Origin: an uncultured Fibrobacter sp.
Lineage (GTDB): Bacteria > Fibrobacterota > Fibrobacteria > Fibrobacterales > Fibrobacteraceae
DNA: 64,000 bases
Assembly (NCBI RefSeq): GCF_947305105.1
Contig: NZ_CAMZCS010000001.1
Location: 248,001 to 312,000 of the forward strand
Direction: 5' to 3'
Part shown: piece after piece, positions 1 through 64,000 of the stretch
How positions within the stretch are numbered: position 1 is the stretch's first letter
How the letters are laid out: every line of letters starts with the position of its first letter
The notes under the pieces: generated by a model
The model's input: the letters and a program-made list of their open reading frames with translations, nothing else
Databases searched by the model: none
What the model was told of the DNA's origin: nothing
Program-made: the position numbers and the translations under genes

Positions 1-1490
1 CCTTCGTTATTCACGAGGGTGTCGGTCATCGGGTTGAAGCGGATGTCGCCGGAGAGGGCGGCGATCACGGCCATGAGCGGGCTAGCCACAAAGGCGTGCG
101 TGTTCGGGTTGCCGTCGGCGCGCTTGGCGAAGTTGCGGTTAAAGCTGTGGACGATGGTGTTGAGTTCCTTCTTGTCGGCACCGGCGCGGTCCCAACGGCC
201 AATGCAAGGGCCGCAGGCGTTCGTCATGATGGTGGCACCGAACTGCTTGAACAAGTCGATGAGGCCGTCGCGTTCGGCGGTGTAGCGCACCTGTTCAGAA
301 CCCGGGTTGATGAGGAGCGGGCATTTCGGGCTGAGACCCTTGGCGAGGGCCTGCTTGATCATGTTCGCGGCCATGAAGAGGTCTTCGTAGCTGGAGTTCG
401 TGCAGCTGCCGATGAGGGCGGCGCTTACGACCGGAGTAGATTCCGGCTTCGTTTCGGTAGCCTTGAGGGATTCTGCCATGTCGGTCACGGCGAATGCACG
501 GTCCGGGCTGAACGGGCCGTTGAAGTGCGGCACGAGTTCGCTCAGGTTGATTTCCACGACGCGGTCAAAGAACTTTTCCGGATTTGCTTCGACTTCGGGG
601 TCGGCCTTGAGGTCGGCGGCAATCTTGTCGGCGGCGTCAGCGACGTCGGCACGGCCTGTGGCGCGGAGGTAACGGCTCATGGAATCGTCGTAGCTGAAGG
701 TGGAGCAGGTGGCGCCCACTTCGGCACCCATGTTCGCAATCGTTGCCTTGCCGGTAGCGGAGAGGCTGCGTGCGCCTTCGCCGAAGTATTCGATAATGGC
801 GTTCGTGCCACCCTTAACGGTGAGGATGCCGGCGAGCTTGAGGATGATGTCCTTGGCGGTAGCAAAGCCCTGGAGTTTGCCGGTGAGCTTCACGCCGATC
901 ATCTTCGGGTACTTGAGTTCCCACGGGAGACCGACCATGGCGTCCACGGCGTCTGCACCGCCCACGCCAATCGCGAGCATGCCGAGGCCGCCAGCGTTCA
1001 CGGTGTGGGAGTCGGTACCGATCATCATTCCGCCCGGGAAGGCGTAGTTTTCAAGCACCACCTGGTGGATGATGCCTGCACCCGGGAGCCAGCAGTCAAT
1101 GCCGTATTTGGCAGAGACGGACTGCAAGAAGTCATAGACTTCCTTGCTTTCTTCCTTGGCGCGGGGGAGGTCCTTTTCGACACCTTCGCGGGCGATAATC
1201 AGGTGGTCGCAGTGCACGGAGCTGGGCACTGCCACGCGGGCCTTACCGGCGGTAGTGAACTGGAAAAGGGCCATCTGGGCGGTAGCGTCCTGCATGGCCA
1301 CGCGGTCGGGGTGGAATTCGGCAAAATCCTTGCCGCGTTCATAGGTCCTGTTCTCGGCGCCATCGATCAGGTGGCTGTAGATAATCTTTTCGGCGAGGGT
1401 GAGCGGACGGCCCAGCTGCTTGCGGGCAGCTTCAACGCGGGCGGGAATGCGGGCATACACGCCCTGGATCATGTCGAAATTGAAAAGCAT
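1..1490 (-). CDS. acn: Aconitate hydratase, 5' part (cut by window edge)
   Basis: Aconitase interconverts citrate and isocitrate in the TCA cycle using a [4Fe-4S] cluster. About 496 residues from the start are visible; the C-terminal third lies outside the window. The start ATG (1488-1490) gives [10 protein letters not shown]. The family motif [11 protein letters not shown] is at about residues 158-168. The three cluster cysteines are at about 363 ([11 protein letters not shown]), 426 and 429 (CGPCIGQW). The close fit to these motifs suggests the mitochondrial-type aconitase subfamily, which is usually 750-780 aa. A TATCTTTG element lies about 70 nt upstream, and the leader would carry a 7-bp-period repeat. 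Codon use resembles the other housekeeping genes. Homoaconitase or isopropylmalate dehydratase are less likely because the N-terminal half is full aconitase length. Confidence 0.95.
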
Positions 1491-1500
1491 AGTTTAGAGC

Positions 1501-1528
1501 CTAGGGGTTAGGGGTTAGAATCTAGGGG
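1501..1528. repeat. 7-bp-period degenerate repeat, single arm (word YTAGGGG)
   Basis: Four 7-bp units in strict register: CTAGGGG, TTAGGGG, TTAGAAT, CTAGGGG. It lies in the predicted 5' leader of the aconitase gene. No clear inverted partner is seen here, unlike most other loci of this repeat type in the window. Confidence 0.75.
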
Positions 1529-1558
1529 TTTTGGCGCCGGGGGCGCGTTTTTCGGGGG

Positions 1559-1566
1559 CAAAGATA
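1559..1566 (-). promoter_or_regulatory. TATCTTTG promoter element upstream of aconitase
   Basis: Exact match on the minus strand to the TAnnTTTG -7 element known from Bacteroidetes, about 70 nt before the aconitase ATG. The transcription start is inferred, not shown. Confidence 0.5.
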
Positions 1567-1611
1567 GAAAAATGGCTCCGTTTAGTCGAGCCCTAGAGGG
1601 TTGATTTTGCG

Positions 1612-2208
1612 CTACCACGGCAAATTATACTGGAAATTGAGCCCCCAGCCGCCCATGAGAAAATTATCATCTCTGACATATGGATGTTCATTGTGATGGA
1701 ATCCGTATGCGACATAGTGGTAGTTTGCCGTTAATCCAAGGAGGAATCTTTCGTTAATATTGTAGCCTAGACGGTATTCGTAGCCCATGGTAATGGGCTC
1801 GCCATCGTCATAGGATGTGTGAAGAAGAAGCTGATTGTCGTTATCGGTTAATCCGCTTGCGCCAAGCAACCTTCCCAAGTAGGGGGCTATTTCGAACATT
1901 ACATTGTTTTTGGTTATGGAAAAGATAACCGGTTTGAGGTAGACTTCCCAAAGAGAGACGCTTTTGTCTCCATTGGAATGGGAATAGCCGAACCGGTCGA
2001 TTCCGATGGCGAACTTGAAGTCGACGATGTCATCGGATTCGTTGAAAATCCCTGCTTCGAACGCACAGTGGATGATTCCTCCTGGCTTATATATTTTGTT
2101 TTCCGATTGTATGCGACTGTCGCCAATAGAGGTGGATATGTAAATTGCATTTGCCTGGGCTACGCAAAAAAAGAGGAACGCGAGGATTATTCTTTGCATA
2201 GCGTCCAT
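1612..2208 (-). CDS. Probable outer-membrane beta-barrel protein, unknown function
   Basis: A 198-residue protein with an N-terminal signal peptide (hydrophobic IILAFLFFCV then ends in ANA, a plausible signal peptidase I site). The rest alternates hydrophobic and polar residues with many aromatics and Gly, and the chain ends in an aromatic residue (NLPW), as outer-membrane barrels do. The start at 2208 is chosen because GGAG lies 7 nt upstream; an ATG at 2199 and one at 2226 are alternatives. The start overlaps the 3' end of the upstream lipoprotein gene by 22 bp, so the two are probably co-translated. I do not recognise a named family. Confidence 0.65.
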   Translation of the reverse strand: MDAMQRIILAFLFFCVAQANAIYISTSIGDSRIQSENKIYKPGGIIHCAFEAGIFNESDDIVDFKFAIGIDRFGYSHSNGDKSVSLWEVYLKPVIFSITKNNVMFEIAPYLGRLLGASGLTDNDNQLLLHTSYDDGEPITMGYEYRLGYNINERFLLGLTANYHYVAYGFHHNEHPYVRDDNFLMGGWGLNFQYNLPW

Positions 2209-2666
2209 CCTTTTTCTCCAAACCAATGGAAGTATTCCTCGTAACTGGTGTAAGTCCTGTAATTGTCGGGGCTTTCGTATTTATTCCAAATGGAAATGTT
2301 TTGAATGTAATAGCCGTCTTTTTGGGGCCCTATTATTGTAACGTTGGCCGAGCCGTTCTCGATGTGGTCAAATGTCCAGAAACCGCTCGTTAGAGTCGAG
2401 TCAGTTGTGTCGGGAACATTGCGAGGTCCTTTGTATACCTTTCTTTGAGAGAATTGAATGGAATCCCTGATGCAACGTTCTTCGCAGTACAGATGTGAAT
2501 CTGAATAATCGTTTCTGCTGATATAGATTTCTTCGTTATACAGGCACCCCTGCAAATCATCTAGCGATATTTCATCGGCAGCCTGGTTCTCTCCGCCTGC
2601 GATATAGGGACATCCTTGAAAAAAGAATGCTATTATGAATAAAATTGAAAGGTCCCTTCTTTTCAT
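2187..2666 (-). CDS. Small hypothetical lipoprotein
   Basis: A 159-residue protein beginning MKRRDLSILF, with a short basic n-region, a hydrophobic core and a lipobox-like FFQGC. This predicts a lipidated envelope protein. The mature part has four further Cys and no recognised domain. The ATG at 2666 is preferred over an in-frame ATG at 2714 because it gives a proper lipoprotein signal. A TATATTTT element ends only 6 nt before this ATG, so the mRNA may be nearly leaderless. The gene overlaps the barrel-protein gene downstream, suggesting a two-gene envelope unit. Function unknown. Confidence 0.65.
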   Translation of the reverse strand: MKRRDLSILFIIAFFFQGCPYIAGGENQAADEISLDDLQGCLYNEEIYISRNDYSDSHLYCEERCIRDSIQFSQRKVYKGPRNVPDTTDSTLTSGFWTFDHIENGSANVTIIGPQKDGYYIQNISIWNKYESPDNYRTYTSYEEYFHWFGEKGWTLCKE

Positions 2667-2672
2667 ACAGAT

Positions 2673-2680
2673 AAAATATA
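2673..2680 (-). promoter_or_regulatory. TATATTTT promoter element, near-leaderless
   Basis: Minus-strand TATATTTT, a variant of TAnnTTTG, lies 6 nt before the ATG at 2666 and directly follows the T-tract of the amtB terminator. Confidence 0.4.
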
Positions 2681-2683
2681 AGT

Positions 2684-2719
2684 AAAAAAGGGCGACACCG
2701 GTTGGAATCGGCATCGCCC
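2684..2719 (-). terminator. Rho-independent terminator after amtB
   Basis: On the minus strand the arms GGGCGA and TCGCCC, extended inward by further pairs, enclose a hairpin that is followed by a run of six T. It sits just past the amtB stop at 2740. Confidence 0.75.
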
Positions 2720-2739
2720 CTGTTATTAGGAGAGTACTG

Positions 2740-4005
2740 TTACATGTTGCTGAAGATTTGGAATCCGCTGTAGGATTCTTGTCCGTGTTCGCTTTGGTCG
2801 AGGCCGCGGAGTTCTTGACGTTCGGTAACGCGGAGGCCCATAGTCTTCTTGATGGCGAAGAAAATCAGGCTAGCAGCACCGAAGCACGGGACAGCGTAGG
2901 CAGCGACACCGATGAGCTGAGTGAGCACGCTGTAGTCACCAGTCATATCGAAGATGCCCACGGCGATCGTGCCCCACACACCGTTCACCAAGTGAACCGA
3001 GAGCGCACCGACCGGATCGTCCAAGTGCAGGCGGTCGAACAGGAACACAGCACCGACTACGAGCACACCAGCGATGGCACCGATAATCCAGGAGGAGAGC
3101 GGGGTCACCACGTCGGCACCGGCAGTGATTGCCACGAGACCGGCAAGGCATCCGTTGAGGGCCATGGTGGCGTCGGGCTTCTTCGAGACAATCCAGCTCG
3201 TGAGCGTTGCGGTAATGATGCCTGCAACAGCGGCGAGGTTCGTGGTCACAAGAATCCAGCTAGTAGCCTTCGGGTCGCCGGAGAGGGCAGAACCGGCGTT
3301 GAATCCCCACCAACCGAACCAGAGCATGAACACACCGACAGTTGCAAGCGGAATGTTGTGGGCCGGGATGGCATGAACCTTTCCGTTCACGTACTTACCG
3401 ATACGCGGTCCGAGAATCATCACGCCGGCGAGAGCTGCCCAGCCACCCACGGAGTGGACGAGCGTAGAACCAGCGAGGTCATGGAAACCAGCCTTGCCGA
3501 TGGTCGAAAGCCAGCCACCGCCCCATGTCCAGCTACCCACGATGGGGTAGACGAGAGCCACGTAGACGAGGGTAAAGACCAGGAAGGAGTTGAGCTTCAC
3601 GCGTTCGGCAACAGCACCAGACACGATTGTCGCGGCAGTGGCGGCGAACATGGCCTGGAACAGCCAGTCGGCAAACAGCGTGAAGTGGCCGTTGTAGGCT
3701 GCGGTGAAGCTATTGGGGTTCGCCCAGTCACCGATGCCGAAGCCTGCGAAACCGAGAATTCCGTTGAAAGTTCCCGGGTACATGAGCCCGAAACCAATCA
3801 GGGCGTACATCGTGATACCTATGGCGGGGACCGCGATGTTTTTGAATGCCACGTTGGCGGCGCACTTGGCACGCACAAGGCCCGCTTCCACGCAGGCAAA
3901 GCCTAGACCCATGATAAACACCAGCATGGCGCTGATCATGATCCAAATGTTTTCTGTCATAAAGATGGCGTCGCTGACAGGTACGACTTGTGTAACTTCG
4001 TTCAT
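2740..4005 (-). CDS. amtB: Ammonium transporter, Amt family
   Basis: A 421-residue inner-membrane protein with about 11 hydrophobic segments, the usual Amt length. It conducts ammonium across the membrane. Family marks visible include FACVEAGLVRAKCAANV near residue 38, the DFAGS-like FHDLAGSTLVHSVGGW around residues 178-193 carrying the first pore histidine, and SVHLVNGVWG around 333-342 carrying the second. It lies 146 bp downstream of glnK on the same strand, the classical nitrogen-control pair in which GlnK docks on and blocks AmtB. A sigma-54 promoter upstream of glnK probably drives both genes. A terminator follows. Confidence 0.96.
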   Translation of the reverse strand: MNEVTQVVPVSDAIFMTENIWIMISAMLVFIMGLGFACVEAGLVRAKCAANVAFKNIAVPAIGITMYALIGFGLMYPGTFNGILGFAGFGIGDWANPNSFTAAYNGHFTLFADWLFQAMFAATAATIVSGAVAERVKLNSFLVFTLVYVALVYPIVGSWTWGGGWLSTIGKAGFHDLAGSTLVHSVGGWAALAGVMILGPRIGKYVNGKVHAIPAHNIPLATVGVFMLWFGWWGFNAGSALSGDPKATSWILVTTNLAAVAGIITATLTSWIVSKKPDATMALNGCLAGLVAITAGADVVTPLSSWIIGAIAGVLVVGAVFLFDRLHLDDPVGALSVHLVNGVWGTIAVGIFDMTGDYSVLTQLIGVAAYAVPCFGAASLIFFAIKKTMGLRVTERQELRGLDQSEHGQESYSGFQIFSNM

Positions 4006-4030
4006 TGAAAAAAATCCTTTTAAATAGTGA

Positions 4031-4149
4031 ATAGGGGTTAGAGATTAGGGGTTAGGATCTAGTGGAGATAATGGCGGCGTTGCCGCCCTTATGAGACTCA
4101 CGCATTGCGTAATCAAATCCCTAGTTTCTAGAACCTAGCCCCTATTCCC
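4031..4149. repeat. Paired inverted 7-bp-period repeat between glnK and amtB
   Basis: Left arm 4031-4065: ATAGGGG, TTAGAGA, TTAGGGG, TTAGGAT, CTAGTGG. Right arm about 4117-4149 is the pyrimidine complement (ATCCCTA, GTTTCTA, GAACCTA, GCCCCTA). The reverse complement of the right arm reads AATAGGGGCTAG, matching the left arm AATAGGGGTTAG. A small GC hairpin (GGCGGC-GTT-GCCGCC, 4073-4087) sits between them. On the glnK-amtB transcript the arms could form a long imperfect stem. Confidence 0.8.
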
Positions 4150-4151
4150 TT

Positions 4152-4493
4152 TTATCCAATTGCCTCCGGTCCAGTTTCACCGGTGCGGATTCTGATGCAC
4201 TGCTCGAGGCTCGTGACGAAAATCTTGCCGTCGCCGATTTCGCCAGTACGGGCGCCTGCGATAATGCCTTCAATGCATGGCTGCACGAATTCGTCGTTCA
4301 CCGCAATCTTCAAGCAAATTTTCTTAAGCAAGTTCACTTCGGTGACGACGCCACGGAAACGCTGGTTGTAACCCTTCTGCTGGCCACAGCCCAGCACATT
4401 GGTAACGGACATCTTGAATATGTTTCTCTCGTAAAGGGCTTGCTTCACGAGGTTTAGTCTTTCGGGTTGGATGTAAGCTGTAACGAGCTTCAT
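4152..4493 (-). CDS. glnK: Nitrogen regulatory protein P-II (GlnK type)
   Basis: A 113-residue P-II signal protein, the normal family length. P-II trimers sense 2-oxoglutarate and ATP/ADP and regulate AmtB. Conserved parts are [10 protein letters not shown], the T-loop region starting [14 protein letters not shown] (about 35-48) and the B-loop [10 protein letters not shown] with C-terminal IRIRTGE. At the T-loop position equivalent to Tyr51, the uridylylation site of E. coli GlnB/GlnK, there is Thr, and position 46 is Phe, so classical GlnD uridylylation is not possible here. The ATG at 4493 has an AGGA-type ribosome site. It is the first gene of a glnK-amtB operon. Confidence 0.95.
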
Positions 4494-4537
4494 GTTCCTA
4501 TCCTTTGGTTGAGGTTATCTTGTTACGCCACACATTA

Positions 4538-4553
4538 TGCAAAAGGCGTGCCA
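4538..4553 (-). promoter_or_regulatory. Sigma-54 (-24/-12) promoter of glnK-amtB
   Basis: The minus strand reads TTGGCACGCCTTTTGCAT across this site, an exact match to the sigma-54 consensus TGGCACGN4TTGCW with GG and GC correctly spaced. It lies about 45 nt upstream of the glnK ATG. It implies RpoN and an NtrC-like activator control this operon under nitrogen limitation. Confidence 0.9.
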
Positions 4554-4567
4554 AAATTCCAATTTCA

Positions 4568-4598
4568 CGAAAAATGGCGAAAAATGGCTAAAAATTGG
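4568..4598. repeat. Three helically phased 10-bp direct repeats
   Basis: CGAAAAATGG, CGAAAAATGG, then CTAAAAATTGG, end to end, 15-45 bp upstream of the sigma-54 element. A 10-bp period places A-tracts on one DNA face, so intrinsic bending or activator binding is possible. This is inference. Confidence 0.5.
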
Positions 4599-4761
4599 TT
4601 TTTTTGGCGAATCATTACAAGTTTTTGTTTTCCATATTGTGAAACCACTCCAAAAAATGTAAAACGCGACTGTGCACGCTTTTTTTGGGGGTTTTTTGTA
4701 AGAGAATGAATCGTTTTTATTTTATAATTGGAAGAGAACCCCCTTAAGAGTGGAGAATAAA

Positions 4762-7050
4762 ATGAGATTGACTGCATCTGGAGTATTTCTCTTTGCCTTG
4801 TCTCTTGTCGCGCTGACTGCTTGCGGTGACGAAGTTACCAAGGTGACGCAAGTTACCGAGGTCAAACAGGTCCCTATTACGATGGTCTCGTCCGAGAAGG
4901 ACTTGCCCGATTGCGGCGAGGATATCAACGGTTCTTTCGTCATTACCAAAGACAAACAGAAAGTTTTTGTGTGCTACTCCGAGAAATGGTACACCTTGAA
5001 TGCGGTGGACGGCAGTTCCGAAGGCAAAGCCGGAGCGGATGGCAAGAACGGTACAAACGGTACTAACGGGAAAAATGGAACCAACGGCAAGGATGGTTCC
5101 GATGGTGAAGATGGCGTGTCTTGTACGGGTGTCGCTTTTGAAAGCGGCGACAGCACGGGCTTCAAAATCGTGTGCGGCACGGATACGCTGGGCGTGATTC
5201 TGAACGGCAAGGACGGCGTGGATGGTGCCGATGGCAATAATGGCCGCCACGGGCTGGTGCCGGGCCTTGCGAAAAAGCTCGCGAAGCGGATGAAACGTGG
5301 CATTAACTCGATGGCATTCTACAGCCCTGGCGAGAGTTTCAAAGGCTTTAATGATGAAGAAATGGTTTCAGACTGGGGCTATGACGAGTCCTCTATCAGG
5401 AACAAGTTAAGGAAAAGCGATTTCAAGATGATTGCGGATAAGGGCTTCGACCATATTCGACTTGTAGTTCAATGGGATGTGCATTTTGTAGGCGATTCCA
5501 GCAAATGTAATATTGACCCGGAATATATGAAGCAGGTCCGCTGGGCGGTGGAAAACACCAATGCAGCCGGGATGATTGCCGTGGTAGACGAGCATAATTT
5601 AGTCTTTGAGATGAAGCCGGGAGTCGACTTTAAGGGGAACGGTTATACTTATGCGCAGGTTGCTCCCTGTGAAAAGGCAATCTATAGGCAGATTATCGAA
5701 GAAATGAAGGATGTTTCGCCAGACTCTTTCGTTGTCGAACTTCCTAACGAACCCTCTGTAGATGCGTTTATCACGGCTGAACAATGGAATAACCTTGTAG
5801 ACAGCTTGATACAGATTATTCACGGGGTGGATCCGGCGAGGGTGATTATCGTCGGAAGCCGAAATTATTATAGCAGGGATTATTTGAGCGAACTCAATCT
5901 CGATAATTCGGATGGACTTCTGATGGCGAGTTTCCACTATTATGAACCGTACTCTTTTACGATGAATTGTGGGGCGAACACTGCGCTTAAATTTAAGGAC
6001 GGAAAAAATGTATGGGACGATACTTGTGGTACAGAACTTTGGGAAGGAACGAAGACCCAGATGATGACCATCTATAATGACTTTGAGGTGGCCGCTCGAT
6101 GGTCAAAGACTCATGGCGATATACCTATCTATTTGGGAGAATTCGGAGTTAGGGAATTTGTTCGGGACACTACCAGCTCAGAAAAATGGTTGGGTGCTGT
6201 TGTACAAATTGCGGATCATTTTGGATTTGCGACCGCCGTATTCAGCTTTGATAGCGACACCCACCTGTATCACATCAAAAAGGATAAATGGGATACATAT
6301 AAACTCCGTGCACTCTTCGATACAAAGGACAAGTTTGTCATTGCTGACCGGCCCGACCTGGATACGGTTTCCAAAACGGTTCTTCTGGAAGATTTTGGAG
6401 AGGATTTCCCGATAAGCAGGTTATCTTCTGAGCTGGGCAATGTCGAGAAATGGGAATTTAGTAGCAATTGTAAAGATGATCCTGATTGCAAAGTGGTCGT
6501 AACTTCTAATGAAAGCGGAACCAATATCGAATCGACGACGTTGGCTTCAGTTACGACGGAGAACGGCCATACAGATGATGGTCTCTATATGAAGTTTGTG
6601 GCGGATGCCCCGAAAGGGGTTAACCCCTATTTCATGCTGCAAGTCAATTTTGTTCCCTATACGGGACGCAGTCCCACATACCTTGATTTTTCTGACATGA
6701 AGGCGGTGTCGTTCTATGCCAAGGGGCAAGGGAGAATCAGGGTTGTCTTGCTAACTGCTTACAGCGATTCCATTGCTACGGCGGAGGGATCTGATTGGAA
6801 TGCGGGTTTCAATGTTGAATATGCCTTGAACGACGATTGGACACAATACGTACTCTGGTCCGATGCATTGATCCCTGAAAAAAATTCCGTTCTTGAAAAG
6901 AAAGGTGGCGAGTGGGATAAGGCTAAGGACAGGGTCTATAAGATTGTGATAAAGCAAGGTGTCGATGTTGTTAGCGAAGAAAAATCCATCGTGGAATGGT
7001 ACCTAGACGATGTCACTATTTATGGCATGGATCTGCAAAATTTCCAGTAA
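4762..7050 (+). CDS. GH5 family glycosidase lipoprotein with collagen-like and CBM11-like regions
   Basis: A 762-residue secreted lipoprotein (signal ending LTACG, lipobox Cys about residue 21). Next comes a small domain, then collagen-like Gly-X-Y triplets (about 90-118 and 149-162), then a GH5 catalytic domain (about 175-530). The acid/base Glu is in VELPNEP (about E330) and the nucleophile in IYLGEFGV (about E460). The C-terminal 180 residues start VLLEDFGEDF and end in IVEWYLDDVTIYG, resembling CBM11/CIA30-type jelly rolls. Likely substrates are beta-glucans such as cellulose, mannan or lichenan; the exact specificity cannot be read. The ATG at 4762 is chosen because GGAG lies 6 nt upstream. 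It is followed 15 bp later by a paralogue. Confidence 0.88.
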   Translation: MRLTASGVFLFALSLVALTACGDEVTKVTQVTEVKQVPITMVSSEKDLPDCGEDINGSFVITKDKQKVFVCYSEKWYTLNAVDGSSEGKAGADGKNGTNGTNGKNGTNGKDGSDGEDGVSCTGVAFESGDSTGFKIVCGTDTLGVILNGKDGVDGADGNNGRHGLVPGLAKKLAKRMKRGINSMAFYSPGESFKGFNDEEMVSDWGYDESSIRNKLRKSDFKMIADKGFDHIRLVVQWDVHFVGDSSKCNIDPEYMKQVRWAVENTNAAGMIAVVDEHNLVFEMKPGVDFKGNGYTYAQVAPCEKAIYRQIIEEMKDVSPDSFVVELPNEPSVDAFITAEQWNNLVDSLIQIIHGVDPARVIIVGSRNYYSRDYLSELNLDNSDGLLMASFHYYEPYSFTMNCGANTALKFKDGKNVWDDTCGTELWEGTKTQMMTIYNDFEVAARWSKTHGDIPIYLGEFGVREFVRDTTSSEKWLGAVVQIADHFGFATAVFSFDSDTHLYHIKKDKWDTYKLRALFDTKDKFVIADRPDLDTVSKTVLLEDFGEDFPISRLSSELGNVEKWEFSSNCKDDPDCKVVVTSNESGTNIESTTLASVTTENGHTDDGLYMKFVADAPKGVNPYFMLQVNFVPYTGRSPTYLDFSDMKAVSFYAKGQGRIRVVLLTAYSDSIATAEGSDWNAGFNVEYALNDDWTQYVLWSDALIPEKNSVLEKKGGEWDKAKDRVYKIVIKQGVDVVSEEKSIVEWYLDDVTIYGMDLQNFQ
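4858..5279 (+). repeat. Direct repeat copy 1: duplicated 5' module of the GH5 pair
   Basis: Reading the two copies side by side, 4858-5279 and 7165-7586 appear identical (422 bp, offset 2307), while flanking coding DNA differs at many positions. It covers the lipoprotein linker domain and the collagen-like triplets. Confidence 0.9.
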
Positions 7051-7065
7051 AAGGGAGGTAACTTT

Positions 7066-9324
7066 ATGAAGTATTTAAACCATGTCCTTGCTGCATCTAT
7101 TGCTATTCCGCTGGCCATGCTTTCCGCCTGCGGTGACGAGGTGACCAAGGTGACTCAGGTGACCGAGGTCAAACAGGTCCCTATTACGATGGTCTCGTCC
7201 GAGAAGGACTTGCCCGATTGCGGCGAGGATATCAACGGTTCTTTCGTCATTACCAAAGACAAACAGAAAGTTTTTGTGTGCTACTCCGAGAAATGGTACA
7301 CCTTGAATGCGGTGGACGGCAGTTCCGAAGGCAAAGCCGGAGCGGATGGCAAGAACGGTACAAACGGTACTAACGGGAAAAATGGAACCAACGGCAAGGA
7401 TGGTTCCGATGGTGAAGATGGCGTGTCTTGTACGGGTGTCGCTTTTGAAAGCGGCGACAGCACGGGCTTCAAAATCGTGTGCGGCACGGATACGCTGGGC
7501 GTGATTCTGAACGGCAAGGACGGCGTGGATGGTGCCGATGGCAATAATGGCCGCCACGGGCTGGTGCCGGGCCTTGCGAAAAAGCTTGTGAAGCGGATGA
7601 AACGGGGGATAAATGCTTCGGCGTTCTTTTCAGGAAGAGAAAATTTTAGCGAATTCGACGACAATATTTTTATGAGTGATTGGCCTTTGTATACAGATAC
7701 TAGCAATTACGACCGATTGGAAAAGAAGCATTTCAAGATGCTAGCAGACAAAGGCTTTGATCATATACGCTTCCAAATACGATGGGATACTCATTTTATA
7801 GGGAAAAAAGCTGAATGTTTGATAAATCCTGAGTATATGAAACAAGTTAGGTGGGCTGTAGATAATACCATTGCAAACGGCATGATTGCTGTTGTCGATG
7901 AACATGAACTTCTGATGAGCCAAAGGGTGACGGATAATAATAAGGCTTCTAATAGTTATACTTACAAGACGGCTTCACCTTGCGAGAAAAAGATATATCA
8001 GCAGATAACAGAAGAAATGAAAGATATATCTCCGGATTCATTGGTTATTGAGTTGCCTAATGAACCCACTACGGATGAGTATATCACGGCGACGCAATGG
8101 AATGATTTGGTGGATAGCCTTATCCAGATTATTCATGGGATAGATCCGGCTCGTGTTATTATTGTGGGCAGCAGAAATTATTACAGTAAAGACAATTTGA
8201 ATGAACTTCAGTTGGATGACCCGAATGGGCTTTTAATGGCGAGCTTCCATTATTATGATCCGTATAAATTTGCATCGAATTGTGGGTCTGGTGCCCCGCC
8301 TGCTGATACTTGTGGGAAAGAAACATGGGAGGGAACTAATAACCAAAAAATGGCAATTTATAAAGACTTTGAACAAGTGGCTCTGTGGTCTAGCTCTCAT
8401 GGCAACATGCCTGTGTATCTAGGTGAATATGGAACGATCTATTATATCAAGGATACTGCCAGCGTGGAAAAGTGGTTGACCTCCATTACCCAAATTGCAG
8501 ACTATTTTGGTTTTGCGACGTCGATGCATAATTTTGGTGGCGATTACTATGTGTATTATTTTGAAAAGGATGAGTGGGTGGATTACAAGCTCCGTGCGCT
8601 GTTCAATCCGAAGGATAAGTTTGTCGCTCCCAATCGCCCTGACTTGGATGCGCTCTCGAAAATTACGGTCATCGAAGACTTTGGGGATGATTTCCCGAAA
8701 AGCAAGTTGTCCAGCGACTTGGATTTGAATTTCAAATGGGGCTTCTACAATAGCTGCGAGGGCCGAACAACTTGCGATACGGTTGTGACGACCAACGAAG
8801 CCGGAACCCGCTCCGAAACGGCGACGATGGCTTCGTTCAAGACGACGCATGGACATACAGGAGATGGCCTTTACATGAAACATGTTGTCGACCTACCCAA
8901 AGATGTTTCTCCGTATTGGGCTTTAAACCTCAATTTAAGTAATGGCGGCGATTATGTCGATCTCTCCAAAATGGAAGCTATTTCCTTCTGGGCCAAGGGG
9001 CAGGGAAAAATAAGGCTGGTGCTTTTTACAGCCTATAGCGATTCCCTTGCCGCAAAGTCTAGTGATCCCGGTTGGAAAGCTGGCTTCTATGGAGAATTCA
9101 GTTTGAGTGACGAATGGACACGCTATGTAGTTTGGGTGGATGCTTTACTTCCCGAAAGGTACTCCGGATTGGAAACCATCGGTGGGGAATGGGCCAAGGC
9201 CAAGGACCGTGTCTATAAGATTGAATTCAAGAATGGCGATGGCATTCTTCAAGGCATGAAATCCACCATAGAATGGTACTTGGACGACATCACTATCCAC
9301 GGGATGAATTTAGAAGATTTCTAA
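7066..9324 (+). CDS. GH5 family glycosidase lipoprotein, paralogue of the preceding gene
   Basis: A 752-residue paralogue with the same architecture: lipoprotein signal (LSACG, Cys about 22), linker domain, collagen-like Gly-X-Y runs, GH5 domain with acid/base Glu in IELPNEP (about E333) and nucleophile in VYLGEYGT (about E454), and a CBM11-like C-terminus (starts VIEDFGDDF). The GH5 and C-terminal parts differ clearly from the first copy, while residues about 34-174 are encoded by identical DNA. A good ribosome site (GGGAGG) precedes the ATG. The 3' end overlaps the convergent arginase-family gene by 32 bp. It probably widens substrate range relative to its neighbour; this is inference. Confidence 0.88.
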   Translation: MKYLNHVLAASIAIPLAMLSACGDEVTKVTQVTEVKQVPITMVSSEKDLPDCGEDINGSFVITKDKQKVFVCYSEKWYTLNAVDGSSEGKAGADGKNGTNGTNGKNGTNGKDGSDGEDGVSCTGVAFESGDSTGFKIVCGTDTLGVILNGKDGVDGADGNNGRHGLVPGLAKKLVKRMKRGINASAFFSGRENFSEFDDNIFMSDWPLYTDTSNYDRLEKKHFKMLADKGFDHIRFQIRWDTHFIGKKAECLINPEYMKQVRWAVDNTIANGMIAVVDEHELLMSQRVTDNNKASNSYTYKTASPCEKKIYQQITEEMKDISPDSLVIELPNEPTTDEYITATQWNDLVDSLIQIIHGIDPARVIIVGSRNYYSKDNLNELQLDDPNGLLMASFHYYDPYKFASNCGSGAPPADTCGKETWEGTNNQKMAIYKDFEQVALWSSSHGNMPVYLGEYGTIYYIKDTASVEKWLTSITQIADYFGFATSMHNFGGDYYVYYFEKDEWVDYKLRALFNPKDKFVAPNRPDLDALSKITVIEDFGDDFPKSKLSSDLDLNFKWGFYNSCEGRTTCDTVVTTNEAGTRSETATMASFKTTHGHTGDGLYMKHVVDLPKDVSPYWALNLNLSNGGDYVDLSKMEAISFWAKGQGKIRLVLFTAYSDSLAAKSSDPGWKAGFYGEFSLSDEWTRYVVWVDALLPERYSGLETIGGEWAKAKDRVYKIEFKNGDGILQGMKSTIEWYLDDITIHGMNLEDF
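7165..7586 (+). repeat. Direct repeat copy 2: duplicated 5' module of the GH5 pair
   Basis: Second copy of the 422-bp block described for 4858-5279, including synonymous positions, so recent duplication or gene conversion is likely. Confidence 0.9.
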
Positions 9325-10156
9325 AAAAATCGACCAGTTCGCGGTTTGTGCGGTCGTTCAGTGCATCGGCTTCTTGGACGGAGTGGTGTTCGTCGCCTGC
9401 AAAATCGCGGGCGCGCTCCCCGCAAATATCCACGCCGATAATTCGGCGGTCTTTTGCAATTTCGGTAATAATGGCTTTCATGTGCTCAAGGCGGAGCGAG
9501 CCTTGGTCCCAGTTGGTGGCTGCATCGGCATGGGAGAGGGCGTCTTTGTCGATGCTGATGTAGAGATTAGACGAGAGACGAGAGACGAGAGACGAGAGAG
9601 ATATAATCTCGCTTTCGGGGATGAAGGAAACTTTGTCAATGCGTGCGCCCGAAGGGTGCGAAGCAATCTCGGACTTGATTTCATCAACGAGGTGGTCGGC
9701 GACTCCGATAATGACAACGTTGTCTATGAACTTGTTTTCGTCCAGGACTTTCTTGACCCAGCCTCCGCAACTTAGAATGTCTCCGAATCGCGGCGGTTGC
9801 ATGTCTGGATGGTGGTCGAATACCACAAGCGAGAACGGCTCCTGCATCATGTCGGTCCAGATTTTGCTCATGTAGTGGTAGTTGCCGTTGTCAAAAAAAT
9901 GGATTCCTTCGGCATTTTTGATGCCGGCATCGTCAATCTGCTTGCGTAGGGCGGCAGCGGCTTCGTCGTCGCAATAGCAATCTGTTCCCGAAATCTGTTT
10001 GCCGTCTAGCCAAATGACCTGTGTCTGTTTTTCTTCGACTGTGACGGAGCCGACATTCTTGGATGTCGGGGCTACATTATGTGATGAATCTCTCAATGCC
10101 TGCAAGAAGGGTTGATCGGAATAGACGCCACTGAAATCGTGAATTGTGATTTGCAT
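9293..10156 (-). CDS. Arginase/agmatinase-family (ureohydrolase-like) protein
   Basis: A 287-residue cytosolic protein. Metal-site motifs of the arginase superfamily are recognisable: VVFDHHPDMQ in the middle (equivalent to DAHxD) and YISIDKDAL later (equivalent to SxDxDxxDP, here without the final DP). The family hydrolyses guanidino groups in arginine, agmatine or formiminoglutamate; the substrate here is not assignable and the first motif is atypical. Start ATG 10154-10156. The segment SLSSLVSRLSSN is encoded by a 7-bp-period repeat, which looks like an in-frame insertion just before the second metal motif. It is divergent from the NrnA-like gene, with 93 bp between starts. Confidence 0.75.
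   Translation of the reverse strand: MQITIHDFSGVYSDQPFLQALRDSSHNVAPTSKNVGSVTVEEKQTQVIWLDGKQISGTDCYCDDEAAAALRKQIDDAGIKNAEGIHFFDNGNYHYMSKIWTDMMQEPFSLVVFDHHPDMQPPRFGDILSCGGWVKKVLDENKFIDNVVIIGVADHLVDEIKSEIASHPSGARIDKVSFIPESEIISLSSLVSRLSSNLYISIDKDALSHADAATNWDQGSLRLEHMKAIITEIAKDRRIIGVDICGERARDFAGDEHHSVQEADALNDRTNRELVDFFRNLLNSSRG
9564..9600. repeat. 7-bp-period repeat inside a coding region (word ACGAGAG)
   Basis: AGATTAG followed by four perfect ACGAGAG units and a partial one. It is inside the arginase-family reading frame, encoding the serine/leucine-rich segment. Confidence 0.85.
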
Positions 10157-10219
10157 TACAGAAAGATAGGTTAATTGAAGGATTTTTGTCTTGTCCTGCA
10201 TTTTACAGGCCCGTTTTTT

Positions 10220-10227
10220 TATCTTTG
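10220..10227 (+). promoter_or_regulatory. TATCTTTG promoter element upstream of nrnA-like gene
   Basis: Exact TAnnTTTG match 22 nt before the ATG at 10250, preceded by a T-run. Confidence 0.5.
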
Positions 10228-10249
10228 ATAATGGATTTTTTATAAAAGG

Positions 10250-11212
10250 ATGTTGACGATGATCGATGAAATGTTGCTGAATGTCAAGACTGCCGCCATT
10301 TTTGGGCATGTTCGCCCTGATGGGGATTGCGTCGGTTCTGCTCTTGCTCTTTATAATTATATCAAGGATAACTTCCCGCAGGTCGATGTCAAGGTCTTTT
10401 TGGAAAAGTTCCCCGAGACCTACGGAATCCTCAAGGGTGCCGATGCGGTTTTGTCTGAATATTCCGAGAATGTTTTTGCAGACGGCTGCGATATCGCCTT
10501 CCTTCTGGATGCCCCCTCTTTTGAACGAGTCGGTGCAAATGGCGTTCCTTGTATCAATAGCGCAAAATTTACATGCAACATAGACCATCATGTCAGCAAT
10601 CCGCAGAATTTGTGTACAAAGTGCTTCTTGGAGGCGCAATCCAGTTCAACATGCGAGACACTGTACTTCTTGATGGACAAGGATAAAATCAGCACCGAAA
10701 CCGCAAGCTGCCTTTACCTGGGCATTGTCCACGATACGGGTGCGTTCAAGTATTCGTGTACGGGCAAGCGCACCATGAACGTTGTGGGCGACCTGATTGA
10801 CAAGGGTGTCGATTTTGCAAAAATCGTGAACGAAACCTATTATACGCGCACTTACAAACAGACTCTGATTACCGGGTTTGTTTTGGAAAACTGCAAGATG
10901 GGCCTTGACGGCAAGGTGGTGTATTCCATCGTGACCGAGAAGGATATGGAAAAATTCGATGTCCAGCCGGTTGACCTGAGCAACGTCATCGACACACTTC
11001 GTGAAGTGGGCGGCACGGAAGTCGCCGTGTTCATCTATCCGGCCAATGGCAAGTACAAGGTTAGCCTGCGCAGCAATTACATCGTGGATGTCAACGCTAT
11101 CGCCAAGACGTTTGGCGGCGGGGGCCATGTCCGCGCGGCTGGCGGCGATTTTGAGTCGAATCCTGAATTTGCAATCCAGAAAATTCTTATGCTGATTGAC
11201 GACCAGCTTTAG
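10250..11212 (+). CDS. nrnA: DHH/DHHA1 phosphoesterase, NrnA-like (oligoribonuclease / pAp phosphatase)
   Basis: A 320-residue cytosolic phosphoesterase. The DHH domain shows GHVRPDGDCVGSALAL (about 19-34) and the signature NIDHH (about 109-113); the DHHA1 domain ends with GGGGHVRAAGG (about 288-298) that contacts substrate. Length and order match NrnA, which degrades nanoRNAs and 3'-phosphoadenosine 5'-phosphate. A RecJ is excluded by the small size. The start codon is preceded by AAAGG and a TATCTTTG element. The downstream neighbour converges and overlaps its end by 4 bp. The exact substrate is inferred from family. Confidence 0.9.
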   Translation: MLTMIDEMLLNVKTAAIFGHVRPDGDCVGSALALYNYIKDNFPQVDVKVFLEKFPETYGILKGADAVLSEYSENVFADGCDIAFLLDAPSFERVGANGVPCINSAKFTCNIDHHVSNPQNLCTKCFLEAQSSSTCETLYFLMDKDKISTETASCLYLGIVHDTGAFKYSCTGKRTMNVVGDLIDKGVDFAKIVNETYYTRTYKQTLITGFVLENCKMGLDGKVVYSIVTEKDMEKFDVQPVDLSNVIDTLREVGGTEVAVFIYPANGKYKVSLRSNYIVDVNAIAKTFGGGGHVRAAGGDFESNPEFAIQKILMLIDDQL

Positions 11213-12129
11213 GATTTTTTTCGGGAAAATCTTTTGCAATACGAGCACGCCTTGCATAATGGGTGGCGTAGCTCGTTTTGTGCGAACCCTTCGCGGAGTT
11301 CGCGGGCGAGGGGTGCTTCGAAAATTTCGGCGAGGTTCTGTTCTTGGATGTTCCCGAGCGTGATTTGCCCGCTATGATCGAGGCAGCAGGCGACAACCCG
11401 TCCGTCGTGGAGAATGGCGGCGTGTGTTTCGAGGGCATGGCATGTGCCTGCGGGGTATTTGCTGGCGGTCACTTCGGCGGGCTCAGTGACCTTGCTCGTT
11501 TCCGGCCACTCGAATCTTGAATCCTCGTGGATGTAAAGTCTTCCGATAACGGGGAAACTCTTGTGCCGGCTGCAAAAGTGCCCCGGCGTGACCTCGACTC
11601 CGAACGTTTCACGGATGCGGCCGAGCATGTAGCGGTTCCAGGGCGTGGCTTCGGTTGCCCCTACGTTCCACAGGCGCAGATTGATGTAGAGGTCCGGACG
11701 CTCGACGGCGGCAAGCTGGCAAAAGTCAAGGACGTTCTGCAAGTAACGCTCCGCTGCCTCGCGGGGGAGTTCTGCGTAAGCGTGGGTCGAAAAGTTGACC
11801 TGCCGCACCGCTGGGCTGGCAATAATACTGCGGCCTGTGCGTTCGATGGTGGTACCGTTGGTGGTGAGCGTCAGCTTGAGCGTCGTCTGTTCCAGTTTCT
11901 TGAGGTAATGTACGAAACCGGGATGCAGCGTCGGTTCGCCGAGGACATGGAAAAAGACATTCTTCGCGTCAATTTCTTGCGCTCCGGCGATGCACGCATC
12001 GAAAAGCGGAGTTGGCATGAAGTTGCGCAGGGATTCGCTAGTGTCGCCGCTTTGTGTGCGTGTTCCGCACGGGCAAAAACTGCAGCGCAGGTTGCAGGAA
12101 TCCGTTATTTCGATGTACACGCTTTCCAT
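11209..12129 (-). CDS. Radical SAM protein with SPASM-like C-terminus
   Basis: A 306-residue radical SAM enzyme. The CxxxCxxC cluster motif is CNLRCSFC (about residues 13-20). The C-terminal quarter has a SPASM-like cysteine set (GTCHALETHAAI, VVACCLDHSG, CKACSYCKR) that would bind auxiliary Fe-S clusters. Such proteins modify peptides or other substrates; none can be assigned. It starts 4 bp downstream of the dihydrouridine synthase stop, so the two form an operon. An odd insertion reading TEPAEVTAS around residue 215 is encoded by a small palindrome with arms GGTCACT/AGTGACC, a dispersed-repeat-like element in frame. Confidence 0.85.
   Translation of the reverse strand: MESVYIEITDSCNLRCSFCPCGTRTQSGDTSESLRNFMPTPLFDACIAGAQEIDAKNVFFHVLGEPTLHPGFVHYLKKLEQTTLKLTLTTNGTTIERTGRSIIASPAVRQVNFSTHAYAELPREAAERYLQNVLDFCQLAAVERPDLYINLRLWNVGATEATPWNRYMLGRIRETFGVEVTPGHFCSRHKSFPVIGRLYIHEDSRFEWPETSKVTEPAEVTASKYPAGTCHALETHAAILHDGRVVACCLDHSGQITLGNIQEQNLAEIFEAPLARELREGFAQNELRHPLCKACSYCKRFSRKKS
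11467..11491. repeat. Small palindromic repeat inside the radical SAM gene
   Basis: Perfect 7-bp arms GGTCACT and AGTGACC around an 11-bp centre; translates as TEPAEVT on the minus strand. It resembles short dispersed palindromes found in many genomes (from memory), but only one copy is visible here. Confidence 0.55.
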
Positions 12130-12133
12130 CGGC

Positions 12134-13096
12134 CTACTCCATGTCGAGCGACAATACGGCTGCGTCGTATTCGCTCAGGTTTCCTGCTTTCTTGATTTTC
12201 TTGAAGGCCTTCTTGGGAATGCTTGGTTCCAGGTATTCCCAGAAACTCTTGATGTGCGAGAGAATCTGGCTGTCGCCTTGGTAGGTGCAGCGTGCGTGTT
12301 CGTACAGCCTGCTGTGCATTTCAAGAATTTTGCTTAACAAGTCGCTTTCGCTGATAGAACCGCTGACGGCGTTTGCATCGGATGTTGACTTGTATTCGGC
12401 CGCGAGGCTTGGGCGGGCGAGCATCCCGCGCCCGATCATGATGCCTGCCAGCTTGGGGTAGCCCGCTTCCATTTTGCGCATCTGGCTAACGCTCGTGATA
12501 TCGCCATTGTAGACGAGGGGGTGGCGGCATTCGTCGTAGAATCGCACGAAGGAGGTGTAGTCGATGGCTCCCTTGTATTGCTGCCTGCCGAGCCTTGGGT
12601 GGAGCGTGATGTGGGCGAGCGGGGCGTCGTTCAAAATGGGCAGCAGCGCGAACGCTTCGTCGGGGGAGTCCTGCCCGAGTCGCATCTTGACGGAAAACTT
12701 TATGGAATTCTTGGCGGTAAACCGCGCGATTTCGTCCATGATGCTTTTGACGGTCTGGGTGTCGCTCAGCAGGCCAGCTCCGCGGTGGCGGCTGACTTGC
12801 ATCGGGAAGGGACATCCCATGTTGAAGTCAATTTCCGTGAACCCTTTTTGCATGATGGCGTCGGCGAGAGTCTTGAATTCGTTGACGCTGTTCGCGATGA
12901 TTTGCGGTACGGTTCTTGCGTCGGCAGTTAAATCGTGGTCGTCATCAATGTCGCGCAGGTCCTTTTCACGGGGGCGGCCATTTTCTATCCGCAGGAAGGG
13001 CGCGTAATAGGCGTCGACCCCGCCAAAGATTTCGGCATGGGCCTTGCGGTAGATGCCGGTAGTGTAACCTTGCAGCGGGGCGAACAGGACTTGCAT
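12134..13096 (-). CDS. dus: tRNA-dihydrouridine synthase
   Basis: A 320-residue flavoenzyme that reduces uridines in tRNA with FMN/NADPH. The N-terminus APLQGYTTGIYR matches the APM(A/E)GVTD-type start. The catalytic cysteine is in NMGCPFPM (about C95), followed by HPRLGRQQYKG (about 181-191), NGDI and IGRGML that bind FMN phosphate. Length fits the family. Which uridine is modified (DusA, B or C type) is unclear. It is the upstream gene of an operon with the radical SAM gene and follows rdgB on the same strand by 33 bp, so all three may be co-transcribed. Confidence 0.92.
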   Translation of the reverse strand: MQVLFAPLQGYTTGIYRKAHAEIFGGVDAYYAPFLRIENGRPREKDLRDIDDDHDLTADARTVPQIIANSVNEFKTLADAIMQKGFTEIDFNMGCPFPMQVSRHRGAGLLSDTQTVKSIMDEIARFTAKNSIKFSVKMRLGQDSPDEAFALLPILNDAPLAHITLHPRLGRQQYKGAIDYTSFVRFYDECRHPLVYNGDITSVSQMRKMEAGYPKLAGIMIGRGMLARPSLAAEYKSTSDANAVSGSISESDLLSKILEMHSRLYEHARCTYQGDSQILSHIKSFWEYLEPSIPKKAFKKIKKAGNLSEYDAAVLSLDME

Positions 13097-13129
13097 GGCG
13101 CGGTTCCGTTGTAGGCGCTTTTGCCTGTG

Positions 13130-13756
13130 TTACTTGTGGAGAGCCTTTTTCAGTGCGCGGATGGCGTTGCCGCGGTGGCTGATGAGCTTTTTCTCTTCGA
13201 GTTCCATCTGCGCGAACGTGCGTGTTTCGCCATCGGGGACAAAGAGTGGATCGTAGCCGAATCCCATGTCGCCAACGGGGCCGTGGTTGATTTGCCCGCG
13301 GCATTCACCCTCGAATACGATGGGTTCACTGATGGCGAGGTTCCCGCTAGCATCCTTGGTGATGGTCTGGTAGGCGAGGGCGCAGAAGTAGCGGGCCTTG
13401 CGGTCGGCAATCCCTTCGAGCTTTTTCAGCAGAAGGTTGTTGTTCTCGTCGTCGTTGCCGTGGCCGCCGCTGTAGCGGGCGCTGTAGATTCCCGGTTCGC
13501 CGTTCAGGGCGAAAACCTCGAGCCCGGAGTCGTCGGCGAGTACGGTCGCTTCGATGCCGCGCTTGGCAAGCCAGCGGGCCGTGGTGCTCGACTTGATAAT
13601 GGCGTTTTCGGCGAACGTAGTGCCGTTTTCAATGATTTCCTCGTCGAATCCGATGTCCTTCAATGTCTTGAATTCGTAGTGGTCCGTGCCCAGAATGTGG
13701 GCGAAATCCCTGATTTTTCCGCTGCTTGCGGTGGCGATGACGAATAAGTGTTTCAT
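13130..13756 (-). CDS. rdgB: Inosine/xanthosine triphosphate pyrophosphatase (RdgB/HAM1)
   Basis: A 208-residue nucleotide-pool sanitising enzyme that hydrolyses dITP/XTP to monophosphates. Family marks are IATASSGKIRDF near the N-terminus, LADDSGLEVFALNGEPGIYSAR (about 73-94, containing the metal-binding DD), MGFGYDPLFVP and the C-terminal ISHRGNAIRALK. The start at 13756 rather than an in-frame ATG at 13792 is chosen because the family begins at IATAS. A TAAATTTG element lies about 34 nt upstream on the minus strand. It is divergent from the TIGR02147 gene. Confidence 0.95.
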   Translation of the reverse strand: MKHLFVIATASSGKIRDFAHILGTDHYEFKTLKDIGFDEEIIENGTTFAENAIIKSSTTARWLAKRGIEATVLADDSGLEVFALNGEPGIYSARYSGGHGNDDENNNLLLKKLEGIADRKARYFCALAYQTITKDASGNLAISEPIVFEGECRGQINHGPVGDMGFGYDPLFVPDGETRTFAQMELEEKKLISHRGNAIRALKKALHK

Positions 13757-13789
13757 GGGGTAGTCTTGAATTGGGGTTCCTTTGCAGCG

Positions 13790-13797
13790 CAAATTTA
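13790..13797 (-). promoter_or_regulatory. TAAATTTG promoter element upstream of rdgB
   Basis: Exact TAnnTTTG match on the minus strand, about 34 nt before the rdgB ATG. Confidence 0.45.
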
Positions 13798-13981
13798 GAA
13801 AAATCGAGCTTTTATGCCTACAAATGCACTTCTTGACGGAACCGCTTTACTTTTAAGTGTATCATGAAATTGTAAAATTTCGCATTTTTTGTTGTGAAAA
13901 TTGCGAATTTTTAATAAAAATTAAATAATCGTATCATCACCTATTGACTTTGCTTTGAAAAAATATATATTCATCCATGTT

Positions 13982-14809
13982 ATGAAGTCCATAATCGAAT
14001 ACGAGAATTACCGCACCTATATGCAGGATTTCTACGACCAGCGTAAGCGCTGCTCGGCGTTTTCTTGGCGTGAGTTTTCTCGTTTGGCAGGCTTTTCGTC
14101 GCCCATCTATATCAAACTGGTTTGCGAGGGAAAGAGCAACCTGAGTCAGATTGGGGTGGAACGCGTGGCCGCGGCCATGGGACTTGCCGGTTACGATCTT
14201 GTGTATTTCCGTTCTCTTGTGGCGTTTTGCCAGGCGAAGAAGGACGCCGACAAAATGCGCGCCTACGAAGAAATGGTAAAGGTCGCAAGCGCCAACAAAG
14301 TGCGCGAACTGGACAACGTCCCCTTGCTTTTTTACGAATCATGGAGAATTCCCGTGCTTCGTGAATTGGCCGCCCACATGCCGGGGGCGACTCCCGGCGA
14401 TTTGGCCCGCCTTTGCTATCCGAAAATTTCGGCTGCGGAGGTGAAGGATTCACTTGCCTTTCTCGTGAAAGAAGGGCTTCTCAAGAAGACGTCGGAAAAT
14501 TCCTACGAGCAAAGTGAAAAGCGCGTGAGAGTCTCTGGCGAGGCGATGCCGATAGCGGTGAGGGCCATGCATCGGCAGATGGCTGAATTTGCAAAAAATG
14601 CCGTGGACGAAGTTTCCCCCATGGAACGCAACATTTCCGGGCTCACCTTGGGCCTTACATCTAGGGCGTACCAGCGTGTTGTTTCGGAGTTGGAATCGTT
14701 CCGTCAAAAAATTATTGCCATCGCGACAGAAGAAGATGGCATGGACCAGGTCTATCGATTGAATTTGCAATTGTTCCCATTGACCCGAAATAAGAGAGAG
14801 GCGGTATGA
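13982..14809 (+). CDS. TIGR02147-type Fibrobacter paralogous family protein (putative regulator)
   Basis: A 275-residue soluble protein without signal peptide. The N-terminus (YRTYMQDFYDQRKRCSAFSW then REFSRLAGFSSPIYIKLVCE) fits the Fibrobacter family known as TIGR02147, whose first part looks like a helix-turn-helix and whose members are often next to surface-protein genes. A DNA-binding role is inference; no partner is proven. The ATG at 13982 follows an AT-rich TATATATTC stretch; an upstream TTG in frame is less likely. Its stop overlaps the start of the next lipoprotein gene by 4 bp (ATGA), so translation is coupled. Confidence 0.8.
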   Translation: MKSIIEYENYRTYMQDFYDQRKRCSAFSWREFSRLAGFSSPIYIKLVCEGKSNLSQIGVERVAAAMGLAGYDLVYFRSLVAFCQAKKDADKMRAYEEMVKVASANKVRELDNVPLLFYESWRIPVLRELAAHMPGATPGDLARLCYPKISAAEVKDSLAFLVKEGLLKKTSENSYEQSEKRVRVSGEAMPIAVRAMHRQMAEFAKNAVDEVSPMERNISGLTLGLTSRAYQRVVSELESFRQKIIAIATEEDGMDQVYRLNLQLFPLTRNKREAV

Positions 14810-15693
14810 TGGAAAGCTTTTTGAAAATAGTCGGTGTGACGACACTTTTAATGTTGTGCGCTTGTTCGGACAAACTGGCTGGCGGTTCGTGGGAAGACAC
14901 GAATGCGTCTAATGAGAATTTACCCACTGGTCTGCCTAATTCGTCCGATACTTCTGCAGAAACTCCGAACAGTTCTGTCCATAACTCCGATGCGCAAGTA
15001 GTCGCTTATTCTAGTTCCTCGAATGCAGATGAAGGTACATCTTCTTCGTCCGCCCCGTCAAATTCGGTTGTTCTCGTTCCGTATTCGGAATCAAATTCAA
15101 CGGATTCGGTACCGACATCCGAGAATGAACTCCCGAAGGGAAACATATCTTCAAGTTCGTATGCAATGTCCCCAGGGCCCGCAGTTGGTGCAGCTTCATC
15201 CAGTGCTACAGCCATGCCTAGCTCATCTAATTCCCAAAATAAGGGTGCGGATACTACTAGTTGGGTGGATCCTTCTCCGGCACTGGACATTTCTGTGGAA
15301 ACGATTAACGTAGGTTCGCAGGTCTGGATGAAGAACCTCGGGGCAGGCGGAGCCGCTCTTGATTGGGACAGTGCCATGGCTCCTGAGGCCTGTCCGAATG
15401 GCTTCCGCCTGCCGACCTATGGCGAAGCGGATACTCTCTTGCACATGAATGCCGACGGCACGTTTGCCGACAGGAGCGAAGACGGTATCGGTATCATTAC
15501 GGGAGGCTCCAAGCGTGTGAGGGCTTTGGGCTGGCTACCCGAAAATAAAGCGGAAGGTGGAAAATTCTGGACGACAGAAGAATTTGGTGAAACGGGCGCG
15601 TACTACTTTGCAGTATCTGCTACAGATGACGATGCCCTATTGCATGGAGATCTTAGGACGAATGCGGCCTATGTCCGCTGTATAAAAAAATAA
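14806..15693 (+). CDS. Lipoprotein with FISUMP (TIGR02145) domain
   Basis: A 295-residue lipoprotein: signal with lipobox MLCACS (Cys about 21), a long Ser/Asn-rich linker (about 25-150, typical of Fibrobacter surface proteins) and a C-terminal FISUMP domain (about 165-295). Domain marks are VWMKNLG, CPNGFRLPTYGEAD and FWTTEEFG, ending AAYVRCIKK. FISUMP is the Fibrobacter succinogenes major paralogous domain, probably a C-type-lectin-like fold that displays loops; no enzyme activity is known. It is coupled to the TIGR02147 gene by ATGA overlap and followed by a strong terminator. It is probably surface exposed, and the pair may be a sensor/effector module. Confidence 0.88.
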   Translation: MMESFLKIVGVTTLLMLCACSDKLAGGSWEDTNASNENLPTGLPNSSDTSAETPNSSVHNSDAQVVAYSSSSNADEGTSSSSAPSNSVVLVPYSESNSTDSVPTSENELPKGNISSSSYAMSPGPAVGAASSSATAMPSSSNSQNKGADTTSWVDPSPALDISVETINVGSQVWMKNLGAGGAALDWDSAMAPEACPNGFRLPTYGEADTLLHMNADGTFADRSEDGIGIITGGSKRVRALGWLPENKAEGGKFWTTEEFGETGAYYFAVSATDDDALLHGDLRTNAAYVRCIKK

Positions 15694-15713
15694 ACGAGTG
15701 TCTTCTCTGACTG

Positions 15714-15758
15714 ATCCACTGAACCGAAACCTCTCTCTACGGTTCAGTGGATTTTTTT
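15714..15758 (+). terminator. Rho-independent terminator after the FISUMP gene
   Basis: Perfect 13-bp stem ATCCACTGAACCG / CGGTTCAGTGGAT with a 13-nt loop and a run of T. The last T is the first base of the next gene's TATATTTG promoter element. Confidence 0.92.
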
Positions 15759-15765
15759 ATATTTG
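15758..15765 (+). promoter_or_regulatory. TATATTTG promoter element of the lipoprotein cluster
   Basis: Exact TAnnTTTG match starting in the terminator T-tract, 20 nt before the preferred ATG at 15786. It probably drives the 15.8-33 kb block. Confidence 0.55.
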
Positions 15766-15785
15766 CGATGATGTTACTCGAACCG

Positions 15786-18635
15786 ATGACTGCAAAGCTG
15801 GTTTGGTTAAGGTCCGTTGCCTTGTTGTCCGTTTTTGCCGCCCTTGCGCTATTCCTGGCATCTTGTTCGGATTTGTACACCGATTCTGCTAGCTCCCTTT
15901 TGCCTGACGAATTTTCCTCGGTCGGCGTTGGTCGCGATTCTCTTGACGAAGATATGGTCCTCGTTCATGCAAAAGGGGCTCACGTGACGCTCGGCACGGA
16001 AGATTCTGCGGTCAAGGTGAACGAGCGGACGAAAATGAGGGTGGAATTTGACTACGATTTTTCGATAGGCAAGCACGAGGTCACTTGCGGAGAGTTTAAT
16101 AAATTTGCCAAGGCGAAAAAATCTGCGCTCAAGAACCAAGTGCCTTGCAAGTCGAGTAACCTGCCGGCAACAGAGATCACCTATTTTGATGCGGTGCTTT
16201 TTGCAAATGCCAAGAGTGCCGCGATGGGGGTGGATTCCGCTTATTCGTACCTGCATGCCATTTATGACGACGACGGAATTTGTGTTAACTTGGAAGGGCT
16301 TGTATTCAGGTCGGAAGTGAACGGCTATAGGTTGCCTACCGAGGCGGAGTGGGTACTTGTCGCAAGTCAGGGGTGGAATCCGTCGGAATCCTGGAATGCC
16401 TCTAATTCAAAATACCAAATCCATGAGGTCTGCAAAAAAAAGAAAAACGAATTGGGCCTCTGCGATATGGCAGGGAATGTCGTCGAATGGACGAATGATT
16501 GGATGGGAGCGTTCTGGGATACTACGGTAGTCGACTTTATGGGGGCCTCAGACCGGAACGGTGTCGGGGAGCGTGTTCTCAAGGGGGGCTGCTATAAGAA
16601 CTATGCGGAAAATATTAACCTGTATGCTCGTGGGGATGTGTATACGGTGACGTCTTCGACCAAAGCGGAGTATGTCGGGATGCGCCTTGCGCGCGGTCGG
16701 GTGCCTTCGCCGGAGTGGCTAAACGCATCCGGAAGGGTGGAAGCGTCGAAGACATTCCTTGTCGCGAATTTTGCGACGCTGCGGAATGTCGTTAGCATGG
16801 ACAAGATAAAATTGGTATTTCGTGATGATATTACAGGCAACTTGGTCTTTGTCGATTATTCGAGCGGCGCGTTGGCCTTGACCGAAATAAAGGATACCTT
16901 GAATGCGTATCATCCGGATATCTCGCCGGATGGCTCGAAGGTTGCGTTCTGTACGGGTTTGGAAGGTGTCGACGGTTCTTCTGGCATTTATGTCAGGAAC
17001 CTGGACGCAAAGGGCTCGGGTTTGGTAAAGTTGGATGTGAAAAATGCTGCGGTCCCCCGTTGGCAAGTGACTCCGGACGGCGACACGGTAATTGTCTACG
17101 TGACGGATTCCGGTAACAACAAAAACGAGTCGGAATGGCGCTCGAAGAGCACGTGGAAGGTGAAGTTCAAGAAGGGGACCTTTGGAAAACCGGAAAAACT
17201 CTTTGACGGGGCGTATCATGGCGGGATTACCGAGGATGGCCAATTTGCCGTTACGGGCTCCCAACTGCTCAGGGTGAGGGTCGGTGGGCGCGATACGGTG
17301 TGGTACAACGGCGAGCAAGCTTGCAATGTCTCGCTATCGAGGGAACGTATCCGTCGTGTCCTTTTCCTTGATTTCGGATCGAAGACGGGGGAGGCTTTTG
17401 TCGGGGAGAACTATGACACGCATGAACGCTTGCTCGTCATGGATACGGCAGGAACTCTGGTGAATTCGTTTGCCGCTCCCGAAGGCTTTACGTTTGACCA
17501 TAGCGAGTGGGCACAGAACTATGCGAACGACTGGAGACGCGAAATTGCGGTTGCAACGCTTGCCAACAAGAACGGGATGCATTCAAAAATTGTCGTGCTG
17601 AATATGGCCGACAGCAGCTTCACGGAACTTGTTAGCGGCACTGAACTGTGGCACCCGTGCTTGTGGATGAATGCTTCGTATTCCAGAACGAAAAAAACGG
17701 AATTTGATCCTGACAGTGCGGGAATTTACATGAATTCCCTCGATGACCCGAATGCCGTGATTTCTTTGCGGTACAAGATGGAACTGCTTTGGAAGTTCCG
17801 TGACATGGTGCAGGTTGCAATCATGGGGTCGTCGCGTCCCCTGTATTCCGTGTCGCCTTCCTTTTTGAGCAATGGCTATTTTGCCGTGAACCTGGCGCAT
17901 ACTCCAAATTCCATCTACGCGATTAGGGATTACTACATGCGCTATGTCAATCCCCATCTGTACAAATTGAAATTCCTGGTGGTTTCGCTAGATATTGATT
18001 TCTGGAATAAGATGGATAATTCCAAGGCCGACAACTTCTTTGCCAAGGAATACAAGCGTTATCCGGGATATGTGTACGACGAGAACCACAACTATTGGAA
18101 GGATAGCAATCCGCGGGAACTTTATACGTACACCTCGCAAGCCCCGTATGATGACACTCTTGCGCGGCGTATTTACCACACTGACCGGGGGCGTTTCATT
18201 GCGAACGGCTGCGCTTCGGATGGATGGGGTGGGAAAAAACCGGAAGTCGGGCAGGACTCTACATTGTACGACGACGCACCTGAATTGATCGATAACAGCA
18301 TGGCCGCGTTGGATTCGATTATCCGGGTTGCCGCGAATAAGAACGTGACGGTAATCGGAGTTATTTTCCCGCAAAGCCCGGCATACAAGAAAACTGGTGC
18401 GTTTGGCCGTTACGGCATGCGCAGAAGCCTTGCCAAGAAGGTTATTCAAAGGATTGATGACTTGACGCGGGTCTACTCCAACTTTGTATTCTGGGATATA
18501 AACCAGATGGGAGACCATGATTTTGGTGATGATATGGCGACGGACTATGACCATTTGTGCAGTGAAGGGGCAATCCGGCTTTCTATAAAGTTGGATTCCG
18601 TGATTACCGCTATTGAGAAAAAGAATAGTCATTAA
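15786..18635 (+). CDS. Large surface lipoprotein A: FGE-like + TolB-like propeller + SGNH-like domain
   Basis: A 949-residue lipoprotein (signal ending LFLASCS). It matches the description of the Fibrobacter TIGR02171 family (large, often lipoproteins, function unknown). An FGE/sulfatase-modifying-factor-like domain spans about 45-325 (RLPTEAEW, AGNVVEWTNDW, GMRLARG). A propeller covers about 350-630 (HPDISPDGSKVAF). The C-terminal domain has GSSRP (about 681) and DHL (about 921), as in SGNH/DltD-like hydrolases. The FGE catalytic Cys pair is absent (only one Cys, GGCYKN). The start at 15786 gives a clean lipoprotein signal after TATATTTG. It is the first of five paralogues; esterase or acyltransferase activity on surface or plant glycans is inference. 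Confidence 0.82.
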   Translation: MTAKLVWLRSVALLSVFAALALFLASCSDLYTDSASSLLPDEFSSVGVGRDSLDEDMVLVHAKGAHVTLGTEDSAVKVNERTKMRVEFDYDFSIGKHEVTCGEFNKFAKAKKSALKNQVPCKSSNLPATEITYFDAVLFANAKSAAMGVDSAYSYLHAIYDDDGICVNLEGLVFRSEVNGYRLPTEAEWVLVASQGWNPSESWNASNSKYQIHEVCKKKKNELGLCDMAGNVVEWTNDWMGAFWDTTVVDFMGASDRNGVGERVLKGGCYKNYAENINLYARGDVYTVTSSTKAEYVGMRLARGRVPSPEWLNASGRVEASKTFLVANFATLRNVVSMDKIKLVFRDDITGNLVFVDYSSGALALTEIKDTLNAYHPDISPDGSKVAFCTGLEGVDGSSGIYVRNLDAKGSGLVKLDVKNAAVPRWQVTPDGDTVIVYVTDSGNNKNESEWRSKSTWKVKFKKGTFGKPEKLFDGAYHGGITEDGQFAVTGSQLLRVRVGGRDTVWYNGEQACNVSLSRERIRRVLFLDFGSKTGEAFVGENYDTHERLLVMDTAGTLVNSFAAPEGFTFDHSEWAQNYANDWRREIAVATLANKNGMHSKIVVLNMADSSFTELVSGTELWHPCLWMNASYSRTKKTEFDPDSAGIYMNSLDDPNAVISLRYKMELLWKFRDMVQVAIMGSSRPLYSVSPSFLSNGYFAVNLAHTPNSIYAIRDYYMRYVNPHLYKLKFLVVSLDIDFWNKMDNSKADNFFAKEYKRYPGYVYDENHNYWKDSNPRELYTYTSQAPYDDTLARRIYHTDRGRFIANGCASDGWGGKKPEVGQDSTLYDDAPELIDNSMAALDSIIRVAANKNVTVIGVIFPQSPAYKKTGAFGRYGMRRSLAKKVIQRIDDLTRVYSNFVFWDINQMGDHDFGDDMATDYDHLCSEGAIRLSIKLDSVITAIEKKNSH

Positions 18636-18656
18636 GTCATTTTATATATTATAAAT

Positions 18657-20597
18657 GTGAATACAAGATACGCTTTCCCCCTATTATTTTCTGCAGTGGG
18701 AATCGCCGCTGCGTTGACTTTCATTTCTTGCGCATCGAGTGGCTCCGTGCCGCCCGCTGTCGAGGCTGCTCGTTCTGAGTTCGGACCGATCGGTGCTGAT
18801 GTGACTCCGGAGTCGGTTTTCGAGATAAAGGTCGTCGATGCGGATCGCCAGGTGCGCGTCGTGAACAAGCCGACCCTGGCCGCGCTTGACTTTGCGGCGT
18901 ATTCGAGCAATCCCATCCGCTTGGCCGGTAAGGACGAAGTTCCCGAGAACTACAAGGGCTCAATGGAAGGGGCGAACATTGCCGATTATCCGTTCCCAAT
19001 GTTCGATACGATTCTTGCGTATATGCCGCAGGCCGTTGCCGGGGTTACTCCGATTGCTTGGGAACCGTTCTCCAAGATTCTGTACGCCCAGACGGGAACC
19101 GATTCGCTTGCGAGCGTCTTGAACTCCGTGGAAGCGGTCAAGTGGGGCGAGCCCGAAGTGTTCCGCGCTTTCCAAAGCGTCACCCGTTTGTGGGGCGTGA
19201 AGAAGGGCAATGCCGTGGAATGGTGGGCCGAGGTGCGGCCCGCTTCGTGGACCAAGCGCCAGGCTTTTTATGGCAAGCTGAAACTTGTCTCGGGTGGCGA
19301 AACGGCCGAGGTGCTCAACTATTATTTGACTGCCGAGATGAATTCCGAAGATGCCATGAACTGGGCCCGTACGCTTTCGTCTTACTGGTACCCGACTTTG
19401 AATACCGACCTCGAACCGCATGTTCCCGGCGATGTCTGGCTTGACAAGAATAATAGACCTTTTGCTGTGATGCGCGGAAACCCGATGGGCAAGCCGATGT
19501 GGGTTGCTTTTGAGGTGCCTGCGTTTAGGATGACGGACGAGGACATCTATGCACAGCGCAAGGCCGATTCCCTGCTCGCTGCAGGCGAGGTCGTGCCTGT
19601 AGACCGCACGCTGGATACGAACTCTGCTTCGAGGTTGGCAACGCTTGAATCAATGGAAAACAGTTGCCCTGCAAATGCCGAGACCGCCAAGTTCCAGAAG
19701 GCTTTGAAGGCCAAGCTCGACAAGTTGCCCAAGGAACAGAACGCCTGGTCCGACAACGGAATGCTCTGGTTCCGCCGCAACGCAAATTACCTGGTTGCTG
19801 ACAAGATTAGCGCGCAGGATAGCCTGCACAATCCGCTGCCGCGCATGATCGAACTGAAACAGCACCTGGATTCCCTCAACATCCAGTTGCTTGTGGTGCC
19901 GGTCCCCGTGAAAGAAGAAATCTATGCCGACAAGATGATTGCCGGTACACCGGAAGACCTTTGCGTGAGCGTAAGTGGCCGTGAGTTTATGCGTGAGATG
20001 CTTGCCGCCGGCATTGACGTGCTGGATTTGTACCCGGCACTGAAGGCCGCCCGCTCCGGTGATGAACCTCCGCATTACAGTTACCAGCGCTACGACACGC
20101 ACTGGGCGCTGCCCGGAATGCTTGCCGCTATGGAACTGCTTGCTGCCAGGGTGACGCAGTATTCCTGGTATGCGGAATCCGGTGCCCGCCCGGGAAGCCT
20201 TGTCATGAAGGATACGGTCGTGCTGCGCGAAGGTGACCTGGTGGCTCACCTGCCGGATGCCGAGAAGTCGAAGTATCCTGCCGACACGCTTGCCGGCATG
20301 AAGATTTACAAGGGCGACAAGGCCTACAAGGGCGACAAGAATGCCCCGATTCTCTTGATGGGTGACTCGTTCACCGGCGTGTTCGAATCCGTCGACCAGA
20401 AGAGCGGCGGCCCGGGCTCGCTGCTGGCCTACGCTGTCGGCCTCGACGTGCAGGTGGCGACAAGCTGGGGCGGCGGTCCCGGCGTGCGTAGCCGCATGAT
20501 GAAGATGACGAAGGACATGCAGAGCAAGCGCCTGGTCATTTACATGATGACGGCCAGGGACTTCTGGCAGTCTCCCATGGAATGGGACAAGCTGTAA
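18657..20597 (+). CDS. AlgX/AlgJ-like SGNH lipoprotein (putative glycan O-acetylation)
   Basis: A 646-residue lipoprotein (signal ending FISCASSG) starting at GTG 18657. The last 280 residues resemble the AlgJ/AlgX/PatB SGNH fold: VLDLYPAL, then RYDTHWALPGM (the D-x-H motif, about 480) and LLMGDSFTG (GDS serine motif, about 566). AlgJ/AlgX proteins O-acetylate polysaccharides using acetyl groups supplied through an MBOAT protein; no MBOAT gene is in this window. The N-terminal 300 residues are unrecognised. A KAYKGDK/KIYKGDK duplication sits near 550. It lies 21 bp downstream of lipoprotein A, in the same operon-like run. Confidence 0.72.
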   Translation: MNTRYAFPLLFSAVGIAAALTFISCASSGSVPPAVEAARSEFGPIGADVTPESVFEIKVVDADRQVRVVNKPTLAALDFAAYSSNPIRLAGKDEVPENYKGSMEGANIADYPFPMFDTILAYMPQAVAGVTPIAWEPFSKILYAQTGTDSLASVLNSVEAVKWGEPEVFRAFQSVTRLWGVKKGNAVEWWAEVRPASWTKRQAFYGKLKLVSGGETAEVLNYYLTAEMNSEDAMNWARTLSSYWYPTLNTDLEPHVPGDVWLDKNNRPFAVMRGNPMGKPMWVAFEVPAFRMTDEDIYAQRKADSLLAAGEVVPVDRTLDTNSASRLATLESMENSCPANAETAKFQKALKAKLDKLPKEQNAWSDNGMLWFRRNANYLVADKISAQDSLHNPLPRMIELKQHLDSLNIQLLVVPVPVKEEIYADKMIAGTPEDLCVSVSGREFMREMLAAGIDVLDLYPALKAARSGDEPPHYSYQRYDTHWALPGMLAAMELLAARVTQYSWYAESGARPGSLVMKDTVVLREGDLVAHLPDAEKSKYPADTLAGMKIYKGDKAYKGDKNAPILLMGDSFTGVFESVDQKSGGPGSLLAYAVGLDVQVATSWGGGPGVRSRMMKMTKDMQSKRLVIYMMTARDFWQSPMEWDKL

Positions 20598-20614
20598 TCC
20601 GGAGCGCCAGAACG

Positions 20615-21364
20615 ATGTTAAAAAAACTGTTCTGGCCGTGCCTCGTGCTGCTTTTGACCGCGGCGCTCACCGCTGCCTTGTGGAGCGGTCGCACTGCCGA
20701 GCCGACGTATGCCGAGATGGCCTGCCTGTTCGAGGAAAAACCGACGGGGTGTGTCGACTCGATTGCGGATTGGAAATCGGGACTTGCTTTTTATGACAGT
20801 GCTGTGGCTGTGTCCAGGGATCCGCTCAAATCCTTGACGGCACTCCTTTGGGATTATTGGAATATTGAATTTGCCGGGGCGGGGGAGGCCGCCGTTTCGA
20901 AGGATGCGGTGCTCCCGTTGCAAGTTTTAAAGAACCGGAAGTCCGGCTGCATGGGCCTTGCCTGGCTTGCCATGATGGTCGCCGAGGCCAGGAATCTGCC
21001 ATTGAACGTGATTCTATTGCCTGGTCATGTCTTTTTGCGTTACGGGAAATTGAACGGGCTGGAAGAGTTTGGCTTTGCGCGCAAGACGGTAAACCTGGAG
21101 CCGAACCGTCGCGGGTATTCGTACACGGACGAGGAATACCGCGAAAAGTACAAGAACGGCCCGTGGACAGGACTGGAGTTCAAGCCTTTGAAAACACGCG
21201 AATTCGTGGGACTTGCCGCATTTGACTTGGGAAACCTGTATATGGACTCCGAACCCCGCCGGGCGCTGGCCTGGTACCGAATGGCGGAAGAATTTTTCCC
21301 TGCGTATCCGGGCATCTCGGTGAATCAGGAAATTGTCAAGAAGCGATTGCCGAATTCATTGTAG
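20615..21364 (+). CDS. Transglutaminase-like (SirB1/Transglut_core2-type) membrane-anchored protein
   Basis: A 249-residue protein with an N-terminal membrane segment (FWPCLVLLLTAALTAALW) and an outside domain. KSGCMGLAWLAMMVAEARN supplies a candidate catalytic Cys (about 110) and LLPGHVFLRY a His (about 138), as in Transglut_core2/SirB1-type domains. A C-terminal helical repeat (LGNLYMDSEPRRALAWYRMA) is TPR-like. ATG 20615 is preferred over an in-frame ATG at 20582 because it begins the basic/hydrophobic signal; it lies 17 bp after the previous stop. Whether it is an active protease or amidase is unknown. It sits between lipoproteins A and B, so it may act on them or their product. Confidence 0.7.
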   Translation: MLKKLFWPCLVLLLTAALTAALWSGRTAEPTYAEMACLFEEKPTGCVDSIADWKSGLAFYDSAVAVSRDPLKSLTALLWDYWNIEFAGAGEAAVSKDAVLPLQVLKNRKSGCMGLAWLAMMVAEARNLPLNVILLPGHVFLRYGKLNGLEEFGFARKTVNLEPNRRGYSYTDEEYREKYKNGPWTGLEFKPLKTREFVGLAAFDLGNLYMDSEPRRALAWYRMAEEFFPAYPGISVNQEIVKKRLPNSL

Positions 21365-21392
21365 CGAAAAATTTTTTTATTAGATTGAAAAT

Positions 21393-23285
21393 ATGAAATG
21401 GAGTATAGTTTTCACCTTCTTGGGAATTCTTTTTGCCGGATGTGGCTTTTTTGATGATTCTTCATCGGATCCTTCTGAGCCGGTTCCCAGCGCTGGTGAT
21501 GAGTTCCCTGTGGAAATGCTTCAAAATGAGTTCCCTGTGGAAATGCTTCAAATAAAGTCATCCAATCAGCTTGTTTCGTTGGGGACGAACGATTGGATTG
21601 CGAAAGCCATTGAACGCCCGTTGATGCAGGTGCGTTTCGATTATGATTTTTCAATAGGTCGGCACGAAGTGACCTGTGGCGAGTTTAATAAACTGATGAA
21701 TTTGACAACAGGCCTTGCGCTGCAATGTGCAGGTGAAAATCTCCCCGCCACTGATTTGACTTTTTATGACGCGGTCTTGTATGCCAATGCGCTGAGCAAG
21801 GCGAAAAACCTTGATACCGCTTATACCTATGCCTATGCGATATTCGATGCCGATTACCATTGCTTGAGATTGGAAAACTATGCTTTCCATCCCGAAGTAG
21901 AGGGCTTCCGTTTGCCGACAGAATCCGAATGGGTCTATGCGGCTGTGCAGGATTGGAACCCCGATTCAAGCTGGAATTTCAGCAATTCCGGTTCTCAATT
22001 GCACGATGTCTGTACTATCGCCGCTAAAGAGGATCTGCCCTGTGACATGGTCGGGAATGCGATGGAATGGGTGAATGACTGGCTCGGAAAATTCCGGGAT
22101 ACAACCGTGTCGAATTACGTAGGCGGCTTGGATATCGGTTCGCTGGGTGGGCGTATTGTGAAGGGCGACTGCTACTTTACGGATGCGGCCCATATGACCT
22201 ACTATTCGCGTGATGATCTTGGCATGGTGCTCTCTTCGATGAAGGCTAATTTCATTGGTTTTAGACTTGCCTTGGGGAAAATTCCCAATGCATCGTTCAC
22301 AGAGAATGCGGCGAATAGCAATGTGGTTCTTCTGCTCAATTCGTTGGAAGTCCGTTCTTTGGTGGGAGCGTCTCAAGTGAAACTAGCCTTCCGTAACGAC
22401 ATGACTCGGAATATGGTCCTAGTCGATTATTCGGGTGATTCCCCGTTGGTGGCAGAAATCGAGGATGATATCGATGTATTCCATTTGGATATTTCTCCTG
22501 ATGGAAAGAGGGTTGCTTTCAGCACGAATCACGAGGGAATGGTGGGTGCTTCGAGCCTCTATGTGCGCGACTTCAATGCAGAAGGAACGAACTTGGTGAA
22601 GCTGGACGTGGAAACGGCGGCTATCCCGCGCTGGCGCGTCCTTGAAAATGGCGATACGGTTATCGTTTATGTGACAAAAACTTCCCTCAATGATGATGAA
22701 ACGGAATTCAAGTTGGCCTCTACATGGCAAGTGAAATTCGCAGATGGCAAATTTGGAGTTCCCGAAAAAATCCTTGACGGTTTTTATCATGGCGGTGTTA
22801 GTATAGACAACTCGTTTGCCGTGACGGGTTCCCGTCTGCTTCGCGCCCGCATTGGCAATCGTGATGTGATTTGGTATAATGGCGAACAGGTTTGCAACGC
22901 TTCCCTTGCCAAGGATGGGAGCAAGCGCACGCTGTTCTTGGACCTTGTTGGAAAAATGGGACGGGAATTTTCGGGTGAAGCCTATAGAGGGCACGAAAAA
23001 ATCCTGGTGGTCGACAGCACTGGAGCTTTGATTCAGATGGTTTCGGCCCCTGCGTCTTATGCATTTGACCATACCGAGTGGATTGCCGGCTTGAACGACT
23101 TTGTCATTGCGACTGTGGTGAATCCTGATGGCTTCCATGAAAAGATTGTTCTTGTAAACATGACCAATGGCGAAATTACGGATTTAGCCTATGGTGACGA
23201 ACTTTGGCATCCTGCTCTTTGGGTGCAACGGGAACAAGATGGGTTCTCACGACTTGATGGGTTTGAAGGAATCATGAATCCTTAA
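21393..23285 (+). CDS. Surface lipoprotein B: short paralogue lacking the SGNH domain
   Basis: A 630-residue paralogue of A, C, D and E with lipobox FAGCG. It has the FGE-like domain (RLPTESEW, MEWVNDWLG) and the propeller (HLDISPDGKRVAF), but stops right after DELWHPALWVQRE, where the others continue for about 300 residues. Its last residues (GFEGIMNP) and the 3' flanking bases match the very end of paralogue C (SLEGIVRP, then TTAAGTGTG), so an internal deletion that kept the 3' end is the simplest reading. The FGE-like region is also the most diverged (GDCYFTDAAH replaces GGSFR). A 27-bp tandem duplication encodes EFPVEMLQN twice. Confidence 0.8.
   Translation: MKWSIVFTFLGILFAGCGFFDDSSSDPSEPVPSAGDEFPVEMLQNEFPVEMLQIKSSNQLVSLGTNDWIAKAIERPLMQVRFDYDFSIGRHEVTCGEFNKLMNLTTGLALQCAGENLPATDLTFYDAVLYANALSKAKNLDTAYTYAYAIFDADYHCLRLENYAFHPEVEGFRLPTESEWVYAAVQDWNPDSSWNFSNSGSQLHDVCTIAAKEDLPCDMVGNAMEWVNDWLGKFRDTTVSNYVGGLDIGSLGGRIVKGDCYFTDAAHMTYYSRDDLGMVLSSMKANFIGFRLALGKIPNASFTENAANSNVVLLLNSLEVRSLVGASQVKLAFRNDMTRNMVLVDYSGDSPLVAEIEDDIDVFHLDISPDGKRVAFSTNHEGMVGASSLYVRDFNAEGTNLVKLDVETAAIPRWRVLENGDTVIVYVTKTSLNDDETEFKLASTWQVKFADGKFGVPEKILDGFYHGGVSIDNSFAVTGSRLLRARIGNRDVIWYNGEQVCNASLAKDGSKRTLFLDLVGKMGREFSGEAYRGHEKILVVDSTGALIQMVSAPASYAFDHTEWIAGLNDFVIATVVNPDGFHEKIVLVNMTNGEITDLAYGDELWHPALWVQREQDGFSRLDGFEGIMNP
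21501..21553 (+). repeat. 27-bp in-frame tandem duplication in lipoprotein B
   Basis: GAGTTCCCTGTGGAAATGCT... occurs twice end to end (21501-21527, 21528-21553), giving a doubled EFPVEMLQ in the region just after the signal peptide. Confidence 0.9.
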
Positions 23286-23301
23286 GTGTGCTATTATTTT
23301 T

Positions 23302-23309
23302 TATCTTTA
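23302..23309 (+). promoter_or_regulatory. TATCTTTA promoter element, near-leaderless, before lipoprotein C
   Basis: TATCTTTA preceded by a T-run, 4 nt before the ATG at 23314; variant of TAnnTTTG. Confidence 0.4.
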
Positions 23310-23313
23310 GTAT

Positions 23314-26064
23314 ATGAATCGTTGTCTGCTCAAAATGCCCCTGGTGCTTTTTTTGGCCTCGTGCGGTTTTTTTGACGATTCATCGTCGGGCCTTAATCCT
23401 GAAAGCGTTATTTTGGAAGATTCTCTGCCGGGAATGTTTCATGTGGTGGCAAATGGCCAACAAGTCGTTCTAGGGACAGATGTGGCTACCGCGAAAGCGA
23501 ATGAACGTACGGAAATGCATGTTCACTTCGATTACGATTTTTTGATGGGGCGCAGCGAAGTCACGTGTGGTGAGTTCAATGGCCTGATGACGCCAAGGAC
23601 AGGGCTTTTGCTACAATGTGCTAGCGATAATATCCCTGCGACGAACTTGACTTATTTTGATGCGGTTCTGTATGCCAATGAGCGGAGCAAGGTAGGTGGT
23701 TTCGATACCGCTTACACCTATGTCAATGCCGCATTCGATGCCGAAAAGCATTGTACGAATCTCGAGGGCTTCGCCTTCCATCCCGAAGTGGATGGATTTC
23801 GCTTGCCGACCGAGGCGGAATGGATGTTTGTTGTGGGAATGGTCTGGAATCCCAATTCGGGTTGGAATGCCGGCAATTCGGATTATAAGTTGCACGAAGT
23901 GTGTTCAATGGGAACGATTGAATACGGGTTCTGTGACATGGCTGGCAATGCGATGGAGTGGGTGAACGATTGGCTTGGCGGTTTTCGCGATACATCTCTC
24001 ACAAATTATGTAGGACCACCCGATGGTGGCACGCTTGGAGAGCGCATCGTGAAAGGCGGTAGTTTCCGCAGCGAAGTCTCTTCCATGAAACTTTACAGTC
24101 GCGGCGATGTATATACGGTGACGTCTTCGACTTTGGCGGACTATGTCGGATTCAGGCTTGCGTTTGGCAAGATTCCCAATGCAACGTGGATGAGTTCCAG
24201 TGGGAAAGCCTCGTCGAGCCGCATTGTGCTTTTGGCCAATTCATCGACGATTCATTCCCAGACGGGAACGTTCCGCACGAAACTCGCATTCCGCAACGAC
24301 TTGACCGGGAACTTGGCCTTTGTCGATTATTCTGGCGGAATCCTTTCGGCAACCGAAATCACAGATACTATCGATGTGTTCCATCCAGATATTTCTCCCG
24401 ACGGCAAGAGGGTCGCTTTCTGCACAGGTCTCGAAGGCGTATCGGGGAAGTCGGCTCTTTACGTGCGCGACTTGAATGCAGACGGGACAAACCTCGTGAA
24501 GCTCGATGTGGAATCGGCGGCTATCCCGCGCTGGCGTGTACTTGAAAATGGAGATACAGCCATTGTCTACGTGACAGATGCCGGCAATAATGCGGATGAA
24601 TTCGCATTCAAGGGGGCTTCCACTTGGCAGGTCCGGTTTGCTAACGGCGTGTTCGGTATGCCAGAAAAACTGTTTGACGGGGCGTACCACGGCGGTGTCA
24701 GCAACGATAATTTGTTTGCCGTGACTGGAGCGCGTCTCCTCCGAGCCAACGTTCTTGGGCAAGATGTGGTTTGGTACAATGGAGAACAGGCTTGTAACGC
24801 CTCGCTGGCTAAGGATTCCAGCAAACGGACCCTATTCTTGGATTTTGGCGGAACGACGGGAAGGGCTTTTGTGGGCGATGATTATGGAACGCATGCAAGA
24901 CTTTTAGTGGTGGACAGCTCCGGAAACTTGGTCCAGACGGTCGCGGCTCCCAACGGTTACACATTCGATCATACTGAGTGGACGTCCAGTGGCAACTTGG
25001 CTGTGGCCACTTTGACAAACATCAATGGTGCCCATGAGAAGGTTGTCCTCATAAACCTTTCGGATGGTAGTGTTGTCGACCTTGTCGAAGGGGACGAACT
25101 TTGGCATCCCGCTCTTTGGGTGCAACGGGAAAATTTTGTGGCAAATGTCTTGCTCGATCCGGATAGTGCAGGAGTCTATTTGACCGTGACGGACGACCCT
25201 GCTGCGGCAATCTTGCGCTATAAATTGGAACTGCTTTGGACATATAAGGATTGGGCTAATGTCATTGTCCTAGGTTCTTCGCGCCCTCAGGGAGGGATTG
25301 TTTCGAATAACCTGCCCGAACCCTTTAGGACCTTGAATCTTGCGAATGTCCCGAATATGATGACCGTTTCGGATTACCTTGCCCGTAACTATGTTTTCCC
25401 GCATGTTAAAAACTTGAAGTACCTCGTAGTTTCTTTGGATATTGATTTGTGGCATAAAGAAGAACATAGTGAATACAATTTCTTCTATAAGAATTACAAG
25501 AAGTATCCGGGATTCGTGTACGACGAAAATCATGATTTTTGGAAGAATGGCTATCCCGAGGGTTTGGCGGAAATGACGACATATTCAATGGGGATGGAAT
25601 ACTACCAGAATGTCTTCATTCCTTCCCGGGGATACGATTATGCACAACCGGGAACTTGGGAGGAATTTCCTGCTGTTGAAAATGACAGTACATGGATGAG
25701 TTCCTGTTCGGAGAATTTTTACGCGGCTCTATCTCATCTAGAAAATATCTTGAAAATGGCGGAGAATCGCAGTGTTTACGTCATAGGGGTTGTGTTCCCG
25801 CAGAGCCCGAATTACCGGAATACGGGCTCGTTTGGCCGCTATGGAATCCGCAGAAGCGAAGCTCCGAGACTGTTGAAAGAAATCGAGAACCTTAAAACCG
25901 CCTATCCGCATTTTGTTTTTTGGGATGAAAATAAGATGGGCTTCCATGACTATACCGACATCATGGCATCCAATAGGGACCACCTGAGTGCTTATGGCGC
26001 GATACAGTTTACGGAGCGATTGAATATATTGCTAGATAGCCTCGAAGGAATCGTGCGTCCTTAA
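23314..26064 (+). CDS. Large surface lipoprotein C: FGE-like + propeller + SGNH-like domain
   Basis: A 916-residue paralogue of A (lipobox VLFLASCG). The FGE-like domain (about 45-300) has RLPTEAEW, AGNAMEWVNDW and GGSFRSE without the Cys pair. The propeller follows (HPDISPDGKRVAF, DELWHPALW), then the SGNH-like domain with GSSRP (about 653), VVSLDIDLW, VVFPQSPNYRNTGSFGRYG and DHLSAYGA (about 888). Transcription may restart at a TATCTTTA element 4 nt before the ATG. It is 28 bp after B. Probably an outer-surface lipoprotein; enzymatic role inferred only from the SGNH motifs. Confidence 0.82.
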   Translation: MNRCLLKMPLVLFLASCGFFDDSSSGLNPESVILEDSLPGMFHVVANGQQVVLGTDVATAKANERTEMHVHFDYDFLMGRSEVTCGEFNGLMTPRTGLLLQCASDNIPATNLTYFDAVLYANERSKVGGFDTAYTYVNAAFDAEKHCTNLEGFAFHPEVDGFRLPTEAEWMFVVGMVWNPNSGWNAGNSDYKLHEVCSMGTIEYGFCDMAGNAMEWVNDWLGGFRDTSLTNYVGPPDGGTLGERIVKGGSFRSEVSSMKLYSRGDVYTVTSSTLADYVGFRLAFGKIPNATWMSSSGKASSSRIVLLANSSTIHSQTGTFRTKLAFRNDLTGNLAFVDYSGGILSATEITDTIDVFHPDISPDGKRVAFCTGLEGVSGKSALYVRDLNADGTNLVKLDVESAAIPRWRVLENGDTAIVYVTDAGNNADEFAFKGASTWQVRFANGVFGMPEKLFDGAYHGGVSNDNLFAVTGARLLRANVLGQDVVWYNGEQACNASLAKDSSKRTLFLDFGGTTGRAFVGDDYGTHARLLVVDSSGNLVQTVAAPNGYTFDHTEWTSSGNLAVATLTNINGAHEKVVLINLSDGSVVDLVEGDELWHPALWVQRENFVANVLLDPDSAGVYLTVTDDPAAAILRYKLELLWTYKDWANVIVLGSSRPQGGIVSNNLPEPFRTLNLANVPNMMTVSDYLARNYVFPHVKNLKYLVVSLDIDLWHKEEHSEYNFFYKNYKKYPGFVYDENHDFWKNGYPEGLAEMTTYSMGMEYYQNVFIPSRGYDYAQPGTWEEFPAVENDSTWMSSCSENFYAALSHLENILKMAENRSVYVIGVVFPQSPNYRNTGSFGRYGIRRSEAPRLLKEIENLKTAYPHFVFWDENKMGFHDYTDIMASNRDHLSAYGAIQFTERLNILLDSLEGIVRP

Positions 26065-26073
26065 GTGTGTTAT

Positions 26074-26081
26074 TATATTTG
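26074..26081 (+). promoter_or_regulatory. TATATTTG promoter element before lipoprotein D
   Basis: Exact TAnnTTTG match 8 nt before the ATG at 26090, located in the short gap after lipoprotein C. Confidence 0.5.
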
Positions 26082-26089
26082 ATTTTATT

Positions 26090-28813
26090 ATGATGAGAAT
26101 TTTCCGGCAGTTCTTTTTTGTAACCTTCGTTTCTTTGTATTGGGCGTGTACGGATTCTACGGAAAAACTTTCGCAGCCCAATATTCCGAATGTTCCAGAA
26201 GATTATGATTATACGGAAAATGATTTGCAACATCTGGGAATGGTGAAAGTCCATGCTGCGGGACATTCGGTTCTTTTAGGGACGAATGATTCGCTTTCGA
26301 CATCTCGTGAACATCCGCAGATGAAGGTGGAATTCTCCTACGATTATTCCATTAGCGCACACGAGGTGACTCATGCTGAGTATGCCGAAGTGATGGGGGG
26401 GGCTGCCGACGAGATTAACAGGTTCCTGCCTATACGTAACGTGACTTATTACGATGCCATTCTAATGGCTAACAGGAAAAGCATCAAGGACGGGTTCGAT
26501 ACTGTTTATACTTATTCAAAAAAGAATCATAATGCTATCGGAAATTGCATCAACATGGCGGATCTTGTTTTCCACCCGGAGGTCGAAGGCTACCGTTTGC
26601 CGACCGAAGCGGAATGGGTTTATGCCGCCTCACTCGACTTTGTTCCGGAAAATTCTTGGAACGGTGGAAATTCCGGCTACGATTTGCACGATTATTGCTC
26701 CAAAGGAGTTCGCTCTTCGGGCCTTTGCGACATGGAAGGCAATGTCAAGGAATGGGTGAACGATTGGTTGGGATTTTTCCGCGATACGACGGTCGAGAAT
26801 TATGTAGGAGCTCCTGATGGCGGGAGCCTTGGCGAACGCGTCCTCAAGGGCGGTTCCTATAGGGATGACATCGCGAATATCAACCTGTATTCCCGCGGCG
26901 ATATCTATACAGTCACATCTTCGACGCTTGCACCGTATGTCGGTTTCCGTCTGGCTTTTGGCCCCATCCCGGATCCTGTCTGGCTCAGTGAAAATGGTAT
27001 TGCGACAAGTTCTAGAGTGTTCCCCTCGGCAACATCGATGAATGTGCGCACGAAAACGGGAACGTTCCATTCGAAATTGGCCTTCCGTAACGAGACTTCG
27101 GGGAACATCTCCTTTATCGATTATATGAACGGGACGCTTTCTGTCTTGGAAATTCCCGACACGATAGATTCCTACCATCCCGACATTTCTCCCGATGGGA
27201 GCAAGGTGGCATTCTGTACAAAGGCCGAAGGCATTCCCGGAAATTCGGCCCTTTACGTGCGCGACTTGAAGGCTGTGGATTCCAAGGTGGTCCGGCTGGA
27301 TGTGGAAAGCGCCGCTATCCCGCGCTGGAATGTGACGGCTGCCGGCGATACGGTCATAGTCTATGTGACCGATGGTGGAACCAACGACGATATGTCTGTC
27401 TGGAAATCCCAATCGACATGGCTGGTCAAGTTTGCCGGTGGCAAGTTCGGCAAGCCGGAAAAGCTCTTTGACGGAACGTACAATGGTGGAGTCAGTGATG
27501 ACCGCAAACTCGCCGTTTCGGGAGCAAGGCTTTTGCGTGCATGGATGACGGACAAGGATTCCTTGTGGTTCGGCGGCAAGCAGGCCTGTAACGCATCGCT
27601 TTCCAAGGATGGCTCCAAGCGTACCGCATTCCTGGACTTTGGCGAAAAAACAGACGATAATTTTGTGGGCGAAACGTATAGGGCGCATGAACGCCTGCTG
27701 ATTGTCGACAGTACGGGGCAGCTGATCCAGTCCGTCAAGGCCCCCGAGGGCTACACCTTTGACCATGTGGAATGGGTCTCGAAAACGAATTTGGTTGTGG
27801 GTACGCTGGTGACGCCTTCCGGAAACCATTCCAAAATTTCGCTGACAGATTTGAACGATTCCAGTACGATTATCCTTGCCGAAGGTGACGAACTTTGGCA
27901 CCCATGCTTGTGGGTCAATCCCGATTTGTCCGTGAATGGGAACTCCAGTGTGAACATCGATAGTGCCGGAATGTACTACAGCGACCGTTTGCCCTATTAC
28001 TCTGTGGAACTCCGTGTGAAAATGGAAAACTTCTGGACTCGCATGGATTCGGTCACGGCGGTGGCCATGGGCAGTTCCCGCACGTTGTTCGGCCTGTACG
28101 AGAAACAGTTTAAGTCGGTGAACATGTTGAACATGGCGTATTCTTCGGGTGACCTTTACGGTGCAGAATATCTGCTGAAAAATTACATGTTCAACCATCT
28201 GCCTCGTTTCAAGTACCTTGTCCTGGAAATCTCGCCCGACATGTTCTGGCGTAGCGCCGATGAATCGTGGAATCCGATTTTGGAACATGCGGTCGGTTAT
28301 GCTTACGATGCCAACCACAATTTCTGGATGGACAGCATTCCGGACGGGTTCATGGAGGCTGTGAAAGATGCCCCGAAGCCCATTTCGGTATTGATGCACC
28401 CGTACGATTTCGAGAACTTCCTGTTGCCTTCGACTTCTTGGTACACACCGGATGTCGTTGCAGATACGATGGCGATGAAGCTTGACGATGAAATTGTGGG
28501 CGTGAATATGAAGGTGTTCGCATCCATTGTCGACATGTGCAAAAAACATGGCGTGACGGTTGTTGCTCTTGTAATTCCGCGCCATGCGGGGTACAAAGAT
28601 ACAGGTGCGTTCGGCATGTATGGGCCGAGCCGCTCGGTCACGCAGGATTTGTTTGATTCTCTCCAAAAATACGATGTCGTGTGGATGGACGAAAACAAGT
28701 GGGGCAAGCACGATTATCAAGATGAATCGATGGGATATAACATGGATCATTTGAGCTATATCGGCGCATATAAATTGAGCGAAAGAGTTGATGCCAAGTT
28801 GAAAAAGTTATAA
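26090..28813 (+). CDS. Large surface lipoprotein D: FGE-like + propeller + SGNH-like domain
   Basis: A 907-residue paralogue. The signal ends LYWACTDS, lipobox Cys about 20. FGE-like domain about 45-300 (RLPTEAEW, EGNVKEWVNDW, GGSYRDD; no Cys pair). The propeller about 325-620 (HPDISPDGSKVAF, DELWHPCLW) and SGNH-like domain with GSSRT (about 659), VVALVIPRHAGYKDTGAFG and MDHLSYIGA (about 885). It is the most diverged in the SGNH part (FPQSP becomes IPRHA). A TATATTTG element lies 8 nt before the ATG. It ends 9 bp before paralogue E. Confidence 0.82.
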   Translation: MMRIFRQFFFVTFVSLYWACTDSTEKLSQPNIPNVPEDYDYTENDLQHLGMVKVHAAGHSVLLGTNDSLSTSREHPQMKVEFSYDYSISAHEVTHAEYAEVMGGAADEINRFLPIRNVTYYDAILMANRKSIKDGFDTVYTYSKKNHNAIGNCINMADLVFHPEVEGYRLPTEAEWVYAASLDFVPENSWNGGNSGYDLHDYCSKGVRSSGLCDMEGNVKEWVNDWLGFFRDTTVENYVGAPDGGSLGERVLKGGSYRDDIANINLYSRGDIYTVTSSTLAPYVGFRLAFGPIPDPVWLSENGIATSSRVFPSATSMNVRTKTGTFHSKLAFRNETSGNISFIDYMNGTLSVLEIPDTIDSYHPDISPDGSKVAFCTKAEGIPGNSALYVRDLKAVDSKVVRLDVESAAIPRWNVTAAGDTVIVYVTDGGTNDDMSVWKSQSTWLVKFAGGKFGKPEKLFDGTYNGGVSDDRKLAVSGARLLRAWMTDKDSLWFGGKQACNASLSKDGSKRTAFLDFGEKTDDNFVGETYRAHERLLIVDSTGQLIQSVKAPEGYTFDHVEWVSKTNLVVGTLVTPSGNHSKISLTDLNDSSTIILAEGDELWHPCLWVNPDLSVNGNSSVNIDSAGMYYSDRLPYYSVELRVKMENFWTRMDSVTAVAMGSSRTLFGLYEKQFKSVNMLNMAYSSGDLYGAEYLLKNYMFNHLPRFKYLVLEISPDMFWRSADESWNPILEHAVGYAYDANHNFWMDSIPDGFMEAVKDAPKPISVLMHPYDFENFLLPSTSWYTPDVVADTMAMKLDDEIVGVNMKVFASIVDMCKKHGVTVVALVIPRHAGYKDTGAFGMYGPSRSVTQDLFDSLQKYDVVWMDENKWGKHDYQDESMGYNMDHLSYIGAYKLSERVDAKLKKL

Positions 28814-28822
28814 GAGGGAATT

Positions 28823-31615
28823 TTGCGGATCAAGAAGAAAATAGGGATAGGATTTTTTTGTCTGCTTTTGTTGGCGTGTTCGACAAATGACCTTTCTTCT
28901 ATAAATTCGGAAAATCCGCCTATAGGGAATGTGTTCAATTTGGAACAAGATTGGCGTCATGTCGATCTTCCCGATACTGTGGTCGTATTGGGTTCCGACA
29001 TGCGCAATGTCCCTGCTAGTGAACGCCCGCAAATGAGAGTCTCGCTAAAAAATGATTTTTTCTTGATGCGCCATGAGGTGACTTGTGGCGAATTTAATGC
29101 GTTGATGAACCCGTCGCATGGCCTTGTCTTGAAATGTTCCAAAAAAGATGTCCCGGCAACGAATGTTACCTTTTATGACGCAGTGCTTTATGCGAACGAA
29201 TTGAGCAAGAATCAAAATATGGATACGGCTTATTCGTATTCTGTCGCGGTTTATGATAAAGACAAGCATTGCGTGAATTTGGAAGGTTTTGTATTCCATC
29301 CCGAGGTCAATGCGTTTCGGTTGCCTACGGAGGCCGAATGGGTTTATGTCGCATCGAAAAACTGGGATTCGGCAAAAGGTTGGACTGCCGACAATTCAGA
29401 ATATAAACTGCATCCGGTCTGTAGCCTTGCCTCTGAAAATGATTTCTGCGACATGATGGGCAATGCGATGGAATGGGTGAATGATTGGCTCGGAAATTTA
29501 CAGGATACCATTGTCCCTAATTATGTGGGAGCTACTGACGGGGGCGCATTCGATCAGCGTGTTGTCAAGGGCGGGAGTTTCCGCAATGCCGCTGCGACTA
29601 TCACTCTGTTTAGCAGAGGGGATGTGTATAAGGTGACGTCTTCGTCGCTTTCGGATTATCTGGGTTTCCGGTTGGCTTTTGGTTCTATCTCAAATCCGAC
29701 TTGGATGTTTGGAAATGGTAAAATATCCGGTTCTAAAATAGTTCCGGTTGCAAGCTTGAATAAATTGCAGAGCTATATCTCTTCAAAGAACATAAAACTT
29801 GCATTCCGTGACGATTTATCTGGGAATCTAGCCTATATCGACTATATGGGGAGTGGCTTGTCTGTGTTCGAAATAGACGATTCCCTAGACGTTTATCATC
29901 CCGAAATTTCGCCCGATGGGAAAAAGGTGGCTTTCTGTACTGGAATCGAAGGTGTTTCTGGCGAATCTCAATTGTATGTTCGCGACTTGAATGCGGAAGG
30001 GGCAAATCTCGTAAAACTTGATGTGAAGAATGCTGCCATTCCCCGTTGGCGTGTCCTTGACAATGGGGACACAGTTATCGTATATGTGAGCGGTTCGGGG
30101 AATAATAGTGACGATGCGGAATTTAGTAAGTCTTCCACCTGGCAGGTAGCTTTTGCTGGAGGCCAGTTTGGTACGCCCCAAAAACTTTTTGACGGGGCGT
30201 ATCATGGAGGAATTAGCGAAGACAACGGCCTTGCTGTTTCGGGCTCGAAACTTTTGCGCGCTCGAATAGCGGCTTCAGGGGCTACAGTTATGGATAATGC
30301 CCGTGATACAGTATGGTTTGGCGGGAATCAAGCTTGTAATGTGTCTTTGGCGCAAGATTACAGCAAACGTACTCTTTTCTTGGATTTTGCTGGAGAAGCG
30401 GGCAAGGCTTTTGTTGGTGAAAAATACGCAGTGCATGAGCGGTTGTTTGTCGCAGACAGTACGGGCAAGTTAATCCAGTCTGTTGCAGCACCTCCGGGCT
30501 ATGTTTTTGACCATACGGAATGGGTCTTGAAAAACGGGAAATTTGTTGTGGCGACACTTTCGAATGCAAATGGAGCCCATTCAAAAATTGTATTGATGAA
30601 CTTGTCGGACAGCAGCCACATTGAACTGGTTGAAGGCGATGAATTGTGGCATCCGAGTCTTTGGATCGACCTTGACAATTCTTCGTCTAGAGACACGGGT
30701 GACATCTCTGGAGAAACAATTGACCCCTCGCTGGATTTGGATAGTGTAGGCGTATATTTTACCGAAGGAATGGAGTGGACCCATGAAGTTTTAGCCATAA
30801 AGATGAAGATTCTTTTTGACTATATGGACGAAATAGAGTATCTCTGTGTGGGCAGTTCCCGTGTAGAAGATGGTATTTATGCGACGAAAATTACGTCGGG
30901 ATTTGCGGTCAATATGGGGCATCCTGGGAATGATATGGATGCGTCCTTGTATATTGCTGAAAATTACGGATTTAACCACCTGAAAAAATTGAAGGCCGTG
31001 GTTGTGGCTTTGGATTTTGATTTGTGGCAGATGACAACGGAATTCACTGAAAAAATGTTCTGTTGCTTGCCCGGTTTTGTTTATGATGCGAATCATGCGT
31101 TCTGGCCGGATGGATTACCCACTGGATTTCATGTAGCTAGGGACCGGTCGTACAAAGTTTCTCAGGCGGGGCATTTGCTGTATTACGGATCCCGCGGGTA
31201 CCTCATGAACAATCCGGCGGAATGGGGGAGTGTGCTTGTTGAATCGGATTCTACATGGGCCGATCGGAATTATGCAGCAGTACAATGGAATTTGGACAGA
31301 CTTTCTGCGTTCTTGTCACAGGCTATTTCTAAGGGAATTTATGTGGTGGGGGTTGTTTTCCCGCAGAATCCTGCATATAAGAATACAGGCTCGTTCGGCC
31401 GTTATGGGCCTTCTCGGAGTGTTGCAGAACGGATCATGAAAGCCCTTGCCGACATGGAACAGTTGTATCCCAATTTCGTTGTGATGGATGAAAATAAGAT
31501 GGGGAATCATGATTATACCGATTCCATGGCTTTGAATTCTGACCATTTGAGTGCATTGGGTGCTGAATTGGTATCTTCTCGGTTGGACTCTTTACTTGAA
31601 TCGATAATAAAGTAA
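28823..31615 (+). CDS. Large surface lipoprotein E: FGE-like + propeller + SGNH-like domain
   Basis: A 930-residue paralogue starting at a TTG (28823) with a strong GAGGGA ribosome site; lipobox LLLLACS. FGE-like domain with RLPTEAEW, MGNAMEWVNDWLG and GGSFRNA (no Cys pair); propeller (HPEISPDGKKVAF, DELWHPSLW); SGNH-like domain with GSSRV (about 675), VVALDFDLW, VVFPQNPAYKNTGSFG and SDHLSALGA (about 906). The 9-bp gap after D and the ribosome site show co-transcription with D. Base composition of C-E is like the rest of the window, so recent transfer is not evident. Role unknown. Confidence 0.82.
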   Translation: MRIKKKIGIGFFCLLLLACSTNDLSSINSENPPIGNVFNLEQDWRHVDLPDTVVVLGSDMRNVPASERPQMRVSLKNDFFLMRHEVTCGEFNALMNPSHGLVLKCSKKDVPATNVTFYDAVLYANELSKNQNMDTAYSYSVAVYDKDKHCVNLEGFVFHPEVNAFRLPTEAEWVYVASKNWDSAKGWTADNSEYKLHPVCSLASENDFCDMMGNAMEWVNDWLGNLQDTIVPNYVGATDGGAFDQRVVKGGSFRNAAATITLFSRGDVYKVTSSSLSDYLGFRLAFGSISNPTWMFGNGKISGSKIVPVASLNKLQSYISSKNIKLAFRDDLSGNLAYIDYMGSGLSVFEIDDSLDVYHPEISPDGKKVAFCTGIEGVSGESQLYVRDLNAEGANLVKLDVKNAAIPRWRVLDNGDTVIVYVSGSGNNSDDAEFSKSSTWQVAFAGGQFGTPQKLFDGAYHGGISEDNGLAVSGSKLLRARIAASGATVMDNARDTVWFGGNQACNVSLAQDYSKRTLFLDFAGEAGKAFVGEKYAVHERLFVADSTGKLIQSVAAPPGYVFDHTEWVLKNGKFVVATLSNANGAHSKIVLMNLSDSSHIELVEGDELWHPSLWIDLDNSSSRDTGDISGETIDPSLDLDSVGVYFTEGMEWTHEVLAIKMKILFDYMDEIEYLCVGSSRVEDGIYATKITSGFAVNMGHPGNDMDASLYIAENYGFNHLKKLKAVVVALDFDLWQMTTEFTEKMFCCLPGFVYDANHAFWPDGLPTGFHVARDRSYKVSQAGHLLYYGSRGYLMNNPAEWGSVLVESDSTWADRNYAAVQWNLDRLSAFLSQAISKGIYVVGVVFPQNPAYKNTGSFGRYGPSRSVAERIMKALADMEQLYPNFVVMDENKMGNHDYTDSMALNSDHLSALGAELVSSRLDSLLESIIK

Positions 31616-31621
31616 CGCTGA

Positions 31622-33163
31622 TTGAAATGCTCGGTTTTAAATAGGAAAACTGTTTTTGCGGTCGCATTTGTTGCGGCTCTGTTTTCCATATTCCCGCTGA
31701 CCGATACGGATATCTGGTGGCATTTGGCTTGCGCTCGCGAGTGGGTGCAGACTTGGACTCCGTCCCGTTCGCCGGTGGTGAATGTCCACGAATACTTCCA
31801 GAGGGTGGTGGGCTTTGTCTACGGCATTGGTGGTGCCCCGCTCCTCGTTGCGTTCAAGGCGGTTTTGTGGGGCATCGTTTTTGCGCTTTTCCTGTTGCCG
31901 CATAGGGAACGTTGTGCAGAAAGCCAAAGTAAGCCCGCTGCGCTTGTTGGCGCTACGCTTGCTGCACTAGTCCTTTTCGTTTTCCGCTACCACTTCGAAA
32001 TCCGCCCCGTGCTCTTTTCGCTATTGTTCCTCGGAATCTACTGGAACCTCCTTCCCGAAATTTTAAATTCATCGTCCCATTCTTCTCAAACTTCGCGCCT
32101 CGAGCCTCGAACCTATTTCCTTCTCCTTTTCGTCCTAGTCATTCAATGGTTCTGGTGCAAATGCCAAGGGCTCTACATCTTGGGCCCGCTTTTTGCGCTG
32201 GCGGTACTGGTTTCTGCATGGCTCGGTGCTTGGCGGTTGAAAATAAAGTTGCCGAAAAAGGTCCGGCTATTCCATGTGGGCGTTGTGCTTGCCCTGTTTG
32301 CAATGCCGTTTTTGCACAGCGAAGGGCTGAACTTGTTCCTCTATCCGTTTGGCCTCTTGGACCGCCTTGTCGGAATGAGCCCGTCGGCTAGCGTATTTGC
32401 AAGCGAAATCGCCGAGAACCGTTCTCCGTTCACGTTGTTGTTGGCGGGGGAGAATGCTTTGGAATGTGTGGTGATGATTGCCCTGTGTGTCGCCGGGCTT
32501 GTATTTGCCGTTTGGAATATGCTCAATGGCCGGCTCGGCTTGATGCCAATCTGCCTTTTTGCGACCGCAGCCCTTGCGCTCATCGCCGAACGCAACTTCG
32601 TGCTGTATATGCCAGTGTTGCTGTATGGCACGGTCGCGTTCTCCACTAACCACCAACCACCAACCACTAACCACTTCCTACTGTCTACTTCCTACTTCCT
32701 ACTGTCTACTGTCTACTTCCTACTCTTCTTCCTTCTCGGCCTCTGGGCGCGTTCTCTCCTCGCTTACGATATTTCCATGATTGCTTCCCAACGTGTCCCG
32801 GTAGATGCCGCCGCCTGGATGGCCGCTCACCCGCACGAAGGCCATCTGTTCAACGACGACCGTGCCGGTGGCTATCTCGAATTTGTGAATCCTTCGGACC
32901 CTGTCTACATCGACGGACGCTTTATCCTCAAGACGGCGGATTTCTTTGAACGCTACCTGCGTTATGCCGACGATCCGGCCCTGTTCATGCACGATGCCGA
33001 TTCGTTGCATTTTGGCCGCGCCATTTTCCCGCTCCGCTATTATGCCCGTTGGGGGAGCCTCCTCTCGGTGCTCGAAGCGCAGGAAGACTGGAATGTTGCG
33101 TACCGTGATTCTCTCTACATTGTTCTAAATCACGATATTTGGAATTTTGTCAGTGAAAGGTAA
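31622..33163 (+). CDS. Polytopic membrane protein, GT-C glycosyltransferase-like
   Basis: A 513-residue inner-membrane protein with about 10 hydrophobic segments and a C-terminal outside domain. The N-terminus PLTDTDIWWHLACAREW and the C-terminal LFNDDRAGGYLEF...YIDGRF resemble a family of GT-C-like membrane proteins (DxDxWWH near the first loop). Sugar transfer to surface molecules is inference. The likely start is TTG 31622, 6 bp after E, so it closes the lipoprotein cluster. Two 7-bp-period repeat arrays are inside the frame: one encodes SRLEPRTYF, the other a 28-residue TNHQPPTTNHF...YFLLSTVYF stretch that would lengthen a loop and a membrane helix. Confidence 0.7.
   Translation: MKCSVLNRKTVFAVAFVAALFSIFPLTDTDIWWHLACAREWVQTWTPSRSPVVNVHEYFQRVVGFVYGIGGAPLLVAFKAVLWGIVFALFLLPHRERCAESQSKPAALVGATLAALVLFVFRYHFEIRPVLFSLLFLGIYWNLLPEILNSSSHSSQTSRLEPRTYFLLLFVLVIQWFWCKCQGLYILGPLFALAVLVSAWLGAWRLKIKLPKKVRLFHVGVVLALFAMPFLHSEGLNLFLYPFGLLDRLVGMSPSASVFASEIAENRSPFTLLLAGENALECVVMIALCVAGLVFAVWNMLNGRLGLMPICLFATAALALIAERNFVLYMPVLLYGTVAFSTNHQPPTTNHFLLSTSYFLLSTVYFLLFFLLGLWARSLLAYDISMIASQRVPVDAAAWMAAHPHEGHLFNDDRAGGYLEFVNPSDPVYIDGRFILKTADFFERYLRYADDPALFMHDADSLHFGRAIFPLRYYARWGSLLSVLEAQEDWNVAYRDSLYIVLNHDIWNFVSER
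32091..32118. repeat. 7-bp-period repeat in the GT-C-like gene (word CCTCGAG)
   Basis: CTTCGCG, CCTCGAG, CCTCGAA, CCTATTT in strict 7-bp register within the reading frame. Confidence 0.6.
32643..32726. repeat. 12-unit 7-bp-period array inside the GT-C-like gene
   Basis: Twelve consecutive heptamers: CCACTAA/CCACCAA type (4), CCACTTC, then CTACTGT/CTACTTC types (7). Total 84 bp, divisible by 3, so the frame is kept. Two word types occur side by side, the AGTGGTT word and the AGTAGAC/AGTAGGA word seen at other loci (as reverse complements). Confidence 0.92.
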
Positions 33164-33177
33164 GTTTTTATTTTGGG

Positions 33178-33196
33178 AAAAAGTGATGTTGAACAC
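33178..33196 (+). promoter_or_regulatory. Motif AAAAGTGATGTTGAACAC upstream of the GH8 gene
   Basis: Nearly the same 18-base sequence (one mismatch) occurs at 46414-46431 upstream of the fifth GH11 gene. It is 104 bp before the GH8 ATG and may be a shared regulator site. Confidence 0.4.
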
Positions 33197-33299
33197 GTAT
33201 GGCTTTGGGGCTATGCCCTATTTCCCGAAATATTCATTATTTTTAATAAGAATGTTTGATGAATGTTGCATCAGGCGAAAAACCTTTTAAGGAATGCTT

Positions 33300-34817
33300 A
33301 TGAATGGTTTGGTAAAAATTGCTATGGTATCGACGTTTGCTTTTGGCTTGGCCCAGGCAACGGTCAATTTCCCGTACCCGCAGAGCACCAACTATGGTGG
33401 AAACGGGATTGTGCTTTCGAATCCGACGGAATCGGCTGCACAGTTGAAGGCTGCGTTTGACTACTACTTGAAGAACAAGTACAAGGAAAACGGTTCGTAT
33501 GCCGCTATTGAAAAAGACCCGGGTAGCTATGTCTCGGAAGGGACTGGCTACGGCATGTTGATGATGGTCTATTTCAGTGACAATACGACGAGCTATCAGT
33601 CCCAGTTCGATAAACTGTGGGCGTTCTACAAGGCTGGCTCCAATGAGCATGGGCTCATGAACTGGGCGTTTGGAACTTTGACTCCGTCGGACAACAAGGC
33701 CAACGCTGCAACGGACGCCGAAATGGATGTCGCTGCTGCCTTGATCATGGCCTCGTATCAGTTTGGCGATGAAAAGTATCTCGACGAAGCGCGTACTCTT
33801 TTGAAAAACGTAAAGAAGTACGAGTTTGAAGACAACGGATTGCACAAGCCGGGCGATGCGTGGAACGACAAAAAGAACCCTTCGTATGCGGCTCCTGCAT
33901 ATTACAAACTGTTTGCCGAAGTGGATACGGAAAATGCCGAGTTCTGGAAAACTACCGCGCTGAATGCCAACTATACTTTACTCGAAGCCAATTCGGCGGA
34001 ATACTCTACGGGGCTTTTTGACAACTGGTGCGATGCCAGCGGAAAGGGTATGGATAAGTACTATGGGTACGATGCTGCCCGTACGCCTTGGCGCCTGGCT
34101 CAGGACTTTTACTGGTTCGGTGAGTCAAAGGCAAAGACGATGCTCGACAAGCTTGGAAAGTGGGTGAGTGGCAAGGATCCTGCGAATATCAAAGGAACGA
34201 TTGAACGTGGCGGAGAGCAGATGTGGAATGACCACAATAGTACGTTTGTTGCAACGTTGATGACCTCTCTAGTTACGGATGCTTCGAATCAGGGCAAATT
34301 GGACGCCTATTGGGCAGAAGCAGTTAGTTTGGGCGATGAAGCTTATTTTGAACAGTCCATGAAGGTCCTTTGCGGTCTCCTCGTTTCGGGAAACATGCCG
34401 AACTTTGCCAATCCTCCTGCGGCACCGCAGAGCTCCAGTGCCGGGCCTGAATCTTCGGCAGTCTCTTCGTCGAGCGGGGTGGGGCCTGGCTCGGGTTCCA
34501 GCAGTTCTGGGCCGGTACAGAATGGGTCTAGCAGTAGTGCTATCGGCCCGAAAACGAGCAGTTCCGCTGCCGATGCAATTGCCGCCCCGGCCTTGCTCCC
34601 GGCAGAATCGTTCGCTTTGCATGGCCGCGTACTCCAGCTGAACTTGCATACGGCTGCCCATGTGGACGTCGCTTCCGTGACGGGTGTCGTTGTCAAGTCG
34701 TTCCGTGCCGGTGCGAATTCTACGAGCGTCTCGCTGGCAGACTTGCCTTGCGGAACTTATCTGGTCCGCGTCCAGTCTGCGGGTATGGCCCGAATCCGGA
34801 CATTCACAATCAAGTAA
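33300..34817 (+). CDS. GH8 endoglucanase with Ser-rich linker and C-terminal sorting-like domain
   Basis: A 505-residue secreted enzyme: signal ending GLAQA, a GH8 catalytic domain (about 22-375), a Ser/Gly/Pro linker (about 380-430) and a C-terminal beta domain (LPCGTYLVRVQSAG...FTIK) like type IX secretion C-terminal domains. GH8 enzymes cut beta-1,4-glucans with inversion. Catalytic marks are SEGTGYGMLM (acid Glu about 80) and YYGYDAARTPWR (base Asp). The signature TD[AG]D reads TDAE here, a conservative change. The ATG at 33300 has AAGGA at good spacing; the ATG two codons upstream is too close to it. Chitosanase or xylanase activity cannot be excluded. Confidence 0.9.
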   Translation: MNGLVKIAMVSTFAFGLAQATVNFPYPQSTNYGGNGIVLSNPTESAAQLKAAFDYYLKNKYKENGSYAAIEKDPGSYVSEGTGYGMLMMVYFSDNTTSYQSQFDKLWAFYKAGSNEHGLMNWAFGTLTPSDNKANAATDAEMDVAAALIMASYQFGDEKYLDEARTLLKNVKKYEFEDNGLHKPGDAWNDKKNPSYAAPAYYKLFAEVDTENAEFWKTTALNANYTLLEANSAEYSTGLFDNWCDASGKGMDKYYGYDAARTPWRLAQDFYWFGESKAKTMLDKLGKWVSGKDPANIKGTIERGGEQMWNDHNSTFVATLMTSLVTDASNQGKLDAYWAEAVSLGDEAYFEQSMKVLCGLLVSGNMPNFANPPAAPQSSSAGPESSAVSSSSGVGPGSGSSSSGPVQNGSSSSAIGPKTSSSAADAIAAPALLPAESFALHGRVLQLNLHTAAHVDVASVTGVVVKSFRAGANSTSVSLADLPCGTYLVRVQSAGMARIRTFTIK

Positions 34818-34840
34818 TGCGATTGAGGACGAAGAAAAGT

Positions 34841-34870
34841 AAAAACGGATTTTGATAATCCGTTTTTTTT
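34841..34870 (+). terminator. Rho-independent terminator after GH8 gene
   Basis: Stem AACGGATT / AATCCGTT with a 5-nt loop and eight T. Confidence 0.85.
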
Positions 34871-34902
34871 GTATTATTCTTTTCAAAGAAAAAGGTTTAT
34901 TT

Positions 34903-36108
34903 ATGAAGAAATCGCTTTATCCTAAGTTTGCTGCTACGGTGCTTTTTGCCGTGACTTCGATTTTTGCCCAGCAGGGTGCCCCGACGGGAGCTGCTGTTGA
35001 TCCGTCTGCCGACGAGCAGAAGGCGCTTTCTGCCTTGAAGGGTAAACTTGAGGGGGCGATTGTATGGGCGACGAGCCGTGCCAATTCGCATCACGATATT
35101 TGGATTATGAACGCCGACGGCACGAATGCCCGTGCGCTTACCCAAGGCGACAATGTGGACTGGTTCCCGCGCATTTCTCCGGATGGCTCTACGGTGCTGT
35201 TCAACCGCAGCAAGGGGGGCTGGGTTCCCGAAAACGACGCCAACTACCCTGAAAAGTGGGACTTGTGGATGGTCGACATCTCGGGCGAGAATCCGCGCAA
35301 AGTCGTGGACAACGCCACGTGGGGTACCTGGAGGCCCGATGGCAAGTCTATCGTGTTCAGCCGTGCCGGTAAAGTCTTCACGATGGACCTTGCGAGCAAA
35401 AAGGAAACGCTCGTACTCGATGGCGAAAAGGCATTCAACAAGTCTGGCGTGATTCTGCAAGAGCCCAACATGAGTCCCGACGGCAAGCATGTGGCGATTA
35501 CGCTCCGCGGCTCCATGCGCGAAACGGGCGTGTGGGATTTGGAAAAGTCCGTGTGGACCAAGTCCGGCGATGGTTGCCAGATTGACTGGAATTTTGACGG
35601 CTCCAAGCTCTACCGCGTGAACCCGACGGGTAATGGCGGTACCGCTGCTCCGAGTGAAATCCTGTGGTTTAGCGCCAAGGATGGCAAGCAAGTCGAGAAG
35701 GTCGGCTTCTTCGGCATCCCGAAGAATGTGAAGCTGATGGATTTGCCCGGCCGCCGCAGCCATGAATATTTCCCGCGCCTCACGCCCGATGGCAAGTGGC
35801 TTGTTTGGGGTGCGACCGACAAGGGCCACGACCACGACCTGTTCGACTACGAACTCTATATCTGGAAGATTGGAGAACCGGTGGAAACTGCGACCCGCAT
35901 TACTTACCACACGGGTAACGACCGCTGGCCGGATATCTGGCTTGGCAAGGTCCCCGTGAAAGAAACTCCGAAGCCTGCGGCCCAGGCTGCCGCAGCTGTC
36001 GCGAATGTCCCTGCCGCTGTTGCCGGTGGCGTGAGCGAAGCCAAGATGGATGAACTCATCCAGGCGATTGACCGCCTCACCGAGGCAGTGAAGTCGCTTG
36101 CGAAATAG
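34903..36108 (+). CDS. Exported TolB/WD40-like beta-propeller protein
   Basis: A 401-residue protein with a signal peptide (ends SIFAQQ). Repeated blades carry the PD40/TolB signature: IWIMNADGTNARALT, RISPDGSTVLF, LWMVDISGENP, NMSPDGKHVAI, RLTPDGKWLVW. The C-terminal 40 residues after an Ala/Pro linker form a short amphipathic helix (MDELIQAIDRLTEAVKSLAK), perhaps for oligomerisation. Such propellers act as envelope binding proteins; no ligand can be assigned. Start ATG 34903 gives the signal peptide. Its TAG stop lies in the left arm of a 7-bp-period repeat. It is separate from the GH8 gene by a terminator. Confidence 0.78.
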   Translation: MKKSLYPKFAATVLFAVTSIFAQQGAPTGAAVDPSADEQKALSALKGKLEGAIVWATSRANSHHDIWIMNADGTNARALTQGDNVDWFPRISPDGSTVLFNRSKGGWVPENDANYPEKWDLWMVDISGENPRKVVDNATWGTWRPDGKSIVFSRAGKVFTMDLASKKETLVLDGEKAFNKSGVILQEPNMSPDGKHVAITLRGSMRETGVWDLEKSVWTKSGDGCQIDWNFDGSKLYRVNPTGNGGTAAPSEILWFSAKDGKQVEKVGFFGIPKNVKLMDLPGRRSHEYFPRLTPDGKWLVWGATDKGHDHDLFDYELYIWKIGEPVETATRITYHTGNDRWPDIWLGKVPVKETPKPAAQAAAAVANVPAAVAGGVSEAKMDELIQAIDRLTEAVKSLAK

Positions 36109-36171
36109 TAGACGGTAGACAGTAGGAAGTAGACAGGTATAAGACTTCCTACTTCTAACTTCCTACTTCCG
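36107..36171. repeat. Paired inverted 7-bp-period repeat between convergent genes (word AGTAGAC)
   Basis: Left arm AGTAGAC, GGTAGAC, AGTAGGA, AGTAGAC (36107-36134); right arm GACTTCC, TACTTCT, AACTTCC, TACTTCC (36143-36170). The stop codons of both flanking genes (36106-36108 and 36155-36157) fall at or in the arms. There is no T-tract, but the arms could act as a bidirectional terminator. Confidence 0.85.
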
Positions 36172-36910
36172 ACCTTATCTTAAAACACATAATGGCGAAT
36201 GCCCCGGCGACATTCATGCTCGCCTTGCGGCCTGCCATGGGGATTGTCACTTTCATCGTCGCCTCTGCCATCAGTTCGGGGGCGATTCCTAATTCTTCGT
36301 TTCCGAGGATGATGAGACCCTTTTCGGGCCATGTTACGTTGTTTATGCTCGGAATGTCTTCGCCGGTTTCGAGTGCGATGATCTCGTAGCCGTTTTCCTT
36401 GTGCCACTTGACGCAATCGAATGGGCTGTCCCAGCGCTTAATGGGGATCCATTCCTGGCATCCGCGGGCGGCGCTTTTTACGGTCACATGATCGGGACCG
36501 CAACTGTAACCGCTCAGGTGTACCCCTTCGAGCCCAAAACAATCCGTGCTCCTGATGATGGAACCCACGTTGAATGCGCTGCGGAGGTTGTGGACGAGTA
36601 CGGCGAAGGGGAGGGGAGCTTCGTTTGGCGTTTCACGATCGCCCGGTTCTTGCTCTAGGTAAACATCTCGTTCGAATCCGAGTCCGGCGCGGGTACGGAA
36701 TGTCTTGTAGAGGTCTATCATTTGTGCCTGATTTTTACCGGTAAGACGCTCGCTTTCGGGGAGTTTCATCCATTCGGCATAGGTGTCGAATTCACGCTTG
36801 GCGCGGGGCACGTCGTCGCCCAGTTGCAAGATGATGACACGCAATAATTCGGCCATGCGTTTGGCCTTAGAGGTGTCCTTGGTTGCCAAAAATTTTTTCT
36901 CGGAAAACAT
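36155..36910 (-). CDS. SpoU/TrmH-family RNA 2'-O-methyltransferase
   Basis: A 251-residue RNA ribose methyltransferase of the SPOUT class. Motif 1 NLRSAFNVGSIIRST (about 108-122), motif 2 IILGNEELGIAPE (about 199-211) and motif 3 IPMAGRKASMNVAGA (about 224-238) form the knotted SAM site. The N-terminal 90 residues are an RNA-binding extension I do not recognise. The target (tRNA or rRNA) is unknown. A TATATTTT element lies 4 nt before the ATG. The final residues SEVGS and the TAG stop come from a 7-bp-period repeat, so the C-terminus has been reshaped by it. Confidence 0.9.
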   Translation of the reverse strand: MFSEKKFLATKDTSKAKRMAELLRVIILQLGDDVPRAKREFDTYAEWMKLPESERLTGKNQAQMIDLYKTFRTRAGLGFERDVYLEQEPGDRETPNEAPLPFAVLVHNLRSAFNVGSIIRSTDCFGLEGVHLSGYSCGPDHVTVKSAARGCQEWIPIKRWDSPFDCVKWHKENGYEIIALETGEDIPSINNVTWPEKGLIILGNEELGIAPELMAEATMKVTIPMAGRKASMNVAGAFAIMCFKIRSEVGS

Positions 36911-36914
36911 GCTG

Positions 36915-36922
36915 AAAATATA
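36915..36922 (-). promoter_or_regulatory. TATATTTT promoter element, near-leaderless, before the SpoU gene
   Basis: Minus-strand TATATTTT 4 nt before the ATG at 36910. Confidence 0.35.
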
Positions 36923-36989
36923 GTTCTATTTGGCGTGAAAAGGCTGTGTTCGGAGGCCTGAATCTATGCGCGACTTTTACGCTTTTTAC

Positions 36990-36997
36990 TATCTTTA
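36990..36997 (+). promoter_or_regulatory. TATCTTTA promoter element, near-leaderless, before surE
   Basis: TATCTTTA after a T-rich stretch, 6 nt before the surE ATG at 37004; no ribosome site is visible. Confidence 0.4.
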
Positions 36998-37003
36998 TAT
37001 TAC

Positions 37004-37804
37004 ATGCAAGAAGCACAGAAACCGCGTATCCTCATCACGAATGATGATGGAGTGAATAGCGCGAACATGCACGCCCTCGCTGGCGCTCTTTCTCCCTATG
37101 GGGAGGTTTTTGTGTTTGCGCCGAAATCGGAACAGAGCGGTGTTTCTCATGCCTTTACGGTACGCCGTGGCCTCCAGGTCGAAGAAGCCCCTTCCGAGGC
37201 CGGTTACAAGGTCTTTTCGATGGACGGGACCCCTGCCGATTGCACGAAGTTTGCCTTGGGGCATTTTGCTTCCTATGGCTTGGAGGTAACCGCGGGGCAT
37301 GGTCCGGGAGCTTTTGACGTGTGCTTCTCGGGCGTGAACGTGGGCGAAAATTCCGGAGTGTCTTCGCTTTATTCGGGGACTGTCGCCGGAGCGCGTGAAG
37401 CGGCCCTCTGGGGGGTGCCGGGCATTGCGCTTTCGCTGCGCGGGATGAATGCCTCCCTCTTGCCTGTTGCAATTGATTTTGCCGTGAAAACTGTCGAGAA
37501 ACGCCTGTTCGAAAATATTCCCGCTGGTGTTTTCTGGAACGTGAATTTCCCAAAGGCCACTGCCGAAACCTTCAAGGGTTTCAAGGCGACGAGGATGGCC
37601 CTTGGAATGTTTACGGACCACTACTCCCACGATGGGGGCTTGTGGCAACTGGACGGTGACAAACTGTGGGACGAGCAGCCCGTGGATAGCGATGATTATT
37701 TGCTGAATCAAGGCTATGCGACGGTCACTCCCCACCGCATCGACCAGACCGATGAGAAAAGTTTGAAAAAAATAAATGAAATGATTGCAGGAGGTGAATG
37801 GTAG
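37004..37804 (+). CDS. surE: 5'/3'-nucleotidase SurE
   Basis: A 266-residue metal-dependent nucleotidase that dephosphorylates nucleoside monophosphates in the cytosol. Family marks: RILITNDDGVNSANM with the metal DD (about 8-22), APKSEQSGVSHAFT (about 39-52), DGTPADCTKFAL and SGVNVGENSGVSSLYSGTVA (about 109-128). Length is typical. The start codon is 6 nt after a TATCTTTA element, so the mRNA may lack a leader. It is followed by a complex repeat region before gyrA. Confidence 0.95.
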   Translation: MQEAQKPRILITNDDGVNSANMHALAGALSPYGEVFVFAPKSEQSGVSHAFTVRRGLQVEEAPSEAGYKVFSMDGTPADCTKFALGHFASYGLEVTAGHGPGAFDVCFSGVNVGENSGVSSLYSGTVAGAREAALWGVPGIALSLRGMNASLLPVAIDFAVKTVEKRLFENIPAGVFWNVNFPKATAETFKGFKATRMALGMFTDHYSHDGGLWQLDGDKLWDEQPVDSDDYLLNQGYATVTPHRIDQTDEKSLKKINEMIAGGEW

Positions 37805-37810
37805 ATTTGC

Positions 37811-37893
37811 GCTTTGAGCTATGAGGTCGCTCGTAAACTCGCTTTGAGGTCGTGCTCATACCTCAGAGGGAACCATAGGTGACCGACCTCAAA
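37811..37893. repeat. Inverted-repeat region between surE and gyrA
   Basis: Perfect 10-bp arms TTTGAGGTCG (37843-37852) and CGACCTCAAA (37884-37893). A related copy, GCTTTGAGCTATGAGGTCGC (37811-37830), closely resembles the sequence after yebC at 53242-53265, so it is a dispersed element. Confidence 0.7.
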
Positions 37894-37928
37894 CCTTCCT
37901 ACTGTCTACCTCCTACTGTCTACTAATT
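37894..37928. repeat. 7-bp-period repeat upstream of gyrA (word ACTGTCT)
   Basis: CCTTCCT, ACTGTCT, ACCTCCT, ACTGTCT, ACTAATT; single arm, same word type as at 36.1 kb and 32.7 kb, ending 12 bp before the gyrA ATG. Confidence 0.8.
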
Positions 37929-37940
37929 TGAGGTTAACTA

Positions 37941-40631
37941 ATGTCAGAAGAAATGGTACCAGGCTCGCAGTTCAAGTCCCTCATCGAGAAGGACATGCAG
38001 GATTGCTACCTCCGCTATTCCATGAGCGTGATTGTGGCGCGTGCGCTGCCCGATGCGCGCGACGGCTTCAAGCCCGTGCATCGCCGCGTGATGTTCAGTA
38101 TGCACAAGCTGGGCGTGGTGCCCAACAAGGGTACGGTCAAGTCCGCCCGTATCGTGGGTGACGTCATCGGTAAGTACCACCCGCATGGCGACTCTGCCGT
38201 GTACGAGACGCTTGCGCGTATGGCCCAGGATTTCTCCCTGCGTTACCCGCTGGTGTTTGGTCAGGGGAACTTCGGCTCCATCGACGGCGACAGCCCTGCT
38301 GCCATGCGTTACACCGAAGCCAAGATGAACAACCTCGGCGCGCTCATGCTCGAAGACCTGGAAAAGGATACCGTCGACATGGGCCCGAACTACGACGAGT
38401 CTCTTGAAGAACCGCTGGTTCTGCCTTCGGCACTCCCGAACATGATCGTGAACGGTACCTCCGGCATTGCCGTGGGTATGGCGACCAACATGGCTCCGCA
38501 CAACTTGCGCGAAGTCGGTGCTGCAATACACGCCTTGGCCGAAAATCCGGACCTTCCGGACGAGAACCTGATGGACTACATCAAGGGCCCGGACTTCCCG
38601 ACTGGCGCTGTCGTCTGTGGCCGTTCCGGCATCCGCGAAGCTTACCTCACGGGCCATGGCCGCGTGCGCGTGCGTGCCCGCACCGAAATCGAGACGGATT
38701 CCAAGGGCAAGCCGCGCATCATCGTCACTGAAATCCCGTACATGGTGAACAAGGCGGAACTCTGCAAGAAGATTGCAGACCTTGTTCGCGAAAAGCGTGT
38801 CGACGGCATTACCGACATCCGTGACGAATCTAGCCGCGACATTCGCATCGTTATTGAATTGCGCCGCGACGCTGTGGGTGAGGTGGTCTTGAACAACTTG
38901 TTCAAGTACACACAGTTACAGACAACGTTTAGCATTTACAACCTGGCCCTCATCAACAACCTGCCCAAGGTCCTCACGATGAAGGAACTGCTGCAGGTTT
39001 ACATCGATCACCGCCTCGATGTGATTACGCGTTCGACGCAGTTCGATTTGAAGAAGGCCGAAGCCCGCCTCCACATTATCGAAGGCCTGCGCATCGCGAC
39101 GCAGAACATCGACGAAGTCGTTCAGATTATCAAGGCGAGCAAGACGACCGACATCGCGAAGGCGTCTTTGCAGGAACGTTTCAACCTCGACGAAATCCAG
39201 TCGCAGGCCATCGTGGACATGCGCCTCGGCCAGCTCACCGGCCTCAACCTCGAAAAGTTGGAAGCCGAATACAACGAGCTCGTGGCGACTGTCGCCGACT
39301 TGAAGGACATTCTCGAAAAGCGTGAACGCCGCATCGCCATCATGCTCGAAAAGCTCGATGCCGTCGTGGCGAAGTACGGTGACGAACGCCGCACCACCAT
39401 CGGCGAAGCTATCGACGATAGCGACGAAGAAGACCTGATTGCCGAAGAGGAACAGGTGATTACGCTCAGCCGCGAAGGCTACATCCGCCGTCTGCCTATC
39501 GACACGTTCAAGGCGCAGAACCGCGGTGGCAAGGGCATTATCGGTGCCGGCCTCAAGGACGAGGACAACGTGGAGCAGATCTTCACGGCGAGCACGCACA
39601 GCTACCTGCTCGTGTTCACCAACAAGGGCCGCGCCTACTGGACCAAGGTCTACCGCCTGCCCGAAGGCACGCGCAACGGCAAGGGCCGCCCGATTGTCAA
39701 CTTTGTCGGGCTTACGGACGGCGAAACCGTGCAGGCGATTGTGCCGGTACGTAAGTTCGGCGGTTTCTTCTGTCTCGTGTTCGTGACCAAGAAGGGTATC
39801 ATCAACAAGATGGACCTCAAGTTGTTCAGCCGTCCGCGCAAGGCGGGCGTGAACGCCATCAGCTTGGATGAGGGCGACGAACTCGTGAAGGTGCAGCTCG
39901 TGGGCATGACCGAAGAAGAATACAAGGCTTCCCTGAACGCAGGCGATGTCGAAGATGCCGCCGATCAGTCTGCCGAGACTGCCGAACCGGCCGATGGTGA
40001 GGCCGAAGGCGATGATGCCGAAAATCTGGAAGCGCGCCCGATTCCGAATGACCTGCTGATGATTGCCACCCGCAACGGCCAGGCGGTCACGTTCCCGATC
40101 ACCTGCTTCCGCCCGATGGGCCGTGGCACTCATGGTGTCCGTGGTATCAAGCTCTCCGAAGGTGACGAGGTCATCTCGCTCCTGTGGCTCAAGGCGGGCA
40201 ACAAGGTGCTCACCATTACCGAGAAGGGCTACGGCAAGCGCAGCGAGCCGGGTACCTACCGTGTCACCAAGCGTGGCAGCAAGGGCGTCAAGAACCTGAA
40301 CGTCACCGACAAGATCGGTTCGGCCGTGTTCGTGGACAGCGTTGCCGACGATTACGACTTGATCATCACCACCAAGGAAGGCCAGGTCATCCGCATCAAG
40401 GCTGCCGACATCCGCCTCACGGGCCGTAATGCCCAGGGCGTGAAGGCCATCAGCTTGCGCGAAGGCGACGTGGTGCAAGATGCGACCGCCCTCCCGAGCG
40501 TGGAAGATATCGAACACGATAGCGCCGAGGCGAAGGAGACCTTCGACAAGGTGGAAGGCGTCGAAGTCGATGACGATTCCGTGGATGCTTCCGCTTCCGA
40601 AGGCGAAAATCCGACTCCGGAAGGCGTCTAG
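37941..40631 (+). CDS. gyrA: DNA gyrase subunit A
   Basis: An 896-residue type II topoisomerase subunit that, with GyrB, negatively supercoils DNA. The catalytic Tyr is in AMRYTEAKM (about 122). The quinolone-region motif [19 protein letters not shown] keeps Ser at the position equivalent to E. coli 83 and has Glu at 87. The C-terminal propeller has a GyrA box variant QNRGGKG (about 527; canonical QRRGGKG). An acidic insert rich in Asp/Glu/Ala (about 670-698) and an acidic tail (about 860-890) lengthen the C-terminal domain. GAGG precedes the ATG, and a terminator follows. ParC is less likely because a GyrA box is present. Confidence 0.96.
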
Positions 40632-40656
40632 TCCGTAAAAAACGAACTCAGAAAGT

Positions 40657-40696
40657 AAAAAAAGAGGCAATCTTTCCGGGATGGCCTCTTTTTTTA
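40657..40696 (+). terminator. Rho-independent terminator after gyrA
   Basis: Stem AAAGAGGC / GCCTCTTT with a 15-nt loop and a long T-run. Confidence 0.85.
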
Positions 40697-40725
40697 TAGT
40701 TTATTGAGAAGGTAGGTGCAGGAAT

Positions 40726-41802
40726 ATGAGAAAAGAAATCCTAAAAACGGGCTTTGTCGTTGCCTTGGTGCTTGCGGTTTCCGCCTATGCGGCCGATGCC
40801 TGCAACGACGAAATGGGCCATGTGGGCGAGGGCAAGAAAGTCATTGGGACCGGTTCCGAGAGCGTCAAGGGGGACGTCGGCAATTCGGGTTTCCAGTACG
40901 AACTCTGGCATTCCGAAGGCTCGGGCTCCCTGACTTATTATGACAACGGAACCTTTTCTGCGGAATGGAGTGGCTCGCAAGACTTCATTGCCCGAGTCGG
41001 TCTCCGGTATGCCGAAAGCAAAAATTTTGACGAATTTGGCAATTTTTCAGCGGATTTCAAGTTCACCAAGTCGGGAAGTGCCGATTTCTCGTATATTGGC
41101 ATCTATGGCTGGACGGATAATCCGCGCGCCGATTACTTCATCCTGGAAGACTGGTTCAGCGAACCGAATCCCGAGTATTTGGGCGAAAAGAAGGGCGAGA
41201 TTACGGTAGACGGGGATACGTACGACATCTATTCCTTTAAGCAAAACAAGCTGTATGTCCAGGGAGACATAAACTATCCGACTTTTTACAGTGTCCGTCG
41301 CATACCCCGCCAGTGCGGCCATATAGATATCACGGCCCACTTCAAGAAATGGACGGAGCTCGGCCTCAATCTGGGCAAGATGAACGAGGTCATGATGGTT
41401 GCGGAAGCGGGCAATGGTTCTGCTACGATAGATTTCACCTATTTCAACGTGACCGAATCGGAGCCTAGTTCTCCGGCTCCATCCTCCAGTTCCGCAACTC
41501 CGGAATCGAGTTTTGCCGTGCCGGCCTCTGATGCCCTCGTTGAATCTTCTAGCTCTGTAACCCAGGAATTGAAACCTGCTGCAAAATCGTCTGAATCGAC
41601 CACGGCGATGATGCAAAAGGTCCACATTAGTTCGTCCGACCGCAGCCTGGTCGTTTTCGATATGCAGGGCCGTATTTTGGGTAAGCTGACGGTACCGGCG
41701 GGAATGGCACTAAATAGTGCTATTTTTGCAAAATTCGGCAGGCCGGGTATCTACATGGTGCAGTCCGACGGGGTTTTCAAGGTGCTTTCCGTGGCAAAAT
41801 AG
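40726..41802 (+). CDS. GH11 xylanase-like protein 1, catalytic nucleophile replaced
   Basis: A 358-residue secreted protein: signal ending SAYA, a GH11 jelly-roll (about 45-245), Ser/Pro/Glu linker and the C-terminal VFDMQG module (about 305-358). GH11 enzymes are retaining endo-1,4-beta-xylanases. Fold marks include YDNGTFSAEW, YIGIYGWTDNP and DITAHFKKW. At the nucleophile position the family NPLVEYY reads NPRADYF (Asp about 136 instead of Glu), and the thumb motif PSI is replaced by LYVQG, while the acid/base Glu (about 227, VAEAG) remains. It may be inactive, slow, or a xylan-binding protein. First of five tandem paralogues. Confidence 0.88.
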   Translation: MRKEILKTGFVVALVLAVSAYAADACNDEMGHVGEGKKVIGTGSESVKGDVGNSGFQYELWHSEGSGSLTYYDNGTFSAEWSGSQDFIARVGLRYAESKNFDEFGNFSADFKFTKSGSADFSYIGIYGWTDNPRADYFILEDWFSEPNPEYLGEKKGEITVDGDTYDIYSFKQNKLYVQGDINYPTFYSVRRIPRQCGHIDITAHFKKWTELGLNLGKMNEVMMVAEAGNGSATIDFTYFNVTESEPSSPAPSSSSATPESSFAVPASDALVESSSSVTQELKPAAKSSESTTAMMQKVHISSSDRSLVVFDMQGRILGKLTVPAGMALNSAIFAKFGRPGIYMVQSDGVFKVLSVAK

Positions 41803-41827
41803 CTTGAAAAAATGTAAAAAAAAGTAT

Positions 41828-41861
41828 AAAAAGGTTTTTTCGGCAAGAAAACCCTTTTTTT
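41828..41861 (+). terminator. Terminator after GH11 gene 1
   Basis: Hairpin AAGGGTTTTC-type stem (AAAAGGTTTT / AAAACCCTTT) followed by a run of T. Confidence 0.7.
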
Positions 41862-41927
41862 ATTGTGCTATTTACTACAGAAAATTGCAAAAAAACAAAA
41901 AAAACAAGAAAAAAATCAGTATTTATC

Positions 41928-41935
41928 TATATTTG
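41928..41935 (+). promoter_or_regulatory. TATATTTG promoter element before GH11 gene 2
   Basis: Exact TAnnTTTG match 20 nt before the ATG at 41956; a GGAGG ribosome site lies between. Confidence 0.55.
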
Positions 41936-41955
41936 GTACAAACTTTGGAGGTTTT

Positions 41956-43122
41956 ATGAAAACGAGAATTATTGGGGCTTCGGCTCTTTGTGTAGCTTTT
42001 GCCGCTTCTAGCGCTTTGGCTCAGGATTTCTGCCAAACTGCTGCTCATAGCGGTTCTAAGGTGGAAGTTTCCACGAATAAAGTGGATAAGTTCAGCAATG
42101 GTATTGGTTACGAACTTTGGAACGAAGGCGGCAACGGTGGTTCCGCTACGTTCTACGACGATGGCTCCTTCAGCTGCAAGATGACCGGTGCCAAGGACTA
42201 TCTGTGCCGTGCCGGTCTTTCTTTCAATAGCGATAAGACCCACGAGGAAATTGGCCACATGAAGGCGGATTTCAAGCTGGTCAAGGGTAATCTTTCCGGA
42301 ATCGACTATTCCTACATCGGCATTTACGGCTGGACCCGTGAACCTCTGGTAGAATGGTATATCGTGGACAACTCCGGTAGCCAGTACATGCCCGGTGATT
42401 GGGTTGCTCAGGGATCTTCTAAAAAGGCTCATGGCGAGTATGAAATTGACGGTGCCAAGTACAAGGTTTATGAAGGTGACCGCACCTCTTATTCCATCGA
42501 TGGCGACAATACCTATTTCAAGCAGTATTTCAGCGTGCGTACTTCGATGCGCGATTGCGGTACCATCGATATTACCGCCCACTTCAAGAAGTGGGAAGAA
42601 CTCGGCATGAGAATGGGTAAGTTGCACGAAGCCAAGATCCTTGGTGAAGCCGGTAGCAATTCGGGTCCGAATGCCCGTGGCGAATACGACTTCCCCTATG
42701 CCAAAGTCTATATCGAAGGTGCTGCTCCCAGTTCTTCTGAAACCCCGTCTTCTAGCTCCGAAGCTCCGAAGTCCAGCTCCGATGCTAAGTCTTCCAGCTC
42801 CGTTGGCCCGGCTTCCAGCTCCGACGCTCAGTCTTCCAGCTCTGTTGGCCCGGCTTCCAGCTCCGATGCCGTATCGTCTTCTAGTGCTCCTGCCAACGTA
42901 AGCAGCAGCTCCTCGGGTCTCGCTCTCCCTGCCGAAATGAAGGTCTTCCGTATGTCCGGTACCGCCCAGGTGTTCGACATGCAGGGTAAGTTCCTCGGCA
43001 CGGTTGAACTGAAGTCCGGCGCTTCTCTGAAGGAAATCGTCGTGAACAAGTTCGGAAAGTCCGGAATGTATCTGCTGAAGCAGGGTGCTGCCGTTAAGGT
43101 TGTCTCTGCCGAAAAGCGCTAA
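41956..43122 (+). CDS. GH11 xylanase 2 with Ser-rich linker and C-terminal module
   Basis: A 388-residue secreted enzyme: signal ending SALA, GH11 domain (about 40-262), a Ser-rich repetitive linker (SSSVGPASSSDAQ-type, about 264-322) and the VFDMQGKFLG module. Nucleophile Glu in EPLVEWYIV (about 133) and acid/base Glu in ILGEAG (about 231) are both present. The thumb reads YSIDG instead of PSIxG. GGAGG precedes the ATG, with a TATATTTG element 20 nt upstream. It probably cleaves xylan outside the cell; the C-terminal module is likely for secretion or anchoring. Confidence 0.9.
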   Translation: MKTRIIGASALCVAFAASSALAQDFCQTAAHSGSKVEVSTNKVDKFSNGIGYELWNEGGNGGSATFYDDGSFSCKMTGAKDYLCRAGLSFNSDKTHEEIGHMKADFKLVKGNLSGIDYSYIGIYGWTREPLVEWYIVDNSGSQYMPGDWVAQGSSKKAHGEYEIDGAKYKVYEGDRTSYSIDGDNTYFKQYFSVRTSMRDCGTIDITAHFKKWEELGMRMGKLHEAKILGEAGSNSGPNARGEYDFPYAKVYIEGAAPSSSETPSSSSEAPKSSSDAKSSSSVGPASSSDAQSSSSVGPASSSDAVSSSSAPANVSSSSSGLALPAEMKVFRMSGTAQVFDMQGKFLGTVELKSGASLKEIVVNKFGKSGMYLLKQGAAVKVVSAEKR

Positions 43123-43145
43123 ATTTTAGAAACATTGCTGAAAAT

Positions 43146-43180
43146 GGCCCGTTTCCTCATGAGGAAACGGGTCTTTTTTT
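43146..43180 (+). terminator. Terminator after GH11 gene 2
   Basis: Perfect stem CCCGTTTCCTC / GAGGAAACGGG with a very short loop and seven T. Confidence 0.92.
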
Positions 43181-43224
43181 GTCACAAAATGCCGTTTTTT
43201 TGCGGAAATCACAAGTCAAGGAAT

Positions 43225-43242
43225 GTTGTTTTATGATACAAC
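43225..43242 (+). promoter_or_regulatory. Palindrome GTTGT-N8-ACAAC upstream of GH11 gene 3
   Basis: GTTGTTTTATGATACAAC, 90 bp before the ATG. The same 5+8+5 arrangement occurs before GH11 gene 4 (44604-44621), and a looser version occurs before gene 5, so it could be a regulator site. Confidence 0.45.
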
Positions 43243-43332
43243 ATCATTTATTTCTGCTGGGAGAAGCTTTGTGGAAAAGGGTATAGATTACATATGGTAT
43301 GGTTGATAAATAACCATAAGAGGAGCTCAAAG

Positions 43333-44505
43333 ATGAATAAAAAAATATTGAAATTCGGCCTTGCCCTTGCGATGGGGCTTGTCTCGTCTGCATATGCGGA
43401 CATCGATGCCTGCAAGGATAATATGGGCCATGAAGGCAAAGAATCGAGGACCCAGGGCCAGAACAACTCCAGCGTGACGGGTAACGTCGGCAGTTCTCCG
43501 TACCACTATGAAATCTGGTACCAGGGCGGCAACAATTCCATGACCTATTATGATAATGGTACTTACAAGGCCAGTTGGAGCAATACAGGAGACTTCCTTG
43601 CTCGTGTCGGATTCAGATACGACGAAAAGCAGACTTACGAGCAAGTTGGCCCCATCGATGCCTATTTCAACTGGAAAAAGGATGGTAGTGCCGGTGGTTA
43701 CAACTATATTGGTATCTACGGCTGGACGGTTGATCCGCTGGTAGAATACTACATCGTGGATGACTGGTTCAGCAAGCCGGGTGCAAACCTCCTCGGCCAG
43801 AGAAAGGGTGAATTCGAGGTGGATGGCGCCAAGTACGAAATTTGGCAGAATACCCGTGTCCAACAGCCTTCCATTAAAGGTACTTCGACTTTCCCCCAGT
43901 ATTTCAGCGTGCGTAGTAACTCCCGTTCTTGCGGACATATCGACATCACGGCTCACTTCAAGAAATGGGAAGAACTCGGCATGAGGATGGGTAAGATGTA
44001 CGAAGCCAAGGTGCTTGTCGAAGCCGGCGGCGGTACTGGTTCCTTCGATGTCTCCTACTTCAAGATGACAGACAAGAAGCATCCTCTCGAATCTGCAGTT
44101 CCGTCTTCTAGCTCCGAAGCCCCGAAATCCAGTTCTGATAAGGCTCCGAAGTCCAGTTCTGACAAGGCTCCGGCCTCCAGTTCTGACAAGGCTCCGGCTT
44201 CTAGTTCTGACAAGGCCCCGGCCTCCAGCTCTGACGCCGCTGGTCAATCCTCCAGTTCTGAGCTGGCCGTTACTGCCCCCGCCGGTTCCTCCAGCTCCGG
44301 CCCCAGTGCCCTTCCGGCCGAAATTGCGAACTTTGGCATGGCTGGTACCTATCAGGTGTTCGACATGCAGGGCAAGTTCCTCGGCAAGGTTGAACTGAAG
44401 GATGGCTCCACCCTCAAGGCTGCCGTCGGAAGCAAGTTCCCCCATTCAGCTATCTACATGGTCAAGCGCGGCTCTGTAGCCAAGATTGTCTCTGTAGAAC
44501 GCTAA
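43333..44505 (+). CDS. GH11 xylanase 3 with SSSDKAP repeat linker and C-terminal module
   Basis: A 390-residue secreted enzyme: signal ending SAYA, GH11 domain (about 45-245), linker with 27-bp repeats encoding SSSDKAPAS units, and the VFDMQGKFLG module. Nucleophile Glu in DPLVEYYIV (about 138), thumb QPSIKGT (about 178-184) and acid/base Glu in VLVEAG (about 230) are all intact, so it should be an active endo-xylanase. The ATG at 43333 has AGGAG upstream. It has its own terminator and a GTTGT-N8-ACAAC palindrome upstream. Confidence 0.93.
   Translation: MNKKILKFGLALAMGLVSSAYADIDACKDNMGHEGKESRTQGQNNSSVTGNVGSSPYHYEIWYQGGNNSMTYYDNGTYKASWSNTGDFLARVGFRYDEKQTYEQVGPIDAYFNWKKDGSAGGYNYIGIYGWTVDPLVEYYIVDDWFSKPGANLLGQRKGEFEVDGAKYEIWQNTRVQQPSIKGTSTFPQYFSVRSNSRSCGHIDITAHFKKWEELGMRMGKMYEAKVLVEAGGGTGSFDVSYFKMTDKKHPLESAVPSSSSEAPKSSSDKAPKSSSDKAPASSSDKAPASSSDKAPASSSDAAGQSSSSELAVTAPAGSSSSGPSALPAEIANFGMAGTYQVFDMQGKFLGKVELKDGSTLKAAVGSKFPHSAIYMVKRGSVAKIVSVER
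44128..44232 (+). repeat. 27-bp tandem repeats encoding the SSSDKAPxS linker
   Basis: About four near-identical units encode SSSDKAP(K/A)S in the GH11 gene 3 linker; copy number may vary between strains. Confidence 0.85.
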
Positions 44506-44526
44506 ATCGCGTTTTAAACGATGTTT

Positions 44527-44561
44527 GACCCGATTCCCTCCCGGAATTGGGTCTTTTTTTT
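44527..44561 (+). terminator. Terminator after GH11 gene 3
   Basis: Stem GACCCGATTCC / GGAATTGGGTC followed by eight T. Confidence 0.92.
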
Positions 44562-44603
44562 GTCAAAAAACGCTGTGAAATGACTGTTTGTAAACTGTTT
44601 CGT

Positions 44604-44621
44604 GTTGTTTCCTATAACAAC
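44604..44621 (+). promoter_or_regulatory. Palindrome GTTGTT-N6-AACAAC upstream of GH11 gene 4
   Basis: GTTGTTTCCTATAACAAC, 76 bp before the ATG; same spacing as the site at 43225. Confidence 0.45.
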
Positions 44622-44697
44622 GACTTTTGCGCTTTTTTCGCTATTTATTGTGGTTTCGCACCTATATTAAGAAGGATAACTTTATGAGGAGTAAACT

Positions 44698-46296
44698 ATG
44701 AAAAGTGTATCTAAAATTGCCAAAATGAGTCTTGCACTCATTGTTTCTTGCGGCTTAGGCAGTGCTTTCGCTGTTGACGCCTGTAAGGACCAGATGAGCA
44801 AGTCTGCAGGTTCTGGACATGGAGTGAGCGGGAACTCGGTCGGTTCCATCAGCGGCACCCCGTGGGGTTTCGAACAGTGGTATCAGGGTGGCAGCGCTTC
44901 GATGACCTACTACGATAACGGTACGTTCAAGGCCAACTGGAACAATTCTAACGACTACCTGACCCGCGTGGGTTATCAGTATGGTGGTGGCGGTATTGAC
45001 CATAAATCCAAGTATTTCACGGTCGATTACAACTACAAAAAGACGGGCTCTGCTCAGTATGGCTATATCGGTATTTATGGCTGGACTGCTAACCCGGAAA
45101 CCGAATACTACATCGTGGACGACTGGTACAGCAAGCCGAGCGAAAACTACGTCGGTGAAAAATTCGGTGAAATCACTGTGGACGGCGCCAAGTACACCAT
45201 CCACGCCTTCCTTCGCCAGCAGGAACCTTCCAAGTCGGGTACTTCCACCTTCGTCCAGTTCTTTAGCATCCGTCAGAGTGCGCGTCAGTGCGGCCATATC
45301 GACATTTCTGCCCACTTCAAGAAGTGGGACGAACTCTTCACGGGCCAGAACAAGCAACTCAAGGGTTCCAAGGGCGGTGGCTCTGCTTCGCTCAAGTTCG
45401 GTAAGGTGACCGAAGTGATGCTCATGACCGAAGCTGGTGGCGGCGCTACGGGTTCCGTGGAATACACCTACTTCGACATGAAGGATAACGGATCTCCTTC
45501 CGAGGTCGTTCCGCCGAAGGAAATCGAACGCAAGCCGTTCGGTGGCACGGCAGTCTCCATTCCGGGTTCTGTCGAAGCCGAAAACTTTGACGAAGGTAAC
45601 GAAGGCGTTACGTACAGCGGTGCGCAGGGTGCATCGGGTGACGATGGCGACCACACCTATCGCGGTGAAGATTATGCCAGTGTCGACATCGTGAGCGGTG
45701 GCTCTGGTAAGGCAATCGGTTATACCGCTGCCGACGAATGGCTCGAATACACCATTAACGTTACTCAGGCCGGTGAATACGATATCGAAGCCAACGTTTC
45801 GAACGGTTCCGGTGCAGGTACGGTTGAACTGTCCCTGGACGGCACGGCTCTTGCCTCTCTTGCTTTCACGGGAACTGCAGATGACTGGAATGCCTATGAA
45901 CTTGCCAAGGGCAAGGCCACTCTCACTGCTGGTCAACACAAGCTCCGCATCACCATTGCAAATGCAAATACGAATGTGGACTACGTGAAGTTCAGCCTGC
46001 CGGGTGCTACTACCGTTGATCCGGGTACAAATCCGGGGACGGATCCTGGCACGAATCCCGCTACGAATCCGGGAACCAATCCGCAAGAAGATCCCCTGGC
46101 TTTGGCCAAGAATGTTCGCTTGAACAAGACCAGCCATGTGGCTCAGGTGTTCGATATGCAGGGCCGTTCTCTTGGCAGCGTTACTTTTGCCAACGGAACT
46201 TCTATCAACGATGCCATCTTTGCCAAGTTCGGCAAGGCCGGTGTTTACATGGTGAGGGTTGGCAGCAAGGTCCGTTCCATTTCTGTGACCCGCTAA
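44698..46296 (+). CDS. GH11 xylanase 4 with CBM6-like domain and C-terminal module
   Basis: A 532-residue secreted enzyme: signal ending SAFA, GH11 domain (about 45-262) with an extra Gly/Lys-rich insertion (about 214-235), a CBM6-like domain (about 280-440; IPGSVEAENFDEG, TADEWLEYTINV, VDYVKFSLPG), a PGTNPGTDP linker and the VFDMQGRSLG module. Nucleophile Glu in NPETEYYIV (about 136) and acid/base Glu in LMTEAG (about 245) are present; the thumb reads EPSKSGT. CBM6 domains often bind xylan or cellulose chains. GGAG before the ATG. A terminator follows. Confidence 0.93.
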   Translation: MKSVSKIAKMSLALIVSCGLGSAFAVDACKDQMSKSAGSGHGVSGNSVGSISGTPWGFEQWYQGGSASMTYYDNGTFKANWNNSNDYLTRVGYQYGGGGIDHKSKYFTVDYNYKKTGSAQYGYIGIYGWTANPETEYYIVDDWYSKPSENYVGEKFGEITVDGAKYTIHAFLRQQEPSKSGTSTFVQFFSIRQSARQCGHIDISAHFKKWDELFTGQNKQLKGSKGGGSASLKFGKVTEVMLMTEAGGGATGSVEYTYFDMKDNGSPSEVVPPKEIERKPFGGTAVSIPGSVEAENFDEGNEGVTYSGAQGASGDDGDHTYRGEDYASVDIVSGGSGKAIGYTAADEWLEYTINVTQAGEYDIEANVSNGSGAGTVELSLDGTALASLAFTGTADDWNAYELAKGKATLTAGQHKLRITIANANTNVDYVKFSLPGATTVDPGTNPGTDPGTNPATNPGTNPQEDPLALAKNVRLNKTSHVAQVFDMQGRSLGSVTFANGTSINDAIFAKFGKAGVYMVRVGSKVRSISVTR

Positions 46297-46329
46297 AAGT
46301 TTCAAATCTAAAACACTCCTTATATTGTC

Positions 46330-46367
46330 AAAGGTGCCTCGTTCGGCGGGGTACCTTTTCTTTTTTT
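46330..46367 (+). terminator. Terminator after GH11 gene 4
   Basis: Stem AAAGGTGCC / GGTACCTTT (one wobble) followed by a T-run. Confidence 0.8.
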
Positions 46368-46413
46368 GCGTAAAAAGCCTTTCATTGTCGTTTTTACAAC
46401 AAAGAATTATTTG

Positions 46414-46431
46414 AAAAGTGATGTAGAACAC
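46414..46431 (+). promoter_or_regulatory. Motif AAAAGTGATGTAGAACAC upstream of GH11 gene 5
   Basis: One mismatch to the 18-base motif before the GH8 gene (33179-33196), 88 bp before the ATG. Confidence 0.4.
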
Positions 46432-46518
46432 AATTTGAAATTATTTTATAAGCAGGTTGGCTGATGGTGGCATTTCCAAAGAGAAAATGTCTCTATCGGC
46501 AAAAAATTGGAGTTGGAT

Positions 46519-47781
46519 ATGAACAAATTGTTCCTTGGGTTGGCCAGGGCCACGTTTTTTGTGACCCTCGCTTTTGGCTTAAACGCTTATGCAGCCGATG
46601 CTTGCAGCGAAAAGGGCGGGCATTCCGGAAACGGCACGACCACTCGTGGTCAAAATAATTCAAGTGTGACGGGGAATATCGGTAGTTCCGGTTACCATTA
46701 TGAAATATGGTATCAAGGCGGAAATAACTCGATGACCTATTACAATGACGGAACATTCTCGGCGGAATGGAACGGCTCCAACGACTTCCTGGCTCGCGTG
46801 GGACTCAAGTACAACAGTACCCAAACGCACGACCAGATTGGTTATTTTACTGCTGATTACAAGTTCACCAAGTCGGGGAGTGCTGCTTATTCCTATATCG
46901 GCATTTACGGTTGGACCGAGAATCCGCTGGTGGAATACTATATCGTCGATGACTGGTTTACCAAGCCGAGTCCGCAGTATTTAGGCACAAAGAAGGGCGA
47001 AATCACGGTGGACGGCGATACCTATGATATTTACACGTTTACTCGCGTGAACCAGCCTTCGATTAAGGGGACTTCTACTTTCCCGCAGTTCTTCAGTGTA
47101 CGCCGTAACGCTCGCCAGTGCGGCCATATCGACATTACCGCCCATTTCAAGAAATGGGGGGAGGTTGGCCTGAATCTCGGGAAGATGTACGAGGTGAAGG
47201 TGCTGGCCGAAGCCGGTGGCGGTGCTACCGGAAAGATTGACTTCACCTACTTCAACATAACGTCTAAAGGTTCACCGTCTGGCTCGGAAACAGCGGTAAC
47301 GCCGAAATCCAGTGCATCGACCCATCATTCGTCGACATCCATTCATCCTTCTTCATCCTCTCATCGATCCTCGCATTCTGTTTCCAGTTCTTCGAGAACG
47401 AGCAGCCATCACAGGAGCAGTTCCAGTAAGGCGAAGGTTTCGTCTTCGAGCCGGGATTTTTGGGGAAGTGTCGTCGCTTCGTCTTCTAGTATAACCATTC
47501 TTTCGCCAATTTCCGGTTCCAGTGTTGCTCCCGTTATCATTCCGATTAGCAGCAGTTCTGGAAACATCATTGGATCCATTGACGCTCTCCCGGATGTGTC
47601 GCCGGTGCCGATGGGAACATCGGTATTGCAGGTGTTCGACGTGCAGGGCAAGTATCTCGGCAAGGTTGAATCTAGGGATGGAACTTCTTTGAACGATGCC
47701 GTGTTCATGAAGTTTGGCAAGACGGGTGTTTACATGGTTAAACGTGACGGCAAAGTAAAAATGTTGTCTGTGACGCGCTAA
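46519..47781 (+). CDS. GH11 xylanase 5 with His/Ser-rich linker and C-terminal module
   Basis: A 420-residue secreted enzyme: signal ending NAYA, GH11 domain (about 45-248), a His/Ser-rich linker (HHSSTSIHPSSSSHRSSH, about 270-300, unlike the others) and the VFDVQGKYLG module. Nucleophile Glu in NPLVEYYIV (about 139), thumb QPSIKGT (about 179-185) and acid/base Glu in VLAEAG (about 231) are intact. The ATG at 46519 has GGAG 8 nt upstream. Cys near the mature N-terminus (ADAC) and in RQCGHID are conserved in the array and probably form a disulfide. Confidence 0.93.
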   Translation: MNKLFLGLARATFFVTLAFGLNAYAADACSEKGGHSGNGTTTRGQNNSSVTGNIGSSGYHYEIWYQGGNNSMTYYNDGTFSAEWNGSNDFLARVGLKYNSTQTHDQIGYFTADYKFTKSGSAAYSYIGIYGWTENPLVEYYIVDDWFTKPSPQYLGTKKGEITVDGDTYDIYTFTRVNQPSIKGTSTFPQFFSVRRNARQCGHIDITAHFKKWGEVGLNLGKMYEVKVLAEAGGGATGKIDFTYFNITSKGSPSGSETAVTPKSSASTHHSSTSIHPSSSSHRSSHSVSSSSRTSSHHRSSSSKAKVSSSSRDFWGSVVASSSSITILSPISGSSVAPVIIPISSSSGNIIGSIDALPDVSPVPMGTSVLQVFDVQGKYLGKVESRDGTSLNDAVFMKFGKTGVYMVKRDGKVKMLSVTR

Positions 47782-47824
47782 AATTTTTATATTGATAACC
47801 GATTAATACTCCTCATATTGCCAT

Positions 47825-47861
47825 AAGGCATCTCGGTTCCGCCGAGATGCCTTTCTGCTTT
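47825..47861. terminator. Bidirectional terminator after GH11 gene 5
   Basis: Stem AAGGCATCTCGG / CCGAGATGCCTT between convergent genes; T-rich on the plus side. Confidence 0.85.
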
Positions 47862-47940
47862 TGAATATGTTGTATGTTGAATGTGCGAAAAAAAACACGC
47901 CCCGCTGGGGACGTGTTGAAAAGGTTCGTCTTGCGACGGA

Positions 47941-48627
47941 TTACTTCTTGGAAGCCTTCTTGGGCGGGTGGGCGGCAATCTTCTTGGTGCCCTTGCCCTG
48001 CGTTGCCTTGGCGGCGGCTTCTTCGGCCTTGATCATGGACTTCATGCTTTCGAGAGCCCCGTTCGGGTCGAGCTCGATCGCTTCGGATGCTTCATCCACC
48101 ATTTCGGCGAACTCGTCGTACCAGTCGGCGAAGATTTCCACTTCGAGGTGGTCGACGCCCGGAACCGTGAGGCGCACGCCACAGGCTTCGCCCACGCGGT
48201 CGAGGAACTTGGCCATCTGCGGCTTGAGGAGCGTGAGGTCGAGGCCGTCGAGGTCTTCGGGTTCAAACCAGACACCGTCGACATCGCTGTCGTCTTCTTC
48301 CTTAGCCTTCTTTTTGGACTTCTTGCCTTCGCACTTGCCGCACTTGCATTCCCCGTCGCATTCGTCGTTGCCGTACAGGGCCATGTATTCTTCGTCGTCC
48401 ATGCCGCTGTCGTAGTAGAATTCGTCTTCTTCGAGGTAGAGCGTCTCGACAAAGATTCCCTTGGCGCCGAGCGTCTTTGCGGCGGCGATGAATTCCTTGA
48501 GTTCGCCACCGAAGTAGCGCGTGGTTTCTGCTTCCTCGTTCAGAGTCTGGACGGGAATGGGGGAGAGTTTCTGCTTGGTGATGTAGTCGCAGACAACATC
48601 AGTGATAGATTGGTTGTTCTTGGCCAT
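47941..48627 (-). CDS. Hypothetical acidic protein with Cys cluster
   Basis: A 228-residue cytosolic protein with no signal peptide. The middle has a possible metal-binding CDGECKCGKC (about 89-98) followed by a Lys run, flanked by very acidic stretches (LEEDEFYYDSGMDDEEY before; EEDDSDVDGVWF after). The C-terminus is basic (KKIAAHPPKKASKK). The second half, with FADWYDEFAEMVDEASEAIE, looks helical. I do not recognise a family. It is upstream of nothing on its strand except the convergent terminator and is separated from dapA by a paired 7-bp-period repeat. Confidence 0.7.
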   Translation of the reverse strand: MAKNNQSITDVVCDYITKQKLSPIPVQTLNEEAETTRYFGGELKEFIAAAKTLGAKGIFVETLYLEEDEFYYDSGMDDEEYMALYGNDECDGECKCGKCEGKKSKKKAKEEDDSDVDGVWFEPEDLDGLDLTLLKPQMAKFLDRVGEACGVRLTVPGVDHLEVEIFADWYDEFAEMVDEASEAIELDPNGALESMKSMIKAEEAAAKATQGKGTKKIAAHPPKKASKK

Positions 48628-48645
48628 TGGATTCTCCAGTAAAAA

Positions 48646-48740
48646 AGTGATTAGTGGTTGGTGATTAGTGGTTAGGATTATAATCGCGTCGAAGCCACCA
48701 TACTAATCCTGTTTACTAACCACTGCCCACTGTTTACTAA
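48646..48740. repeat. Paired inverted 7-bp-period repeat (word AGTGGTT)
   Basis: Left arm AGTGATT, AGTGGTT, GGTGATT, AGTGGTT, AGGATTA (48646-48680); right arm TAATCCT, GTTTACT, AACCACT, GCCCACT, GTTTACT (48704-48738). The dapA stop codon TAG (48737-48739) lies at the end of the right arm. Confidence 0.88.
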
Positions 48741-49693
48741 ACGTGGTACTTCTTCAGGCTCGGGGCCTTCTCTTCGATCAGCTTCATGATGCGGGCGACT
48801 GCGTCGGCGCCGTTGGCCGTATCCTTCACGCTCACGAGCGGCTGGAACAGCGGGCTGTTGAACAGCGTGCCGAGCGGAATCGGGTTCTTGCGGCAGAACG
48901 TGATGTCGATAAAGTCGCGGGCGTCCTTTTGCAGATTGTGAGCCTTGTCCTTGTCGCCAGCCTGGAATGCCTTGTACAGTTCGACGAACGTCTTCGTGGC
49001 CTCGGGGATGTTGCCCGAAGCGCTGATGAGGCCCGTGCCACCCATTTCGAGGAGGTCGGCAAACAAACCGTCTTCACCGCTCATCACGGCGAAGTCCTTG
49101 CCCTTGGTTTCCTTGATCACGCGCATCGTGTCTTCGTGGAACTTCTCGCCAAAGCCGAACTCCACGGCCTGCTTGAGACCGATGATGTTCTTGTCTTCGG
49201 CAAGTTCGATGAGGGTGTCGGGATGCACGTAGCTTGAGGTGCGGCCCGGGACGTTGTAAATCACGATTTTGGCACCCGTCTCGCTGCTGAGCGTGCGGTA
49301 GTGCTTCAGGAGGCCTTCCTGCGGCGGGTTGTTGTAGTAGCCTGTGACGCAGAGGACTGCCACCGGGGCAATCTTCTGCACGTTCTCGATCATTTCGATG
49401 GATTCGCGGGTGCAGTTGGAACCGGCACCGGCAATCACGGGCACGCGGCCGTCCACGTAGTCGAGCGTAAACTTGATGACATCGAGGTGCTGCTGCGGGG
49501 AAACCGTCGCACTCTGACCCGTGGTCACGGCAGGGAGCACGCCACTTGCGCCGTTAGCGATCACGTCGTCGATCATTTGGCCCATCTTCTTGTAGTCGAT
49601 GGAGTTGCGGAGGTTCTTGGGATCGTCGTTCTTGAGCGGGGTGAACAACGCGGGGAAAACACCAGTAAGTTGAGAAGCGTTTGTAATCTGCAT
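48737..49693 (-). CDS. dapA: 4-hydroxy-tetrahydrodipicolinate synthase (DapA-like)
   Basis: A 318-residue TIM-barrel aldolase. DapA condenses pyruvate with aspartate semialdehyde for lysine and diaminopimelate synthesis. The Schiff-base Lys is in IIGLKQAV (about K174), with Tyr in VIYNVPGRT (about Y146) and a second motif VTGYYNNPPQ (about 116-125). The substrate motif VTTGQSATV differs from the usual GTTGES, and the residue after the first strands (LFTPLKNDD) is typical. Other family members (N-acetylneuraminate lyase, KDG aldolase) are possible because of the changed motif. A TATATTTA element lies 8 nt before the ATG. Confidence 0.85.
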   Translation of the reverse strand: MQITNASQLTGVFPALFTPLKNDDPKNLRNSIDYKKMGQMIDDVIANGASGVLPAVTTGQSATVSPQQHLDVIKFTLDYVDGRVPVIAGAGSNCTRESIEMIENVQKIAPVAVLCVTGYYNNPPQEGLLKHYRTLSSETGAKIVIYNVPGRTSSYVHPDTLIELAEDKNIIGLKQAVEFGFGEKFHEDTMRVIKETKGKDFAVMSGEDGLFADLLEMGGTGLISASGNIPEATKTFVELYKAFQAGDKDKAHNLQKDARDFIDITFCRKNPIPLGTLFNSPLFQPLVSVKDTANGADAVARIMKLIEEKAPSLKKYHV

Positions 49694-49701
49694 AGTGCCC
49701 T

Positions 49702-49709
49702 AAATATAG
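49702..49709 (-). promoter_or_regulatory. TATATTTA promoter element, near-leaderless, before dapA
   Basis: Minus-strand variant of TAnnTTTG, 8 nt before the ATG at 49693. Confidence 0.4.
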
Positions 49710-49992
49710 TATTAGACGAGAACCGGAGGGCGAAATGTACGAAATTTGATGCTTTTTAACGCCTTAGTTGAATTTTCCACTATTTCACAAACCTGCCGCA
49801 AGATTTTACGTACAAATTATAGATTGGAACGGGGTGAAAGATTGTGCTTGCTTGGGTTGGATTGCTCAATAAATGTAAAACATTGAAGCGTAATAGAATA
49901 CGAACTTGATCAAGGGTTGCTTGGACCGCTTTAATGACGTTTTGGTGTGCTACAAATCGAAAAAATGTTCTGTCGCCGCACTCGCCTTTTAC

Positions 49993-50000
49993 TAAATTTG
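49993..50000 (+). promoter_or_regulatory. TAAATTTG promoter element before the phosphohexomutase
   Basis: Exact TAnnTTTG match 27 nt before the ATG at 50028; AAAGG ribosome site between. Confidence 0.5.
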
Positions 50001-50027
50001 CTGCGTTAAATCTCAAAAGGAACCCCT

Positions 50028-51641
50028 ATGGAAAACATTACCCAGATTTGGAAAAAGATTCAGTCCCCCGAATTCAACCCGGCTACCGACATGGCGCTTG
50101 TCGAACAGGTGAAGCAGGTCGCATTGACTTCTCAGGAGCCCGCCAAGGTGAGCTTTGGTACTTCTGGCTGGCGTGGTGAAATCGGTTCCGAATTTACGCT
50201 CCGCAACCTCCAGGTGGTGGGTGCCGCCATCGTTCGCCTTTACAGGGAAGCGACTCCCGAACTTTTCGAAGCCCTCGGCGTGAAGGACTTTGCCGAACTC
50301 CAGAAGCGTGGCGTGGTCGTCGGTCATGACAACCGCCTGCTCGGTCATGAATTCTGCGAAGCCGTGGCTGACCAGTTCGCGAAGGCTGGCGTGAAGGTCT
50401 ACTACGGTGGCGAGATGCCGACTCCGGAATTCAGCGCCTGCATCGAAATGCTCGGTGCTGCCTGCTCCATCAACATGACCCCGAGCCACAACCCGAGCCA
50501 CTACAACGGCATCAAGTTCAACCCGGCCGACGGCGGTCCTGCCGGTCCGGAAATCACGAACGTCATCACGAAGCTTTCTAACGAAATGATGTCCACCTGG
50601 AAATTTGAACCGGTGGGCAAGGTTGACTGGGAAATTATCGACTCCCTCAAGATTTACAAGGAATTCCTCGTCAAGCAGGGCACGATCAAGTTCGACCGCA
50701 TCAAGGAATTCATCAAGAAGGGCCGCCTGACTCTCGTTTGCGACCACGTGCACGGCTCTACCCGCCGCCGTCCGGCTGCTCTCCTCGACAATCCGGAATG
50801 CCTCATTACGCTCCGTAACGAAGATGACTCCCTGTTCGGCGGTATCGCACCCGAACCGTCCAGCAAGAACCTCGAAAAGGTCCGCAAGGTGCTGGACGAA
50901 AGCAAGTCCTGGTTCCGCCTGGGCGCTATCTTCGACCCGGATGGTGACCGTATCCGCTTCTACGACGGTACACGCGAAATCGACATGAACCAGTTCGGTG
51001 CTATCGCTTTCCACTACATGGCTACCTGGCGCAAGGAACAGGGCTGCGTGGCCAAGTCTGTCGCGACTTCCAACTTTGTGAACATCATTGCCGAAAAGCT
51101 CGGCGTGCCTGTGATGGAAACTCCGGTGGGCTTCAAGAACTTCCGCCCGTGGCTTTCCCGCAATGCCAAGCAGAAGGCCCTCGTCGCCTTCGAAGAATCC
51201 GATGGTATCTCCGGTCTCAACAACACGCTCGAAAAGGATGCCCAGTTCGGCCTCCTCATCGCTCTCGAAATTCTTGCAACGACTGGCAAGAACCTCGGTG
51301 AATACCTCGATGCCCTTTATGAAGAATATGGTCGCTTCTACCCGACCCGCTCGGGCTTCGAAGTCGACAAGTCCCTCGTGGGTGCTCCGCTCAAGGCCAA
51401 GGTCGACGCCATCGCGACGATCGCCCAGCCGGGTGCGAAGGTCATGGTCGGCAACAACGAAAAGACCGTGAAGCAGCTCCTCACGCTCGACGGCGTGAAG
51501 GTCATCTTCGACGACGACTCCTGGATGCTCGTGCGTCCGTCGGGTACGGAACCGAAGGTGCGCATTTATACGGAATGCCGCAACCCGGACGAGAAGGACC
51601 CGATGTTCGAAGCGGCGAAGGCTTTGTTCTTCAAAAATTAA
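50028..51641 (+). CDS. Alpha-D-phosphohexomutase (phosphoglucomutase/phosphomannomutase)
   Basis: A 537-residue cytosolic enzyme converting hexose 1- and 6-phosphates. Motifs in order: FGTSGWRG (about 43-50), catalytic serine in TPSHNPSHYNG (about S153), metal loop DPDGDR (about 303-308), sugar-binding EESDGIS (about 387-393) and phosphate-binding RPSGTEPKVRIYTE near the end. The four-domain order is complete. Specificity between glucose and mannose cannot be read. It supplies precursors for glycan and glycogen synthesis. A small exported-protein gene follows 33 bp downstream and may be co-transcribed. Confidence 0.94.
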   Translation: MENITQIWKKIQSPEFNPATDMALVEQVKQVALTSQEPAKVSFGTSGWRGEIGSEFTLRNLQVVGAAIVRLYREATPELFEALGVKDFAELQKRGVVVGHDNRLLGHEFCEAVADQFAKAGVKVYYGGEMPTPEFSACIEMLGAACSINMTPSHNPSHYNGIKFNPADGGPAGPEITNVITKLSNEMMSTWKFEPVGKVDWEIIDSLKIYKEFLVKQGTIKFDRIKEFIKKGRLTLVCDHVHGSTRRRPAALLDNPECLITLRNEDDSLFGGIAPEPSSKNLEKVRKVLDESKSWFRLGAIFDPDGDRIRFYDGTREIDMNQFGAIAFHYMATWRKEQGCVAKSVATSNFVNIIAEKLGVPVMETPVGFKNFRPWLSRNAKQKALVAFEESDGISGLNNTLEKDAQFGLLIALEILATTGKNLGEYLDALYEEYGRFYPTRSGFEVDKSLVGAPLKAKVDAIATIAQPGAKVMVGNNEKTVKQLLTLDGVKVIFDDDSWMLVRPSGTEPKVRIYTECRNPDEKDPMFEAAKALFFKN

Positions 51642-51674
51642 TGTTGCATACATTGGAATAGGATTGATGGAAAA

Positions 51675-52436
51675 ATGAAAAAGATAATCGCTGTGTTGTT
51701 CCTGGCTTGTGCCCTTTTGGGCTATGCGCAGGATAGCTCCATAAAGCCCGAATTTCAGGCTTTTTCTGGTGCTTTGGTCAAATTGAAAAAGGCAAAGAAC
51801 GGCTACCACAAGTTCATGTTGCAGATTGTCGCTGCTCCGTGGGCTTTTAAGGCCGAAGGCGAAGTGGCCGCCCCCGGTGGCGACCCCGACATGCTCATCA
51901 ATGCCCTTTTTGACGGCGACCTCTATGCAGTGCTTGCTTATGTTCCTTCGGCGACGTCGGGTGCAGACGGTCAGGAATATCAGGTCGGGCTTTTCGACAT
52001 GATGCTTTTCTTTGAGGATGAACCGACGAAAATCCGCAACTTGAAATTTACCCTCTTGCCGCCTGCAAACGACGACTGGGCGATGAGCGCGTTCAACGAT
52101 GCGCAATCCTCCGGTTCGTTGCTCGGTAAAATCTGGAAGGGTAAGTACGACCGCGAAATTACGAAGGCTTCCGCGAATCCGTTGACGAAGCAGTCGGTGC
52201 GTTCGATGCAGAGGGCTGCCGAGGAAGCCGCTGCTGCCGAAGAAGCGGAACGTCAGGCCAAGATGGCTGCGAAAAAGTCCAAGAAAAAGAAGAAGAAGGC
52301 TTCTATTGTTGACGAATGCGACGATCCGGATATGACGGTGAAAGAAAAGCGTCGCTGCCAGATGAAGGCGAAAAACGCAGGATCAAATTCTGCGGAGCCG
52401 AAGAAAAAAAAGAAAAGAAAGAAAAAAAGAGAATAA
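51675..52436 (+). CDS. Hypothetical exported protein with Lys-rich tail
   Basis: A 253-residue protein with signal peptide (ends LLGYAQ). The central part (about 25-160) is a mixed domain with no recognised family. After about 175 it turns into an Ala/Glu-rich helix and several Lys runs, ending KKKKKRKKKRE, an unusual strongly basic C-terminus. Such tails can bind nucleic acid, LPS or peptidoglycan; this is inference. Two Cys lie near VDECDDPDMTVKEKRRC. ATG 51675 follows a weak ribosome site. Confidence 0.72.
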   Translation: MKKIIAVLFLACALLGYAQDSSIKPEFQAFSGALVKLKKAKNGYHKFMLQIVAAPWAFKAEGEVAAPGGDPDMLINALFDGDLYAVLAYVPSATSGADGQEYQVGLFDMMLFFEDEPTKIRNLKFTLLPPANDDWAMSAFNDAQSSGSLLGKIWKGKYDREITKASANPLTKQSVRSMQRAAEEAAAAEEAERQAKMAAKKSKKKKKKASIVDECDDPDMTVKEKRRCQMKAKNAGSNSAEPKKKKKRKKKRE

Positions 52437-52478
52437 GTTTCACTAAAAATCCAAAAACCTGAATATTTGAGGTAATCT

Positions 52479-53222
52479 ATGTCCGGTCACTCCAAATGGG
52501 CCACCACCAAACGCAAGAAAGCCAAAACCGACGTCGCTCGCGCGAAGGCTTGGAACAAACTTATTAAGGAAATTTCCATTGCTGCCAAGCTCGGCGGTGG
52601 CAACCCCGACGCGAACCCGCGCCTGCGTGCTGCTATCCTCAAGTCTAAGAGCCAGAGCTTGCCGACCAAGAATATCGAAAGCGCCATCGCCAAGGGTACG
52701 GGTGCGAACTCCGGTACCGAAATGACGGAGCCGCTGTACGAAGGACGCGGCCCGGGTGGCATTGCCATCATGGTGCAGTGCTTGACCGACAACAAGGTCC
52801 GCACGGTTGCCGAAATCCGCAACATCTTCAACAAGAACAACGGTTCCATGGGTGAATCTGGTTCTGTGTCTTGGGCTTTCACCTACAAGGGCGTGATTGT
52901 CGTCGATGCCGAAAAGTATCCCGAAGACCAGGTGATGGACCTCGTGCTCGAAGCCGGTGCCGAAGACATGACGACCGAAGACGGCGTGCATGAAATCTCC
53001 ACGAGCCCCGAAGCTTTCGACGCTGTGTCCAAGGCTCTCGAAGCTGCCAACATCGAAATGATGAGCGCTGAAATCACCTACGTCGCTAACGACCCGGTGA
53101 AGCTCGGTCATGACGATGCACAGAAGCTCCTCAAGCTCATCGACAAGTTCGAAGACCACGACGACGTCCAGGACGTGTACCACAACGCCGAAATCGACGA
53201 AGCGGACATGGACGCGGAATAG
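52479..53222 (+). CDS. yebC: YebC/PmpR (TACO1) family protein
   Basis: A 247-residue protein with the family N-terminus MSGHSKWATTKRKKAKTDVARAK, the motif NPRLRAAILKSKSQSLP (about 46-62), YEGRGPGGIAIMVQCLTDN (about 87-105) and the acidic C-terminal domain ending DDVQDVYHNAEI. Members were described as transcription regulators, and the mitochondrial homologue TACO1 and bacterial relatives affect translation; its role here is not shown. GAGG before the ATG. A repeat element and a terminator follow. Confidence 0.96.
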   Translation: MSGHSKWATTKRKKAKTDVARAKAWNKLIKEISIAAKLGGGNPDANPRLRAAILKSKSQSLPTKNIESAIAKGTGANSGTEMTEPLYEGRGPGGIAIMVQCLTDNKVRTVAEIRNIFNKNNGSMGESGSVSWAFTYKGVIVVDAEKYPEDQVMDLVLEAGAEDMTTEDGVHEISTSPEAFDAVSKALEAANIEMMSAEITYVANDPVKLGHDDAQKLLKLIDKFEDHDDVQDVYHNAEIDEADMDAE

Positions 53223-53241
53223 CGACGAGGTCGTGCCTACG

Positions 53242-53265
53242 GCACTCTGAGCTATGGAGTCGCTC
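53242..53265. repeat. Dispersed repeat copy after yebC
   Basis: Closely resembles 37811-37832 (common core TGAGCTATG then GTCGCTC). Confidence 0.55.
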
Positions 53266-53304
53266 CCCTTGCAGGGTCGCTGTGAGGTTATGTTATATTG
53301 AGTC

Positions 53305-53335
53305 ATCCCCGCCTTGTGCGGGGATTTCTTTTTTT
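53305..53335 (+). terminator. Terminator after yebC
   Basis: Stem ATCCCCGC / GCGGGGAT with a 5-nt loop followed by a T-run. Confidence 0.88.
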
Positions 53336-53371
53336 ACGCAAAAGTATGTATATTCTTAAAAAGAGGTTGGT

Positions 53372-54388
53372 ATGAATATTCGTAGATTTTTTCGTTTGGG
53401 TTGCTTGTCTGTTGCGAGCTTTTTCTGGGCTAGTTGCGGCAGTGATACGGATTCTTCGACGGGTGCGGATTCCGGTATTAATCCTGGGAGTTCTTCGGCG
53501 GATATTCTACCGAATTCGTCGGAATCGGTTGAATCGAGTTCTGTGGCGGCTGAAAGTTCATCCAGCCAAATTGGCAGTTCGAGTTCTGCGGGTTATATAT
53601 TGGCGAGAGACCCTTCAATTAGTTGCAAGATGACACATTACGGCGTTCGTGTTTGTTATAATTCTTGTTATGATGCTATACGTGATTTAGAAAAGGATGA
53701 TTTGATTTCTGAAAAGCAACTGGCATTTATAGAAGACGAACTAGAATCATGTCATGCTTTGGAGAATACTACGAGTGTAGTTTACGGTACGCCTGAGCCG
53801 TCTTGCAAAATTCCAGTTTATGAAAAATTTGAATGTGAATGTTCCAATGATAGTATTTATGTAGGGTGCCGTTTAGATTCTAATCAAATAGATGTTGATG
53901 GAGTTGGGGCGTGGGCTTATGGAATAGACGAATATCGTGCTGATCAAAGTTCAAGCTCGTCTGAAAAAATGACGAAGAATTGTCCGCATGAGGATTTTCT
54001 TCCATTTACGGGTATTCTAGAGGAAGTTCAAAAAGAACTGTACGAAAAAATTGTGCAGAAACTCGAGAATGATTCAACTTTGTCTGAATCTGGACGGCAG
54101 TATTTGGATAGTCTTTTGAATCACGAAAAGAAAACTTTGCGGGAATCTCCGAATAGAATCAGTGGTTCTTCTGTTTCTCCCTATCCATCTGATAATTTGT
54201 TTGAATCTAGTTATTATTTTAAAATAGACTCCAAAAATTGGTTTAGCGGCTATATCGCCAAAACCAAGACCTGCGAAGACGGTTCGCCTGTAATAACGGA
54301 ACGATATCGGCAAAAATACGATGATATTCTTCAGGAATGCCTTGATTTAATCAATAAGAAATTGGAAGAAATCGAACTCGAAGAATGA
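53372..54388 (+). CDS. Hypothetical Cys-rich lipoprotein with Ser-rich linker
   Basis: A 338-residue lipoprotein (lipobox FWASCG). Residues about 25-75 are a Ser-rich linker (SSSVAAESSSSQIGSSSS-type), placing the rest away from the membrane. The mature part has about ten Cys (CKMTHYGVRVCYNSC, CECSNDSIYVGC), suggesting disulfides. A second short Ser run (QSSSSSEK, about 191) separates two helical-looking halves. No family recognised. AGAGG precedes the ATG. Probably a surface protein; codon use is more AT-rich than the neighbouring housekeeping genes. Confidence 0.7.
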   Translation: MNIRRFFRLGCLSVASFFWASCGSDTDSSTGADSGINPGSSSADILPNSSESVESSSVAAESSSSQIGSSSSAGYILARDPSISCKMTHYGVRVCYNSCYDAIRDLEKDDLISEKQLAFIEDELESCHALENTTSVVYGTPEPSCKIPVYEKFECECSNDSIYVGCRLDSNQIDVDGVGAWAYGIDEYRADQSSSSSEKMTKNCPHEDFLPFTGILEEVQKELYEKIVQKLENDSTLSESGRQYLDSLLNHEKKTLRESPNRISGSSVSPYPSDNLFESSYYFKIDSKNWFSGYIAKTKTCEDGSPVITERYRQKYDDILQECLDLINKKLEEIELEE

Positions 54389-54437
54389 CAATTCCGGTCT
54401 ATCCCGCCGTTTTATTGATGTACAAATTATTTTTACA

Positions 54438-54474
54438 AATGGGCCTATTCCGTGGAATGGGTTCATTTTTTATA
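54438..54474 (+). terminator. Terminator fused to the next promoter
   Basis: Stem AATGGGCCTATTCC / GGAATGGGTTCATT pairs fully when G-U pairs are allowed, with a T-run that continues into TATATTTG (54471-54478). Confidence 0.7.
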
Positions 54475-54478
54475 TTTG
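54471..54478 (+). promoter_or_regulatory. TATATTTG promoter element before the 54.5-kb lipoprotein
   Basis: Exact TAnnTTTG match 23 nt before the ATG at 54502, starting in the terminator tail. Confidence 0.5.
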
Positions 54479-54501
54479 TAATCAGATAGGTGTATACATT
54501 C

Positions 54502-55314
54502 ATGAAGGCATTTCTTGTTGTTTCGGTGCTGGCTCTTCTTATAGTCGGCTGTGCCTTTAATAAGGGCGTGCAGGGACAGGCTCGTTCCATCACCGCTCTC
54601 GATGCCGAAAATTTCAGGATTATTGAAAAACGCCAGGCATTAGGTGCCTCAATCGCTTCACAAGATAGGGTTGCGTGGGTAGCTTCCGATTCTGTCGTCT
54701 CTAACATTAACCCTTCGGCGCTCGATAAAATCGAAGGCTATGTGGCGCAGGGCGATACCCAGGACGGCTATGCCGTTTTCTATGGCTATCAGGATGACCG
54801 CTATATTCAGGTGGCGCGTGTTGATTTCAAGGATGGACGCTTGACGAAGGATTTTGTTGAAAAGGCGATAGATGACGAGCGGTTGCTTGGCCTCGTGACA
54901 GCGAACAATTCTGCAAATCGTCGTTTCAATCTTTATACAGATAAACTAAACATCATCTACAACTCGTACATCATGGAAAACGACAGCGGGTACACGGTTT
55001 ACTTCATTCCCGGTTCCACGAACGACTACCTCGTGTTCGGCGGATGTTTTAGGCTTTCCTCAAGCGATTCGCAGGAATGGACTATCGAGAAATTGCACAA
55101 TGGTCCTGTGGCGATAAAGTTCGAAAAAGTCAAGCAGAGCAACATGCTCATGCGCACGTCGTCGAACGACAAACTCCCTTCCGAAACAGATTACGCCCAG
55201 TTCCACATTACAAAGCAATGGGCTCCGGTTCAGTATATACAAACGAGTTCGTACGTGTTCTTGCTCAAGTACGACAAGGTAACCGGTTTTACAAATACGA
55301 TGATGGTGAAATAG
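54502..55314 (+). CDS. Hypothetical lipoprotein
   Basis: A 270-residue lipoprotein (MKAFLVVSVLALLIVGC, Cys about 17). The mature part is beta-rich with no repeats: segments such as GYAVFYGYQDDRYIQVARVDF and GYTVYFIPGSTNDYLVFGGCF. No recognised family. ATG 54502 is chosen over an in-frame GTG at 54490 because it starts the signal. A TATATTTG element lies 23 nt upstream. It converges with the amidase gene with no gap (stops are adjacent), so the two share their 3' region. Confidence 0.68.
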   Translation: MKAFLVVSVLALLIVGCAFNKGVQGQARSITALDAENFRIIEKRQALGASIASQDRVAWVASDSVVSNINPSALDKIEGYVAQGDTQDGYAVFYGYQDDRYIQVARVDFKDGRLTKDFVEKAIDDERLLGLVTANNSANRRFNLYTDKLNIIYNSYIMENDSGYTVYFIPGSTNDYLVFGGCFRLSSSDSQEWTIEKLHNGPVAIKFEKVKQSNMLMRTSSNDKLPSETDYAQFHITKQWAPVQYIQTSSYVFLLKYDKVTGFTNTMMVK

Positions 55315-56409
55315 TTAGCGGCCGAGAGTTTCCCGGTAGCTGTGTACGGCGGCCTTGTAGTTTGTGACCGCCTTGGCAACGCGTTCGGCCAGGTCTTGTT
55401 GACCCTTGGCCGTCATCATGTAGGCTTCGTCTTCGAGGTTGCTGATGAATCCCAGTTCGATGAGCACGGCGGGCATCATCGCGCCGACGAGGACCATGAA
55501 TCCTGCACCGCCCACGCCGTTCGCCTGCTTGACAATCTTTCCGCCATCAAAACTCTTCAGCAACTCTTCAGTGAACATGTAACTGTTCTGCTTGTACTTC
55601 TCTAGGCGGGCTTCGAGCTTGAACCATTCGAGGGGGGAGAGTTCTTCTTTAGCGTTCTTCTCGCCATAGAGCGTGGCCACCTTGTTTTCGCGACGGGCAA
55701 TGGCTTTGTCTTCTTCGCTTTCCGGGGCGCGGAGCACGTAGAAGTGGTAGCCGTGGATGATCTTCTTGCGTTCGGCGTTTGCATCGATGGCGTTGCAGTG
55801 CAGGCTCACGAACAGGTCGCCGTCCCACTTGTTGGCGAGGTTCGCGCGTTCGCCGAGTTCAATGAACACGTCTTTTTCGCGGGTGAGCTTGACGTTGAAG
55901 CCTTCTTTTTCCAGTTCGTCGCGCAACAGTTTGGCAACGGCGAGGACGATGTCTTTTTCGTTGGCCTTCTTGCCCTGCGCGCCAGGGTCCTTGCCTCCGT
56001 GTCCGGGATCGATGACGATGGTGCGGACTTCACGTGTGCCGGCAGTCTCGTTCTTGGACTTGGCGACGTTTTGCACGTTTTTTTCGGGAGCCTTGGTTTC
56101 GGGAGCTTTGGCTTCGGCCTTGGCCTGCTGCTTTCCGAGAATCTTCGCAATGTCTGCCGCGACAATTAGGATGTGCCCGTTCTCCATGACGGGGGCCTTG
56201 GAAAGCTCAATGGACTTGCCCTTGTACGTGGCGAAGGGCATGTCTATGGCGAAGCGTACAGTGTCTTTCGCCTTTTCGAGGATGAATGTTTTTTGGACGG
56301 GGAACCAGTGGAACGAGAGGCCGTGGTCCTTTGCCGCCGTCTCGGCGTCGACACGCCCGCTAGTGTCTGCTAGCGCGAATGTCCAGCAGACCATCAGCAA
56401 CAAAGCCAA
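55315..56409 (-). CDS. N-acetylmuramoyl-L-alanine amidase (Amidase_3/AmiC type)
   Basis: A cell-wall hydrolase cutting between MurNAc and L-Ala. The C-terminal 220 residues form Amidase_3: zinc His in VIDPGHGGKDPGAQ, a second zinc ligand His in FVSLHCNA, and the catalytic Glu in VLIELGFISN. The first 80 mature residues look like an AMIN-type or localisation part. The start is uncertain: an ATG at 56505 would overlap smpB by 94 bp; a TTG at 56409, 2 bp after the smpB stop, puts the hydrophobic LALLLMVCWTFALA at the N-terminus and is preferred. It is the last gene of an HU-smpB-amidase run. Confidence 0.88.
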   Translation of the reverse strand: MALLLMVCWTFALADTSGRVDAETAAKDHGLSFHWFPVQKTFILEKAKDTVRFAIDMPFATYKGKSIELSKAPVMENGHILIVAADIAKILGKQQAKAEAKAPETKAPEKNVQNVAKSKNETAGTREVRTIVIDPGHGGKDPGAQGKKANEKDIVLAVAKLLRDELEKEGFNVKLTREKDVFIELGERANLANKWDGDLFVSLHCNAIDANAERKKIIHGYHFYVLRAPESEEDKAIARRENKVATLYGEKNAKEELSPLEWFKLEARLEKYKQNSYMFTEELLKSFDGGKIVKQANGVGGAGFMVLVGAMMPAVLIELGFISNLEDEAYMMTAKGQQDLAERVAKAVTNYKAAVHSYRETLGR

Positions 56410-56411
56410 AA

Positions 56412-56882
56412 TTAGCGACGGGCTTTTGCAATGCGCGCGATTTCCATCTTGGCGTCGCGATTGATGATATCCTGTCGCTTGTCGCGTTGATCCTTGCCTC
56501 GGCATATTCCTACTTCAAGTTTTGCAATTCGATTTTTAAAATACATTTTGAGCGGAACGATGGTGCAGCCCTTCTGTTCCTTTGCCTTGCGCATTTTCTG
56601 TATTTCGTGGACGTGCGCGAGCAGTTTGCGGCGGCGGGCGGGGAAATGGTTGAACCGGTTCGCGAATAGGTATTCGTCGATATGTGCCCCGACGAGCCAG
56701 AGTTCGTTCTTGTCTTCGGTGATGTCGACCCAGGCTTCACCCAGGGTACACTTGCCATCGCGGATGGACTTGATTTCAGAGCCAATGAGCATAATACCCA
56801 CTTCAAACGTCTCGTCGACGAAATAGAGGTGGTTCGCCTTGCGGTTCTGGATTACGGGAGTTTTCGATTCTTTGCTAGCCAT
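56412..56882 (-). CDS. smpB: SsrA-binding protein SmpB
   Basis: A 156-residue tmRNA partner that rescues stalled ribosomes. Marks: NRKANHLYFVDETFEVG (about 13-29), LIGSEIKSIRDGKCTLGEAW, ENRFNHFP-like FANRFNHFPARRRKLL and the C-terminal tail GKDQRDKRQDIINRD. The start at 56882 (MASKESKT) is chosen over an upstream ATG at 56927 because the family begins here. It overlaps the HU-like gene stop by 8 bp, so translation is probably coupled. Confidence 0.95.
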   Translation of the reverse strand: MASKESKTPVIQNRKANHLYFVDETFEVGIMLIGSEIKSIRDGKCTLGEAWVDITEDKNELWLVGAHIDEYLFANRFNHFPARRRKLLAHVHEIQKMRKAKEQKGCTIVPLKMYFKNRIAKLEVGICRGKDQRDKRQDIINRDAKMEIARIAKARR

Positions 56883-57219
56883 CGGTGTGCGTGGTCGCCT
56901 CTTCGGGAATGGCGTCCGGAACGACATCGTTCAAGAGCTTGGTAAGTTCGCGGCTGGCTTCGAAGACGGGCTTGATGCCGGCGTCGACTTTCACGGATTC
57001 GCCGGTACGCGGGTTCCTGGCTAGGCGTTCCTTGCGTTCCTTGATTTTGAAGCGGCCAAAGCCCCGGATTTCAATATTGTTCCCGCTGGACATGGCCTTG
57101 ATGATGGAGTCCAGGAAACATTCGACAATAGCCTTGGTATCGACCTGGGTGAGGCCGGTACGTGCCGAGATATCTTCGACGATATCCTTTTTCGTAATGT
57201 TACCCTTGACTGCTGCCAT
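56875..57219 (-). CDS. HU/IHF-family DNA-binding protein
   Basis: A 114-residue nucleoid protein. N-terminal helices (ITKKDIVEDISARTGLTQ), the hallmark GFGRFKIKERKERLARNPRTGE (about 54-75, the DNA-binding arm) and a C-terminal extension of about 18 residues (VVPDAIPEEATTHTDG) beyond the usual 90-100 aa. The IEIRGFGRF segment is more IHF-like than HU-like. GGAG lies upstream of the ATG at 57219. It overlaps smpB by 8 bp and starts the HU-smpB-amidase unit. Confidence 0.93.
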   Translation of the reverse strand: MAAVKGNITKKDIVEDISARTGLTQVDTKAIVECFLDSIIKAMSSGNNIEIRGFGRFKIKERKERLARNPRTGESVKVDAGIKPVFEASRELTKLLNDVVPDAIPEEATTHTDG

Positions 57220-57282
57220 TAACGTAACTCCGTAAAAATCAAGAACTTACTTGTATATATTTATAAAAATTTTGGATAAAAG

Positions 57283-58284
57283 TCAAACTTTAGATGACCA
57301 TCCGGAGCGTTTTTTTTGCTTATGGGGGACTGCCTTGTCCAGTTCGGTGGCCAAATCGCGGCATCCGTCGCCATTTAGGGCCGAAGTGACGATGAATTTT
57401 TCCTTGTGGGCCTTGAATTTCTTGATGGCGGCGTCTATCCCGAGGTCGCTCTTGTTCAGGGCGATGACATACGGTTTCTGAGCCAGCTTGGGGTGGAATG
57501 CCTTGAGCTCGTCCTTGAGGACGGTGAACTGCTCGTAGGCGTTCTCGGCGAAGCCGTCGATGACAAAGAGCAGGGTGTGCGTGCGTTCGATGTGCTTGAG
57601 GAACTGGTGGCCGAGGCCCTTGCCTTCGCTGGCGCCTTCGAGGAGTCCCGGAATGTCTGCCACCACGAAACTGTGGCCGTTCATCTGCACGATGCCGAGG
57701 ACGGGCTCAAGCGTGGTGAAGGGATAGTCGCCGACTTTCGGGCGACCGCTAGAAATCTTGTTCACGAGGCTCGACTTGCCTGCGTTCGGGAAACCCACGA
57801 GGCCCACGTCGGCCATGAGCTTGAGTTCCAGGAAAAGCTCGCGACGTTCGCCCTTCTCGCCGGGAGTACACTTGCGAGGCGCCTGCACCTTGGGAGTGGC
57901 GAAATGCTGGTTGCCCATGCCACCCTTGCCGCCGCGTGCAGCAATCCACTTCTGGCCTGCTTCGGTGAGGTCGGCAAGGATGCGACCGTCGGCGTCCTTC
58001 ACGATGGTGCCACGCGGAACATCCACGATGAGGTCGTCGGCCGATGCCCCTGTGCAGCGCTTCGCGCCGCCGGGCTGGCCGTTGCCTGCCTTGTAAAGGC
58101 GTGCGTTGCCCATATCGAGCAGCGTGGAGTATTGCTCGTTGACTCGCAGAATCACGTGACCGCCACGCCCGCCGTCGCCCCCGTCGGGGCCGCCCAGGGG
58201 CACGAACTTTTCGCGGTGGAAACTGCAGATGCCGTCACCGCCTTTGCCGGAGCGTACTTCGATGGATTTTTCGTCTAGGAACAT
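57283..58284 (-). CDS. obgE: GTPase ObgE/CgtA
   Basis: A 333-residue ribosome-assembly GTPase. The Gly-rich Obg fold spans about 1-155 (VRSGKGGDGICSFHREK, GGPDGGDGGRGGHV). The G domain follows with GFPNAGKSSLVN (P loop, about 163), TTLEPVLG (switch), DIPGLLEG (G3), NKSD (G4) and SAL (G5). The short C-terminus ends in Lys/Arg/Ser-rich KKRSGWSSKV. A TACATTTG element ends 4 nt before the ATG, predicting a nearly leaderless mRNA. Confidence 0.96.
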   Translation of the reverse strand: MFLDEKSIEVRSGKGGDGICSFHREKFVPLGGPDGGDGGRGGHVILRVNEQYSTLLDMGNARLYKAGNGQPGGAKRCTGASADDLIVDVPRGTIVKDADGRILADLTEAGQKWIAARGGKGGMGNQHFATPKVQAPRKCTPGEKGERRELFLELKLMADVGLVGFPNAGKSSLVNKISSGRPKVGDYPFTTLEPVLGIVQMNGHSFVVADIPGLLEGASEGKGLGHQFLKHIERTHTLLFVIDGFAENAYEQFTVLKDELKAFHPKLAQKPYVIALNKSDLGIDAAIKKFKAHKEKFIVTSALNGDGCRDLATELDKAVPHKQKKRSGWSSKV

Positions 58285-58288
58285 GGCA

Positions 58289-58296
58289 CAAATGTA
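58289..58296 (-). promoter_or_regulatory. TACATTTG promoter element, near-leaderless, before obgE
   Basis: Exact minus-strand TAnnTTTG match ending 4 nt before the obgE ATG. Confidence 0.5.
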
Positions 58297-58392
58297 GAAA
58301 AAAGATGGTTCGAAGCGGTGTTTTACTCTTTTTATGATGAATTTAAGTTGTTCTTATATCTGTAAAACGACTTGAAATTGCAGAAAAACTGC

Positions 58393-58489
58393 AAAATATG
58401 CAAAAATAATTCCTAATATTTTGCCATTTTACTCGTTTTTATTATATATTAGGAATGGAATCTGTTAAAATATGCAAAAATAATTCCTA
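58393..58489. repeat. Two 23-bp direct repeats with an inverted half-site, upstream of the DUF4143 ATPase
   Basis: AAAATATGCAAAAATAATTC... occurs at 58393-58415 and 58467-58489, identical over 23 bp. Between them ATATTAGGAAT (about 58445-58455) is the reverse complement of the ATTCCTAATAT end of copy 1. The second copy ends 13 bp before the ATG, so it is probably an operator. Confidence 0.75.
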
Positions 58490-58502
58490 GATGGAGGGCG
58501 AA

Positions 58503-59804
58503 ATGTATAAAAGGCAGGCCTATCTAGACAAATTGGTCCATTCTATCGGGAATGGGTTTATCAAGGTGATTACCGGAATTCGTCGTTCCGGCAAGTCCTT
58601 TCTGTTGAACACCCTTTTTTACGATTACCTGAAATACAATGTGACGGATGCAGAACATATAATCCGGTTCGCATTCGATTCTGCCGAGGACCTCGAACGA
58701 ATCGGGGAGAATCCGATTGAATTGCAGTTGAAGAAAAGAAAGGTGGATCCTGCAAAGTTTATGGATTACCTAAAAACTAAAGTTAAGGCGGGTGAACGAT
58801 ATTTTTTGTTGTTTGACGAAATTCAGGAACTGGGTGCTTTTGAGTCTGTCTTGAATTCGTATCTTCGGAAACCGGAATTTGAAATTTATGTGACGGGAAG
58901 TAATGCGAAGTTCTTGTCAAAGGATTTGATTACGGAGTTTGCAGGTAGGAGTGACCAGATTCATTTGCTGCCGCTCTCTTTCAGCGAGTTCATGGAAAAT
59001 TTTTCTGGGGACAAGTATCAGGGCTTTGCGGAGTATTTGCTTTATGGTGGCCTGCCGCTTGTGGCGCAGGAGCGCGATGCCGAAAAGAAACGTAGCATCT
59101 TGTTGAATCTTTTTGACGAAGTCTATATCCGCGATGTCGTCGAACGGAATAAAATCAGGAACGAAAACGATTTAAGGGACTTGATTGATGTCCTCTCATC
59201 GTCGGTGGGTTCGTTGTCGAGTGCAGAAAAGATAACGAATACTTTCCATAGTGAAAAGAAATCCAAGATAACCCGTAATACCGTTGCAAAATTTATGGAT
59301 TACTTGGAAGACTCGTTCTTGATAAGTTCTGCTTCACGTTATGACATCAAGGGAAAACGATATATCGGTGCTCCGAAGAAGTTCTATTTTACGGACTTGG
59401 GACTGCGAAATGCGAGACTCAATTTTAGACAGTTTGAAGAAACTCACTTGATGGAAAATGCCATATACAATGAGTTGCTTTATCGCGGTTTTAATGTGGA
59501 TGTCGGCGTGGTGGAACTGGCACAAAAGAACGATAGCGGCTCTGTTTCCCGAAAGAGCCTTGAAATTGATTTTGTCTGTAATCTTGGGTCGGAACGTTAT
59601 TATATACAGTCGGCTTTTTCATTGCCAGACAATGAAAAAAGGGCCCAAGAAATTAGGCCCTTCAAGACGGTTAGGGATTCTTTCAAGAAAATAGTCGTTA
59701 CAAAGGATTTTGTGCCGGCTTTTTATGACGAAAATGGAATTATGACCATGAACGTCTTTGATTTCTTAATGAATCCGGATAGTTTGTTTTCTAAACCAGG
59801 CTGA
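58503..59804 (+). CDS. AAA-type ATPase with DUF4143-like C-terminus
   Basis: A 433-residue ATPase. Walker A is GIRRSGKSF (about 25-33), Walker B FLLFDEIQEL (about 98-107) and a sensor region VTGSNAKFLSKD. The C-terminal half (LGLRNARLNF..., LLYRGFNVDVG..., LEIDFVC) fits the DUF4143 nuclease-like part, with a residual D-x-C type core (IDFVCN) and GSERYYIQSAF. These proteins are common in many genomes with variable numbers; their roles are unclear, some suggested in toxin-antitoxin or mobile contexts. GGAGG lies 5 nt before the ATG at 58503. It ends 14 bp inside the convergent argC. Repeated operator-like sites precede it. Confidence 0.85.
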   Translation: MYKRQAYLDKLVHSIGNGFIKVITGIRRSGKSFLLNTLFYDYLKYNVTDAEHIIRFAFDSAEDLERIGENPIELQLKKRKVDPAKFMDYLKTKVKAGERYFLLFDEIQELGAFESVLNSYLRKPEFEIYVTGSNAKFLSKDLITEFAGRSDQIHLLPLSFSEFMENFSGDKYQGFAEYLLYGGLPLVAQERDAEKKRSILLNLFDEVYIRDVVERNKIRNENDLRDLIDVLSSSVGSLSSAEKITNTFHSEKKSKITRNTVAKFMDYLEDSFLISSASRYDIKGKRYIGAPKKFYFTDLGLRNARLNFRQFEETHLMENAIYNELLYRGFNVDVGVVELAQKNDSGSVSRKSLEIDFVCNLGSERYYIQSAFSLPDNEKRAQEIRPFKTVRDSFKKIVVTKDFVPAFYDENGIMTMNVFDFLMNPDSLFSKPG

Positions 59805-60756
59805 TGCTTTCGTCGAGGCCGAGCGCGATATTCATGTTCTGAATAGCGGCGCCGCTAGCACCCTTGCCGAGGTTGTCGATAATCGTCGTGACCTGCATGA
59901 TGTTTTCGTTGCCGAAAACCTGGATGCGGGCGTTGTTCGTGTCGTTGCAGACCGTCGGGTCGAGCCTTCCGTTGAACAGCACGGGGGCAGCCTCGTAGGG
60001 CATCACCTTCACGAAGCGGCTACCTTCGTAGTGCTTGGCGAGGACTTCGGTGAGGCCTTCGGGGTTAAGCTTTTTGGTGAGCGTGTTCGCGAAGATGGAA
60101 ACCGTCACGGCCATGCCCTTGTAGTAGGGGCCGAGCACCGGATTGAAGAACGGCGTGTTCTCGAGTTCGCAGTACTTCTTCATCTCGGGGAGATGCTTGT
60201 GGGCCAGTGCGAGAGCATACGGGGCGGGGGCCATGATGGCCTTCGATTCGCCGGCCTTGTGTTCCATTGCGGCGGCTTCTTCGTATTCGGCAATGAGTTT
60301 CTTGCCACCGCCAGAATAACCGGTGATGCTGTAGGCAGAAACGTTCGTGTTCTTCGGCAGGATGCCTGCGGCAACCAGCGGGTACACGCCGAGGATGAAT
60401 CCCGAGGCGTGGCAGCCGGGGTTCGCGATGCGTTTGCTCTTCGAGATGGCTTCGCGCTGGGCGGCCGAGAGTTCGGGCATGCCGTAGGTCCAGGCCGGGT
60501 TCACGCGGTGTGCCGTCGATGCATCGATCACGCACGTGTTCGGGTTGTCGCAGAGGGCGGCACTTTCGATAGCGGCTGCGTCGGGCAGGCAGAGGAAGGT
60601 GACATCGGACTCGTTGATGAGCCTCTTGCGTTCGGCAGTATCCTTGCGCAATTCGGGAGCGATGCGCAACACTTCGACATCGGTGCGCTTCGCGAGTCTC
60701 TCATAAATCTGCAGGCCAGTCGTACCTGCTTCACCGTCTACGAATATCTTGAACAT
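59791..60756 (-). CDS. argC: N-acetyl-gamma-glutamyl-phosphate reductase (short type)
   Basis: A 321-residue arginine-biosynthesis enzyme that reduces N-acetylglutamyl phosphate with NADPH. The N-terminal VDGEAGTTGLQIYERL binds NADPH; the catalytic Cys is in ANPGCHASGF (about C115), and the conserved GYSGGGKKLI follows (about 145). It is the short (type 2) form, as in some Proteobacteria and Bacteroidetes. Its 3' end overlaps the ATPase gene by 14 bp. A long 7-bp-period repeat begins 4 bp upstream of the start, so the leader contains it. Other arginine genes are not in this window. Confidence 0.94.
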   Translation of the reverse strand: MFKIFVDGEAGTTGLQIYERLAKRTDVEVLRIAPELRKDTAERKRLINESDVTFLCLPDAAAIESAALCDNPNTCVIDASTAHRVNPAWTYGMPELSAAQREAISKSKRIANPGCHASGFILGVYPLVAAGILPKNTNVSAYSITGYSGGGKKLIAEYEEAAAMEHKAGESKAIMAPAPYALALAHKHLPEMKKYCELENTPFFNPVLGPYYKGMAVTVSIFANTLTKKLNPEGLTEVLAKHYEGSRFVKVMPYEAAPVLFNGRLDPTVCNDTNNARIQVFGNENIMQVTTIIDNLGKGASGAAIQNMNIALGLDESISLV

Positions 60757-60760
60757 ATGC

Positions 60761-60882
60761 TTAGGGGTTAGAGGTTGGATTTTAGGGGTTAGGATCTAGG
60801 GGCTAGGATCTAGGGATGAGGATTTAGAGGCGGAGCCTCGATTATTTACTCTAGTCTCTAGCCTCTAATCTCTAGTCTCTAT
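60761..60882. repeat. Paired inverted 7-bp-period repeat between argC and ychJ (word TTAGGGG / CTAGGAT)
   Basis: Left arm of ten units in strict register (60761-60830): TTAGGGG, TTAGAGG, TTGGATT, TTAGGGG, TTAGGAT, CTAGGGG, CTAGGAT, CTAGGGA, TGAGGAT, TTAGAGG. Right arm of five (60848-60882): ACTCTAG, TCTCTAG, CCTCTAA, TCTCTAG, TCTCTAT. The ychJ stop TAG (60879-60881) is in the right arm. It is the longest left arm seen. Confidence 0.9.
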
Positions 60883-61376
60883 TTTCCTGCTCCGCAGCAC
60901 TTCTTGTACTTCTTGCCGGAACCACACGGGCACGGGTCGTTGCGGCCGACATCCGGGCCTTCCTTCTTGATGGTTTCCTGCTTCACGGCACGGCCGTCGT
61001 AGAAGAACCATGCGCCGCCCACCTTGTGGAACTCGCCGAGTTCGTGGTGGTTGCGGGTGATGTTGCCCTGCTTGAAGCGTGCGATGAATTCAACCCAGCC
61101 GATGTTCTTTTCTTCTTCGGTCTTGGTCTGCTTGATTTCGATGCCGAGCCATTCGGAGTCGTTGCTCCAGGCGGTCACGCTCGGTTCGTCGAAGTCGCTA
61201 CGCTGGGTCGCTTCGAGAGAATCCTTGAGCCACTTGATTTCGTGCTTGGCATAAGCCGTGTAGCGGGAGCGCATCAGGGCTTCGGGGGAGGCGGCCAGGG
61301 CAGTTCCCTTGATAATCGGTTCGCAGCATTCGCCGTATTCTTTTCCGCTTCCGCAGGGGCATAAATCTTTAGACAT
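60879..61376 (-). CDS. ychJ: YchJ-family SEC-C metal-binding protein
   Basis: A 165-residue protein with SEC-C zinc motifs at both ends: [15 protein letters not shown] (about 6-20) and [14 protein letters not shown] at the C-terminus. Between them is the YchJ NTF2-like domain ([41 protein letters not shown]). Function unknown; SEC-C motifs bind zinc and often mediate interactions such as with SecB or translation factors. The stop codon is inside a repeat arm, and another paired repeat flanks its start side. Confidence 0.93.
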
Positions 61377-61390
61377 ATTCCATCCTTATC

Positions 61391-61531
61391 AGTTATGAGC
61401 AGTGAGTTTTGAGTGATGAGGACTTTTGCTCAATGCTCTTTTTAATTTTAAAAATTAGTTAATACCATACTGAACAGCTCGCAGCTCATGGCTCATAGCT
61501 CATAGCTCACTGCTCATCGCTCACCGCTAAA
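61391..61531. repeat. Paired inverted 7-bp-period repeat between ychJ and the TPMT-like gene (word AGCTCAT)
   Basis: Left arm AGTTATG, AGCAGTG, AGTTTTG, AGTGATG (61391-61418); right arm of eight units (61476-61531): AGCTCGC, AGCTCAT, GGCTCAT, AGCTCAT, AGCTCAC, TGCTCAT, CGCTCAC, CGCTAAA. The TPMT-like stop TAG (61527-61529) is in the last unit. The AT-rich loop between arms is 57 bp. Confidence 0.9.
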
Positions 61532-62147
61532 TAACTTTCTTCATGAGCCAGAATTCTTCCTTGCCTTCGCGGCCGGGGATGCTGTTCACCGCGGGGATGC
61601 GCTCCACCACATCGAACACGCCGCCCAGACGGGCCATGAGTTCGCCTTCGCTCGTGCAGTGCGGCGGACCCTGCAAGGTCTTGCCGTTCATGAGCGGGTA
61701 CATGAGGCAAATGAAAAGCCCGTCGTCCTTGAGCATCTTGTAGCAGACTTCGAAAAATTCGTCGCGACGTCCCGGGTGGATGGCAGAGAATGCACCGTAA
61801 TCGTAAACGATGTCGAAAAGTTGTCCGCCGCGCTTTGCGTCCTTGGGAGAAAGCGAGAACAGGTCGAGGTCCAGCGAGTGCAGGTTCTTGTGCTTGCGGC
61901 TCAGGTGGTCAAGTTCGTCCACGGCTGTCGGGGCAAAGTCTACGGCGAGAACTTCGTGACCACGTTCCGCCCAGGCTTCGGCATCGTAGCCGAACCCTGC
62001 ACCGGGAATCAATACGGAACCCGTTGCGGGGCAGGAGGGGTGCTTGAAGAATTCAAGCAGGGCAGGTGTCGCCTTCTTGAAATTCCAATAATCCTTGCCT
62101 TCAACATAGAGGTTGTCCCAAAATTCCGGGAGGTTTTGCGTTAACAT
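61527..62147 (-). CDS. SAM-dependent methyltransferase, TPMT (thiopurine S-methyltransferase) family
   Basis: A 206-residue class I methyltransferase. N-terminal FWDNLYVEGKDYWNFKKATP (about 9-28) is the TPMT/COMT-like opening; the SAM loop is VLIPGAGFGYDAEAW (about 45-59), then VLAVDFAPTAVD and YGAFSAIHPGRRDEF. The family methylates thiols, selenium or other small acceptors; the natural substrate is unknown. The start overlaps the rlmN 3' end by 7 bp, so it is translated after rlmN. Its stop is in a repeat arm. Confidence 0.87.
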   Translation of the reverse strand: MLTQNLPEFWDNLYVEGKDYWNFKKATPALLEFFKHPSCPATGSVLIPGAGFGYDAEAWAERGHEVLAVDFAPTAVDELDHLSRKHKNLHSLDLDLFSLSPKDAKRGGQLFDIVYDYGAFSAIHPGRRDEFFEVCYKMLKDDGLFICLMYPLMNGKTLQGPPHCTSEGELMARLGGVFDVVERIPAVNSIPGREGKEEFWLMKKVI

Positions 62148-63214
62148 TCTTTACCTTCCTTTTTGTACGCAAGCTGCCCACAGGCGGCGAGGATGTCCCT
62201 GCCGCGGGGGTTGCGGATCGTTATTTGTACTTCTGCAGCTCGCACGGTGGCGAGAAAATCTTCGACTTCTTCGGGGGTCGGGGCGTGCAGCGTCGGGTCG
62301 TCGCCGTCGTTCAAGACGATGGCGTTCACTTTGACGCGGCGCGGTGCGCAAATGCGGATAAGTTCTTTGGCTGCCTTCGGGGTGCAGGTGATGTCCTGGA
62401 TGAGCACGAACTCGAAGGTCACATAGTTGTCGGTGCGGCGGATGTATTCGTCGACGGCTTCCAAAAGTTTTTCGATGGGCCACACCTTGTTTACGGGCAT
62501 CACGGACGAACGGTATTCGTTGTTTGTGCTGTTGAGGCTCACGGCGAGGCAGCAAGGCGTGTTCCTGTCTACGAGTTCCTTCATCTTGGGGACAACGCCG
62601 GAGGTGCTCACGGTCATGCGCTTCGCGCCCATGTTGAAAAGGCTCTGGTTGTGTAGCGTGCAGCAGACGCGGTGGACCTGCTCCAGGTTGTTGAGCGGTT
62701 CGCCCATGCCCATGAAGATGATGTTCGTGACCTGGGCGATTTTGCCGTCTTCGTCGAGGATGCCGTTGTCCTTAAGGTACCAGTTGACGGTGAGGATTTC
62801 TTCGAGGATTTCGCCTGCTTCGAGGTTGCGGGTGAATCCCATCTTGGCGGTACGGCAGAAGGCGCAGTTCTGTGCGCAGCCAATCTGCGTGGACACGCAA
62901 ACGGAAAAGCGACCGTTCGCGGGAATCATCACGGTTTCGATGTGGTGGCCGTCCCAGGTTTCCAGGAGCCATTTCACGGTGCCGTCGGTAGAGACCAGGT
63001 GCTGGTTTTCTTTGAGGGCGAGCATGCTGAACTGCTCGGCTAGCTTTTCGCGCAGTGCCGGCGGGACGTTCACCATCTCGTCAAAACTGCGAACCTGCTG
63101 GCAGAAAAGCCATTTCTGGATTTGGTCGGCGCGGTACTGTTTCTCGTTGACGTCCCTGAGCCAAGCCTTGAGCTCGTCAGTCGTCAAAGTCTTTATGTTG
63201 CGCGGCCATTCCAT
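62141..63214 (-). CDS. rlmN: 23S rRNA (adenine2503-C2)-methyltransferase RlmN
   Basis: A 357-residue dual-specificity radical SAM enzyme methylating A2503 of 23S rRNA and A37 of some tRNAs. The cluster motif is CAQNCAFC (about 114-121). Catalytic Cys: the N-terminal part has GTVKWLLE and the C-terminal region INPCN-like TVRAAEVQITIRNPRGRDILAACGQL, whose last Cys is the methyl-carrying or accepting one. MGEPLNN (about 173) is conserved. Near-leaderless: TATCTTTT 6 nt before the ATG. A Cfr homologue is less likely given the RlmN-type N-terminus. Confidence 0.94.
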   Translation of the reverse strand: MEWPRNIKTLTTDELKAWLRDVNEKQYRADQIQKWLFCQQVRSFDEMVNVPPALREKLAEQFSMLALKENQHLVSTDGTVKWLLETWDGHHIETVMIPANGRFSVCVSTQIGCAQNCAFCRTAKMGFTRNLEAGEILEEILTVNWYLKDNGILDEDGKIAQVTNIIFMGMGEPLNNLEQVHRVCCTLHNQSLFNMGAKRMTVSTSGVVPKMKELVDRNTPCCLAVSLNSTNNEYRSSVMPVNKVWPIEKLLEAVDEYIRRTDNYVTFEFVLIQDITCTPKAAKELIRICAPRRVKVNAIVLNDGDDPTLHAPTPEEVEDFLATVRAAEVQITIRNPRGRDILAACGQLAYKKEGKEC

Positions 63215-63220
63215 GGGCCT

Positions 63221-63228
63221 AAAAGATA
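63221..63228 (-). promoter_or_regulatory. TATCTTTT promoter element, near-leaderless, before rlmN
   Basis: Minus-strand variant of TAnnTTTG 6 nt before the ATG. Confidence 0.4.
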
Positions 63229-63297
63229 GAAAAATTTAAGATTTTTGTTAAGGGCCGAAATGACGCAATCCCTTTAAAATCAAGGGAAAAGCGCTCC

Positions 63298-64000
63298 CTA
63301 GAACATCTTTCTTGCGCTCTTCTTCACAGGCCCGCTCTTCTTGTCCTTGGGATCGCTGACGACACCCTTGGCGGCGTTCTTGTTGCTGAAGAGAGTGGCG
63401 TCGTCGGCGGACTTCGTCTTGACTTCGAAGTGGTTGCCGTCGCACATTTCTTCGGGCGCATAGCCTGCAGTGTAGAGGCAGTACGTCTTGGAATTGCAGA
63501 ACTCGCCGGCGATCTTTCCTGTGTGGTTGCAGATGCCGCGGCTCACGACTCCCTTAGGCACGGGGAACGGCTTGCGCGGGAGGTCCTTGTGCAACTGCTT
63601 CATCGTGGCAATCCAGATGGGGAGCGCGTCTTCGGTACCGGTGTGGCCTGCGCCCATGGTGCCCGGACTGTCGGAACCAATCCAAACGCCCATGGTGTAC
63701 TGCTTGGTAAAGCCGATGTACCAGGCGTCGGTGTAGTCGTTCGTCGTACCGGTCTTGCCGCCGCTCGGGTGCGTGAATCCGCTGGCCCATACACGTGCGG
63801 CCGTACCGCGGACGTTCACGTCCTTGAGCATGTCGACCATCAGGTATGCCGATGCCGGGCGGAGCACTTCGTGTTCGACCTTGGAATTCTTCTCGATGAC
63901 TTCGCCGTTGCGGTCCACGATGGATTCGATCATGTAGGGCTCGATGCGGTTACCGCCGTTGGGGAACACCGTGTAGGCGGACGTCATTTCCATGAGGGTC
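63298..64000 (-). CDS. Class A penicillin-binding protein (PBP1A-like), C-terminal part
   Basis: The C-terminal 234 residues of a peptidoglycan synthase; the rest is beyond the window edge. The transpeptidase KTG motif is SGGKTGTTNDYTDAWYIG, and MEMTSAYTVFPNGG and VWIGSDSPGTMGAGHTGTEDALPIW are typical of PBP1A. The serine and SxN motifs lie upstream, outside the window. A C-terminal extension with three Cys (ICNHTGKIAGEFCNSKTYC) and a Lys-rich end (KKSGPVKKSARKMF) resembles PBP1A tails. The stop at 63298 is 84 bp upstream of rlmN. The N-terminal glycosyltransferase domain is expected but unseen. Confidence 0.9.
   Translation of the reverse strand, partial: TLMEMTSAYTVFPNGGNRIEPYMIESIVDRNGEVIEKNSKVEHEVLRPASAYLMVDMLKDVNVRGTAARVWASGFTHPSGGKTGTTNDYTDAWYIGFTKQYTMGVWIGSDSPGTMGAGHTGTEDALPIWIATMKQLHKDLPRKPFPVPKGVVSRGICNHTGKIAGEFCNSKTYCLYTAGYAPEEMCDGNHFEVKTKSADDATLFSNKNAAKGVVSDPKDKKSGPVKKSARKMF

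Follow-up and report, generated by a model that had tools for sequence, protein, structure and literature searches.

What do the large lipoproteins of family TIGR02171 do, and why do five of them stand together in one run of genes in an uncultured Fibrobacter? TIGR02171 is an NCBIfam subfamily of unknown function whose entry gives no domain reading, and our literature search found no paper on TIGR02171 or on a Fibrobacter MBOAT system. We examined the run in a 64,000-nucleotide stretch (the window; genome G000, contig C1, positions 248001 to 312000), which belongs to an assembly of 3.57 Mb in 72 contigs; the name of the TIGR02171 family and every close relative indicate Fibrobacter. A sequence-only reading of the window had proposed an outer-surface machine that modifies or binds glycans. 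We lean toward reading the cluster as the version that Fibrobacter has of an MBOAT-SGNH system for envelope O-acylation, in which the TIGR02171 proteins would serve as lipid-anchored SGNH proteins that handle acyl groups.

The Gene Cluster

Eight large co-directional genes occupy positions 15747 to 33163, and because neighboring genes overlap by up to 16 bp or lie no more than 28 bp apart, the cluster is likely to be one operon. The features, with neighbors, are as follows.

13955-14809, + strand: TIGR02147 protein, upstream of A, as it also is in locus L120
14806-15693, + strand: FISUMP-like lipoprotein, upstream (36.3 bits, below the curated cut-off of 41.65)
15747-18635, + strand, likely start ATG at 15786: A, TIGR02171 lipoprotein with FGE-like domain, TolB-like propeller and SGNH domain
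17700-18632, + strand: SGNH domain of A
18657-20597, + strand: AlgX1, AlgX/AlgJ-like SGNH protein, circularly permuted (DTH, then GDS; PF16822, E=7e-20)
20582-21364, + strand: TG, Transglut_core2-like, membrane-anchored (PF13369, E=3e-9)
21393-23285, + strand: B, TIGR02171 paralogue with FGE-like domain and propeller only, no SGNH domain
23314-26064, + strand: C, full TIGR02171 lipoprotein (1263 bits)
25150-26061, + strand: SGNH domain of C, modeled (domain residues Ser44, Asn275, Asp277, His278)
26090-28813, + strand: D, full TIGR02171 lipoprotein (1129 bits)
28823-31615, + strand: E, full TIGR02171 lipoprotein (1213 bits)
31622-33163, + strand: GT-C-like polytopic membrane protein with invariant DTDxWWH, ERN, NDD and DGR motifs
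34852-36108, + strand: PD40 propeller protein (Pfam), conserved as a neighbor of AlgX1 in other families at 53-68% identity

The sequence-only reading correctly placed five TIGR02171-like lipoproteins on one strand with short gaps: all five pass the curated TIGR02171 cut-off of 544.35 bits, with profile scores of 837 to 1263. They do not, as that reading had it, alternate with the other genes; the order is A-AlgX-TG-B-C-D-E-GT. Nor is the arrangement one of chance, since many Fibrobacter genomes show the same succession of genes and further TIGR02171 copies are present in the same genome. A scan of the whole window against Rfam gave no match. Several loci have a TIGR02147 gene, perhaps encoding a regulator, close to TIGR02171 (window 13955-15693, L026 16903-17742, L116, L120, L184 and L186).

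The three other gene types named in the sequence-only reading (AlgX-like, transglutaminase-like and GT-C-like) are all present. AlgX1 scores 72.2 bits against a PF16822 cut-off of 26.5, and among orthologues covering each site the DTH motif is kept in 37 of 37 and the serine of the later GDS in 36 of 36, in permuted H-S order; a search of AlgX1 against PDB sequences returned nothing useful. TG scores 36.9 bits against a Transglut_core2 cut-off of 23.5, and its orthologues retain Cys123 and His149 (29/29 covering the site). The gene at 31622-33163 matches nothing in Pfam, and its GT-C assignment comes from a moderately confident predicted model (pLDDT 69.6) whose best four PDB matches in Foldseek were AglB three times and AftA, at probabilities of 0.97-1.00 but E values of 0.02-0.09.

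The TIGR02171 Proteins

Pfam recognizes an FGE-sulfatase domain in all five lipoproteins (E from 5e-21 to 7e-28) and, weakly, PD40 propeller repeats in each. The N-terminal domain shares the FGE/TvpA/PorK-GldK fold, with TvpA as its best solved relative (E=5e-24), but differs from FGE in having no catalytic cysteines: the two that should follow the GGS motif are missing from the consensus KGGSFR..A..M.LYSRGDVY. FGE catalysis by this domain is thereby ruled out, and with the cysteines gone it is probably a binding domain. TvpA is a retroelement variable protein; in the cluster lipoproteins the FGE domain is N-terminal.

The proposed three-part architecture holds for A, C, D and E but not for B, which covers only positions 33-612 of the TIGR02171 model and ends after the propeller. 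Since its last seven codons resemble the end of C, B seems to be the product of an internal deletion that removed the third domain. Relatives of B that likewise have no SGNH domain occur in L067 and L120, and the three proteins carry three different C-terminal tails (window 21393-23285; L067 2197-4143; L120 9692-11539). In L067 the tail looks like the terminus of TG, which would fit an origin by recombination within the array. Compared with the L067 relative, the open frame of B shows dN of 0.12 and dS of 0.49, values consistent with retention of the shorter protein, though part of the constraint may predate the deletion.

The genome carries at least ten full or near-full TIGR02171 copies, at least six of them in addition to those of the cluster. 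One of the latter is split by an in-frame TAG and looks like a pseudogene (L027:7724-10354, or G000:C6:39741-42341). Elsewhere, open frames of 1841-1844 aa (G098:C2:110042-115534, G119:C59 and G096:C14) appear to be two TIGR02171 genes fused without a stop, and a contig labeled Bacteroidales (L111) carries a TIGR02171 gene and a GT gene and is probably misbinned Fibrobacter DNA.

The C-Terminal SGNH Domain

We modeled the C-terminal domain with AlphaFold2 from an alignment of 61 Fibrobacter domains. The SGNH domain of C was predicted with a pLDDT of 96.2 and a pTM of 0.94, and Foldseek matched it at a probability of 1.00 to GDSL esterases and to the peptidoglycan O-acetyltransferase PatB, with TM scores by target mostly between 0.5 and 0.67; the C-terminal profile itself found no PDB sequence at E<=1. 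Residues were counted in 201 non-redundant domains, 10 from this genome, 161 from close relatives and 30 from more distant sources, other genera at the nearest and other classes at the farthest. All 201 have Gly42, Ser44 and His278, which correspond to the GxS nucleophile of block I and the histidine of block V, whereas position 43 may be S, T, D, N, C, Q or G, as GxS predicts. Asn63, present in 199 of the 201, is a candidate oxyanion-hole residue (block III). Loci had been collected by the pattern D-x-N-x-x-G-x-H, which spans domain residues 258-266; as neither Ser44 nor His278 falls within it, their invariance is no effect of selection. We are therefore all but certain that the C-terminal domain has an SGNH fold, as the sequence-only reading had surmised, though for four of the five lipoproteins rather than for all; the inference thus withstood the refutation test set for it in that reading.

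That reading had also taken the D-H of a DHL motif for the catalytic pair, and here it was mistaken: the aspartate in question varies (D, N, Q or Y even within this genome), and what is conserved is GxS, the histidine, and D or N three residues before it. At this -3 position aspartate stands in 111 domains, asparagine in 85 and another residue in 5, and an acid is found at -3 or -1 in 196 of 201 and at neither in 5. The distant members mostly keep the usual aspartate at -3 (25/30); in the 61-domain set, asparagine at -3 is always accompanied by aspartate at -1. Residues 275 (Asn) and 277 (Asp) of the C domain show this combination, which gives the impression of a catalytic acid that has shifted its position. 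The DltD-like flavor that had been noted is found in some members, in that 6 of the 61 domains match Pfam DltD (PF04914) at E<=0.1, the best at 2.5e-6; the domain of C and the full-length A-E proteins do not match it.

These data bear on whether the TIGR02171 proteins are instead substrate-binding or scaffold lipoproteins, their FGE and propeller parts binding glycan or protein and their SGNH catalysis secondary or lost. The missing FGE cysteines, the existence of B and its relatives, and the asparagine found at the usual acid site in about 42% of the C-terminal domains are what such proteins would be expected to show. The strict retention of Gly, Ser and His is too much to ask of a dead domain, however, and for C the dN/dS of its SGNH domain (about 0.08, with dS near saturation) is as low as in the rest of the protein (about 0.10). 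We regard this binder or scaffold reading as quite unlikely.

The MBOAT Gene and Its Operon in Other Families

No MBOAT gene lies in or near the window. The sequence-only reading had suggested looking for one elsewhere in the genome, and it has in fact two MBOAT loci, one on contig C24 and one on C18; of its two AlgX genes, neither adjoins an MBOAT gene. An MBOAT at each TIGR02171 locus is consequently ruled out, and only the C24 gene is orthologous to the operon MBOATs that adjoin AlgX genes in other families. Such an operon, MBOAT-AlgX2-AlgX1, occurs in families f1 (g3 and g8), f7, f9, f11 and f12; the AlgX1 orthologue directly follows MBOAT and AlgX2 in L221, L222, L223, L225, L226, L227, L228 and L229, with TG and GT-C genes downstream in L226/L175, L228 and L229 and a PD40 gene downstream in L175, L221, L223 and L228. 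Compared with the C24 MBOAT, the operon MBOATs of full length show 49-58% identity; with the C18 MBOAT the matches are shorter, mostly at 27-38% identity. Given the orthology of the C24 gene, the operon has most likely been split over three loci in the genus of the window, where AlgX2, like the MBOAT, lies away from the cluster. The C24 MBOAT ends in FLYFQF, and an FxYxxF tail is present in 11 of 11; this is the acyl-shuttle motif of PatA and DltX (PMC12148441).

The two MBOAT genes of this genome have neighbors other than those of the operon. Two genes without a Pfam match flank the C24 MBOAT (L030 5937-7433 and 9456-10706) and are possible further parts of the system; beside the C18 MBOAT stand two GDSL genes and a series of genes for small lipoproteins that are paralogues of one another (L031 2922-12975).

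Another tie between MBOAT and the TIGR02171 domain is found in genome G154, where an MBOAT gene is directly followed by that of a stand-alone SGNH protein (L188:13984-14970) that the C-terminal profile detects at E=6e-10, the sole clear match outside TIGR02171 among the loci searched. Some 1.6 kb separate this MBOAT from a TIGR02171 gene, with a methyltransferase-like gene between, and the stretch read at this locus holds no second SGNH gene by the MBOAT.

Fibrobacter and neighboring genera repeatedly show the order AlgX1-TG-(TIGR02171)n-GT-C; a single copy (n=1) is found in L105, L110, L121, L130 and L233, and larger arrays elsewhere; in G144 (L230) two TIGR02171 copies lie between GT-C and PD40. 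Outside the Fibrobacteraceae, the TIGR02171 genes we examined do not adjoin AlgX1.

Co-inheritance

The C24 MBOAT is missing from 15 of 80 genomes of the genus, and AlgX1 is missing from all 15 of these and TIGR02171 from 13; the two exceptions are partial TIGR02171 genes, in G066 on two contigs (model positions 5-696) and in G132 at a contig edge. Where the C24 MBOAT is present (65 genomes), TIGR02171 is found in 65 and AlgX1 in 61, the other four being only 70-77% complete. Among 65 genomes across the phylum, TIGR02171 and AlgX1 are both present in 31 and both absent in 30, with TIGR02171 alone in 3 and AlgX1 alone in 1. TIGR02171 without AlgX1 was seen in G150 and G148 and as the fragments in G066 and G132, and AlgX1 alone in G166. 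On a gyrA tree, a quick single-gene tree that includes many incomplete MAGs, 12 independent pairs could be compared; AlgX1 changes in parallel with TIGR02171 in about 9 and in the opposite direction in none (p=0.004 by sign test). A single locus transferred as a whole does not account for this pattern, since in distant families the two genes are unlinked. We consider it probable that TIGR02171 is linked to the MBOAT-AlgX system.

Co-inheritance and a shared locus are also predicted if TIGR02171 is a de-acylase or editing arm that removes acyl groups added by MBOAT and AlgX, and sequence does not separate a transferase from an esterase. The G154 arrangement, in which the nearest stand-alone relative directly follows an MBOAT and is the only SGNH gene in the stretch read, suits a transferase partner instead, and an editing role seems to us very unlikely.

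Plant Fiber and Carbohydrate-Active Enzymes

At distances of up to about 12 kb, the cluster is accompanied by two GH5 genes, one GH8 gene and two GH11 genes; tandem pairs at 4750-9324 and 40726-43122 of the window comprise GH5 genes with collagen-like repeats and GH11 genes. With such neighbors, a modeled fold that also matches GDSL acetylesterases, and SGNH esterases being common among CAZymes (PMC9487903), the TIGR02171 proteins might be cell-anchored esterases that deacetylate plant polysaccharides such as xylan. A secreted esterase, however, would need neither AlgX1 nor, within the genus, the MBOAT with which TIGR02171 is co-inherited, the closest stand-alone relative is paired with an MBOAT, and genomes without the module retain 4-8 genes for GH9 cellulases. 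We think an esterase acting on plant polysaccharides unlikely. The GH9 genes retained in these genomes indicate that the module is not tied to cellulose use, and the module is also found in distant families other than that of Fibrobacter; on these observations the earlier suggestion of attachment to plant fiber is not supported, and placement at the outer surface stays a suggestion. Published work on F. succinogenes S85 reports that on cellulose its surface polysaccharide falls and most lipoproteins drop (PMC4619616, PMC6851124), changes that are compatible with acylation but not specific to it, since the cluster proteins could not be mapped in those data.

Discussion

We are led to the MBOAT-SGNH acylation reading by the domain content of the cluster, the SGNH fold and its residues, the operon of other families, the joint inheritance of the genes, and the relatedness of the SGNH domain to a protein paired with an MBOAT. 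The glycan-modifying machine first proposed thus gains support as a glycan- or polymer-modifying one of the MBOAT-SGNH kind, with its MBOAT elsewhere in the genome. We picture the following sequence: (i) the tyrosine in the C-terminal FLYFQF tail of the C24 MBOAT would be loaded with an acyl group, probably acetyl and drawn from acetyl-CoA; (ii) the MBOAT would pass this group to periplasmic SGNH proteins, namely AlgX2, AlgX1 and/or the lipid-anchored TIGR02171 proteins; and (iii) the catalytic serine of each would transfer it to an envelope polymer, whether a glycan or one of another kind. Binding and choosing the substrate would fall to the FGE-like and propeller domains, the tandem TIGR02171 copies would diversify it, and the GT-C protein may add sugars to the same polymer. 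Acyl transfer, its donor, the polymer, and a transferase rather than an esterase are the parts of this mechanism that we infer; we place moderate confidence in a transferase function.

The nearest described systems are those that O-acetylate alginate (AlgI-AlgJ-AlgX) and cellulose (WssH-WssI), which share with the Fibrobacterota operon an MBOAT and AlgX-type permuted SGNH proteins. The Fibrobacterota system differs in adding TG, GT-C and a PD40 protein, in being split over three loci in the genus of the window, and in being joined by large FGE-propeller-SGNH lipoproteins, which, as far as the literature searched shows, occur in no described system. With PatA-PatB and DltB-DltX-DltD (PMC12148441) it has in common the SGNH core with GxS and a block V histidine and the FxYxxF tail of the MBOAT; PatB is among the fold matches, and matches to the DltD profile are weak. 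Here, by contrast, the SGNH domain is the third domain of a lipoprotein of about 920 aa, with many paralogues per MBOAT. A-E are all members of TIGR02171; the SGNH domain and the MBOAT link are new to that family.

A bolder version, which we offer tentatively and think rather doubtful, is that one MBOAT feeds a large and growing number of SGNH acyltransferases anchored by lipid, all equipped with FGE-like and propeller parts of their own for recognition, so as to place variable acyl marks on envelope glycans or even proteins in a manner specific to the Fibrobacterota.

In a larger context, a large paralogous family without a described function gains a testable job, through an SGNH group allied to MBOAT partners and through co-inheritance with a dispersed MBOAT-AlgX operon, and the data suggest a one-MBOAT, many-SGNH arrangement. 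According to the title of Vinogradov et al. 2001 (cited in PMC9311074), the best-known species of the Fibrobacterota reportedly does without lipopolysaccharide, and our findings suggest that this phylum may possess an envelope-acylation machine.

Follow-up and report, generated by a model that had tools for sequence, protein, structure and literature searches.

The window analysed here is a stretch of 64,000 nucleotides from an uncultured Fibrobacter sp. On the 3' side of gyrA it carries five GH11 genes in tandem (40726-47781), the first of which is referred to as copy 1 (Table 1). A sixth GH11 gene of the same genome is located on another contig (the C4 copy). Copy 1 matches the PF00457 profile with 126.3 bits (cut-off 27) and is 57% identical to copy 5 over residues 5-260. 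The association with gyrA extends to other loci, as a tblastn search with gyrA found matches adjoining the GH11 tandems in 12 of the 17 loci searched. PADLOC gave no match, and a plasmid search returned 5 distant GH11 records.

Table 1. Features of the locus and members of the other altered GH11 groups. Empty cells: nothing to report.
Feature	Position	Strand	Basis or remark
gyrA, gene directly 5' of copy 1	37941..40631	+	ORF; DNA gyrase A by inspection
gyrA intrinsic terminator	40655..40697	+	T run ends at 40695
GH11 copy 1	40726..41802	+	ORF, 358 aa, ATG start, intact
Copy 1 GH11 domain, residues 54-236	40885..41433	+	PF00457, E 1.3e-36
Asp136 (GAT) replacing nucleophile Glu	41131..41133	+	alignment, codon read
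Phe138 replacing conserved Tyr (presumably Tyr80 in B. circulans numbering)	41137..41139	+	alignment
Thumb NKLYVQG, residues 174-180 (LYV 41251-41259)	41245..41265	+	alignment
Thr186 replacing conserved Gln that hydrogen-bonds the nucleophile	41281..41283	+	alignment; Gln role from the available part of PMC7519127
Glu227, acid/base, kept	41404..41406	+	alignment
C-terminal tail resembling T9SS sorting domain	41626..41763	+	TIGR04183, 15.6 bits, below cut-off 23
GH11 copy 2, active site intact, thumb YSI	41956..43122	+	profile match and alignment
GH11 copy 3, active site intact	43333..44505	+	profile match and alignment
GH11 copy 4 with CBM6, catalytic residues intact, thumb PSK	44698..46296	+	profile match and alignment
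GH11 copy 5, canonical; this genome's canonical copy nearest to copy 1	46519..47781	+	profile match, tree, alignment
F80b members: L059, L060, L061, L078, L162, L092, L094, L045			
Q69 members: L068, L071, L081, L095, L120, L129, L161, L163, L170, L181, L187, L188			
R71 members: L048, L049, L050, L051, L052			

The gyrA terminator was missed by a pattern scan with a loop limit of 8. Its predicted fold has an energy of -20.6 kcal/mol (z -2.9), and 4 of 200 shuffles were equally low. The ATG of copy 1 follows the T run after 30 nt, as compared to approximately 94-152 nt between the preceding terminator and the start for copies 2-5. This scant space suggests that copy 1 lacks a promoter, and the gene is perhaps weakly expressed. 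A promoter scan found 6 promoters against 6.9 expected, and among copies 2-5 a consensus promoter was placed directly upstream of copy 3 only. Since the scan is so sparse for most copies, it cannot show that copy 1 is without a promoter. At the other end of the gene, TIGR04183 matched four of the five tandem copies, in all cases below the cut-off of 23, and gave no match in copy 3. A tail with the motif VFDxQGxxLG is present in all five copies, suggesting a Fibrobacter variant of the T9SS sorting domain. The product of copy 1 is probably secreted.

Active site and thumb of copy 1

In the alignment, the segment YGWTDNPRADYFILED of copy 1 corresponds to YGWTxNPLVEYYIVDD of the sister copies and of the PDB GH11 structures 3wp4 and 1igo. 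At the nucleophile column, both references have Glu, whereas copy 1 has Asp136. The initial annotation had placed this replacement at about residue 136, and both the alignment and the codon confirm it, with the coordinates being right. Its views that the thumb is altered and that the acid/base Glu stays were also borne out. The thumb triplet LYV was found in 5 of 251 GH11 domains of the genus, all of them within the copy 1 lineage. However, the accompanying statement that all active GH11 enzymes use a PSI thumb motif went too far, as exact PSI is present in 46 of the 251 domains and the sister copies 2 and 4 also deviate from it.

To name further positions we use the residue numbers of the B. 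circulans enzyme (Glu78, Tyr80, Gln127 etc.), which we take to apply to the columns of copy 1. In this numbering, the further changes in copy 1 are Tyr80 to Phe, Gln127 to Thr, Arg112 to Gln, Phe125 to Tyr and Tyr166 to Asn, while Trp9, the Asp at position 35, Tyr69, Trp71 and Glu172 are kept. When 13 highly conserved key columns were compared between the GH11 copies of this genome, E78, Y80, F125 and Q127 were all altered in copy 1, and none of them in copies 2-5 or the C4 copy. It should be noted that the enrichment of key cleft columns among the lost conserved columns was not significant (4/13 versus 3/28, p 0.18). In total, 26 columns are peculiar to the copy 1 lineage, several of them around the cleft.

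Asp at the nucleophile position is a conservative carboxylate replacement. The surroundings of this residue are known from NhGH11, whose residues Gln139, Tyr80 and Tyr91 match positions 127, 69 and 80 of B. circulans by our own alignment of the numberings. In the 1.0 Å structure of NhGH11, the nucleophile Glu forms hydrogen bonds with Gln139 and Tyr80, Tyr91 contacts the substrate directly, and deletion of thumb residues inactivated the enzyme (available part of PMC7519127). The thumb contributes to the -1 to -3 subsites, and mutants of its tip showed a kcat reduced by up to 70-fold, while natural GH11 enzymes can have Val or Leu at this tip (excerpts of PMC3962102). No E78D mutant of the B. 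circulans xylanase was found in the open-access text searched. Likewise, the titles of the open-access literature searched included no natural GH11 with an Asp nucleophile and no Fibrobacter GH11 pseudoenzyme.

AlphaFold2 was run on residues 22-246 of copy 1 with 20 input sequences. The model has a mean pLDDT of 90 and a pTM of 0.90, and the beta-jelly-roll is kept. Indeed, its best PDB matches in Foldseek were GH11 xylanases, with a TM of 0.87 to 3wp4. The thumb block is the poorest part (pLDDT 56) and its two strands stop early, whereas in the model of copy 5, built with the same 20 sequences, the thumb reaches about 95 pLDDT and the hairpin is nearly continuous; as the altered thumb is present in few of the 20 sequences, the low thumb pLDDT is suggestive only.

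The rarity of the Asp nucleophile was assessed in a PF00457 census of the genus with one genome per species, which gave 255 places in 76 of 80 genomes, all of which were read. The nucleophile column contains 248 Glu, 4 Asp and 3 gaps (252 readable), and the acid/base column 249 Glu, 1 Asp, 1 Asn, 1 Lys and 3 gaps. All four Asp nucleophiles belong to copy 1 orthologues, in genomes G000, G012, G052 and G021. As all four assemblies have the same GAT codon, a sequencing error is improbable. Across other genera of the family, 35 of 36 aligned rows have Glu as the nucleophile and 1 has a gap, some rows being one gene seen from two loci. Separately, the GH11 genes L172 (G069:C12:88530) and L151 (G053:C115:1462) appear to be broken, one with Lys at the acid/base position as if frameshifted, the other with an in-frame TGA.

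Orthologues, recent exchange and other altered lineages

Apart from the genome of the window itself, the genus search and a contig scan identified one and the same set of four orthologues; the 5 loci of the contig scan comprise these four and one weak tail match. The fifth orthologue, in genome G022, has Glu as nucleophile (GAA versus GAT) while sharing the LYV thumb, Phe and Thr with the other four. This combination indicates that the cleft was rebuilt first and that Glu changed to Asp late. Most simply, this was a single event, with one change on the tree. Conservation of Asp in the orthologues, a point raised in the initial annotation, thus extends to four of the five only, and these are probably recent near-identical copies and not the product of long conservation. 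Old, diverged orthologues that keep Asp were found neither in the genus search nor in the contig scan. The first tandem gene of G013 was considered as a diverged orthologue because of its position and 47-54% identity, but was rejected since the trees place it in the F80b group described below; it is left out of the orthologue count, yet still appears in the dS and w table of copy 1.

Among the four Asp copies, the dS of the GH11 domain is 0.010-0.036. The corresponding values are 0.125-0.135 for gyrA (three of the four Asp genomes compared) and 0.09-0.67 for copy 5 of the same Asp genomes, and the C-terminal tails of the Asp copies are mosaic. Altogether, these data indicate that the Asp domain has probably moved recently between species by recombination. 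The slot itself also exchanges cassettes, since in G013 a different altered GH11 gene (F80b) lies behind gyrA with the same leader and the same first nine residues as copy 1. A near-identical short leader is present in G012, G052, G021 and G013. In G022, G009 and two G020 loci the leader is longer and by inspection includes TATAAT-like boxes or others of similar AT-rich sequence, the box of G022 being TATAAT-like. Tandem members are swapped between species across the window and its syntenic loci L042-L045; G022 has genes of other types as its copies 2 and 4, and G013 as its copy 1.

None of the four Asp copies has a stop or frameshift. Within the first 250 aligned codons they show 7 replacement and 7 silent variable codons, which is fewer replacements than the approximately 3:1 ratio expected without selection. 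Values of w between the Asp copies and G022 are 0.135-0.148; these cover the older split and indicate that the lineage was under purifying selection. No rate increase was detected on the Asp stem, with 3 polarised changes on this stem versus 4 on the G022 branch and 12 ambiguous ones.

Altered active sites are not confined to the copy 1 lineage. Trees were built with 254 rows, i.e. 252 domains of the genus and two PDB references, with 3 fragments left out. IQ-TREE was run without the active-site columns on 70 of these rows, which comprised the full set of 30 altered domains and 40 canonical domains chosen to be less than 80% identical. Four altered groups together account for 30 of the 252 domains and have two separate origins. 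The copy 1 group (F80a, 5 members), R71 (5) and Q69 (12) form one clade with support 84/89, and F80b (8) arose separately (99/93). F80b members have Tyr80 changed to Phe, Tyr69 to His or Asn and an altered thumb, and they are mostly found inside GH11 tandems. Q69 members occur in twelve genomes and mostly have Tyr69 changed to Gln and Trp71 to Asn, although their count includes a G075 row that itself has no Gln there. They mostly keep both catalytic Glu residues, are about 300 aa long in most cases, and have no other GH11 match adjoining. R71 consists of five solitary copies with Trp71 changed to Arg and a PTI thumb. Usable pairs numbered 21 of 28 for F80b, 64 of 66 for Q69 and 10 of 10 for R71 and gave median w values of 0.35, 0.29 and 0.10, respectively, the R71 value reflecting purifying selection; pairs of the canonical copy 5 mostly have w below 0.06. 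As most altered members keep both catalytic Glu residues, they should not all be called dead. We tentatively raise the possibility, which we would not yet call probable, that Fibrobacter repeatedly turns tandem GH11 duplicates into secreted 'pseudo-xylanases' with altered active sites, that the copy 1 lineage is the one that lost the nucleophile Glu, and that this allele is now spreading between rumen species.

Possible roles of copy 1

On balance, we lean towards reading copy 1 as a GH11 paralogue that is secreted, has been remodelled and retains hardly any xylanase activity, if any at all. It sits in the slot behind the gyrA terminator, where space for a promoter is scarce, and would be carried there as a cassette open to exchange. 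The cleft was rebuilt first in a Fibrobacter lineage, by the LYV thumb and the changes of Tyr to Phe, Gln to Thr and Arg to Gln or Asp, and the nucleophile Glu was replaced by Asp later, on this rebuilt cleft. Because Asp is one methylene shorter and the hydrogen bond from Gln would be lost, attack on the anomeric carbon would be badly placed. As the gripping loop is gone too, xylan should be hydrolysed very slowly, if at all. Recent recombination has then probably carried the gene into several Fibrobacter species of the rumen. Some features count against a loss of activity, namely the retained acid/base Glu, Tyr69, Trp71 and Trp9, as a slow enzyme would need them, and possibly, by analogy, the natural Val at the thumb tip of other GH11 enzymes (excerpts of PMC3962102). 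The initial annotation had proposed a slow enzyme, a transglycosidase or a xylan-binding surface protein. Both a crippled enzyme and a binding protein are indeed plausible, but the prior remodelling of the cleft and the possible weak expression had escaped it.

A selected, non-catalytic pseudo-xylanase, which would bind glycan in a CBM-like manner and hold xylan at the cell surface via the remaining cleft or a secondary site, seems unlikely to us. The T9SS-like tail, the fold kept in the model and the w values given above all agree with such a role. Moreover, xylotriose is still bound by the inactive BcX E78Q, with values of 5.7 mM for the cleft and 23 mM for a secondary site (available part of PMC12078400), and inactive GH28 copies matter for pectin digestion in beetles (abstract of PMC6549527). 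According to the accessible text of PMC3079729, F. succinogenes S85 cleaves xylan but does not use it, which makes a surface protein that contacts xylan without cutting it conceivable. However, the main cleft should bind worse with a thumb altered at the -1 to -3 subsites (PMC3962102, in excerpt), copy 4 of the tandem already carries a CBM6, and the leader behind the terminator is short.

There is likewise only a limited chance that copy 1 is a duplicate in plain decay, drifting under relaxed selection and hitch-hiking on recombination around gyrA. The low w towards G022 and the four intact open reading frames argue against simple decay, as does the balance of replacement and silent codons among the Asp copies. 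These observations weigh against the short leader, the mosaic C-terminal tails and the swapping of the slot, where G013 has another altered GH11 behind the same leader, all of which would fit a decaying gene.

It appears still less probable that copy 1 is an active enzyme of changed specificity, whose rebuilt cleft would take another or more decorated glycan with Asp serving as the nucleophile. The rebuilt features include Arg134, which is new, next to the nucleophile, HSEG adjacent to Trp9 and the open thumb. The columns peculiar to the lineage around the cleft, the retained acid/base residue, several retained cleft aromatics and purifying selection would be compatible with this reading. Yet in G022 the remodelled cleft goes together with Glu, and the Asp is recent. 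In addition, replacing the nucleophile Glu of a retaining glycosidase by Asp is expected to cost orders of magnitude in activity. Finally, a decoy for plant xylanase inhibitors that insert into the GH11 cleft is highly improbable. Such a role would fit the fact that TAXI and XIP inhibit competitively and that loops of the XIP type fill the thumb-palm groove (available part of PMC9739030), but the altered thumb and cleft are the very area of inhibitor contact, so that binding should weaken.

Automatic annotation would label copy 1 a xylanase and include it when the fibre-degrading capacity of rumen communities is estimated. Should copy 1 and its relatives prove to be true pseudo-xylanases, bacteria would have an equivalent of the pseudoenzymes known from insects, where families of plant-wall enzymes have expanded. 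Their natural gradation, from Glu in a normal cleft through Glu in a rebuilt cleft to Asp in a rebuilt cleft, would moreover allow one to ask which parts a glycosidase loses first.

Comparison with known systems

Copy 1 shares its fold, the acid/base Glu, Tyr69 and Trp71 with canonical GH11 enzymes, such as CDBFV of Neocallimastix (3wp4) and copy 5, from which it differs by the Asp nucleophile, Phe for Tyr80, Thr for Gln127 and the LYV thumb. In engineered mutants (CDBFV E109A, 3wp5 and 3wp6; B. circulans E78Q), the nucleophile Glu is replaced and the fold kept as in copy 1. However, these are laboratory-made with an otherwise normal cleft, whereas copy 1 is natural, has Asp and a rebuilt cleft. 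FSU_0777, FSU_2741 and FSU_3006 of F. succinogenes S85 belong to the same genus and GH11 family, but are listed with measured xylanase activity (accessible text of PMC3079729). The inactive GH28 paralogues of leaf beetles resemble copy 1, as read here, in being an inactive copy within an expanded family of plant-wall enzymes; they belong to another family and to an insect, and their inactivity and phenotype were shown experimentally (abstract of PMC6549527). Within the genus, the F80b group (8 Fibrobacter GH11, e.g. in G064, G062 and G013) also has Tyr80 changed to Phe, an altered thumb and often the same tandem, but is of separate origin, keeps the nucleophile Glu and has additionally lost Tyr69.
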